IMG/VR virus record: IMGVR_UViG_3300049188_000069
Coordinates: 1 to 32,688 of that record
DNA from: a virus
Direction: 5' to 3' (one strand)
DNA length: 32,688 nt
Numbering within the stretch: the first letter of the stretch is position 1; every line of letters begins with the position of its first letter. This document shows positions 1-32,688 of this stretch, piece by piece. The notes under the pieces were generated by a model that worked only from the letters and a program-made list of their open reading frames with translations, searched no databases and was not told the DNA's origin. The position numbers and the translations under genes are program-made.

Positions 1-164
1 GGCACGTAGCGGCAGCCGTTGGCCAGGCGCTGCGCCAGGCCGTGCACCAGGCCCGCCTGGCGCTCCGCGGCGCGCAGCTCGGCGAGCGTGGCCGGCCAGT
101 CCGGGCGGCGCAGCAGCTGGAAGGCGCGCTCTTCGTCGGCTGGCGTGGGGGTGTGGGTGATCAT
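1..164 (-). CDS. Partial small early-left phage protein (C-terminus outside window)
   Basis: Not recognised as a named family. The minus strand is open from an ATG at 162-164 to the window edge, giving a 54-residue N-terminal part beginning MITHTPTPADEERAFQLL. It is rich in Arg, Ala and Leu and looks helical and soluble. Its ATG overlaps the TGA of the upstream gene (161-163) in an ATGA arrangement, so translation is probably coupled to that gene. It is the fifth gene of a leftward early operon read from the repressed promoter near 1340. The function is unknown; recombination or regulatory genes and an integrase would be expected further left. Confidence 0.6.
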   Translation of the reverse strand, partial: MITHTPTPADEERAFQLLRRPDWPATLAELRAAERQAGLVHGLAQRLANGCRYV

Positions 165-355
165 TTCCACCCCCCGACAAGAGCGAGATTGCCAAAGTCA
201 TCGATGACGGCCGGCGCCGATGCGTGGAGGCCGCTTGCGATTCCGCCGCGGTGCCAGGGCACCAAGCCCGGCAGAACCGTGCCTGGCAAGTCATGCCACA
301 GGCGCACCGTGTAGCCGCCCGTGCGCCAGTTGCGTACGTAGTCGCCTTCGATCAT
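161..355 (-). CDS. Small hypothetical phage protein, early-left operon
   Basis: A 64-residue protein, MIEGDYVRNWRTGGYTV..., with no recognised family. It has a beta-like N-terminal half (YVRNWRTGGYTVRLWH) and a Gly/Ala-rich C-terminal half, and no Cys pair or membrane segment. The ATG at 353-355 overlaps the TGA of the upstream gene (ATGA), and its own TGA overlaps the ATG of the next gene. That overlap is the reason for choosing this start over longer in-frame extensions that run back through the upstream gene. It lies in a block of overlapping small genes typical of the region between PL and the integrase in lambdoid phages. Confidence 0.6.
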   Translation of the reverse strand: MIEGDYVRNWRTGGYTVRLWHDLPGTVLPGLVPWHRGGIASGLHASAPAVIDDFGNLALVGGWK

Positions 356-564
356 GGTGCCTCCGGGTGGCCGCGGTAGGCGGCTTGCATGTGGGTGGCG
401 TTGGGGCCGCAATCCGCGCCGGGCGCGCGCTGCAGGGCCACGGGCTCGGGGCCGGCAAAGCCGACGGCCGCAGGCCGTGTGCAGACGAGCTCCAGCCCGC
501 TCTCGGCGCCGTGCCGGCACAGGCGGCAGGTGCTGTAGGCCAATCCGATGGTGGGCCGGCGCAT
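352..564 (-). CDS. Small Cys-rich hypothetical phage protein
   Basis: A 70-residue protein beginning MRRPTIGLAYSTCRLCRHG. A CxxC pair near residues 13-16 and two later Cys residues (near 32 and 51) suggest a possible metal-binding or zinc-ribbon fold, but the second pair is widely spaced, so this is only a hint. The start at 562-564 overlaps the TGA of the upstream gene, and its own stop overlaps the following ATG. Family not recognised. Its place in the leftward early operon suggests a role during early lytic growth. Confidence 0.55.
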   Translation of the reverse strand: MRRPTIGLAYSTCRLCRHGAESGLELVCTRPAAVGFAGPEPVALQRAPGADCGPNATHMQAAYRGHPEAP

Positions 565-992
565 CACTTGCACAGCTCCGGCGTCTTGACGCAATCCACT
601 GGCGGCCGCGGGGCCGGCTCTTCGTCGGTGCCACCGCCGCCGCAGGCGGCCAGCACCAGGCCGGCGGCGCCGCTGACGGCGACGAGGGCGGTGGCCAGCG
701 TGCGGCGCCAGGCGGGCCGGCGGCGCGTGGGCGGTGTGCCAGCGCTTAGTTCGCGCACGCGCGTCATCAGCTGGCGTTGCTGGCTGTAGCTCTCCAGCCG
801 GTACCGGGGGCCGACCCAGCCGAGGCTTTCGTAGCGCTGGCGCTCATCAGCCACGCAGGCGGCGCGCTCGCTCAGGTGCGCGATGCGCAGTCGGGCGATG
901 AGGCCCGGGCGGACTGGCTGGGTGTCGGCGCCCAGTTCGGTGCAGGCTTCGGCGGGCATGGGCCAGCCGGCGGGCGTGAGGGGTGCGCTCAT
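564..992 (-). CDS. Hypothetical membrane protein with lipobox-like motif
   Basis: A 142-residue protein. Residues 1-75 are soluble and charged. Residues about 85-115 contain an Arg-rich stretch, then a hydrophobic segment (TLATALVAVSGAAGLVLAAC) ending in a perfect lipobox-like LAAC followed by a Gly-rich tether, and a short Cys-containing tail (DCVKTPELCK). A Met at residue 76 would turn this into a classic 67-residue lipoprotein, but no ribosome-binding site is obvious in front of it, so the long form is annotated. The start overlaps the end of the upstream gene (stop at 989-991). The membrane location is reasonably supported; the function is unknown. Confidence 0.6.
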   Translation of the reverse strand: MSAPLTPAGWPMPAEACTELGADTQPVRPGLIARLRIAHLSERAACVADERQRYESLGWVGPRYRLESYSQQRQLMTRVRELSAGTPPTRRRPAWRRTLATALVAVSGAAGLVLAACGGGGTDEEPAPRPPVDCVKTPELCK

Positions 993-1312
993 GCAGCCGC
1001 CTTGGCGAACTGGGCAGGCATGAGGGCCCGCGTGTCGTGCTGGGCGCAGACGCGGGCCTCGACGATGGAGCGGGTGGCGGGGCCGCAGCGATAGCCGTCG
1101 TCGTCTCGCAGGCCCAGCAGCACGATGAGGCGGGTTTCGTAGCTGTCACCCACCGCGCCGAGCAGGCGCTGCAGGGCGAAGGCCATGTCGGCCTGTTGGG
1201 CAGCGCGCAGGGCCTCGCCGGTCAGGCCTTCGTTCTCAGCCAGGCCGTGGGCCAGGCGCTCTAGAACGTAGTCGGCAAGGTGCTCGGCGTGGGTCTTGGG
1301 CTGGCTTGACAT
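989..1312 (-). CDS. First gene of early-left operon, hypothetical phage protein
   Basis: A 107-residue helical protein beginning MSSQPKTHAEHLADYVLERLAHGLAENEGLTGEAL. The ATG at 1310-1312 was chosen because a GAGG box lies just upstream on the minus strand, whereas the longer in-frame start at 1339 would sit inside the promoter. It contains a patterned helical stretch (RAAQQADMAFALQRLLGAV) and no known catalytic motif. It is the first gene downstream of the repressed leftward promoter (-35 at 1360-1365, -10 at 1338-1343), so it should be among the first genes expressed on induction, in the place occupied by N in lambda. I do not recognise it as an N-type antiterminator. Confidence 0.65.
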   Translation of the reverse strand: MSSQPKTHAEHLADYVLERLAHGLAENEGLTGEALRAAQQADMAFALQRLLGAVGDSYETRLIVLLGLRDDDGYRCGPATRSIVEARVCAQHDTRALMPAQFAKAAA

Positions 1313-1337
1313 GAGGCCTCCGGTTGGTGCGGAGGCC

Positions 1338-1376
1338 ATTCTGTCGAAACGCTAGACATTGTCAAGCGTTTCGCTA
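1338..1376 (-). promoter_or_regulatory. Early-left promoter (PL-like) with two repressor operators
   Basis: Read on the minus strand, TTGACA (1365 to 1360) is followed after 16 bp by CAGAAT (1343 to 1338), a good sigma-70 promoter for the leftward operon. It is covered by two copies of an operator word. One is GTCGAAACGCTAGAC at 1343-1357 on the plus strand. The other reads GCGAAACGCTTGAC on the minus strand (1374 to 1361) and includes part of the -35 box. The same words occur in the cI/cro intergenic region, which identifies them as binding sites of one regulator. Confidence 0.8.
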
Positions 1377-1424
1377 GTGCGCAGGCGAGTGGTAGCTGGT
1401 AGCGTTCAACTTAGGGGGTATGAA

Positions 1425-2018
1425 ATGCGCGTATACGCACGAATAGGCACGGTGCTACTTGCCGGGCTGATAGCCGCTACCGCGCGCTCTGCGACGGATG
1501 ACGAGTTCATCCCGCGAGGCGCTCGTTTTAGCGATAGCTCAGAGTTTGGCCCAAGGTACAGCGACGGTGAGCTACACGGAGGCATCACCTATGAGCGCGG
1601 AGACCTTGATGGGCTGACCTTCCTGATCCATTCCAACGGGCGCCTCACCATCAATGGTTGGGAAGCTCGGTGCTCGACGGACAAGATGACGGACGTGCGC
1701 ACCTGCCTCGTCTTCAAAGAGGACGTTTGGGTCATGGTCGGCGCCAAGGGACCGCTCGCTCTAGTTGTCGGCGAACAGCACAGCCCGGGCGCACCTAGCC
1801 AGCTGCGACTGGACAGGGGGCCGGTGTTGACATCTGGGGCTGCCGGATGGAACGGAAAACAGGCGGCGAAGGTGGTCGCTGAGGCCAGTCGCGCCACATC
1901 GATCACCACGCGCTACACGCGGTGGCCCAATCGGCAGCCCACTGAACGAGTGACCTCCGCCCAGGGCTTGGCGGGCGCCGTCAGGATCGCCCGTTGGATG
2001 GTCGCGGCGCGCCAATGA
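1425..2018 (+). CDS. Secreted IalB-like protein, probable lysogenic conversion gene
   Basis: A 197-residue protein with a Sec-type signal peptide: a short basic N-terminus, a hydrophobic core (IGTVLLAGLIAATA) and likely cleavage around ARSA. The ATG at 1425 has an AGGGGG box about 9 bp upstream. The mature part has two Cys residues bracketing DKMTDVRT, followed by GEQHSPGAPSQLRLD and a GWNGKQAAKVV segment. This resembles periplasmic proteins related to invasion-associated locus B; the match is from memory and moderate. It lies alone between the leftward operon and the immunity genes, reads opposite to both, and ends one base before a convergent small gene. Isolated position suggests a moron expressed in the lysogen. 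Envelope modification or exclusion of other phages would be guesses. Confidence 0.7.
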   Translation: MRVYARIGTVLLAGLIAATARSATDDEFIPRGARFSDSSEFGPRYSDGELHGGITYERGDLDGLTFLIHSNGRLTINGWEARCSTDKMTDVRTCLVFKEDVWVMVGAKGPLALVVGEQHSPGAPSQLRLDRGPVLTSGAAGWNGKQAAKVVAEASRATSITTRYTRWPNRQPTERVTSAQGLAGAVRIARWMVAARQ

Positions 2019-2019
2019 C

Positions 2020-2196
2020 CTATTTGCCAGGCAAACTTGCGGGCGGCGCTGTGACTACGATTACGCAGTCGCGAGGGGCGTGGATGTAAACGTTGGATCC
2101 CTGGCCTGATGCCGTCGCCGCTGTTTGCGGCGGCGTCGGCCGCTTCCGAAGCCGTTCGATTAGGTCAGCGGTCGTCTTGGAGAATGCGTCTGTCAT
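2020..2196 (-). CDS. Small hypothetical protein, third gene of immunity operon
   Basis: A 58-residue protein beginning MTDAFSKTTADLIERLRKRP, stopping with TAG at 2020-2022. The N-terminal half is an amphipathic helix followed by a Pro/Thr-rich linker. The second half contains VYIHAPRDCVIVV, which closely parallels IEIHDANQCTIVN at the N-terminus of the neighbouring 2278-2520 product; both follow the pattern I-H-x4-C-x-I-V. This shared motif is the best reason to believe the gene is real. It lies downstream of cI on the same strand and is separated from gene 2278-2520 by a hairpin. There is no strong ribosome-binding site. The function is unknown; it sits in the Rex position. Confidence 0.55.
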   Translation of the reverse strand: MTDAFSKTTADLIERLRKRPTPPQTAATASGQGSNVYIHAPRDCVIVVTAPPASLPGK

Positions 2197-2206
2197 TTGT
2201 GATCTG

Positions 2207-2232
2207 CCAATCCCTATGGTTAGGGATATTGG
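2207..2232. promoter_or_regulatory. Inverted repeat between two immunity-operon genes
   Basis: CCAATCCCTA, a 4-nt loop, then TAGGGATATTGG form a stem with a two-base bulge. It lies between the stop of gene 2278-2520 and the start of gene 2020-2196 on the minus strand. There is no U-run, so it does not look like a complete intrinsic terminator. It may attenuate transcription, protect an mRNA end or bind a protein. Confidence 0.45.
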
Positions 2233-2277
2233 CGTAGATCGTGCCGCCGCTTTCTTTGACTTCGGTCAACGTTTGCC

Positions 2278-2520
2278 CTAGCCGAGGGGGTGAAAAATCA
2301 CCAATGCAAGGGCTGCGGCGCCGGCAGTCGAGCCCGCGGCGATTCTGTAACGAAGCCATCGGTCATAGCCGCAGTGTGCGCAGACTGGTGTCAGCCTCCA
2401 GGTCGGTTGATCGCATTGCCTACAAACGCGGCTGTTTTTCGCGCTGGGTGCCTTAGTCGCTCCCCCATCGATGTTCACGATGGTGCATTGGTTCGCGTCG
2501 TGTATTTCGATGTGCTGCAT
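2278..2520 (-). CDS. Small zinc-ribbon membrane protein downstream of cI
   Basis: An 80-residue protein. Residues 1-20 form a short beta-like segment (HIEIHDANQCTIVNIDGG). C33-x2-C36 and C47-x2-C50 make a compact zinc ribbon. Residues about 60-77 (AAGSTAGAAALALVIFHP) form one transmembrane helix near the C-terminus. The ATG at 2518-2520 lies five bases after the cI stop, so the gene is almost certainly co-transcribed with the repressor and expressed in the lysogen. This is the position of rexA/rexB and other exclusion genes in lambdoid phages. The domain arrangement is not a family I can name; a prophage-expressed exclusion or sensor role is inference from position only. Confidence 0.65.
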   Translation of the reverse strand: MQHIEIHDANQCTIVNIDGGATKAPSAKNSRVCRQCDQPTWRLTPVCAHCGYDRWLRYRIAAGSTAGAAALALVIFHPLG

Positions 2521-2525
2521 GGCGT

Positions 2526-3059
2526 CTAGTTCACCTTCGCTGCTGCTTGTGTCGCGGCCTGTACCTTGCTGGCCGCGCTTTCGATCTCGCTGACAAACTT
2601 AGTGAATGGGGCCGGCCCTAGCTCGTAGTCCGGGTCGGTCGCGAGTTTGTGGTCAATTGCTGCAGCCACTGCCCGAGCGATGGTTGTCCATCCGTTGTTG
2701 GGCGTCATGCCCGACAGCGCAGCGGCCAGAATCTGCTCGATAGCCGCGAGCTGCTCAGGCGAAACGTCTCGCAAGGAGGCGGGGCGGACGGTGCGAAACG
2801 GCCAAGCGCCGCGATAGATGCCTGCCTCATCAGAGTTCGACGCGCCGGGCATGTCAGCCCAGCCGGGAAAGGCTGTGTCTAACTTTCGTTGGATGGTCGG
2901 CCCGACGCCCTTGGCATTGCCTGAGGGCAATTTCACCCCGCTGATGATCTGGTAAAGGCTCTGGTCGTCTACCCCCGCTTTGTCAGCGACCGCCTTGAAC
3001 CCGCCATGCATTGCGCACAGGGTGCGCAGGGACTGGATGAGGTGTTCGCGTGTAGTCAT
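2526..3059 (-). CDS. CI-like lysogeny repressor without S24 peptidase domain
   Basis: A 177-residue DNA-binding protein that maintains lysogeny. Residues about 5-65 form a helix-turn-helix domain (GFKAVADKAGVDDQSLYQIISG, then LPSGNAKGVGPTIQRKLDTAFPGW) of the kind found in Burkholderiales phage repressors. The C-terminal part is helical and Ala-rich; the Ala-Gly cleavage site and Ser/Lys dyad of LexA/CI peptidases are not seen. Induction by RecA-driven autocleavage is therefore unlikely, and an antirepressor or other route would be needed. The ATG at 3057-3059 was chosen because upstream codons overlap the operators. No Shine-Dalgarno box precedes it, and a -10-like TAGAAC on the minus strand (3073 to 3068) implies a nearly leaderless message, as for lambda cI from PRM. 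Confidence 0.8.
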   Translation of the reverse strand: MTTREHLIQSLRTLCAMHGGFKAVADKAGVDDQSLYQIISGVKLPSGNAKGVGPTIQRKLDTAFPGWADMPGASNSDEAGIYRGAWPFRTVRPASLRDVSPEQLAAIEQILAAALSGMTPNNGWTTIARAVAAAIDHKLATDPDYELGPAPFTKFVSEIESAASKVQAATQAAAKVN

Positions 3060-3065
3060 GCTATG

Positions 3066-3135
3066 ACGTTCTAGCAATACGCTAGACGACGCAAGAGCGA
3101 AACGCTTGACCTCTTCTGTCGAAACGCTAGATACT
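3066..3135. promoter_or_regulatory. Divergent cI/cro promoter region with three operators
   Basis: On the plus strand a PR-like promoter reads TTGACC (3106-3111), 18-bp spacer, GATACT (3130-3135), placing the transcription start at or next to the cro ATG at 3142. Operator words are GCGAAACGCTTGAC (3097-3110, overlapping the -35), GTCGAAACGCTAGA (3118-3131, over the spacer and -10) and a weaker AGCAATACGCTAGAC (3073-3087) near the start of cI. The first two words also occur at the leftward promoter 1338-1376, so one repressor probably controls both early operons. Confidence 0.8.
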
Positions 3136-3141
3136 GGTTGC

Positions 3142-3405
3142 ATGGAAGACGCCATCAGCCCACGGGAACGTGCCGAGATCGCCGCAGCGGTCGACGTCGA
3201 TGAACAGTACCTTTATCAGTGCTTGGTCGGCCGCAAAGACATGAAGCCCAAGGAGGCTGTTCGGGTCGAGCGGCAGAGTGGCGGACGTTTGCGTCGGTGG
3301 CATTTGCGGCAGAGCGACTGGCACCAGACCTGGCCTGAGCTGATTGGCACTGAAGGCGCGCCAGCCGTCCCGGCTGCTGATGGTGTGGTTCGCGATGCGG
3401 CTTGA
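3142..3405 (+). CDS. Cro-like / YdaS-type HTH regulator
   Basis: An 87-residue protein. Residues about 6-32 (PRERAEIAAAVDVDEQYLYQCLVGRK) form an HTH of the YdaS/Cro type, followed by RVERQSGGRLRRWHLRQSDWHQTWPELIGTEGAP, a conserved tail of small Cro-like proteins in beta-proteobacterial prophages. It is divergent from cI across three operators, which is the expected position of cro, and would compete for the same sites to favour lytic growth. The ATG at 3142 has no Shine-Dalgarno box and falls at the predicted transcription start, so the message may be leaderless. It is the first gene of the rightward early operon. Confidence 0.85.
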   Translation: MEDAISPRERAEIAAAVDVDEQYLYQCLVGRKDMKPKEAVRVERQSGGRLRRWHLRQSDWHQTWPELIGTEGAPAVPAADGVVRDAA

Positions 3406-3488
3406 GGCGATTCGGCGGCGGGCTTGCATGCCTGCAGTCTCCGCCGCCACTGCGTTGGCGTCGATATCAACGAACACCGGGAGCTGAC

Positions 3489-3917
3489 ATGCAGAAAACC
3501 AACGAAGGCTCTACCTGGGTAGAGCTGCCGCTTGATCGGCCACATCCGCGAGCGCTTGCAGCAGCTTTTCGGCAGTGGTGTGCCCGGCAGCGTGCATTGC
3601 TAGAAGCGCGAAGCGTGTCGCCACGGCAGGTCATGCCTCAGTACGGTGATGACGCCGACACCATCGTCAAGAGCTATGCGGCTGACCATCTTGAGTGGGC
3701 GGCATCAGTGCACGACGGCCTGCCTCAAAGCCACGTAGCCAGGCGTCCGAAACCGTCATTGCCAGGGCTGGAGCGGCGATCAGTTCCAACTCGTGCGCAA
3801 CAGCTTGCTGTGCGGCGCCGCGATCGGGATGCGAGAGCAAAAGCCCGCGAATTGCGGCGTGATTTGCCGCCGTTCTACCGCCAAGGTCAGCCATCAGCTT
3901 CTTCAGGTCGGCGATGA
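3489..3917 (+). CDS. Hypothetical early-right phage protein, C-terminus doubtful
   Basis: A 142-residue frame starting at ATG 3489 behind GGGAG. Residues 1-80 look like a genuine soluble protein (MQKTNEGSTWVELPLDRPHP..., then QYGDDADTIVKSYAADHLEWAASVHDG). From about residue 80 to the end it becomes Arg/Ser/Pro-rich low-complexity sequence, exactly where it overlaps a well-formed gene on the minus strand (3667-3942). The C-terminal part may be an accidental read-through frame after loss of an original stop, or the overlap may be real. Family not recognised. The position between cro and the CII-like gene suggests an early role. Confidence 0.5.
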   Translation: MQKTNEGSTWVELPLDRPHPRALAAAFRQWCARQRALLEARSVSPRQVMPQYGDDADTIVKSYAADHLEWAASVHDGLPQSHVARRPKPSLPGLERRSVPTRAQQLAVRRRDRDARAKARELRRDLPPFYRQGQPSASSGRR

Positions 3918-3942
3918 CTGCTGCAGGCGTGGGCTCATTCAT
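3667..3942 (-). CDS. Hypothetical helical protein, antisense in the early-right operon
   Basis: A 91-residue protein beginning MNEPTPAAVIADLKKLMADLGGRTAANHAA, almost entirely helical. Its ATG (3940-3942) is preceded on the minus strand by a GGAAG box at good spacing, and its composition looks more protein-like than that of the opposing frame. It reads against the rightward early transcript and overlaps the 3' end of gene 3489-3917 by 251 bp. Its own promoter would lie just left of the CII-like gene start at 4042. That position resembles CII-activated antisense promoters such as lambda PRE or PaQ, but no such site was identified here. Family not recognised. Confidence 0.6.
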   Translation of the reverse strand: MNEPTPAAVIADLKKLMADLGGRTAANHAAIRGLLLSHPDRGAAQQAVAHELELIAAPALAMTVSDAWLRGFEAGRRALMPPTQDGQPHSS

Positions 3943-4041
3943 GGGGGCTTCCTTCGGTGTGTTGGTTGGGGTGAGAGCCACCAGCGTAGCCGAGGCGAGG
4001 CGCCCGCCCTTCATCTCCACATCGTTCCGCGAGGCCTGACG

Positions 4042-4512
4042 ATGGGTCAATTCATGTCGGTGGCAGACGCCGCCTACAACGTCGTTCACGGCTACCCGGG
4101 CGGCGCGGCTGCACTGCAGGTTCGCATGGGGAAGACCAACCTCAGCGCTGAGGTGAACCCCAACAACCCAGGTGCCAAGCTCGGCCTGGAGGACGCGGTC
4201 ACTGTGCAGGTGATGGCGAAGGACTTCCGCATCCTGTATGCGATGGCCGTCGAGTGCGGCCACTTCCCGCCCATGCCCTTGCCTGAAAGCCTGCCCGGCG
4301 CAGACCAGCCGTGCATCCGCACTGCGTCTGAGGTCGTCAAGGAAGCGGCCGATGTGCTGCATACGACGGTCGAGTCGCTGGCCGACAACGACGTCAGCGA
4401 CAACGACTTGGCTCGCTTCGACAAGGAATGGAGCGAACTGATCGTCAAGGGTCAAGCGCTGCGCCAGCAGATGGCCTACATGAACGCACGCCTGAAGGTG
4501 AGGGCGGCGTGA
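4042..4512 (+). CDS. Phage regulatory protein CII (CP76-like)
   Basis: A 156-residue protein. The N-terminal part, SVADAAYNVVHGYPGGAAALQVRMGKTNLSAEVNP, followed by AKLGLEDAVTVQVMAKDFRILYAMAVECGHF, matches the CII/CP76 family of phage regulators: an HTH-like segment and then a conserved lysogeny-decision domain. The C-terminal 60 residues are helical (EVVKEAADVLHTTVESLADNDVSDNDL) and probably mediate oligomerisation. The start at 4042 has GAGG seven bases upstream; ATG 4054 is a weaker alternative. In family members the protein promotes establishment of lysogeny or controls early genes. It is the last regulator before the replication gene. Confidence 0.85.
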   Translation: MGQFMSVADAAYNVVHGYPGGAAALQVRMGKTNLSAEVNPNNPGAKLGLEDAVTVQVMAKDFRILYAMAVECGHFPPMPLPESLPGADQPCIRTASEVVKEAADVLHTTVESLADNDVSDNDLARFDKEWSELIVKGQALRQQMAYMNARLKVRAA

Positions 4513-4835
4513 CGCGATCCACCGAACACCGACACCCCATGACCGATGGGGCCCGCCAGCCATCCGCCGCCAGAAGTCGGCCTCGCCAGGACGCTGGACG
4601 CACGGGATTGCATACAGGGCCAGCAGCCGGCCCCCTGACGAATCGGTCTAGCCGGCACCTCTTCAAGCCCCGCACCCCTACCCAGGGGCGAACGCACCGT
4701 GTTGGTGTTGCGTTGCGGCGGCGCGACGTTGCGGGCGCGCGACGCGCGCACCAAGTTGGTGGGTCCCTCCTGGCAGCCTTGGACACGGGTGATTTGAACC
4801 GACCCGGTCCGCTAGGCTGCGCCCTCGGGGCATAG
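4509..4835 (+). CDS. Doubtful small ORF filling the gap before the primase gene
   Basis: A GTG at 4509 overlaps the TGA of the CII-like gene (GTGA) and opens a 108-residue frame ending six bases before the primase ATG. The product is Arg/Pro/Gly-rich with no recognisable fold. The tight fit between neighbours favours a coupled gene; the composition favours non-coding DNA. Without this gene, 4513-4840 is a 328-bp gap containing the perfect dyad CCCCAT-5-ATGGGG (4535-4551) and no other feature I can name. Confidence 0.25.
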   Translation: MTRSTEHRHPMTDGARQPSAARSRPRQDAGRTGLHTGPAAGPLTNRSSRHLFKPRTPTQGRTHRVGVALRRRDVAGARRAHQVGGSLLAALDTGDLNRPGPLGCALGA

Positions 4836-4840
4836 GCAAC

Positions 4841-7321
4841 ATGTCCCTGCTGAACTACGACGACGTCGGGCGCCAGCTTGAGGCGGCCGGCCTGATCCTC
4901 AAGGACGGCCTCCAGGTTGGCACCGTCAAGCCGGTGCGCTGCCGGGTGGAGGGCCACGACAAAGAGCGGCGCGGGTGGTACCGCCTCTACGAGATGCCGC
5001 TGGACAGCGGCGACAGCCTGCTCGTTGGCAGCTACGGCGTCTGGCAGGGGGCCGACAACGGCGCCACCAAGGTCGAACTGCCGAAGCTCGGCCGCGAACG
5101 CCTGACGCCCGCCCAGGCCGAAGCGCTGAAGGCCCGCATCAAGGCCGACCGCCAGGCCGCCGAGGCCGAACTGCGCCGCCAGCAGGAGCGCGCCGCCGAG
5201 CGCGCCGCCCACGGCTGGGCCCAGTGCAGCCGCGAGGCCGGCGAGAGCGCCTACCTCACCCGCAAGGGCTTTGCCCCCGGCCAACTCTTCGGTGCGCGCG
5301 TCACCAAGCAGGCCAACCTCGTCGTGCCTATCGCCGACATGCGAGGCCGCATCTGGGGCCTGCAGGTCATCTACGGCGACCCTGCCGTCAAGGCCAAGAA
5401 GGGGCGCGACAAGGACTACTGGCCCACCGGCCTGGCCAAGCAGGGCCACAGCCACACCATCGGCCTCATCGGCCGCGGCAGCGTCGCGCTGCTGTGCGAG
5501 GGCTTCGCCACCGGCGCGTCACTTCACGCGGCAACCGGCCTGCCGGTGGTCGTCGCCTTCGACGCCGGCAACCTGCTCCCCGTGGCCAAGGCCATCGCCG
5601 CCGCGCACAAGGGCGCCCGCGTGCTCGTCTGCGCCGACGACGACTGGCTGCAGAAGTGCGCCGCCTGCGGCGCGATGACGCCGGTAGAGCAGGGCGCGGA
5701 CTGCGTGCACTGCGGCGAGCCGCACAAGAAGGACAACGCCGGCGTCACCTGCGCCAGCGCTGCCGCCATGGCCGTGGGCGGCGCCTGGGTGCGGCCCGAG
5801 TTCCCCACGCAACGACCGGCGGACCGCAAAGGCCCCACCGACTTCAACGACCTGCACCAAGACCCCGCGGGCGGCCTCACCCTGGTTGCCCGCCAGATCG
5901 AGCAGGCGTTAGACGCCCAAGGGTGGCGTGTTGCCCCCGCCCGGGCGGCGCCGCCGCCCGCTCCGCAGGGGGAAGGGGAGAGCGATGGCGGCCGCCGCCA
6001 AGCCGTCTCCGTCATGGTGCTGGACGACCTCGTCGAGCGCTTCATCCCCCTCGACGACGGCACGGGCGAATTCCTGTTCGACACGTGGACGAACAAGATC
6101 GCCCGCATCGGCCAGGCCGTGCGCCTGCTGCACAAAGGCGTTCGGTGGGATGACGTCAAAGCTCACCCACAGTGGATCCGCCGCGGCGCCTTCTACCTCG
6201 ACCAGGTCGGCTTCGATCCCTCCGGCCGCGACGCCACCGTCAAGCTCAACACCTGGCAGGGCTGGCCCATGAAGCCCGCCGAGGGCAAGTGCACCAAGCT
6301 CCTCGAGCTGCTCCGCTACCTCTGCGGCGAAGACAACGGCGACGAGGTCTACTGGTGGCTGCTGCGCTGGCTGGCCTATCCGCTCAAGAACCCGGGCGCC
6401 AAGATGGCCAGCGCCATCATCATGCACGGGCCCCAGGGCACCGGCAAAAGCACCTTCTTCCAGACCTACGCCAAGATCTTCGGCGACTACGCCACCGTCC
6501 TCAACCAGCGCGGCCTCGAAGACAAGTTCAACAGCGACTGGACCGACAGCAAGCTGTTCCTCCTGGCCGAGGAAGTCGTCACCCGCCAGGAGATGTGGCA
6601 CATCAAGAACGAGCTCAAGGAACTCGTCACCGGCGACTGGGTGCGCATCAACACCAAGCAGGTCGCCGCCTACCGCCAGCGCAACCAGCTCAACCTGGTG
6701 TTCCTCTCCAACGAGGGCATGCCGCTGCCCCTCGACAACGACGACCGCCGCCACCTCGTCGTCTGGACCCCGCCGCAGCGCGAGCCCGCCTACTACGACG
6801 CCGTCAACGCCGAGATCGACGCCGGCGGCATCCAGGCGCTGTACCACTACCTGCTCAACCTCGACCTCGGCGACTTCCACCCCAAGAAGCGCCCACCAGC
6901 CACCCAGGCCAAGGCCGAGCTGATCCAGGTCAGCAAGACCAGCGAACTCCGCTTCATCGACGAGTGGACCAACCGCGAACTGCCCCTGCCGCTCGCCCCC
7001 TGCGTCGCGCTCGACCTCTTCAAGGCCTACCTCGCGTGGTGCCGGTTCAACGGCGAGAAGTTCCCCCGCGCCAGCAACCAGTTCCTGAACACCATCGGCC
7101 GCCTCGTCGGCTGGGAGAAGGATCGCAAGCGCATCAAGCTCGACGAGGGGCACGACGGCCAGCAGCTCAGCGTCGTCATCCCCTCGCCCGAAGCCCTCCA
7201 ACGCGGCAAGTCCGAGCGCGGCGCCACCGATACCGAGCCCGTCTGGCTCGGCCGCTGGTGCAAAAAGTTCGACGTCCAGGCCGCCGAATACGCCAAGGGG
7301 GACTCATGGCAGCAGCCCTGA
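4841..7321 (+). CDS. Phage replication primase-helicase (TOPRIM plus D5/SF3-type ATPase)
   Basis: An 826-residue protein that should prime and unwind phage DNA. Residues 1-90 form an N-terminal domain typical of TOPRIM phage primases. A helical linker (110-150) precedes the TOPRIM domain, with E220 in LLCEGFATG and D266-D268 in CADDDW. Four cysteines (C273, C276, C288, C291) make an inserted zinc ribbon. After a Pro/Gly-rich linker (about 365-385), the helicase domain has Walker A GPQGTGKS (530-537), Walker B LFLLAEE (572-578), a sensor-like segment (LNLVFLSNEG) and an Arg finger candidate in DNDDRRH. The C-terminal 150 residues resemble the D5 tail. It starts at ATG 4841 and lies just upstream of the repeat array at 7341-7605, consistent with replication initiation there. 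Confidence 0.9.
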   Translation: MSLLNYDDVGRQLEAAGLILKDGLQVGTVKPVRCRVEGHDKERRGWYRLYEMPLDSGDSLLVGSYGVWQGADNGATKVELPKLGRERLTPAQAEALKARIKADRQAAEAELRRQQERAAERAAHGWAQCSREAGESAYLTRKGFAPGQLFGARVTKQANLVVPIADMRGRIWGLQVIYGDPAVKAKKGRDKDYWPTGLAKQGHSHTIGLIGRGSVALLCEGFATGASLHAATGLPVVVAFDAGNLLPVAKAIAAAHKGARVLVCADDDWLQKCAACGAMTPVEQGADCVHCGEPHKKDNAGVTCASAAAMAVGGAWVRPEFPTQRPADRKGPTDFNDLHQDPAGGLTLVARQIEQALDAQGWRVAPARAAPPPAPQGEGESDGGRRQAVSVMVLDDLVERFIPLDDGTGEFLFDTWTNKIARIGQAVRLLHKGVRWDDVKAHPQWIRRGAFYLDQVGFDPSGRDATVKLNTWQGWPMKPAEGKCTKLLELLRYLCGEDNGDEVYWWLLRWLAYPLKNPGAKMASAIIMHGPQGTGKSTFFQTYAKIFGDYATVLNQRGLEDKFNSDWTDSKLFLLAEEVVTRQEMWHIKNELKELVTGDWVRINTKQVAAYRQRNQLNLVFLSNEGMPLPLDNDDRRHLVVWTPPQREPAYYDAVNAEIDAGGIQALYHYLLNLDLGDFHPKKRPPATQAKAELIQVSKTSELRFIDEWTNRELPLPLAPCVALDLFKAYLAWCRFNGEKFPRASNQFLNTIGRLVGWEKDRKRIKLDEGHDGQQLSVVIPSPEALQRGKSERGATDTEPVWLGRWCKKFDVQAAEYAKGDSWQQP

Positions 7322-7340
7322 GCGCCATTCCGCCCGGTTC

Positions 7341-7605
7341 TGTGATGGGCTTTGCCGGCCTGTGCAGGGTACCCATCACAACGCAAGCCCTTGATTTTTC
7401 AGGGTTTGTGATGGGTGTGATGGGTGTGATGGGCTTTCTCCCGCACACGAGGGCGCATGCATGCGAGCGAGCGCGCGCCGCGTGCGGGCGTGCGATCACG
7501 CGGGCGCGTCCACCCCATCACACCCATCACACCCATCACAAAATGAGTAAAAACAACGACTTAGGTTGTGATGGGTATCCATCACAGGCCCAAAAGCCCA
7601 TCACA
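7341..7605. repeat. Eleven TGTGATGGG-type repeats in both orientations, candidate origin or packaging site
   Basis: Forward TGTGATGGG copies start at 7341, 7407, 7416, 7425 and 7567; the middle three are perfect tandem 9-mers. Reverse copies (CCCATCACA) start at 7372, 7514, 7523, 7532 and 7597, again with three in perfect tandem, and a truncated CCATCACA lies at 7579. The two triplets face each other across about 80 bp of very GC-rich DNA (7434-7513). At 7567-7586 two copies form the near-perfect palindrome TGTGATGGGTATCCATCACA. The array lies between the primase-helicase gene and the start of the small terminase gene. It could be an iteron-type replication origin or the terminase recognition site; position fits both. 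Confidence 0.8.
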
Positions 7606-8280
7606 GGGCCTGTTTCCGGGCCGGAAACGCCCGAAGCCGAGCACCTCGCCGCCTTCGCCCGGCGCCTCGGCGTCAACCGCAGCACCGTCACTCGTGCCGC
7701 CCAGTCCGGCCGCCTGGTGCTGGCTGACGACGGCCGCGTGCTGGTGCAGGCCAGCCTTGCCCGCTGGCACGCCACCCGCGGCGGCCGGCTGGACCTTGCC
7801 GAGCGCCACGCCGAAGCCCGCGGTCACGCCGTTGCAGGCGTTGCAGCGCCCGCAACACCCCTCGCGGACGCGAATAGCGCCGCCAGGAGCGACGATCAGC
7901 ACGCCGCCGACACCCAGGCCCCACCCGAAGGCTCGCGCGCCTTCTGGGAGGCCGAGAAACTCCGCTGGCAAAACACCCAGCTCCTGCTGAGCCTCGACCT
8001 GCAATCCGGCGCCCGCATCCCCCGCGGCGCCATCCAGCGTGAAGCCCACGGCCTCGGCGCCACGCTGCGCGCCACCGTCGAGCGCCTCATCGACCAGACC
8101 GCCCCGCGCCTGGCCGCCGCCACCAGCGACGCCGATCGCCGCCGCCTGCTGTCCGGCGAGATCGCCGCCGCCCGCCGTCTCGTGCGCCGCGAGTTCGCTG
8201 CCGCCTTGCGCCGACTGCGCCCCGAGCAGCTTGGCGCGGCCGGCCTGCGGCTGGATGCCTCAGAGAGCCAACCGGAGTGA
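7543..8280 (+). CDS. Terminase small subunit (Nu1-like DNA packaging protein)
   Basis: A 245-residue protein that should recognise the phage packaging site and hand it to the large terminase. Residues about 28-70 form a winged HTH (AFARRLGVNRSTVTRAAQSGRLVLADDGRVLV). An Ala/Pro-rich linker follows, then a helical part (FWEAEKLRWQNTQLLLSLDLQSGARIPRGAI and following) typical of Nu1-like subunits. The ATG at 7543 sits inside the repeat array and has no Shine-Dalgarno box. An in-frame ATG at 7306, overlapping the primase end, has a strong AAGGGGGA box and would add 79 residues encoded by the repeats (MGVMGVMG and HHTHHTHH). The shorter start is preferred because that extension looks like translated repeat DNA. 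Confidence 0.8.
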   Translation: MSKNNDLGCDGYPSQAQKPITGPVSGPETPEAEHLAAFARRLGVNRSTVTRAAQSGRLVLADDGRVLVQASLARWHATRGGRLDLAERHAEARGHAVAGVAAPATPLADANSAARSDDQHAADTQAPPEGSRAFWEAEKLRWQNTQLLLSLDLQSGARIPRGAIQREAHGLGATLRATVERLIDQTAPRLAAATSDADRRRLLSGEIAAARRLVRREFAAALRRLRPEQLGAAGLRLDASESQPE

Positions 8281-8282
8281 CC

Positions 8283-8612
8283 ATGCCAATTCAAACCGCC
8301 GCCATCGACTTCGAAATGCTCGCACTGGCAGCCAAGCCTGCTGGGATCACGTTGCGTGACAACTGGGGAAATTTCTTGGAGGTCGATGAGCGTGGTTGTT
8401 GCCATTGCTGGTTCCCGCTAACCAACGACGCGCAAGCGCTACGACTGGCTGTGCACATTGGCTTCATCGTCAACGCACCAAGTCCGATCGGCACGCATGC
8501 CACCGTCAAGTTCTACGACGTCGAGGTGAGCGAGCCGGTTCACTCGTGCCGGCTCGCTGCCACCCGCCGCGCCATCGTCCGCGCGGCAGCTGAGATCGGC
8601 AAGTTGTCATGA
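8283..8612 (+). CDS. NinX-like / DUF2591-like phage protein
   Basis: A 109-residue protein. The segment WFPLTNDAQALRLAVHIGF and the C-terminal CRLAATRRAIVRAAAEIG resemble small phage proteins of the NinX/DUF2591 group, whose biochemical role is not established. The ATG at 8283 has a GGAG box five bases upstream; a GTG at 8277 overlapping the small-terminase stop is an alternative. It overlaps the next gene by four bases. Such genes usually lie in the nin region, so its place between the small and large terminase genes is unusual. Confidence 0.65.
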   Translation: MPIQTAAIDFEMLALAAKPAGITLRDNWGNFLEVDERGCCHCWFPLTNDAQALRLAVHIGFIVNAPSPIGTHATVKFYDVEVSEPVHSCRLAATRRAIVRAAAEIGKLS

Positions 8613-9373
8613 AAGTCACCCTCGAAGGCCTCCCCCAGCTGCAGCGCAAGCTCGCCAGCCTGACCCAGCAGGCCCGCTACGCCGCCAGCCTCACCCTCAA
8701 CACCCTGGCGCGCTACCCGGTGCAAGACGCCGTTCGGCATGAGATGCGCGACAGCCTCGACCGGCCCACGCCGTTCACCCTCAACAGCCTCACCGTCGCC
8801 AAGCGCGCCACGGCGGCCGACCTCACGGCCGTCGTCGACTTCAAGCAGGTCGGCGGAGGAGGGCGCCCGGCCAGCAATTACCTGCGCTGGCAGGTCGAAG
8901 GCGGCGAGCGCCGGCTCAAAGCCTTCGAGGTCGCGCTGCGCAGCATCGGCGTGCTGCCCGGCGGCTACTTCGTCACCCCGGGCCAGGGCGCCAAGATGGA
9001 CGAATACGGCAACATCAGCCGCGGCCAGATCGTCGCCATCCTCAGCTACTTCCGCGCCTTCCAGGAGCAGGGCAAGGGCTTCAAGCTCAACGCCACCGCC
9101 GCCAGCCGCGCCCGCCTGGCCCGCGGCACCCGCACCCGCTTGGGCTACCGCTACTTCGCCGGCCGGCCTGGCGGTCGCGGGCAGCTCGGCATCTACCAAG
9201 ACGTGCGCATCGCCCCCGGCGTGCGCGAGCTGCTGCCCGTCTTCATCTTCGTGCAGTGGGCCCGCTACGAGCCCCGGCTCGACATCAAGCTCGCCGCCGA
9301 CCTCGCCGTCAAGCGCGAGGCGGCGCCCATCTTCCAGGCCGCGCTGGCGCAGGCGCTGCGCACGGCGCGTTGA
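8609..9373 (+). CDS. Conserved phage virion-type protein, possible tail completion protein
   Basis: A 254-residue protein beginning MKVTLEGLPQLQRKLASLTQQARYAASLTLNTLARYPVQDAV. The opening (a short beta strand, then a helix with regularly spaced Leu and Ala) resembles gpZ/HK97 gp10-type tail completion proteins, but the middle (RPTPFTLNSLTVAKRATAADLTAVVDF) and the length differ, so the assignment is tentative. There is no signal peptide, membrane segment or catalytic motif. It starts within ATGA overlap of the NinX-like gene. A tail-completion gene ahead of the large terminase would be out of the usual order. Confidence 0.5.
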   Translation: MKVTLEGLPQLQRKLASLTQQARYAASLTLNTLARYPVQDAVRHEMRDSLDRPTPFTLNSLTVAKRATAADLTAVVDFKQVGGGGRPASNYLRWQVEGGERRLKAFEVALRSIGVLPGGYFVTPGQGAKMDEYGNISRGQIVAILSYFRAFQEQGKGFKLNATAASRARLARGTRTRLGYRYFAGRPGGRGQLGIYQDVRIAPGVRELLPVFIFVQWARYEPRLDIKLAADLAVKREAAPIFQAALAQALRTAR

Positions 9374-9387
9374 ACAGGAGAGCCGAC

Positions 9388-9609
9388 ATGCTCAAGCGTC
9401 CAACCCCTCCACACATCCACACCGGCGGCGACGGACGGCGGCCGCGCGATGTCTTCCTCAACGGCAAGCGCCTTGAGCGCGTCGTCTACGCAGACACGCG
9501 CCGGGGCATCGTCCGCGTGACGGACAAGCCGGTGAAGCTCCACAAGCACTGCAAGCGCATCATCACCCGCACGCTGCGCGGCGTCGTCGAAGTGCGCGAA
9601 AGAAGCTAA
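9388..9609 (+). CDS. Small basic hypothetical phage protein
   Basis: A 73-residue protein, MLKRPTPPHIHTGGDGRRPRDVFLNGKRLERVVYADTRRGIVRV, rich in Arg, Lys and beta-forming residues. It looks like a small beta-sheet fold (FLNGKRLERVVYADTRRGIVRVTDKPV). ATG 9388 has an AGGAG box seven bases upstream. Family not recognised by name. It lies directly downstream of gene 8609-9373 and upstream of a zinc-ribbon gene, probably in one operon leading into the large terminase. Confidence 0.65.
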   Translation: MLKRPTPPHIHTGGDGRRPRDVFLNGKRLERVVYADTRRGIVRVTDKPVKLHKHCKRIITRTLRGVVEVRERS

Positions 9610-9618
9610 GGAAGTGCC

Positions 9619-9834
9619 ATGGGCATCACTTCGCCTTCAATCATTCCACGCTGCGCGCATGTGCCAAGGCCATCTCGTTGGCCCGGCCCGCCTGCGCCTC
9701 CGCGTGGCTCTGTCGAATGCCGGTCGTGCGGCGCAACGGTTCACCCCCATGAATCCGCGTGCAGTTACTGCAAGACGACGCCTCCCGGCTGGCTTCCTCC
9801 AGGGGTCCGCCATCCCTCGCCGGACGTGCGCTGA
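9619..9834 (+). CDS. Small zinc-ribbon hypothetical protein
   Basis: A 71-residue protein. The central CRSCGATVHPHESACSYC is a four-Cys zinc ribbon with two CxxC knuckles; both flanks are Pro-rich and probably disordered. ATG 9619 has AGGAAG seven bases upstream. A nearby frame overlaps it and runs to 9850 but lacks the Cys knuckles, so this frame is chosen. Small zinc ribbons beside terminase genes occur in other prophages, but their role is not established. Confidence 0.6.
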   Translation: MGITSPSIIPRCAHVPRPSRWPGPPAPPRGSVECRSCGATVHPHESACSYCKTTPPGWLPPGVRHPSPDVR

Positions 9835-9846
9835 CAGAGGACCGGC

Positions 9847-12033
9847 ATGACCACCTCCCTCGCCGACCTCAAAGCCCAACGCGAGCGCCTGCAGGCCCAG
9901 AAGGCCGAGCAGGCCTGCCGCCAGGCCGAGGCGCAAGTCGTGCCGCGGCCCGACACCCTGCGCGCCGGTCTGGCCGTGCGCGAGGCGGCGAGCCGCGCGC
10001 TGGACGTGCTGCTCGAGCGCTGGCTGCTCGACGTGGCCGGCCTGAGCGACGAGACCGAGACACACCACGCCATGAGCGCCGCCGCGCACGAGGTGCTCGT
10101 CGAGCTGGGCCGCGGCCTGCCCGCCGTCAGCGCCGCGCAGCCCGCCCTCGGCGAGTCATTTCAGCGCGGCGCCACGCCCCGCGAGCTGCTCACCGTCAGC
10201 CAGTGGGCCGAGCGCCACCGCTGGCTGCGCAGCGGCACCAACAGCCCCGGCCCGTGGCGCAACGAGCTCACGCCCTACCTCGTCGAGATCATGGACGCGC
10301 TCAGCGAGCACAGCGCCGTCCGCGACATCACCTTCATCAAGTCGTCAGGCGTGGGCGGCACCGAGGCGATGTACTGCTGGCTCGGCTACGTCATGCACCA
10401 CCTGGGCAACAAGGACCTGCTCGTCGTCGTGCCCACCCTGGAGCTACGCGACCGCAGCTTCAACCCCCGCATGGCCAAGATGCTGGAGGAGTCGCCCGTA
10501 CTGGCCAGCCTCACGCCCACCGGCCGGCGCGACCGCAGCAACCGCGGCGACCTGCTGGAGTACGGCGCACGCGCCCGCGTCATCAAGGCCGGCGCCAACA
10601 GCCCCGACAGCCTGCGGTCCGATCACTTGCCGTACGTCATCTGCGACGAGGTCGACGCTTTCCCGTGGGACGTCGGCAGCGAGGGCGACCCCATGACGCT
10701 GATCGAGAACCGACAGCGCACCTTCAGCCGCGCCAAGACCTATTGCGTCAGCACCCCCACGCTGGAAGGCCAAAGCCGCATCGCCCTGCGCTACAGCCGC
10801 AGCGACCAGCGCCGCTACCACGTGCCGTGCCCCCACTGCGGCGAAGCCCAGCCCCTCGAGTTCGGCGACGGCAAGGCTCACGGCCTGCGGTGGCGCACCG
10901 CTCCGCAGCAGCCCGGCGAGCCCCTGCTGGTGCTGGCCGCCTGGTACATCTGCAAGCACTGCGGCACCGAGATCGACGAGAAGCACAAGCCCGACATGCT
11001 CGCCGCCGGCCGCTGGGTCGCCCTGCGCCCGCAACGCAAGGCGCACCGCGGCTATCACCTCAACGCGCTGTACGCGCCCACCGGCCTCGGCCTCAACTGG
11101 GTCAAGATCGCCCAGAAGTGGCTCGACGCCCAGGGCGACACCTCCGAGCTCAAGGCCTTCGTCAACACCTACCTTGGCGAGGTGTGGAAGGAAGTCGGCG
11201 ACAGCATCGAGGCCTCCGCGCTGCTCGGCCGCCTGGAGAGCTACGACCCCGCCGCGCTGCCCGTCCACCTCATCACCTTCGGCGGCGACGTCCAGAAGGA
11301 CCGCATCGAAGTCACCCTCGTCGGCTGGGGCGCCGGTGAAGAGGCGTGGGCCATCGATCACCTCATCCTGCCCGGCGACACCACCCAACCCGACGTCTGG
11401 ACCGAGCTGCACGAAGCCCTCGTCGAAGCCGGCGTGCACATCGGCTGCATCGACGCCCGCTACAACACCAGCGTCGTGCTCGACTTCTGCGAGAAGCGCG
11501 CCTGGTGCGTGCCCATCATGGGCATGGACGGCGCCGGCCGCCCCCTTGTGGAAGACGAGCTTCGCCGCAAGCAGCGCCTGCGCAAGCGCCGCAAGCGTGG
11601 CCGTGCGGCCGAGCCGGTGGGGGTAGACCAAGCCAAGACCCTCATCTACGGCCGCCTGCAGCTCACCGAGCCCGGCCCTGGCTACATCCACTTCCCCAAC
11701 ACGCCGGCCTTCGACGACGAGTATTTCGCCCAGCTCGCCGCCGAGCGCCTCGTCACCAAGGTCCGCGGCACCCGGCCGTTCAAGGAATGGGTGCAGTTGC
11801 GCCCCCGCAACGAGGCGCTCGACTGCATGAACTACAACCTCGCCGCCGTGCGCCTGGCGCCGCTGCTCATCGGCCGCGCCGTGTCACGCGCCGGAACCCT
11901 CGGCGCCGCGCCGCCTGCACCGGCCCCGGAGCCCGAGCGCGAAGAGCCGCAGGCCGCCGCGGCGCCCGCTGCCGAATCCCCCGCCGCCACCCTCGCGCGC
12001 ATCCAGCGCATGCGCGCCCAGCGCCGCCGCTGA
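9847..12033 (+). CDS. Terminase large subunit, GpA family
   Basis: A 728-residue ATP-dependent packaging motor and nuclease. The motor begins around residue 110 (RELLTVSQWAERHRWL, SPGPWRNELTPYLVEIMDAL). The Walker A region is KSSGVGGTE (165-173), a variant lacking the usual GKT/S. Walker B is VICDE (264-268), with ENRQRTF and YCVSTPTLEG after it. A zinc ribbon is formed by C328/C331 and C369/C372. The C-terminal nuclease has D481 in GGDVQKDRIE and a late acidic site in EALDCMNY. An Arg/Lys-rich insert near 575-595 (RRKQRLRKRRKRGR) is notable, and the Pro/Ala-rich tail is probably disordered. GpA-family enzymes usually make cohesive ends. It starts at ATG 9847 behind AGAGGA. Confidence 0.92.
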   Translation: MTTSLADLKAQRERLQAQKAEQACRQAEAQVVPRPDTLRAGLAVREAASRALDVLLERWLLDVAGLSDETETHHAMSAAAHEVLVELGRGLPAVSAAQPALGESFQRGATPRELLTVSQWAERHRWLRSGTNSPGPWRNELTPYLVEIMDALSEHSAVRDITFIKSSGVGGTEAMYCWLGYVMHHLGNKDLLVVVPTLELRDRSFNPRMAKMLEESPVLASLTPTGRRDRSNRGDLLEYGARARVIKAGANSPDSLRSDHLPYVICDEVDAFPWDVGSEGDPMTLIENRQRTFSRAKTYCVSTPTLEGQSRIALRYSRSDQRRYHVPCPHCGEAQPLEFGDGKAHGLRWRTAPQQPGEPLLVLAAWYICKHCGTEIDEKHKPDMLAAGRWVALRPQRKAHRGYHLNALYAPTGLGLNWVKIAQKWLDAQGDTSELKAFVNTYLGEVWKEVGDSIEASALLGRLESYDPAALPVHLITFGGDVQKDRIEVTLVGWGAGEEAWAIDHLILPGDTTQPDVWTELHEALVEAGVHIGCIDARYNTSVVLDFCEKRAWCVPIMGMDGAGRPLVEDELRRKQRLRKRRKRGRAAEPVGVDQAKTLIYGRLQLTEPGPGYIHFPNTPAFDDEYFAQLAAERLVTKVRGTRPFKEWVQLRPRNEALDCMNYNLAAVRLAPLLIGRAVSRAGTLGAAPPAPAPEPEREEPQAAAAPAAESPAATLARIQRMRAQRRR

Positions 12034-12042
12034 AGGACCACC

Positions 12043-12336
12043 ATGGACGCACTCGCCATCTTCCTCAAGCTCGTGCGCGAGGCCGTCGAGGCCAGCGGCG
12101 CGCCGCCCGATGCATTCCAGGAGGCGCTGGTCAGTGCTGAGGCCCGCGCCAGGTCCGCGCTCGGCGGCAGTCATCACCACATCAGCCGATGGCCGGCGGT
12201 CAGCACGAAGGCGCGCGTCATCGAACTGGCGCAGCAGAAGCTGCCCAACGCGGTGATCGCTGAGCGTCTGGGCGTGACCGACCGCTACGTGCGGCGGATC
12301 GTGAGCCAGTTGCGCATAGTTAGTCATGACAGGTGA
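12043..12336 (+). CDS. Small HTH protein after the large terminase
   Basis: A 97-residue protein. The N-terminal half is helical (DALAIFLKLVREAVEASGAPPDAFQEAL); the C-terminal half is an HTH (KARVIELAQQKLPNAVIAERLGVTDRYVRRIVSQL) of homeodomain-like or Mor-activator-like type. It probably binds DNA and may regulate late genes or the neighbouring recombinase genes; no partner is shown by the sequence. It starts nine bases after terL behind AAGGACC, and its TGA is one base before repeat element A. Its place inside the late region is unusual for a regulator. Confidence 0.7.
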   Translation: MDALAIFLKLVREAVEASGAPPDAFQEALVSAEARARSALGGSHHHISRWPAVSTKARVIELAQQKLPNAVIAERLGVTDRYVRRIVSQLRIVSHDR

Positions 12337-12337
12337 G

Positions 12338-12364
12338 CGGAACAACTCGCCGATTCCTGTTCCG
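12338..12364. repeat. 27-bp dyad element, copy A
   Basis: CGGAACAACTC, then 10 bp, then GTTCCG. The distance between the outer CGGAA and TTCCG (17 bp) is identical in copies B (12704) and C (16101). This copy has lost the GAG of the right arm. It starts one base after the stop of the preceding HTH gene. No start codon lies 24 bp downstream, unlike copies B and C. The following 107 bp before the AlpA-like gene contain the palindrome GTTCAATTGAAC and nothing else recognised. Confidence 0.75.
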
Positions 12365-12471
12365 CCCGCAGCAGTTCAATTGAACCGTGCCGCACCATCA
12401 CCGACTGATCATTGGTGACATGCCGACTCCCCCCGGCGGTGCGGCGCTCCTCCGTCAACTTTGGGTGTGCT

Positions 12472-12699
12472 ATGCATCTCGTATCCGATCCAACACCAGT
12501 AGTCAGACGCGATCGCCTGTTGAAGCTCGCTGATGTGGAACACCTGACCGCGCTGAAGAAAACCACGATCTATATGCTGATGAAGCGCGGCGAATTCCCT
12601 GGCTGTGTGTCGGTGACGCCGAGATCCGTCGCGTGGCCTGAGTCTGATGTCCATCAGTGGATTCAGGACCGCATCGCCGCCTCCCGAGCCAAAGATTAG
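12472..12699 (+). CDS. AlpA-like HTH protein (possible excisionase/regulator)
   Basis: A 75-residue protein. RRDRLLKLADVEHLTALKKTTIYMLMKRGEFPGCVSVTPRSVAWPESDVHQWI is a near-complete AlpA/MerR-type winged-helix signature, with the IYMLMKRGEFP recognition helix and the WPESDVHQWI wing. AlpA-like proteins commonly act as excisionases or transcription activators for a tyrosine integrase. Here the only complete integrase in the window is 2.3 kb downstream, and both are bounded by copies of the 27-bp element, which suggests a partnership (inference). The ATG at 12472 lacks a strong ribosome-binding site. Its stop is four bases before element B. Confidence 0.75.
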   Translation: MHLVSDPTPVVRRDRLLKLADVEHLTALKKTTIYMLMKRGEFPGCVSVTPRSVAWPESDVHQWIQDRIAASRAKD

Positions 12700-12703
12700 G
12701 GTC

Positions 12704-12730
12704 CGGAACAACTCAACGCCCCGAGTTCCG
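12704..12730. repeat. 27-bp dyad element, copy B, in the leader of the gpW-like gene
   Basis: CGGAACAACTC, 8-bp spacer, GAGTTCCG. The arms are inverted repeats with a three-base insertion in the left arm. It ends 24 bp before the ATG of the gpW-like gene, the same spacing as copy C before the portal gene, and begins four bases after the AlpA-like stop codon. Confidence 0.8.
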
Positions 12731-12735
12731 CCCCG

Positions 12736-12752
12736 CCCGGCATCGTGCCGGG
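12736..12752 (+). promoter_or_regulatory. Hairpin over the ribosome-binding region of the gpW-like gene
   Basis: CCCGGCA, TCG, TGCCGGG form a perfect 7-bp stem ending two bases before the ATG at 12755. No Shine-Dalgarno sequence is visible outside it, so translation may be limited by this structure or depend on another start mechanism. It may therefore regulate the gene. Confidence 0.55.
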
Positions 12753-12754
12753 CC

Positions 12755-13309
12755 ATGAGCGACACGCTGCCCAGCACCCACACCGCCGGCGACAGCACCG
12801 CCTGGCGCTTTGACGCGGGCGACTGCCCGCCCGCCTCCGGCTGGGCCGCCCAGCTCATCCTCATCGGCGCCACGCGCCAGGTCGTGGCCTGTACCGTGGC
12901 CGGCGAGCAGTTCGCCCTCGACGCCTCCAGCGCCACCACGGCCACCTGGCCGGCCGACACGTACACCGCCAGCCTCGTCTGCACCAAGGGCGCCGAGCGC
13001 GTCAGCCGCACCGTCGGCACCGTCCGCGTGCTGCCCGACCCCACAGCCGTCGGCACTACCGCCCGCAGCCTGCTCACCGAAGCCGAGGCCCACCTCGCCG
13101 ACCTCGAGGCCGCCTACCGCGACCACATGGCCAGCGGCAACGCCGTCGTGGCCGAGTACCGCATCGGCACGCGCATGAAGCAGTTCAAGAGCGTGGCCGA
13201 CCTGCTCAAAGCCCTCAACGCCGCCCGCGCCGATGTCGAGCGCGAGCAGGCCGCCGCCAGCCTCGCCGCCGGCGGCAGCGCGCGCCGCCGCTTCGTCGTG
13301 CGCATGTAA
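12755..13309 (+). CDS. gpW-like head-tail connector with N-terminal beta domain
   Basis: A 184-residue protein. Residues 1-98 are beta-rich and Ig-like (STAWRFDAGDCPPASGWAAQLIL, then TWPADTYTASLVC and RTVGTVRVLPDP). Residues about 105-175 are helical and contain VVAEYRIGTRMKQFKSVADLLKALNAARADVE, resembling the gpW/DUF6148-type adaptor that follows TerL in other GpA-terminase phages. It would sit between portal and tail. The N-terminal extension is known from related prophages (from memory) and may be surface-exposed. ATG 12755 lies 24 bp after element B and directly behind a hairpin. The connector assignment rests on the C-terminal pattern and gene order. Confidence 0.65.
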   Translation: MSDTLPSTHTAGDSTAWRFDAGDCPPASGWAAQLILIGATRQVVACTVAGEQFALDASSATTATWPADTYTASLVCTKGAERVSRTVGTVRVLPDPTAVGTTARSLLTEAEAHLADLEAAYRDHMASGNAVVAEYRIGTRMKQFKSVADLLKALNAARADVEREQAAASLAAGGSARRRFVVRM

Positions 13310-13327
13310 CCCTTCAGGAGATTCCCC

Positions 13328-14698
13328 ATGCTCATCAACATGCTGGCCGACCGCTTCGACGCGGGCGGCGTGCTGCGCGCCAAGGGCACGCAAGTCGACG
13401 TTGCCACGGACCTGGCGCTGCGCTGGATTGGCGACGGCGTCGCATCTGCAGTCGGCACCTCGCGCGAAACGGCGCAGGGCATCCGCAAGGACGTGCCCGT
13501 CCTGCAAGACCGCGTCAGCGGTCAGCAGAGCGCAGGGGACGCCCCGGTGTCAGGGGCTGGGAATGTGTTCGGCGTTGTCGGCCAGTCGAACGAGTCGGGC
13601 CGTGTGCTGCACACCGACCGGGCGGCCTACCCGCGCTGTTTCGAGTCGCTGCGCTACCCCGGCGTTCGGGCGCCCCTACCGGGGATCAATGCCATGAGTT
13701 CGCAGTCGTCCTCGGGCATCGAAACCGCTTACGGCGGCTGGCACTTCAAGGTTCTCGATGACCTCTATGACGCTGGCTTTGTCGGTCAGATCGCCATCGG
13801 CGCTATCGGCAGCTCCAGCATCGTCCGTCATTGGTGCGGCGGCCCACAGTCGCGCTCCAACAGTACGAAGTACAGCGTGCGCAGAGCCCCATCGGGCGAC
13901 CTGGACGACTATGGCTTCTCCGGCCACACAACGGTCCAGGGCGGGAAAGTATTTCTTGCCACCACCGGCAACAACTCCTATGCGTCGAACCGGGTTCCGT
14001 ACCGCGCGAATTCGCCGGCCACGCTGAGCAGCAGCAGCGCCAGCGCGTCAATGGACTACTTGACGGACAGCGGCGCCTTGACGACGGCCGGCGCGGACCC
14101 AGGCGGGTGGTCTGGCATCGCCGCCGGCTCCACACTGACTGATGGCGGCATCGTGTGGACGAACGTGGACGACACGAACTCTGTTGGGTTTGCAAACGAT
14201 GCGCCGCTCAACGAAGCACAGTTCGGATTCGGGTGGGATCCGCTGGGGCTGCATATCAGGCTTCACACCAGGATGCAGGCCATCCAGCCGGCGCGGGCGA
14301 AGCACATCCTCATCATGTTTGGCCAAACAGACGCCGGCAACGGCGTCACCCAAACAAACTTCCGCAACGCGGTCATGGCGAGCGCGCGATATTGGCTGAA
14401 GCGTGGCTACCGCGTGCATCTCGGACTGAGCTGCTACACGCCGACCGTCACCACGGCCGCGTACAACACGCTCAGCGCCGGCCTGAGCGACGCCCTGACC
14501 TTGCTGGCCGGTGACGTGTATTCCAGTCGCGTGCACGCTGGCCCGAACCTCTACACGGCGCTCGGTTCCACGGGCGTGATGGGCACGGGTGGCGCCTATC
14601 TGAACCCCGACAACGTGCACCTCAATGGCCTTGGCGCCCTTGCGGCGGCCGATGTCATCAGCGCAAACATAATCGCGACGCTGCGGGCCATCGGCTGA
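13328..14698 (+). CDS. SGNH/GDSL-type esterase, virion-associated candidate
   Basis: A 456-residue protein. Residues 1-75 form a small N-terminal domain (MLINMLADRFDAGGVLRAKGTQVDVATDLALRWIGDGVASAV) resembling short proteins found in phage head clusters. The rest is an SGNH hydrolase: block I VVGQSNESGR with nucleophile S87, a block III-like region GQTDAGNG (332-339; the usual GxND appears as GQTD), and the block V pair D428 and H431 in NPDNVHLNGLG. Such enzymes remove acetyl groups from carbohydrates such as O-antigen or capsule. The long Ser/Gly/Asn-rich insert (about 165-300) suggests a beta-structured extension. It has no signal peptide and lies 18 bp after the connector gene with an AGGAG box, so it is probably part of the particle. 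Confidence 0.75.
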   Translation: MLINMLADRFDAGGVLRAKGTQVDVATDLALRWIGDGVASAVGTSRETAQGIRKDVPVLQDRVSGQQSAGDAPVSGAGNVFGVVGQSNESGRVLHTDRAAYPRCFESLRYPGVRAPLPGINAMSSQSSSGIETAYGGWHFKVLDDLYDAGFVGQIAIGAIGSSSIVRHWCGGPQSRSNSTKYSVRRAPSGDLDDYGFSGHTTVQGGKVFLATTGNNSYASNRVPYRANSPATLSSSSASASMDYLTDSGALTTAGADPGGWSGIAAGSTLTDGGIVWTNVDDTNSVGFANDAPLNEAQFGFGWDPLGLHIRLHTRMQAIQPARAKHILIMFGQTDAGNGVTQTNFRNAVMASARYWLKRGYRVHLGLSCYTPTVTTAAYNTLSAGLSDALTLLAGDVYSSRVHAGPNLYTALGSTGVMGTGGAYLNPDNVHLNGLGALAAADVISANIIATLRAIG

Positions 14699-14719
14699 TT
14701 TTCCATCCCCTCCGCGAGT

Positions 14720-14911
14720 CTAGCCCGCTTCGGCGGGCTTTTTCTTGGCCGGCTTCGGGGTCCAGTCGTCGAGGAGCGCCTCAAACCGCTCCTTGCCGGC
14801 GGCGTCGATCTTCGCCCAGTGATGCGGCTTGAGCCGGATGGACCGCTGCACGCGGCGTTCGCCTTCCGGCAGAGGAGGGCGGCCGCCGAGGTTCTTGGAT
14901 TCGGTTTTCAT
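14720..14911 (-). CDS. Arc-like ribbon-helix-helix DNA-binding protein candidate
   Basis: A 63-residue basic protein. VQRSIRLKPHHWAKIDAAGKERFEALLDDW looks like a ribbon-helix-helix pattern (a beta strand QRSIRL and two helices), with a Gly/Arg/Pro-rich arm in front and a Lys/Pro/Ala-rich tail. It reads opposite to its neighbours and is divergent from the integrase gene across 88 bp containing two inverted repeats, the layout of an autoregulated repressor controlling a recombinase. Its last codons overlap the intrinsic terminator that ends the esterase transcript. Confidence 0.65.
   Translation of the reverse strand: MKTESKNLGGRPPLPEGERRVQRSIRLKPHHWAKIDAAGKERFEALLDDWTPKPAKKKPAEAG
14722..14746 (+). 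terminator. Intrinsic terminator after the esterase gene
   Basis: AGCCCGC, TTCG tetraloop, GCGGGCT, then TTTTTCTT: a 7-bp GC-rich stem followed by a U-run on the plus strand, 23 bp after the esterase stop. It overlaps the 3' end of the Arc-like gene on the other strand. It should stop late transcription before the integrase and portal genes unless antiterminated. Confidence 0.8.
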
Positions 14912-14922
14912 GCTGGATTATT

Positions 14923-14989
14923 GCATCACGCAAACCGGGGGTGTGATGCGTTAGGTTTTTGGGATTCAATAACGTCATGTTCCCTAACG
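14923..14989. promoter_or_regulatory. Divergent Arc-like/integrase control region
   Basis: Two inverted repeats lie between the divergent genes: GCATCAC (14923-14929) with GTGATGC (14943-14949), and CGTTAGG (14949-14955) with CCTAACG (14983-14989). They are plausible operators for the Arc-like protein or integrase-binding sites. No convincing sigma-70 promoter was found here, though the DNA is AT-rich relative to its surroundings. Confidence 0.55.
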
Positions 14990-14999
14990 GCGCAACAAC

Positions 15000-16091
15000 A
15001 TGACAGCGAATCACCTGGCGAGCGTTCTGGAGTCGATAGCGTGCGCAATTCGCGCGCTGCCAGTGCAAGCCGCCGAAGTGGCCATTGCTCCGCCTGCCGC
15101 TGCTGCGGCTGCGCCGGCCCAGATGCCAGCGCCTCCGGTGCCCATCCCGCCGCCGGCCCCAACTCCCACTCCGCCCGCGGCGGCGGCGGCGCAGGAGCAG
15201 GCCGATGGCGAGTCGCTGGCGGGGTGGCTCGTCACCTTCCGCAGCATCATCAAGGAGCGTGGCTACTCGGCCCAAACGCTGAAGAACCGCGGCACCTGCA
15301 TCAACTACATCGAGGCGCAGCTCGGCGCGAGGCCGCTGCGCGCCATCAAGCCGCACGAGATCGCCACGGTGCTGAAGAAGTGCTCACCGCACAAGGCGGG
15401 CCGCGTGCTCATGGAGCTGCGCGACATCTACGTCGAGGCCATTGCCAATGGTGCTGCGGAAAGCAATCCAGCCGCGCACGTCAAGAAGCCCGCGAGCCCA
15501 GGCCTGCGCAAGCGCCTGACGCTGGAGACGTGGCAGGCGATGCTCGCCAAGGCGAAGACCAGCGCGCAGCAGTGGCTGCCGCTCATGCTGTTGCTGGCGC
15601 TGCACACCGGCCAGCGCCGCGCCGACCTGGCCAAGATGCGCTTCGGCGACGTCGTTGATGGTCATCTCAGGGTTGAGCAGCAAAAGAAGGCCCGCAAGAA
15701 GATCGGCGCGCGGCTAGCCATCCCGCTCAACCTGCGGCTGCGCGCCACCGGTCTGACGCTCGGCCAGGTCATCGAGCTGTGCAAGACGGCAGGCAAGCCC
15801 GGCGAGCACATGCTGCGCCAGGCGAACGGAAGGCCCATCGAGATGTCGTCGCTCAGCGCGCGGTTCCGTGAACTGATCGTGTCCGTCTGCGGCGATGACG
15901 CCTACCAGCAGTTCGAGTGGCCGTCGCTGCACGAAGTCCGCAGCCTCAGTGCGCGCACCTACATTGCCGAGGGCATGTCGCCGCCCACGGTCCAGACCCT
16001 GCTCGGCCACGCCCATGCGGAGATGACTGCGATCTACCTCAACGATCGCGGCTTGACCGAGGCGGAATGGAAAACGGTCGAGTGCGTGTGA
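15000..16091 (+). CDS. Lambda-type tyrosine integrase inside the late region
   Basis: A 363-residue site-specific recombinase. Residues 30-68 are an Ala/Pro-rich linker after a short N-terminal helix. Residues 72-165 form the core-binding domain. The catalytic domain carries R206 (HTGQRRADL), a Lys near 229-234, H311 and R314 (LHEVRSLSAR), H337 (LLGHAHAEM) and Y346 (AIYLND). All expected catalytic residues are present, so it should be active. HEVRSLSAR and the following LLGH resemble lambda Int. ATG 15000 lacks a strong ribosome-binding site. It lies between the esterase and portal genes, where an integrase is not expected, behind a terminator and beside a divergent Arc-like gene. It ends nine bases before element C. 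It may serve the phage or a mobile cassette. Confidence 0.88.
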   Translation: MTANHLASVLESIACAIRALPVQAAEVAIAPPAAAAAAPAQMPAPPVPIPPPAPTPTPPAAAAAQEQADGESLAGWLVTFRSIIKERGYSAQTLKNRGTCINYIEAQLGARPLRAIKPHEIATVLKKCSPHKAGRVLMELRDIYVEAIANGAAESNPAAHVKKPASPGLRKRLTLETWQAMLAKAKTSAQQWLPLMLLLALHTGQRRADLAKMRFGDVVDGHLRVEQQKKARKKIGARLAIPLNLRLRATGLTLGQVIELCKTAGKPGEHMLRQANGRPIEMSSLSARFRELIVSVCGDDAYQQFEWPSLHEVRSLSARTYIAEGMSPPTVQTLLGHAHAEMTAIYLNDRGLTEAEWKTVECV

Positions 16092-16100
16092 CCACAGGAG

Positions 16101-16127
16101 CGGAACAACTCACCCCCCTGAGTTCCG
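16101..16127. repeat. 27-bp dyad element, copy C, in the portal gene leader
   Basis: CGGAACAACTC, 8-bp spacer, GAGTTCCG. The arms match copy B exactly; the spacers differ. It begins nine bases after the integrase stop and ends exactly 24 bp before the portal ATG at 16152, as copy B does before its gene. The 24-bp segments after B and C share 14 of 24 aligned positions. Confidence 0.8.
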
Positions 16128-16151
16128 CACCCCTCAGCACGATGCCCACCC

Positions 16152-17723
16152 ATGGCATCGCTGCTCACCAAGCTCGCAAACCGCCTGGGCCTCCACACCG
16201 AAGCCCAGGCGCGCGGCCGTGAGCTGAGCGCGGGCCGCCGCGTCGCGGCGGTGGCGAACGCGCAGCAGCGCAGCCTGCTCGCCGCGCTCACCACCAACGA
16301 CGTCGCCAGCTGGCAGGCCGACGGCCTGCACATCAACGCCGACACCGACGCGGGCCTCGCCACCGTCATCGCCCGCAGCCGCGACGCCGCGCGCAACAAC
16401 CCTTTCGCGCGGCGCTTCCTCGGCATGGTCCGCCGCAACGTGCTGGGCCCGCAGGGCGTGCGCCTGCAGGTGCGCCTGCGAACCGAGGGCGGCCTCAAGA
16501 CCGGCGTCAACGCCGCCATCGAGGGCGCCTACGGTGCCTGGGGCCGCCAGGGCGCGTGCGACGTGACGGGCCGCTACACCCGTCAGGATCTCGACCGCCT
16601 GGCCCTGCGCCACGTGGCTGTCGACGGCAGCGTCTTCTGCCGCTTCCTTGCCGGCCGCGGGCCGCACGGTCTGCAGCTGCAGCTGCTGCCCATCGACGTG
16701 CTGGCCCGGACCCACCGCGCCGACCTTGCCGACGGCGCCCGCATCCGCCAGGGCATCGAGGTCGACGCCTTCGGCGCCGTGCGCGCCTACTGGCTGCGCG
16801 GCACCGACCCCGCCGCGCTCGACCCGCTGGCGACCGCCCGCAACTTCGTGCGCGTGCCCGCTGCCGAGATGCTGCACCTGCAGCTGCCCGATGAAGCCCT
16901 GCAGCTGCTCGGCGTGCCGTGGATGCAGGCCGGCCTCAAGCCCATGTACCAGGCGGCCGACTTCGCCGCCTCCGGCCTCAACAAGGCGCGCGAGAGCGCC
17001 AAGCGCGGCGGCTTCTTCGAGATGCACCCGGACGCTGCGCCGCCCGCCGCCATGGAAGACGGCAAGGCCGCCGACGGCACGCCATTCCAGACGCTGCAGG
17101 ACGGCACTTGGGACGTGCTGCCACATGGCCTGAAGGCCTCGCCCTTCGAGAGCGACTACCCCAACATCGAATACGGCCAGTTCATCAAGGACTGCCTGCG
17201 CAACATCGCCAGCGCGCTCGAGGTCAGCTACATCAGCCTCGGCAACGACCTGAGCGACGTGAACTACTCCAGCGGCCAGCTGGGTCTGGGCGACGAACGC
17301 ACGCTGTGGCTCGAGCTGCAGGAGTGGTTCGTCGCCCACTGGAGCCAGCCCATCTATGAGCGCTGGTTGAAGTACGCCCTCGTGGCCGCGCCCGAGCTGT
17401 CGAGCCTCAGCTTCGCGCGCATCGACACCTACGCCGCGGCCGCGCGCTGGCAAACCCACACCTGGCAGCCGCTGGACCCGCTCAAGACCATCGAAGCCCA
17501 GCGCAGCCGGCTGGAAGGCCGTATCACCAGCCCGCAGCGTGTCATGGCCGAGAACGGCGACGACCCCGACGAGGTGCTCGCCGAGTGGGTCGAGTGGGAC
17601 GAGAAGCTCACTGCCGCTGGCCTGGCCGGCGTCGATGACGAAGACCCCGAAGCAGCCGCCGCCGCCAAGGCCCGCCGCCTGCACCTCATCACCGGTGGCC
17701 TCGGCGCCACCGGCACGGAGTGA
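16152..17723 (+). CDS. Phage portal protein, lambda GpB type
   Basis: A 523-residue protein forming the dodecameric DNA channel at one capsid vertex. Recognisable features of the lambda-type family are the N-terminal WQADGLHINADTDAGLATVIARSRDAARNNPFARRFLGMVRRNVLGPQG segment, the DGSVFCRFLAGRGPHGLQLQLLPIDVLA strand region, and NDLSDVNYSSGQLGLGDERTLWLELQEWFVAHWSQPIYERWL in the C-terminal half. Its length fits the family. ATG 16152 lies 24 bp after element C with no clear Shine-Dalgarno box. Terminal residues are Ala-rich and probably disordered. It is the first gene of the downstream head cluster and ends three bases before the protease-capsid gene. Confidence 0.93.
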   Translation: MASLLTKLANRLGLHTEAQARGRELSAGRRVAAVANAQQRSLLAALTTNDVASWQADGLHINADTDAGLATVIARSRDAARNNPFARRFLGMVRRNVLGPQGVRLQVRLRTEGGLKTGVNAAIEGAYGAWGRQGACDVTGRYTRQDLDRLALRHVAVDGSVFCRFLAGRGPHGLQLQLLPIDVLARTHRADLADGARIRQGIEVDAFGAVRAYWLRGTDPAALDPLATARNFVRVPAAEMLHLQLPDEALQLLGVPWMQAGLKPMYQAADFAASGLNKARESAKRGGFFEMHPDAAPPAAMEDGKAADGTPFQTLQDGTWDVLPHGLKASPFESDYPNIEYGQFIKDCLRNIASALEVSYISLGNDLSDVNYSSGQLGLGDERTLWLELQEWFVAHWSQPIYERWLKYALVAAPELSSLSFARIDTYAAAARWQTHTWQPLDPLKTIEAQRSRLEGRITSPQRVMAENGDDPDEVLAEWVEWDEKLTAAGLAGVDDEDPEAAAAAKARRLHLITGGLGATGTE

Positions 17724-17726
17724 CCC

Positions 17727-19694
17727 ATGCCCACCATCATTGACCGCAACACCCTGCCCGACAACGTCCGCAAGGCCCTCGCCGAGCCGCAGAAGCGCGC
17801 CATGGTCTATGAGCGCGGCGCCATCGACAAAGAGGCCCGCACTGTCGAACTGTGCTTCGCCAGCGATGCGCCCTATGAGCGCTGGTGGGGCGTCGAGATC
17901 CTCGATTGCACCGGCTCGGCGGTGAACCTGGAGCGGCTCAACAACCGCCACCCGCTGCTGCTGGACCACAACACACGCGATCAGATCGGCGTCGTGGAAA
18001 AGGCCTGGGTCGACAGCGACCGCAAGTGCCGCGCCACCGTCAAGTTCAGCCGCTCGGCCCGCGCCGAGGAAATCTTCCAGGACGTGCTCGACGGCATCCG
18101 CGAGCTCGTCTCGGTCGGCTACTCCATCGACGACATGGTGCTGGAGAGCCGCACCGACGACGAAGCCACCTACCGCGTCACTGCGTGGACCCCCTACGAG
18201 GTGTCCATCGTGTCCATCCCCGCCGACGCCTCCGTGGGCGTGGGCCGTTCCCTGGCCGCCGAGGCCGCAACCGCTCAACCCAAGGAGACCCGCACCATGA
18301 GCGATCCCGTCACCACCGCCCCGGCGCCCGCACCCGCGCCGGACATCCGCGTCATCGCCAGCCAGGCCGCCACGGCCGAACGCGAGCGCGCCAACGCCAT
18401 CCGCGCCATGGGCCACGCCCACAGCCTGGCCGATGAAGCCACCGCCGCCATCAACGACGGCGCCAGCGTCGACGCCTTCCGCGAGCTGGTGCTCAAGAAG
18501 CTCGAGGAGCGCGGCAAGATCAAGCCCACCGTCAGCCCCGAGCTGGGCCTGAGCGAGCGCGAGCAGCAGCGGTTCAGCATGACGCGTCTCATGTATGCGC
18601 TGCTGGAGCCGAACGACAAGGAAGCCCAGAAGCGCGCCGCCTTCGAAATCGAGTGCTCGGTGGAGGCCCGCAAGCTGCGCCCGCTGGACGAGAAGGCCGA
18701 AAACTACGCACACCGCCAAGCCGGCTACACCGTGCCGGTCGATGTGCTCAAGGGCAGCATCGCCCGCGAGGCCAAGGTGGCCGAGGCCGTGCGCGCCATG
18801 CTGGCGCAGCGTGACCTGACGGTCGGCACCGCCACCGCCGGCGGCAACCTGGTCGCTACCGACCTGCTGGCCGGCAGTTTCATCGACCTGCTTCGCAACC
18901 GCATGGTGTTGGCCCAGCTTGGCGCCACGGTGCTGGACGGCCTCACCGGCAACATCGCCATCCCGAGCCAGACGGCCGGCGCCAGCACCTACTGGGTGGC
19001 CGAAGGCGTGAACGTCACCGAGAGCCAGGCGGCATTCGGCCAGGTCACGCTGACGCCCAAGACTGTCGGCATGTTCACCGACTTCAGCCGCAAGACGCTG
19101 CTGCAAACCACGCCTGCCATCGAGGCGCTGGTGCGGGCGGACCTGGCCAACGGCATCGCGGCCGAGATCGACCGTGTCGGCCTGTGCGGCAGCGGCAGCG
19201 GCGCCGAGCCGCGCGGTGTGATCAACACCGCCGGCATCGGCGCTGTGGCGGGGGGCACCAACGGCGCAGCGCCCACCTACCCGCACATGGTTGGCCTGGA
19301 AGAGGCCGTCGGCATCGCCAACGCCGACGTGGGTGGCATGAGCTACGTGAGCAACGCCAAGATGCGCGCGCAGCTCAAGCTCACGCAGGTGTTCAGCGGC
19401 ACCAGCGGCGAGCCGGTGTGGAAGGGCGACGAGGTCAACGGCTACCGCGCCGTGGCTACCAACAGCATGCCCAGCAACCTCACCAAGGGCACGGCCAACG
19501 GCGTCTGTTCAGCCATCGCCTTCGGCAATTGGAGCGACCTGCTGCTGGGCTTCTGGAGCGGGCTGGACTTGATCCTCGACCCGTATGCGCTGGCCACCCA
19601 GGGCGGCCGCCGCATCGTCGCGCTGCAGGACTGCGACACGGCCGTGCGCCGCGCCGCCAGCTTCGCGGCCATGTTGGACGCGCTGCGCGTCTGA
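17727..19694 (+). CDS. Prohead protease-major capsid fusion protein (HK97 fold)
   Basis: A 655-residue fusion. Residues 1-180 form the prohead protease (AMVYERGAIDKEARTVELCFASDAPYERWWGVEIL, HPLLLDHN with a candidate catalytic His near 74, and VSVGYSID with a candidate Ser near 129). Residues 191-340 are helical and scaffold-like (AERERANAIRAMGHAHSLADEATAAINDG). Residues about 350-655 are the HK97-type capsid (GGNLVATDLLAGSFIDLLRNRMVLAQLGATVLDGLTGNIAIP, then GAEPRGVINT). The protease presumably cleaves itself and the scaffold part off during maturation. Fusions of this kind are known. A strong internal start at 18297 could supply extra capsid chains without protease. Confidence 0.92.
   Translation: MPTIIDRNTLPDNVRKALAEPQKRAMVYERGAIDKEARTVELCFASDAPYERWWGVEILDCTGSAVNLERLNNRHPLLLDHNTRDQIGVVEKAWVDSDRKCRATVKFSRSARAEEIFQDVLDGIRELVSVGYSIDDMVLESRTDDEATYRVTAWTPYEVSIVSIPADASVGVGRSLAAEAATAQPKETRTMSDPVTTAPAPAPAPDIRVIASQAATAERERANAIRAMGHAHSLADEATAAINDGASVDAFRELVLKKLEERGKIKPTVSPELGLSEREQQRFSMTRLMYALLEPNDKEAQKRAAFEIECSVEARKLRPLDEKAENYAHRQAGYTVPVDVLKGSIAREAKVAEAVRAMLAQRDLTVGTATAGGNLVATDLLAGSFIDLLRNRMVLAQLGATVLDGLTGNIAIPSQTAGASTYWVAEGVNVTESQAAFGQVTLTPKTVGMFTDFSRKTLLQTTPAIEALVRADLANGIAAEIDRVGLCGSGSGAEPRGVINTAGIGAVAGGTNGAAPTYPHMVGLEEAVGIANADVGGMSYVSNAKMRAQLKLTQVFSGTSGEPVWKGDEVNGYRAVATNSMPSNLTKGTANGVCSAIAFGNWSDLLLGFWSGLDLILDPYALATQGGRRIVALQDCDTAVRRAASFAAMLDALRV
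18282..18299 (+). promoter_or_regulatory. Internal ribosome-binding site and in-frame ATG within the protease-capsid gene
   Basis: AAGGAG (18282-18287), nine bases, then ATG 18297, in frame at residue 191 exactly between the protease and scaffold domains. Initiation here would give a 465-residue scaffold-capsid protein. This is analogous in layout to lambda C/Nu3, where the smaller protein starts inside the protease gene. Confidence 0.65.
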
Positions 19695-19755
19695 CGAGCC
19701 AGCAACCGGCGCCGAACCCGGCGCCGGGCCTCGCCCACCTCACCGAGAGCCCCAA

Positions 19756-20028
19756 ATGAAGATCCTCGTCACCCAAGACACCTTCGCCCCGTCGCTCGAC
19801 GGCCCCACCTTCATCAGCGTCAACGAAGTCATCGACATCGAGCCCGACCACGGCCACGCCATCGTCGTCGCTGGCAAGGGCCTCTACGTCGACGCGAAGG
19901 ACGCCAAGGGTCGTCCGGCCCATCTGGTGGCCAGCGACAAGCGCCTGGAGGCCGCCGCCGAGCTGCGCGCTGCCGCCGTGGCCGAAGCCAAGGCCAAGGC
20001 GAAGAAGCCCGAGAAGACCGAGGCCTGA
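19756..20028 (+). CDS. Small head-region protein
   Basis: A 90-residue protein, MKILVTQDTFAPSLDGPTFISVNEVIDIEPDHGHAIVVAGKGLYV, with a beta-rich N-terminal half and a highly charged Ala/Lys/Glu C-terminal helix. It lies between the capsid gene and the gpFII-like gene, the position of head-completion or gpFI-like proteins. No sequence motif confirms that role. ATG 19756 is preceded by GAGAGC. Translation is probably independent of the capsid gene 61 bp upstream. Confidence 0.7.
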   Translation: MKILVTQDTFAPSLDGPTFISVNEVIDIEPDHGHAIVVAGKGLYVDAKDAKGRPAHLVASDKRLEAAAELRAAAVAEAKAKAKKPEKTEA

Positions 20029-20033
20029 TCGCC

Positions 20034-20306
20034 ATGCCGTTCGACGACGACCTCGCCGCCATGCTCGCCGACGCCGGCGAAGCCATGACGCTCGCCGGCC
20101 AGCCCATCCACGGGCTGTTCGACGCCGCGGGCGAGGTCGTGCTCGACGGCATCGTCACCACCGCCACCACGGCCGAGGTGCTCGCCACCGTTGGCGCGCA
20201 GGCCGGCCAGACGCTGGTGCGCCATGGCGTGAGCTACCTCGTGCGCCAGGCGCTGCCCGTGCCGCCCGATGGCGCGCTGGTGCAACTCATCCTCGCCAAG
20301 GCCTGA
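20034..20306 (+). CDS. Head-tail joining protein, gpFII-like
   Basis: A 90-residue protein. The pattern MPFDDDLAAMLADAGEAMTLAGQPIHGLFDAAGEVV, followed by LVRHGVSYLVRQALPVPPDGALVQLIL, fits the short gpFII/phage-attachment family, whose members have a beta-barrel core and plug the connector to form the tail attachment site. Length and gene order (after capsid, before tail terminator) agree. It begins five bases after the previous stop and ends five bases before the next gene. Confidence 0.8.
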   Translation: MPFDDDLAAMLADAGEAMTLAGQPIHGLFDAAGEVVLDGIVTTATTAEVLATVGAQAGQTLVRHGVSYLVRQALPVPPDGALVQLILAKA

Positions 20307-20311
20307 CACCC

Positions 20312-20749
20312 ATGCTCGCCGCCGCCCAAGTCCGCCAAATCGTCGCGCAGCGCCTGCAAGCCTGCGCGCTCACCGCCGGCCGCGTGTTCGAGGGCCGCTA
20401 CCACCCGGCCGCCGAGACCGAGCTGCCGTGCTGGTTCGTCGCCATCGAAAGCGAAGACGTGCAAGCCGAAGGCATCACCTGGCCTTCGCTCTTGCAGCAC
20501 AGCCTGCGCATCCGCGCCGACGGCTTCGTGGCCAGCGCCACGCAGCTCGAAACCCTCTTCGACACGCTGCAGGTCCAGGGCCTGCAGGCCCTCTTCAGCG
20601 TGCAGCCGCCGTTCAACCTGCACTGCATCGGCACCCGCCGCCGCGTCGACGACGACGGCACCCAGGCCGCCCGACTGGGTGCCCTGACCCTGCACCTCGA
20701 GGCCGTCTTCCATGGCGTCGAGGGTGAGCCCGAGACCCTCATCCCCTGA
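20312..20749 (+). CDS. Tail terminator/minor tail protein, gpU-like
   Basis: A 145-residue protein. The N-terminal helix (VRQIVAQRLQACALTAGRVFEGRYHPAAETELPCWFVAIES) and later beta strands (SLRIRADGFVAS, LTLHLEAVFHG) are consistent with lambda gpU-like tail terminators, which cap the tail tube at the head-proximal end. Position between gpFII-like and tail tube genes supports this. Sequence similarity is distant, so gpZ-like or another completion protein remains possible. Confidence 0.65.
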   Translation: MLAAAQVRQIVAQRLQACALTAGRVFEGRYHPAAETELPCWFVAIESEDVQAEGITWPSLLQHSLRIRADGFVASATQLETLFDTLQVQGLQALFSVQPPFNLHCIGTRRRVDDDGTQAARLGALTLHLEAVFHGVEGEPETLIP

Positions 20750-20771
20750 CCCCATCACAGGAGCCCCCACC

Positions 20772-21407
20772 ATGTCTTACAACACCCTCATCGGCGCGCA
20801 GTTCTTCCTGAGCACCACGCTGGAAGGCGCCAAGGTCGTCAGCGCCATCAGCAACGCCGCGCCGCCCGTCGTGTCGTCCGCGGCCCACGGCTACGCCAAC
20901 AACGACGAGATCCTCATCCTGAACAACTGGGATGACTTCAATGAGTCCGTCGTGCGCGCGTCGGCCGTCGCTGCCAACGCCTTTTCCATCGCCGGTTACG
21001 ACTCGACGAACACCGACTTCTACCCGGTCGCCAGCGCCGTCGGCACCGCGCAGAAGATCGCCGGTTGGACGAGCATCGGCCAGGTCCTTGGCGTCACGCC
21101 CAGCGGTGGCGAAGCCAGCTTCGAAGAGGTCAAGCCCTTCGACCGCCGCAACGCCGTCAAGCTGTTCACCGGCTTCAGCGGCGCCAGCCTGGAGCTGACG
21201 CTCGGCTGGGACCGCTCGCGGGCCGACCAGCAGGCCATGCAGGCCGCGTCGCGCATTGGCGGCAAGAAGGCCATCAAGTTCGTGCTGCCCGGCGGCATCT
21301 ACGGCTACGCCTACGGCACGGTCAGCGCCTCTTCGCTGCCCGTCTTCGAGTCGGTCATGAAGCAGAAGGTCGTCATCACGATGGCCGGCGCGTTCACCAG
21401 CTTCTGA
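20772..21407 (+). CDS. Major tail tube protein
   Basis: A 211-residue beta-rich protein, MSYNTLIGAQFFLSTTLEGAKVVSAISNA... The segment SAAHGYANNDEILILNNWDDFNESVVRASAVAANAFSIAGYDSTNTDFYPV resembles Ig-like or beta-tandem parts of gpV-type tube proteins, and WTSIGQVLGVTPSGGEASFEEVKPFDRRN leads into the tube core. The ATG at 20772 was chosen over an upstream extension that overlaps the previous gene; GGAGCC lies upstream. It is directly followed by the frameshifting chaperone pair, as expected for gpV in long-tailed phages. Confidence 0.82.
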   Translation: MSYNTLIGAQFFLSTTLEGAKVVSAISNAAPPVVSSAAHGYANNDEILILNNWDDFNESVVRASAVAANAFSIAGYDSTNTDFYPVASAVGTAQKIAGWTSIGQVLGVTPSGGEASFEEVKPFDRRNAVKLFTGFSGASLELTLGWDRSRADQQAMQAASRIGGKKAIKFVLPGGIYGYAYGTVSASSLPVFESVMKQKVVITMAGAFTSF

Positions 21408-21415
21408 GCGGCACC

Positions 21416-21775
21416 ATGAGCGCCACCTACAAGCTGGTCGTTGGCGACCGCGTCGAGTTCGACGTCAAGTTCACGCTGAACGATGGCGGCGAAGACAAGC
21501 CCTTCGGCATGCGCCTGTCCGCCAAGCGCCAGCCGCTGGGCGAGCAGGAGCGCGAGCTTGGCGAGCAGGTCAAGGTGCAGGAGTTCCTCGCCGCCCGCGG
21601 CGTGGCCCTGCAATCCTGGATCGGCAAGCCCCCGCTGCAGGACGCCGAAGGCGCCCCGGTGCCGCCCGGCCCCGAGGCGCTGGACGCGCTGTACCGCCTG
21701 GTGGGTGGCATGGTGTCGCTGGTGTTCGCAGGCTACCTGCGCGCCAACGGCGCCGCTGGCGCCTCGGGAAACTGA
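21416..21775 (+). CDS. Tail assembly chaperone, gpG-like
   Basis: A 119-residue protein (MSATYKLVVGDRVEFDVKFTLNDGGEDKPFGMRLSAKRQ...). It is the zero-frame product of the G/GT pair, which coats the tape measure during tail assembly. It starts after the tail tube gene and ends with TGA at 21773-21775, immediately after the slippery heptamer. Its small helical C-terminal part (PEALDALYRLVGGMVSLVFAGYLRANG) is consistent with the family. Most ribosomes should make this form. Confidence 0.85.
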   Translation: MSATYKLVVGDRVEFDVKFTLNDGGEDKPFGMRLSAKRQPLGEQERELGEQVKVQEFLAARGVALQSWIGKPPLQDAEGAPVPPGPEALDALYRLVGGMVSLVFAGYLRANGAAGASGN

Positions 21776-22185
21776 CGCGGCTGGCGACGCTGCTGGCCGC
21801 CAACGAGATCGACCTCGGCCCACCCGATGAGCCCCTCGACGATGCCCCACCCGACGACCGCGCCGCGGTTGGCCTCGCCCGCCTGGCAGCGCTCGCCCGG
21901 CAGCGTGGGGCGGCGCCCGTCGAGCGGCCCGAGTTCGTGCTCCTGCGTGAGAACGTGCCCGTGCTGCGCCTGTGGGGCGCCGTGCAAACCCAGTGGGCCC
22001 ACGGCCCGCTTGGGCCCACGGGATTTCAGTGGCACAGCCTGCGGCTACACCCCGACGTGCGCTGCATCCCCGCGGCCGAGCGCGAGCCGCTGCTGCAGGG
22101 CCTCGCCGTCATGGAGCGCGCCTGGCTGGCGCAACGCCACCTCATGCAAGCCGCCGAAGCGCGCGGCAAGGGTCTAGGAGCCTGA
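21416..22185 (+). CDS. Tail assembly chaperone fusion gpGT-like, made by -1 frameshift
   Basis: A 256-residue predicted product. It reads the gpG-like frame to AAC at 21770-21772, then shifts back one base and continues LTRLATLLAANEIDLGPPDEPLDD... to TGA at 22183-22185. The -1 frame is fully open from the slip site and has no good start codon of its own (the first are GTG 21937 and ATG 22112), so the T part (137 residues) must be reached by frameshifting. In lambda the T part contacts the tail tube protein and the G part the tape measure. The tape measure gene starts four bases later. Confidence 0.85.
21766..21772 (+). promoter_or_regulatory. Programmed -1 ribosomal frameshift site
   Basis: G GGA AAC is a perfect X XXY YYZ heptamer in the zero frame, directly followed by the zero-frame TGA stop. 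Lambda uses GGGAAAG at the same gene pair. No strong downstream pseudoknot was established by eye. Confidence 0.88.
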
Positions 22186-22189
22186 CGCC

Positions 22190-25100
22190 ATGGAAGACCT
22201 CAAGATTCGGCTGGTGCTGGAAGGCGCCGAACAGGTGCAGGCTGGTGCTGGCAAGGCAGCTGACGGCCTGGGCCGGCTTGGCCAGGCCGGCCAGCGCGCC
22301 GGCCAGCAAGTCCAGCTTTCCGGCCAGCAGATGGCGCAGGTCAGCGCACAGCTGCAAGACTTGTTCGTGCAGATCCAAGGCGGCCAGGCGCCGTTGACGG
22401 CCATCCTGCAGCAGGGCTCGCAGTTGTCGGCCGTGTTCGGCGGGGTGGGGAATGCGGTGCGCGCCGTGGGCGCCGCTATCGGGCCAGTCGGTGCGGTCGT
22501 CGGTATCGCCGCAGCCAGCGTGGCAGCTGCGGCCGTTGCCTACAACCAAGGCGCGGAAGAAGCGCAGGCGTTCACTCGAGCGCTGGTCCTCTCCGGCAGC
22601 GCCGCTGGTGTGACCGTTGGCCAGCTCCAGGAGATGGCCAGGGCGCAATCGCTGGTCGTCGGCACGCAGGGCGAGGCCGCCGCAGCATTGGCGAGGTTGG
22701 CGGCCACCGGCCAAGTGTCAGCAGGCAGCCTTCAGTCGGCCGCTGAAGCCGCTGTGCGGTTCGCCCGCGTTGGTGGCGACATTGACGCCGTGGCCAAGAG
22801 CTTCGCCAAGCTGGGCGGCGCGCCTCTTAAAGGCCTGATCGAGCTGAACGAAGCCGAGAACTTCTTGACCGTCTCGGTCTACAAGCAAGTCCAAGCGCTG
22901 ACGGAGCAGGGCAGGACTGCCGAGGCTGCAGCCCTTGCGCAGCAGACCTACGCTGCCGCCGTCAACGGCCGCGCCAAGCAGCTGGAGCAAAGCCTCGGAA
23001 GCGTCGAGCGCCTTTGGGTCAATGTGAAGGACGCAGCGAAAGCGGCATGGGACACCATGCTCAACGTTGGCCGGGCTGAAACCACGGCCGGCCTCGACCG
23101 TCAGATCGCCATTCTTCAGCGGCGACAGCAAGTGCTGGGGGCCGGCAATGCTCAGCAGCAGACTGAGGCGATCCTGATCGCGCAGCAAGTGTCCGCGCTT
23201 CAGAGCCAGCGCGACGTCCTGGCCGATATCGAGGGCGTGCAGCGCCGCCACGCATTGGCTCAGGAAGAGAGCGCCCGGGCCACGAAGCACGTCATTGCAG
23301 CCGACGAAGAGGCCGAGAAGGCCGTCAAGAAGCTGGCGGCCGCGCGTGAGCATGATGCCGCCGCGCTGGAGCGTGCCGTCGGCCTGTCGGGCACCTATCA
23401 GAAGGACCTGCAGCAGCTGATGAAGCTGCGCGCGGAGGGCGTCAACGGTATTCGCCTCAGCGAAGAACAGTACGTCGCCGCGGTGCAGAAGCTCATCACG
23501 GCGCAGCCGGTGATCCGCGAGCAGCTGCAGGCGCAGGCCGAGGCGCAGCGCGAGGCCGCCAAGGCGCTGGACGACCTGCAGAAGGCCGAGCAGCGCCGCA
23601 TCGACGGCCTGTTCAAGTCGGCCGACCAGGTCGGCGCGAACGTCCTAAAGCTACAGACCGAAGAGCAGGCCCTGGCACTGTCCGTCAAGGCCAACACCTC
23701 GTTGGCCGAGGCCATCGAACGCGTGACGATCGCGCGGCTGGAGGAGGCGCACGCCAAGGCCAGCGCCGAGCTGGACTTCGGCGGCGCGGCGGCGCTGCGC
23801 GCGGAGATTGAGCAGCGCGAAAAGCTGGCCAGCCTCATCGGCCGCAAGGAAACCCGCGATGCGGCCAAGCGCAGCGCCGAGGACGCCGCCCGTGAGTGGA
23901 AGCGCGCCACCGGCGACATGGAGCGCTCGCTTACCGATGCGCTGATGCGCGGCTTCGAGAGCGGCAAGGGCTTTGCCATCACCTTGCGCGACACCATCGT
24001 CAACATGTTCAAGACGATGGTGCTGCGGCCAGTCGTGCAGGCCATCGTGCAGCCCGTGGCGAACTCGCTGACGGGATGGCTGCAGGGCGGCTCTGGGGGC
24101 GGCGGCATTGGCAGCATCGCGCAGCTGATCGGCGGCGCCGGCAGCTTGACAGGCTCCTCCTGGCTGTCGGCCTTCGGCTCTGGCATGGGCCTCAACGGCA
24201 GCCAGGCCTTGGCTGCGTCTCGCGCCTACACGCAGGCCGGCATGTCCGGCACCGGCAGCGCCATCAGTGCCGGCGCGGGCGTTGCCGCCTTTGCGCCGTA
24301 CGCCGCATTGATCGCCATGGCCATGGGCGCGGCCGACGGCGCCTACGCCAAGGGGTTCAACCAGCGCACCTTCTCGTACACCGATGCGTGGCTCAAGACG
24401 GCCATGCTCACGCCGTTCATCGCGCCGCCCACCATGAAGATGGACACCAATGCGCTGGTGGGCCTGGGCGTCAATGAGCGCCTGGCCAATGTCATCACCG
24501 GCGCGTCGTTGTGGAGCCGGGCCTTTGGCCGCAGCTCGCCGCAATTGCAAGGGCAGGGCATCACCGGCACCATCAATTCGGGCGGCTTCACTGGCCAGGC
24601 CTATGCGGACTGGCTGCAGAAGGGCGGCTGGTTCCGGTCCGACAAGACGGGCACCGACTACAGCCCCATCAGCAAGCAGCTGGATGCCGAACTGGACCGC
24701 ACCATCAGTGCGCTCTACAAGTCGGCCGGCGAGTACGCCAAAGTGCTGGGGCTGCCGGTGTCGGCGGTCAATGGGTACGCGGCGCAATTCAAGGTCGTCT
24801 GGGGGAAGTCGGAGGAAGAGAACAAGGCCGCCCTCGAAGCAGCCGTCGCCAACGTGGGCGAGCAGCTGGCCTCGCGCTACGCGGCCCAGCTCGCGCCGCT
24901 GCAGCGCTACGGAGAGACGCTGGCCGGCACCTTGAGCCGCCTGTCCACGCTGCAGACCTTCTCGAACGGCCTGAACTCGCTGGGCGGCGTCTTCAGCCGC
25001 CTGGCGGCCACCAGCGTGACGGCGCGCGAGCACCTGATCGACCTTGCCGGCGGCATGGATGCGCTCAACCAGCAGGCGCTGGGCTTTGTGCAGAACTACT

Positions 25101-25561
25101 ACAACCGCGAAGAGATCGCCGGCTTGAAGGCCCGTGAGGTGCAGGGCGCGCTCGGCGCAGCTGGCGTGACGACCGAGGTCAACAGCCGCGAGCAGTTCCG
25201 CGCCTTGGTGGAAAGCCTGGATCCGAACAGCACCACCGGCCGCGAGCAGTTGGCCGCGCTGCTGGCGTTGCAGGGCAGCTTCGCGACCGTCTCCGACTAC
25301 CTGACGGAATCCGGCCTGACCCTCAGCCAGGCCGCCGCCCTCGCGCCGGCCAACGACATGCTCAGCCCGCTGCTCAGCACGGTCAGCCAGCAGCTGCAGT
25401 TGGCCCAGCAGTCGATGGACGCGCAATACGAGACGCGCGACGCCACGCTGCGCGTCGTCGACGCGGTTGCCACCTTGACCTCGACCATCCGCGAGCTCGG
25501 CGGCTCCTCCGGCGGCTGGATGCCCGGCTACCGCCAGCCCGAAGTGACCCAGGCGTACTGA
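22190..25561 (+). CDS. Tape measure protein, lambda gpH-like
   Basis: A 1123-residue protein that sets tail length and is ejected with the DNA. Residues 1-100 contain the tape-measure N-terminal domain (GQQMAQVSAQLQDLFVQIQGGQAPLTAILQQGSQLSAVFGGVGNAVRAVG), with a hydrophobic segment near 85-125. Residues about 350-600 form long coiled coils rich in Ala, Glu and Lys. The lambda-type C-terminal domain follows: AREWKRATGDMERSLTDALMRGFESGKGFAITLRDTIVNMFKTMVLRPVVQAI, a Gly-rich hydrophobic stretch and a globular end. It starts four bases after the GT stop. No lysozyme or peptidase domain is seen. Confidence 0.9.
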   Translation: MEDLKIRLVLEGAEQVQAGAGKAADGLGRLGQAGQRAGQQVQLSGQQMAQVSAQLQDLFVQIQGGQAPLTAILQQGSQLSAVFGGVGNAVRAVGAAIGPVGAVVGIAAASVAAAAVAYNQGAEEAQAFTRALVLSGSAAGVTVGQLQEMARAQSLVVGTQGEAAAALARLAATGQVSAGSLQSAAEAAVRFARVGGDIDAVAKSFAKLGGAPLKGLIELNEAENFLTVSVYKQVQALTEQGRTAEAAALAQQTYAAAVNGRAKQLEQSLGSVERLWVNVKDAAKAAWDTMLNVGRAETTAGLDRQIAILQRRQQVLGAGNAQQQTEAILIAQQVSALQSQRDVLADIEGVQRRHALAQEESARATKHVIAADEEAEKAVKKLAAAREHDAAALERAVGLSGTYQKDLQQLMKLRAEGVNGIRLSEEQYVAAVQKLITAQPVIREQLQAQAEAQREAAKALDDLQKAEQRRIDGLFKSADQVGANVLKLQTEEQALALSVKANTSLAEAIERVTIARLEEAHAKASAELDFGGAAALRAEIEQREKLASLIGRKETRDAAKRSAEDAAREWKRATGDMERSLTDALMRGFESGKGFAITLRDTIVNMFKTMVLRPVVQAIVQPVANSLTGWLQGGSGGGGIGSIAQLIGGAGSLTGSSWLSAFGSGMGLNGSQALAASRAYTQAGMSGTGSAISAGAGVAAFAPYAALIAMAMGAADGAYAKGFNQRTFSYTDAWLKTAMLTPFIAPPTMKMDTNALVGLGVNERLANVITGASLWSRAFGRSSPQLQGQGITGTINSGGFTGQAYADWLQKGGWFRSDKTGTDYSPISKQLDAELDRTISALYKSAGEYAKVLGLPVSAVNGYAAQFKVVWGKSEEENKAALEAAVANVGEQLASRYAAQLAPLQRYGETLAGTLSRLSTLQTFSNGLNSLGGVFSRLAATSVTAREHLIDLAGGMDALNQQALGFVQNYYNREEIAGLKAREVQGALGAAGVTTEVNSREQFRALVESLDPNSTTGREQLAALLALQGSFATVSDYLTESGLTLSQAAALAPANDMLSPLLSTVSQQLQLAQQSMDAQYETRDATLRVVDAVATLTSTIRELGGSSGGWMPGYRQPEVTQAY

Positions 25562-25567
25562 GGCCGC

Positions 25568-25891
25568 ATGCCCTACCCAACCACGTTCATGATCCTCGAG
25601 GAGAGCGAGGCCTCGCGCGGCGCCGGCATCGAGGCGCTGCGCGCGACCAACGGCCTTCTCAAGGTGCGCCGGCTGTACAGCGCCGACAAAACGGACTTCA
25701 TCGTCGTGCACATGCTCACGCGCGCCGAGCGCGATGAGCTGATGACGTTCTACGCAGCCAACGTCACCACGCAGTTCAGCTTCGCCTGGCCCGGCGACGG
25801 CGCAACCTACACGGTGCGCTTCAGCGCCGCACCGCAGGTCTGGCGCAAGGGTCTCTATTACCGCGCCACCGTGCGCCTGGCGGAGGTCTGA
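25568..25891 (+). CDS. Minor tail protein, gpM-like
   Basis: A 107-residue beta-rich protein with MLTRAERDELMTFYAANVTTQFSFAWPGDGATYTVRFSAAPQVWRKGLYYRATVRLAEV. The arrangement of a turn helix, then aromatic Phe-x-Trp-x-Pro, then a long terminal beta hairpin parallels lambda gpM and other baseplate distal-tail proteins. It follows the tape measure by six bases, the standard gpM position. It probably forms part of the tail tip complex. Confidence 0.75.
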   Translation: MPYPTTFMILEESEASRGAGIEALRATNGLLKVRRLYSADKTDFIVVHMLTRAERDELMTFYAANVTTQFSFAWPGDGATYTVRFSAAPQVWRKGLYYRATVRLAEV

Positions 25892-25895
25892 AGGC

Positions 25896-26405
25896 ATGAA
25901 GTCGCTGTCCGCTGCGCTGTCTGCCGCCCTCGGTGCGCCTGTTCAGCAACCCGCTGTGCTGGTGGAGCTGGCGTTCTCGCCCGTCAAACGCTGGAGCAGC
26001 CATGCCGACCTGACCTGGGCCGGCGAGAACTGGACGAAGGAGGACGTGACCGTCGAGTCCCTGCAGGTCGAAGCGCTTGCGCTCTCCGGCGTGCTGCGCC
26101 TGGGCAACGGCGACGGCGCCATGGCCGCGCTGGTGCTGGGCCAGGGTGTGCAGGACCGGGCCGTGCGCATCTGGGGCTACGACGCCGGCGCCACGGCCAG
26201 CGGCGATGTCGTGTGGCTGGCCGACGGCGTCTGCGCCGCCGCACAGATCGCGACCGACGCCGTGCGCCTGTCGCTGCGGCACCCGGCCGATTACACGCAG
26301 GCGCCCCGCACGTTCGTGTCCACGGCCGGCTTCTCGCCGCTGCTGCCGGCCGGCACGGTGCTCAAGATCAACGGCCAGACCTACACCCTGGCCCGTCGGA
26401 GCTGA
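25896..26405 (+). CDS. Minor tail protein (tail tip component)
   Basis: A 169-residue protein. LVELAFSPVKRWSSHADLTWAGENWTKEDVTVESLQVEALALSGVLRLGNGDGAMAALVLG, then VRIWGYDAGATASGDVVWLADGV, resembles the beta-rich tail-tip proteins related to DUF2163 or gpL-type minor tail proteins. It lies between gpM-like and J-like genes with four- and two-base gaps. There is no NlpC/P60-type gpK or gpI gene after it, which is unlike lambda. Confidence 0.7.
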   Translation: MKSLSAALSAALGAPVQQPAVLVELAFSPVKRWSSHADLTWAGENWTKEDVTVESLQVEALALSGVLRLGNGDGAMAALVLGQGVQDRAVRIWGYDAGATASGDVVWLADGVCAAAQIATDAVRLSLRHPADYTQAPRTFVSTAGFSPLLPAGTVLKINGQTYTLARRS

Positions 26406-26407
26406 CC

Positions 26408-29400
26408 ATGCCACTCATCACCGACGGCCTCACCATCCCGCCCGCCAACACGCTCAACGGCGTCGGCGCGAGCGCGGCCAAGCGCCAGCTGCCGGCTGCG
26501 GCCGACCGCGCCGTCGTGCCGCTGGTCTACGGGGAGGACCGCATCAGCGGCCTCATCCTCAACGTGCTGAGCGCCGCTGGTACGCCCGGCACGCTGCTCG
26601 TGCAGGCGCTCTGGTGCCATGCCTGCGACAGCATCAACGACCTGCAGCTCAACGACGCGGCACTGCCGGCCGGCGCCACCGCCACGCACTACACCGGCGC
26701 GCAGACGGTGGTGAACGCCACGCTCGAGGCCGCCTTCGCGGCGCAGGGCATCGTCGGTCAGGTGCGCCCGCTCACCGGCTACGCGTGGAGCCTGATCGCC
26801 ATGCCGGCGGCGCTGTTCGGCGGCCAGCTCAGCCTCACCGCGCGCATCCGCGGCCGCAAGTGCTACGACCCGTCCTTCGACACCACCGCCGGCGGCTTGG
26901 GCCCGCAGCGCTTGGCCGACCCCAGCACCTGGGCCTACACCGACACGCCGGCCGTGTGCCTGGCCGACTTCGTCGCAAGCGCCGTCTACGGCTGCGGCCT
27001 GGCGGTGGACTGGGCCAGCGTGCGCACCACCAGCCAGGCCAACCGCGCCATCGTGCCCAGCACCGTCGACGAGCAGCGCCGCATCGTCGGCGTTAGCTTT
27101 ATCGCTGCCGCGGCGGCCGTCGACGTGGCAGAGGCCCTGCGCGCCTACGCCGGCTGCTTCCTGCTGCCCGGCTCCAGCGGTGTGCGCCTGGTTCCGGACG
27201 CAGACGCGGCCGCGGTAGCCACCTACCGCCACGCCTACGGCGAGATCGCCGCCATCGGCGCGCTGGAGCTGCGCGACCTCAGCCAAGCGCCCACGGCAGT
27301 TGAGGTCATCTACACCGACACCAGCGCCACGCCCTGGCGCGACGCCTCAGCCACCGCGCAGATCGACGGCGCAGGCACCACCAAGCCCTGGCGCCTTAGC
27401 CAGGTGCGCCTGCCCGGCATCCACCGGTACGGCCAGGCGTTGCGAGAGGCCACGGAGCGCCTCAACAAGCTCTGGCTCAACGACATCACGACCACGCTGC
27501 AGGTGTTTGACGTTGGGATCCGGCACGACAAGGGCGACATCATCACGGTCGACCACCCGCTGGGCCTGTCCATGACGCCCATGCGCGTGGCCGACGTCGG
27601 CATGCCGTCGCCCGGCCGCTGGGAGCTGGCGCTGGTGCGCCACAGCGCCGCTGCGTACAGCGACCTCGTGGCCAGCGCGGCGGCCATCCAGGACGCGCAG
27701 CGCATCGTGCCGGCGCCAGAAAGCCTTGGCATCAAGCTCAACGTCAGCGACTTCGCAGGCACGGTCAACTACAACGAGGCGTACATCCACGCGGTCGACG
27801 CTAGCGGCAACGCACTGGACGCGCCGGGCGTCATCCTGGTGAATGGTGTGGCCACTGCGGTGCCGAATGGTTCGTTGTTCACCAACCAAGGCCCGGTGGC
27901 CGGCTACATCGTCTGGGACAGCGCCGGCGCCACCTTCAGTAAGGCCGGTGGCGCGGTGTATCAACCCTTTGCGATGGCAAGGCGGTACCAGGGCGCTTGG
28001 CAGTACGACGACAACAGCGCCGGCTGGGCAACGTTCACGCCGGCGGCGACGCACTGGATCATCGGTACGCTCGAAAGCGGGGCGGCTGACACAGGTGGTG
28101 CGCCCGGCCTGATTGCCGCCAGCATGTGGGCTGCAGCGAGCACGCTGAACAGCCTGGAGGCTGGTGCGGACGTCGCCTACGCGGCCGCTGTGGCGGCGCA
28201 GGGAGCCGCCACCACGGCGGCGGGAAACGCCAGCAGCGCGCTGAGCACGCTGGTCACCATGCGCAGCAACGGCTATCTCGACGCGGCCGAGAAGCCTGCC
28301 CTCATGCGGCAGTGGCAGGCCCTTACTGGCGAGATCTCGGGCATCCAGAACCAGGCCAACCTCTATGGGCTGACCTACGGTGCGTCGGCCATCAGGCAGG
28401 CCTACGACAACGCCTACGGTGCACTCAGCGCCTACCTCGGCAGCCTGTCGCCCGCTTGGGACGACACCAGTACAGACACGCCCATCACGCCGGCTGTTGA
28501 CCAGGCGAAATGGACCGACATCTACACCACCCGGCAAGCGCTGCTCAACGCCATCGCTGCGGAGGCCGGCAAGCGCGCTCAGTGGGTGAACACCACGGGG
28601 CGGCCGCTGGCGTTCCGCGTGGGCGCCATGGGCAACTTGGCATCTCCGCGCGCTGGTTTCACTACAGGGCTGCGCAATGCCGAGACGGGGGCGCAGGTGG
28701 GCAACCCGGCCATGCGGAGCTACGTGCTGGTCGAGCTGAACCGCGATGGCGCCGTCATCTACACGAACAGCTATGACGTCTATGGCGTCGGAAGCATCGC
28801 GGCGCCCGATGGCACCTACCGCACAGCGTCGACGCTGGCCGCGGATCTGAACTACATCTGCGACAACCGCAAGGGCAACCTGATCGTCATCTACTCGCAC
28901 GACGAGCCGCAGAGTCACCGGATGGACAGCGGCCTGCCTGCGGCGATGTACCGCTGCGGCGCCAGCAGGGCGGTGTTCGGTTCCGCGGCGTTCGTGCTCA
29001 GGGCGGCCTACATCTTGGTCGGCATTGCGGGGTGCGGCGAGGGCAACGGCGCGGAGGTCTATGCCGGCGCGGTCGACTCCGACACGGACGCTTGGTGCGA
29101 ACTGGCGTTTGATCTGTTGGACGGGCAGCTCCGCGTGTCCGGCACCACCAGCGGCGCTCGGACCCTCGTGGACTACGGCTACGTCGGCGACCTGGCCGCT
29201 ACCAAGAACACGATCTACCGCCAGCCAACCGCTCCCGCCTACGACGCCGGCGGCCTCTGGTACGACACGGACGACGACAACCGCCAGTACGTGGCCATGG
29301 GCGGCTCCTGGGTGTCGGTGCGCGACCTCGGCATTGCCCAGGCCATCGCCGACGCTGCAGCCGCGCAGTCCACGGCCGACGGCAAGATCACGTCGTTCCA

Positions 29401-30124
29401 CCAGGACACGCCGCCGAGCGGGCAAGGCGAGGCCGAGGGCGACCTCTGGTACGACACCAACGACGGCAACAAGCAGTACCGCTACACCACGGGCGTCTGG
29501 GTCGTGGCGGCCGACACGCGCATCGGCGATGCGATCACCGCGGCCGCCAACGCGCAGTCCACGGCCAACAGCAAGGTAACGACCTTCTACGGCGGCAGCA
29601 CGCCCACCGCGCTGGCCGTCGGCGACCTGTGGTCGAACAGCACCGCCGGCAGCACGCGGCTCAGTCGTTGGGACGGCAGCAGTTGGGTGGTGCTGACGGT
29701 GCTGGGCGATGGTGACGTCGATACGGCCAAGATCGCCGCCGACGCTGCCACAGAGATCACCCAGGACAGCCACTCGTTTGGTGGATCAGGCACCGGCAGC
29801 GGCCCCACCGTGCAACGGTCGTTCACGGTCACGCCGCCTGTCGCGGCGAAGGTCTCTTTCACCGCGACGATCGGTGCGTCCTCTGTCCTGCCGGACAGTG
29901 GCAACTATCTCTATTGGGCCGTGTCCGCCGGTGGTGGCGCCGACGTCGTGCTGGGCAATTGTTCGAGCACCTCAGGCTCCAGGCAGATGTTCAGCTGCGT
30001 GACGAGCTTTGCCGCCGCGGGGGGTGTGTCGCTTGTCTTCAAACTGATCTCCAACCGCAACAGCTTGAACCCGGCGATCGGCCTGTACGACTCTTCGATG
30101 CGCACTGAGGTGGTCAAGCGATGA
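26408..30124 (+). CDS. Tail tip / host specificity protein, J-like
   Basis: A 1238-residue protein that probably forms the central tip fibre and binds the host. The N-terminal 500 residues (AAADRAVVPLVYGEDRISGLILNVLSAAGTPGTLLVQALWCHACDSIND and following) resemble phage tip-attachment proteins. Helical stretches around 580-720 lead into a variable C-terminal part. From about 940 to 1090 there are three related units with GGLWYDT (near 948), GDLWYDT (near 1011) and GDLWSNS (near 1071), each followed by an aromatic Trp-Val strand. The last 120 residues are beta-rich and probably form the receptor-binding end. ATG 26408 lies three bases after the preceding stop; its TGA overlaps the next ATG. Confidence 0.85.
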   Translation: MPLITDGLTIPPANTLNGVGASAAKRQLPAAADRAVVPLVYGEDRISGLILNVLSAAGTPGTLLVQALWCHACDSINDLQLNDAALPAGATATHYTGAQTVVNATLEAAFAAQGIVGQVRPLTGYAWSLIAMPAALFGGQLSLTARIRGRKCYDPSFDTTAGGLGPQRLADPSTWAYTDTPAVCLADFVASAVYGCGLAVDWASVRTTSQANRAIVPSTVDEQRRIVGVSFIAAAAAVDVAEALRAYAGCFLLPGSSGVRLVPDADAAAVATYRHAYGEIAAIGALELRDLSQAPTAVEVIYTDTSATPWRDASATAQIDGAGTTKPWRLSQVRLPGIHRYGQALREATERLNKLWLNDITTTLQVFDVGIRHDKGDIITVDHPLGLSMTPMRVADVGMPSPGRWELALVRHSAAAYSDLVASAAAIQDAQRIVPAPESLGIKLNVSDFAGTVNYNEAYIHAVDASGNALDAPGVILVNGVATAVPNGSLFTNQGPVAGYIVWDSAGATFSKAGGAVYQPFAMARRYQGAWQYDDNSAGWATFTPAATHWIIGTLESGAADTGGAPGLIAASMWAAASTLNSLEAGADVAYAAAVAAQGAATTAAGNASSALSTLVTMRSNGYLDAAEKPALMRQWQALTGEISGIQNQANLYGLTYGASAIRQAYDNAYGALSAYLGSLSPAWDDTSTDTPITPAVDQAKWTDIYTTRQALLNAIAAEAGKRAQWVNTTGRPLAFRVGAMGNLASPRAGFTTGLRNAETGAQVGNPAMRSYVLVELNRDGAVIYTNSYDVYGVGSIAAPDGTYRTASTLAADLNYICDNRKGNLIVIYSHDEPQSHRMDSGLPAAMYRCGASRAVFGSAAFVLRAAYILVGIAGCGEGNGAEVYAGAVDSDTDAWCELAFDLLDGQLRVSGTTSGARTLVDYGYVGDLAATKNTIYRQPTAPAYDAGGLWYDTDDDNRQYVAMGGSWVSVRDLGIAQAIADAAAAQSTADGKITSFHQDTPPSGQGEAEGDLWYDTNDGNKQYRYTTGVWVVAADTRIGDAITAAANAQSTANSKVTTFYGGSTPTALAVGDLWSNSTAGSTRLSRWDGSSWVVLTVLGDGDVDTAKIAADAATEITQDSHSFGGSGTGSGPTVQRSFTVTPPVAAKVSFTATIGASSVLPDSGNYLYWAVSAGGGADVVLGNCSSTSGSRQMFSCVTSFAAAGGVSLVFKLISNRNSLNPAIGLYDSSMRTEVVKR

Positions 30125-30516
30125 GCAAGCCCTGGCGCTTTTATCACGCCTCAACAGGCGTATTTGTCCCTGGCAGCATGCTGCTGCCGAACCAGGCGGC
30201 TGTCGCGGCCAATACGCCCGCCGAGCATGTCGCAACGCAGATCGATGCTGACCCGTTTACGCAGCGCTTCGATGTTGATACCGGCACGCTAGTGCCTTAC
30301 ACCCGCCCGCCTGTTGCCGTGGTCTGGGATGCGCCTACCGCCCGTGCCGAGCGGGACCGCCGCATGGCCGAGAGCGACTGGGTCACGCTGCGCGCGCTGC
30401 GCACCGGGCAGCCCATCCCGTCCGACTGGGCCGCGTACATGCAGGCGCTGGCCGACCTGCCGCAGCAGCCGGGCTTCCCCGAATCCATCACCTGGCCCAC
30501 GCCGCCTACTTCCTGA
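30121..30516 (+). CDS. Tail assembly chaperone/fibre assembly protein candidate
   Basis: A 131-residue protein, MSKPWRFYHASTGVFVPGSMLLPNQAAVAANTPAEHVATQID, ending in RAERDRRMAESDWVTLRALRTGQPIPSDWAAYMQALADLPQQPGFPESITWPTPP. The second part is the recognisable helical motif of phage tail assembly chaperones that accompany the receptor-binding protein. It overlaps the J-like gene by four bases (ATGA). The role is assembly of the adjacent tip or fibre, inferred from the motif and position. Confidence 0.75.
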   Translation: MSKPWRFYHASTGVFVPGSMLLPNQAAVAANTPAEHVATQIDADPFTQRFDVDTGTLVPYTRPPVAVVWDAPTARAERDRRMAESDWVTLRALRTGQPIPSDWAAYMQALADLPQQPGFPESITWPTPPTS

Positions 30517-30526
30517 AAGGCCCACC

Positions 30527-30931
30527 ATGGCAGAACCAACTTCATCCGGCGCTGCTGCCGGCTTCGCGGGCTGGAAGCTCATTGGCGGCATGGCCGGCGT
30601 CACCGCTGGGGGCGCCGGCCTGGCCAGTGTCGTGGTGATGTGCATGACACCACCGCGTAGCGCGCGCGAATGGGCCGTCGGTCTCATCAGCACCGTGGTG
30701 TGCAGCGTAGCCGGTGGTGGCTGGCTGCTCCACTGGTTGGGCTTGTCTGACATGGCCGCCAGCGGCCCGGCCGGTCTCGCGACGCTGTTCGGCCTGTGCT
30801 TCGCCTGCGGACTGCCCGGCTGGGCGCTCGTGCGTGCGCTGTTCACCTGGCTGGGCCGGCGCGACGGGAAAGATATCGCGGAGATCGCTCGTGACGCCGC
30901 GGCCGATGTGCGAGACGTGCTCAAGCCCTGA
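30527..30931 (+). CDS. Holin-like membrane protein
   Basis: A 134-residue protein with three hydrophobic segments: about 18-41 (LIGGMAGVTAGGAGLASVVVMC), 49-73 (WAVGLISTVVCSVAGGGWLLHWLGL) and 81-106 (GPAGLATLFGLCFACGLPGWALVRALF), and a short charged C-terminus. This is the topology of class I holins. It lies directly before the endolysin and Rz genes, where the holin is expected. No holin family was matched with certainty, so the call rests on topology and context. Confidence 0.8.
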   Translation: MAEPTSSGAAAGFAGWKLIGGMAGVTAGGAGLASVVVMCMTPPRSAREWAVGLISTVVCSVAGGGWLLHWLGLSDMAASGPAGLATLFGLCFACGLPGWALVRALFTWLGRRDGKDIAEIARDAAADVRDVLKP

Positions 30932-30945
30932 CGAAGGAGGCCATC

Positions 30946-31371
30946 ATGATCACCGTCGACGATTACTTCATGGGCCGCCGGGAGCAGTACCCGCTCGCGC
31001 TGACGCCCGCCATCGAGCGCGAGGCTCACCGCACCGTCGGCCTCGTGAACGCCATGCTCGCGCGAGCCCTGGCCAGCGGTCTGCACGCCGTGCAACACCC
31101 AAAGACCCGCACGCCCGTCTCCAGCGGCTGGCGCCCGCCGGTCCTCAATGCCGCCACGCCCAACGCGGCCCCCAACTCCAAGCACATGACCGGCCAGGCA
31201 ATCGACTTGTACGACCCCGACGGCGACATCGACGACTGGCTGATCAGCGACGCCGGACAGGCCGTGCTGGCAGAGCTGGGCCTGTGGATGGAGCACCCCA
31301 GCGCCACCAAAGGTTGGGCCCACCTGCAGACGGTGCCGCCGCGGTCGCAGCGCCGGGTGTTCTACCCGTGA
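30946..31371 (+). CDS. Endolysin, peptidase M15 family
   Basis: A 141-residue murein peptidase that should cleave peptidoglycan cross-links at lysis. The M15 zinc site is visible: H80 and D87 in SKHMTGQAIDL, and H126 in GWAHLQ; SSGWRPP (59-65) is the usual upstream motif. It has no signal peptide, so it depends on the holin for release. Specificity (D-Ala-D-Ala or L-Ala-D-Glu) cannot be decided from the motifs alone. It starts 14 bases after the holin with an AAGGAGG box, and its TGA overlaps the Rz ATG. Confidence 0.9.
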   Translation: MITVDDYFMGRREQYPLALTPAIEREAHRTVGLVNAMLARALASGLHAVQHPKTRTPVSSGWRPPVLNAATPNAAPNSKHMTGQAIDLYDPDGDIDDWLISDAGQAVLAELGLWMEHPSATKGWAHLQTVPPRSQRRVFYP

Positions 31372-31742
31372 TGCCGCCCCTCTGGCTCATCAAGACCGGC
31401 GCCGTGCTGGCGTTGCTGGCCGGCGTCTGGATCCACGGCCGCGGCTCTGGCGCCGCCAGCGTGCGCGCCGAATGGCAGGCCCAGCAGCTGCAGGACCGAG
31501 AGGCGGCCGACGCCGCCCGCGAGTCCGACCGCCTGCGCGGCCGTGCCGCCGATGCCGAATACCAGGCCCGCAGAGCCGCCGCGGCGCGCCGAGCCGCCAC
31601 ACCCTCACCGGAGTCCGTCTATGCGCTCCACGCCACGATTTGCCCGCCTGCCGGGCCCCTGGGCCGGCCGCTTGAGCTGGGCGACGTGCCTGTGCCTCGC
31701 GTTTGGCTCAACAGGCTGCGCGACGCGGGCGCCGACTACTAG
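31371..31742 (+). CDS. Rz-like inner-membrane spanin
   Basis: A 123-residue protein with an N-terminal transmembrane helix (LIKTGAVLALLAGVWIHG, about 6-23) and a long Ala/Arg/Glu coiled-coil region (ASVRAEWQAQQLQDREAADAARESDRLRGRAADAEYQARRAAAARRAA), the classic Rz layout. It overlaps the endolysin stop by one base, and the Rz1-like gene is embedded in its 3' part in another frame. With Rz1 it would bridge the periplasm and fuse inner and outer membranes after murein cleavage. Confidence 0.85.
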   Translation: MPPLWLIKTGAVLALLAGVWIHGRGSGAASVRAEWQAQQLQDREAADAARESDRLRGRAADAEYQARRAAAARRAATPSPESVYALHATICPPAGPLGRPLELGDVPVPRVWLNRLRDAGADY

Positions 31743-31917
31743 GCCCATCGACCCGCCGCCGCCGGCGCTGGCCTTGCTGTGCCAAGCCGGCCCGAGCTAC
31801 CCGCAGGCCGCCAGCGCGCCGCTGGCCGACGTGCTGCGCATCGCAGAGGCGCGAGAGGCGGCCGCAGCCGATTGCAGGGCGCGGCATGCGGCCCTGTTGA
31901 GCGCCTGGCCGAGGTAG
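31621..31917 (+). CDS. Rz1-like outer-membrane spanin lipoprotein, nested in Rz
   Basis: A 98-residue frame starting at ATG 31621 inside the Rz gene, extending 175 bp past its stop. The signal region (RLSWATCLCLAFGSTGC) ends in a lipobox with lipidated C33. The mature part is short and Pro-rich (APTTRPIDPPPPALALLC), as in Rz1 proteins. Lipobox plus nesting is diagnostic of the Rz/Rz1 pair. The C-terminal part (SAPLADVLRIAEAREAAAADCRARHAAL) is longer than in lambda Rz1. Confidence 0.85.
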   Translation: MRSTPRFARLPGPWAGRLSWATCLCLAFGSTGCATRAPTTRPIDPPPPALALLCQAGPSYPQAASAPLADVLRIAEAREAAAADCRARHAALLSAWPR

Positions 31918-31981
31918 GGCCGGCATTAGGACTACGGTTCAATTGAGCAATTGCCACACGAACTCAACAGTCGGACTTTTC

Positions 31982-32001
31982 GGGGGTAACACTGGGGGTA
32001 A
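31982..32001 (+). repeat. GGGGGTAA direct repeat next to the attachment site
   Basis: Two GGGGGTAA units at 31982-31989 and 31994-32001 with a 12-bp period. They lie about 35 bp before the tmRNA-like fragment. Such short repeats could be integrase arm-binding sites. The 31918-31981 stretch holds no gene I can see. Confidence 0.5.
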
Positions 32002-32034
32002 GTTAATGGATATATGCCTGGGGAACTTAGATAT

Positions 32035-32057
32035 TTCAATTCCCCCCGGCTCCACCA
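32035..32057 (+). other. Candidate attR: 3' end of tmRNA (or tRNA)
   Basis: A 23-bp segment reading TTCAATT (T-loop), a C-run and CGGCTCCACCA (acceptor stem and CCA end). This is the 3' terminus of a tmRNA (GGCTCCACCA or AGCTCCACCA is the usual ending) or possibly a tRNA. The 5' half of the T-stem is absent: the bases before the T-loop do not pair with the C-run. So this is a duplicated fragment made by integration with crossover near the T-loop, not a complete gene. It lies 118 bp after Rz1, where the right end of the prophage is expected. Confidence 0.75.
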
Positions 32058-32089
32058 GTTGTACGTCCGACAACGTCCGACGTTGTCCC

Positions 32090-32127
32090 AAAGGCCTAAG
32101 TAAATCAATCACTTAGGCCTTTTTCTT
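32090..32127 (+). terminator. Strong intrinsic terminator after the attachment site
   Basis: AAAGGCCTAAGT (32090-32101), a 9-nt loop, then ACTTAGGCCTTT (32111-32122) and a continuing T-run. The 12-bp perfect stem is near-symmetric, with A-run and U-run ends, so it could work in both directions. It isolates the prophage right end from the downstream integrase. Confidence 0.85.
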
Positions 32128-32170
32128 TGCCCAAATCGTTCCGGAACGTCCCCTTGCATCCGTGCAACGA

Positions 32171-32229
32171 CCGCACAACAATCAGCACAACCGACCCAAG
32201 CGGGTTGTGCGGTGCGAGGAGTTGTGCGG
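32171..32229. promoter_or_regulatory. Repeated CCGCACAAC/GTTGTGCGG words before the P4-type integrase
   Basis: CCGCACAAC at 32171-32179, GCACAAC at 32185-32191, and inverse copies GTTGTGCGG at 32204-32212 and 32221-32229. The last lies between the ribosome-binding site and the integrase start. These are likely integrase or excisionase binding sites or an autoregulatory operator. Confidence 0.6.
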
Positions 32230-32230
32230 T

Positions 32231-32688
32231 ATGCGAGGCTCTGATCTGTTGAGCGACAAGGCCGTGAAGGCTGCGTTGAAGCGCGCGACCGAGGCCGGCA
32301 AGCCGGTCACGGTGAACGATGGGGCTGGCTTGACTTTGGAGGCTCAGCCGTCGGGCGTCGGCTGGTGGCGGCTGCGCTACTGGGTCGCCGGCAAGGCCAA
32401 TCGGCTGAGTGTCGGCACATACCCCAATACCACCCTGGCTATGGCCCGCCAGAAACGGTATGAAGCGCGGCGGCAACTCGCGTCCGGAGGCGACCCCAGC
32501 GCGGCCAGAAAGGCCGGCAAGGCAGCTGCCGCGGCCCTTCAGCAGCGTGAGCAACTGGCGGCTGAGGGGAAGCCCTTGCCCGGTACCTTTGAGGCAGTGG
32601 CCCGAGAGTGGCTGACAACCGTGCACCAGGCCAAGGTCAGCACCAGTCACGCCGAGCGGACCGAAACTCGATTCGAGAACGACGTCTT
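32231..32688 (+). CDS. P4-type tyrosine integrase, N-terminal part (runs off window)
   Basis: An open frame of 152 codons from ATG 32231 (GAGGAG nine bases upstream) to the window edge. LSDKAVKAALKRATEAGKPVTVNDGAGLTLEAQPSGVGWWRLRYW and LSVGTYPNTTLAMARQKRYEARRQLASGGDPSAARKA are the N-terminal arm-DNA-binding domain (DUF4102) of P4-family integrases; the start of the core-binding domain follows (GTFEAVAREWLTTVHQAKVSTSHAERTETRF). The catalytic domain is outside the window. It lies just after the tmRNA-like 3' end and reads away from the prophage. That is the layout of the first gene of a genomic island or second prophage integrated at the same tmRNA. Confidence 0.88.
   Translation, partial: MRGSDLLSDKAVKAALKRATEAGKPVTVNDGAGLTLEAQPSGVGWWRLRYWVAGKANRLSVGTYPNTTLAMARQKRYEARRQLASGGDPSAARKAGKAAAAALQQREQLAAEGKPLPGTFEAVAREWLTTVHQAKVSTSHAERTETRFENDV

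Follow-up and report, generated by a model that had tools for sequence, protein, structure and literature searches.

Organization of the region between terminase and portal

The window analyzed here, the whole stretch of 32,688 nt of viral DNA, carries the following genes and repeats in the part of its late operon that separates terminase from portal:

12043..12336, plus strand: HTH gene (97 aa; PF13384 HTH_23, 4.9e-8), proposed dyad-binding activator
12338..12364, plus strand: dyad A, with a weaker -10-like TTCAAT at 12375-12380
12412..12699, plus strand: AlpA-like gene (PF05930, 3.2e-16), which can be inserted as a unit behind HTH and ahead of dyad B
12704..12730, plus strand: dyad B, proposed operator ahead of the head-tail connector gene
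12755..13309, plus strand: head-tail joining (W-like connector) gene (PHROG 5774, 1.3e-24), without Shine-Dalgarno
13328..14698, plus strand: SGNH/GDSL-type "esterase" gene with the motif GQSN, a conserved N-terminal part and an exchangeable C-terminal part
15000..16091, plus strand: lambda-type tyrosine recombinase gene, Int (PF00589, 3.9e-18), proposed cassette-exchange enzyme
16101..16127, plus strand: dyad C, proposed operator ahead of the portal gene
16152..17723, plus strand: portal gene (PF05136, 2.4e-72), without Shine-Dalgarno

The three 27-bp dyads of the preliminary description are confirmed as exact matches, with 17 bp separating the outer CGGAA and TTCCG, and each begins 1-9 nt past a stop codon, namely that of HTH (A), AlpA (B) or Int (C). 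Their symmetric part is CGGAAC-N15-GTTCCG (6-N15-6), while in B and C the inner CTC...GAG lies 3 bp off true symmetry. At up to three mismatches the window contains these three matches only, against 0.26 expected, and none of 100 shuffled windows reached three. Furthermore, the 3' ends of B and C both fall exactly 24 nt ahead of an ATG, that of the connector (12755) and that of the portal (16152), a spacing absent from the preliminary description. Intrinsic termination was also considered for the dyads and rejected, as they have no T run and the scan gave a marginal match at A only.

Distribution of the dyads among relatives

Relatives whose portal is 57-85% identical have one dyad behind HTH and another about 24 nt ahead of the portal gene, and most of them lack Int. 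The first dyad stands directly behind the small HTH gene or behind an insert, and the connector gene is present in the B-C interval of nearly all relatives. At least seven phages carry dyads and no Int (L004, L005, L064, and L066-L069), and so do L070 and L077 with variant dyads; conversely, ten contigs have Int homologues and no dyads (L036, L037, and L041-L048). The dyad was not found in 369 genomes of one class. The AlpA unit varies in presence over L020, L011, L007, and L024: the near-identical phage L020 lacks both the unit and dyad A, and L011 has a different small ORF at this place. Judging from this comparison, the AlpA unit is a genuine insert, present in some phages and missing in others, that ends on its right exactly at dyad B, and dyad A is an extra copy brought along with it.

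These data bear on the earlier proposal that the integrase uses the dyads as core sites and that they delimit excisable A-B and B-C cassettes. It would account for dyads that abut stop codons, one of them 9 nt after Int, and for an AlpA unit flanked by two dyads and missing in L020. Nevertheless, we give it very little credence. The proposal itself held that dyads kept beside the same genes without an integrase would speak against it, and this is what the relatives display, with HTH before and portal after, while Int homologues for their part do without dyads. Tyrosine recombinase core sites would have identical overlap regions, whereas the spacers of A, B, and C differ (AACTCGCCGATTCCT, AACTCAACGCCCCGA, and AACTCACCCCCCTGA, respectively); no junction form was found, and the half-site follows HTH and not Int, as described below. 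Of the two supposed cassettes, A-B holds the AlpA insert, which ends at dyad B, and B-C carries the conserved connector.

The HTH protein as a candidate activator

The dyads are probably operators of an HTH activator that would drive near-leaderless mRNAs of the portal and often of the connector, a separate device made of Int and two sites, LEFT and RIGHT, being located inside B-C. The operator assignment is based on the fixed positions of the dyads, the concerted change of their half-sites, the co-variation of the latter with the recognition helix, and an invariant A-N3-T.

Three half-site versions are found, CGGAAC (e.g. the window, L038, L040, L004, L067, and L069), CGAAAC (L076), and CGGACA (L070 and L077), and both dyad copies of one genome always share the same version. 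Residues 80-82 of HTH are DRY or DRW in ten CGGAAC phages, PQW in both CGAAAC phages (L076 and L094), and DRH or ERH in both CGGACA phages. Residue 81, in the recognition helix, goes with half-site position 3, R81 with G3 and Q81 with A3, and the co-variation of half-site and helix as a whole amounts to two independent changes only (two pairs of sister phages). Arg-G and Gln-A contacts belong to the textbook recognition code, which this pairing fits. Scans with the CGAAAC and CGGACA half-sites returned only the known members and chance matches without HTH, and a scan of genome contigs with the HTH alignment gave unrelated proteins only. No HTH homologue was found in the phage collection, and the phage and plasmid collections yielded only distant portals and lambda-like integrases.

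Downstream of the dyads, two elements are proposed:

12741..12746, plus strand: CATCGT, proposed -10 element, predicted transcription start about 12753
16138..16143, plus strand: CACGAT, proposed -10 element, predicted transcription start about 16150

Both belong to a sigma70 -10-like signature, A-N3-T, present exactly 10 nt past the dyad in 26 of 27 sites. The A at +12 occurs in 26 sites and the T at +16 in all 27, neighboring positions being variable; the exception is dyad A, whose TTCAAT is without the A. The signature also holds where the connector does not follow the first dyad (L005, L070, and L077), and over the 27 sites relative entropy drops to about 0 at the start codon. The hexamers, which are GC-rich, match TATAAT weakly, and scanning the zone for promoters gave none that has a -35. 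The portal has an SD score of 0, most neighbor genes having a Shine-Dalgarno, and its start codon lies at about +1 to +4 of the predicted transcript. A small hairpin, GCAnnnTGC, was rejected as the source of the A/T conservation, its flanking pairs being at chance level.

The HTH protein would occupy the 27-bp dyad as a dimer, with half-sites 21 bp, or two helical turns, apart, and would substitute for the absent -35, bringing the polymerase of the host to a -10 element that follows after 10 nt. Transcription would begin no more than a few bases from the portal start codon, and likewise at the connector where it directly follows, and co-expression of the HTH gene with terminase would boost the head genes downstream. 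HTH binding, dimerization, activation in preference to repression, and the start site are what we infer here.

The dyads may alternatively act as RNA, forming hairpins in the leaders of the connector and portal mRNAs that control translation or processing. Their distance to the start codon is fixed, they fold as RNA (z from -2.2 to -5.2, the latter at dyad C), and an RNA hairpin would equally show the compensatory stem changes. However, pairing involves the outer 6 bp only, inner positions being conserved yet unpaired, and the stem changes are concerted between two sites and track the HTH recognition helix. Moreover, dyad 1 and its A-N3-T lie away from any start codon in L005, L070, and L077, and the dyads match no Rfam family. 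Altogether, an RNA element appears improbable to us.

Repression has to be weighed too, with HTH acting on the same operators as a repressor or roadblock that prevents expression of the head genes in a lysogen or during early infection. The operator overlaps the -35 to -10 zone and HTH weakly matches several repressor PHROGs, but all ten HTH homologues match PHROG 836 "late transcriptional activator" (best 1.2e-6) and the HTH gene sits within the late operon that it would shut off. Since there is no -35 under the operator, there would be no promoter strong enough to need repression, and we hold this option to be unlikely.

An activator on these operators has a parallel in phage Mu, whose promoter Pm has a -10 and no -35 and is bound by a Mor dimer on a dyad (PMC4390567). 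As with Mor at Pm and C at the late promoters, the dyad would take the place of the -35 with the -10 kept, the latter being here a sequence signature only (PMC4390567). The HTH protein, a small phage-encoded candidate activator, further resembles Mor/C in that its C-terminal HTH is preceded by a GG-x-x-(H/Y)-(H/Y)-I motif. The operators differ, the one described here being of 27 bp, 6-N15-6, and centered near -36, and that of Mor of 16 bp, 5-N6-5, at -43.5; in addition, the HTH gene is found inside the packaging operon after terL and its targets are near-leaderless. No HTH passes the curated cut-off of Mor/C (PF08765, 24.9 bits), the best score being that of L109 (17.9 bits, E 2.5e-5, over 5-102 of 107, i.e. 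98/107 positions), and hhalign of HTH against Mor gives E 3e-4 with a probability of 39%, the best decoy being close behind. One structure model of HTH ranks 1RR7 (Mor) first (E 0.06), while for a second model Mor is not among the 50 best matches listed. HTH may work like Mor/C, to which its homology is below threshold.

Int and paired sites in the esterase gene

The proposed exchange device within B-C comprises, besides Int and the esterase gene, the following features:

13545..13563, plus strand: LEFT exchange site CGGTGTCAGGGGCTGGGAA, in esterase linker codons (PVSGAGN)
14696..14718, plus strand: RIGHT exchange site TGATTTTCCATCCCCTCCGCGAG, overlapping the esterase stop codon and inverted relative to LEFT
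14720..14911, minus strand: 63-aa gene divergent from Int, without Pfam or PHROG match
14722..14739, plus strand: intrinsic terminator at the left edge of the Int module
14923..14949, no strand: inverted repeat GCATCAC..GTGATGC separating the 63-aa gene from Int, possibly an operator for the Int module

Int ends, by eye, shortly past the catalytic Tyr region and has homologues 43-70% identical in unrelated phages; the 63-aa gene is conserved together with it in L036, L038, and L040. The window copy of the esterase matches no family, and its homologues match PF13472. The exchange-site consensus is GGTGTCAGGGGcTGGGAA in the esterase linker codons and an inverted TGATTCCCATCCCCTGCCGGT at the stop codon. 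Among the 13 Int loci searched, 10 have LEFT within 0-3 mismatches of it, as against 0 of 60 shuffles, and TGATTCCCATCCCCTGCCGGT stands ahead of Int in L036-L038, L040, L041, L043, L044, L046, L047, and L076. The window RIGHT is a divergent variant and the weakest match, with 7 mismatches, by itself not beyond chance; LEFT and RIGHT have a 12-bp core in common and no more. Both sites are missing in five relatives that have the complete interval but no Int, and remnants are kept without Int in L069. Furthermore, the linker codons GTG TCA GGG, with the rare codon TCA, are conserved as DNA among unrelated genes, the carriers with Int next door being L036, L043, L044, L046, L047, and L076.

Exchange breakpoints at the two sites are seen in one case, that of L036 and L037, whose sequences are unrelated between LEFT and RIGHT and agree to 99.96% and 99.99% on either side. 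Neither an inverted isomer nor a circle of this segment was present among the available contigs. At the level of sequence, these comparisons establish the LEFT and RIGHT sites, their link with Int, and one natural exchange, and they support a recombinase-driven exchange module, separate from a lysogeny integrase, between terminase and portal. The earlier idea of such a module is retained, with LEFT (13545) and RIGHT (14696) as its sites in place of the dyads. These paired inverted sites delimit the C-terminal part of the virion esterase gene that is exchangeable, and we infer that Int is the catalyst at both.

That the exchange is due to ordinary recombination, homologous or illegitimate, where two protein domains meet, and has nothing to do with Int, retains an appreciable though minor probability. 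Domain linkers are the usual mosaic junctions, and homologous recombination between siblings could likewise yield the L036/L037 pair; virion GDSL domains are indeed described as swapping in wild phages in the accessible part of a report that names no enzyme there (PMC7468147). Against this stand the linker conserved as DNA in unrelated genes beside Int and the absence of the sites from the five Int-less relatives. Combining both systems, we tentatively propose, with slightly less than even confidence, a natural cassette exchange in which a mobile pair of the 63-aa gene and Int, acting on two short inverted sites within the linker codons and across the stop codon, swaps virion-esterase C-terminal domains among unrelated phages, inside a late operon whose near-leaderless head transcripts are driven by a co-evolving activator and operator.

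Relation to known exchange systems

Our search of the accessible literature found no described system of this kind. The Rci shufflon of plasmid R64 likewise has a tyrosine recombinase gene beside asymmetric sites (sfx), between which lie interchangeable C-terminal parts of a surface protein (PMC11852207). Rci has an extra C-terminal domain. In contrast to it, most phages here have one cassette and one inverted site pair, no inversion product was seen, the enzyme is lambda Int-like, and the target is a virion esterase. Integrons also have a recombinase beside a site at the end of a gene cassette, with the stop codon within the site, and L047 carries two same-oriented sites with a gene between them. 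However, LEFT is inverted and inside a coding region, and the structured attC-like site and IntI are integron features for which no counterpart is put forward here.

The packaging operon would contain a compact pair of activator and operator whose specificity varies naturally, readable as an Arg-G/Gln-A switch, and a concrete enzyme-and-site candidate for the common and unexplained swaps by which wild phages that are otherwise identical come to differ in their virion hydrolase domains. If true, the latter would be a testable mechanism for the exchange of structural esterase parts among wild phages, and both systems yield precise and cheap predictions. A further likeness is that of the pan-genome islands of cryoconite phages, where near-identical phages have interchangeable GDSL lipase domain variants; as far as the accessible part of that report extends, neither enzyme nor sites are proposed there, whereas both are proposed here (PMC7468147).

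Dyads and genes between terL and portal

The three 27-bp dyads of the preliminary description were confirmed at 12338 (A), 12704 (B) and 16101 (C); they share the symmetric element CGGAAC-N15-GTTCCG, and their exact pattern has no further occurrence in the 32,688-bp IMG/VR virus record. Dyad B stops 24 nt short of the head-tail connector ATG (12755), and dyad C 24 nt short of the portal ATG (16152). The features of the zone are as follows.

Features of the dyad zone
9847-12033, terL
12043-12336, HTH (HTH_23)
12412-12699, AlpA (PF05930)
12755-13309, W-like connector, head-tail (PHROG 5774)
13328-14698, SGNH-like "esterase"
13545-14718, LEFT/RIGHT inverted site pair on either side of the C-terminal, exchangeable portion of the virion esterase gene, adjoining Int; also L036/L037, L038, L040, L043, L044, L046, L047, L076 and L069
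14720-14911, minus strand, 63-aa gene
15000-16091, Int, lambda-type tyrosine recombinase (PF00589)
14720-16091, two-gene mobile module (63-aa gene and Int); L036 5726-7046, L040 5726-7061
16152-17723, portal
17727-19694, protease-capsid fusion

The dyads are uncoupled from the recombinase

Scanning viral contigs (L-numbers) with the dyad and with Int, HTH and portal alignments yielded about fifteen distinct related phages. In these relatives, a first dyad sits 3' of the HTH gene, directly in most of them and behind a small inserted ORF in L011, L040 and L094, and a second one about 24 nt upstream of the portal gene. Most dyad-bearing phages are devoid of the recombinase and, conversely, no dyads were found around the Int homologues of L036, L037 and L041-L048. 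Dyads and Int are thus uncoupled both ways, and the initial proposal that the dyads are recombination sites of Int was not borne out.

The third dyad, found in the window and its near-identical relatives L007 and L024, is part of the AlpA insert. L020 has the order HTH-dyad-connector without AlpA, its connector being 98% identical to that of the window over the part covered, while L011 carries a different small ORF in place of AlpA; in this comparison, sequence identity picks up again precisely where dyad B begins. The stretch from the HTH gene to dyad B (12336-12704; L011 3698-3985; L040 3201-3417) is a hypervariable insertion point whose small ORFs, AlpA-like or unknown, vary among close relatives. 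L005 has an insert of about 4 kb of virion-like genes (4141-8078) that separates dyad 1 from the connector gene.

The dyads as probable operators, with a promoter signature

The dyads are most likely operators of the neighboring HTH protein. The half-site reads CGAAAC in L076 and L094 and CGGACA in L070 and L077, with the same version in both dyad copies of a phage wherever both are available. At residues 80-82 of the HTH recognition helix, 10/10 CGGAAC phages have DRY or DRW, both CGAAAC phages PQW, and both CGGACA phages DRH or ERH. Arg81-G3 and Gln81-A3 are classical recognition pairings. The helix changes in step with the half-site, an argument strong in kind and small in number because it comprises just two independent changes.

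Each of the ten HTH homologues examined hits PHROG 836, annotated as late transcriptional activator, with 1.2e-6 as the best value. The L109 protein matches Pfam Mor nearly full-length at 2.5e-5, a score under the cut-off; the HTH profile against a Mor alignment gave an E of 3e-4 and a probability of 39%, one decoy scoring nearly as well as the Mor proteins; and Mu Mor (1RR7) is the top PDB match of a first AlphaFold model (E 0.06) and is missing among the best 50 matches listed for a second. Because of the sub-cut-off match, the close decoy and the disagreeing models, we limit the claim to a protein that works like Mor/C and make no assignment to that family.

A gap-free alignment of 27 dyad sites, in surroundings of about 70% GC, has an A at 12 nt past the dyad in 26 sites and a T at 16 nt in all 27, the three bases between them and the flanks being variable. 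A and T at hexamer positions 2 and 6 are the most constrained pair of the sigma70 -10 element. This signature also follows dyad 1 of L005, L070 and L077 although there is no start codon at that distance, which ties it to the dyad and not to the start codon. Taking the T as -7 places the portal start codon at about +1 to +3 in 13/13 sites, and that of the connector at about +1 to +4 where this gene comes directly next (8 phages; not L004). No Shine-Dalgarno match was found for the portal and none of note for the connector, whereas most neighbors have one. A consensus scan of the zone found no -35/-10 promoter, as expected for an activator-dependent promoter; the predicted dyad promoters would follow the logic of Mu Pm, a known case with a -10 but no -35 (PMC4390567).

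A candidate esterase cassette exchange next to Int

The 63-aa gene and Int make up one module, bounded on the left by a terminator; its divergent promoter region carries an inverted repeat (GCATCAC..GTGATGC). L040 and L036, two unrelated phages, share 1.34 kb of this module at 89% identity, so it is mobile.

Int itself most likely acts on a different pair of sites within the B-C interval, the candidate sites LEFT and RIGHT. RIGHT (TGATTCCCATCCCCTGCCGGT) lies upstream of the Int module in unrelated phages, its TGA usually ending the gene in front of it; the window carries a divergent variant, TGATTTTCCATCCCCTCCGCGAG at 14696, which alone would not stand out. Its inverted partner LEFT (GGTGTCAGGGGcTGGGAA) lies in linker codons of the esterase gene (window 13545) and occurs within 0-3 mismatches at 10 of the 13 Int loci searched, as against 0/60 shuffles. 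Neither site was found in five Int-less relatives containing the whole interval; in L069, likewise without Int, RIGHT is intact and LEFT has decayed.

L036 and L037 represent a single phage, with 99.96% identity on one side of the cassette and 99.99% on the other, but their segments from LEFT core to RIGHT are unrelated (1.36 kb versus 1.88 kb). We regard this difference as a natural exchange, a single case which could be homologous recombination. The RIGHT site of L044 is precisely where its twin contig, L045, starts, as an assembler behaves at a fork. The segments that differ between phages comprise GDSL/SGNH domains, a cellulase and a DUF3800 gene; GDSL domain swaps between near-identical wild phages are on record, with no enzyme proposed in the relevant passages (PMC7468147). 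Int is predicted to exchange these cassettes between LEFT and RIGHT; no inverted isomer was seen among the contigs available. Engineered cassette exchange uses inverted site pairs. LEFT and RIGHT share this layout, which is also that of the Rci shufflon (PMC11852207). The preliminary description was right about the repeats and probably about an exchange module, but the link it drew between the two does not hold.

Two RIGHT-type sites in direct orientation flank a single small gene in L047 (5521-5845), with its stop codon within the second site, an integron-like layout. At 32040-32686, a second integrase gene, P4-like, begins behind a tmRNA-like 3' end (GGCTCCACCA) that is a probable attachment site, so that the phage may have two integrases.
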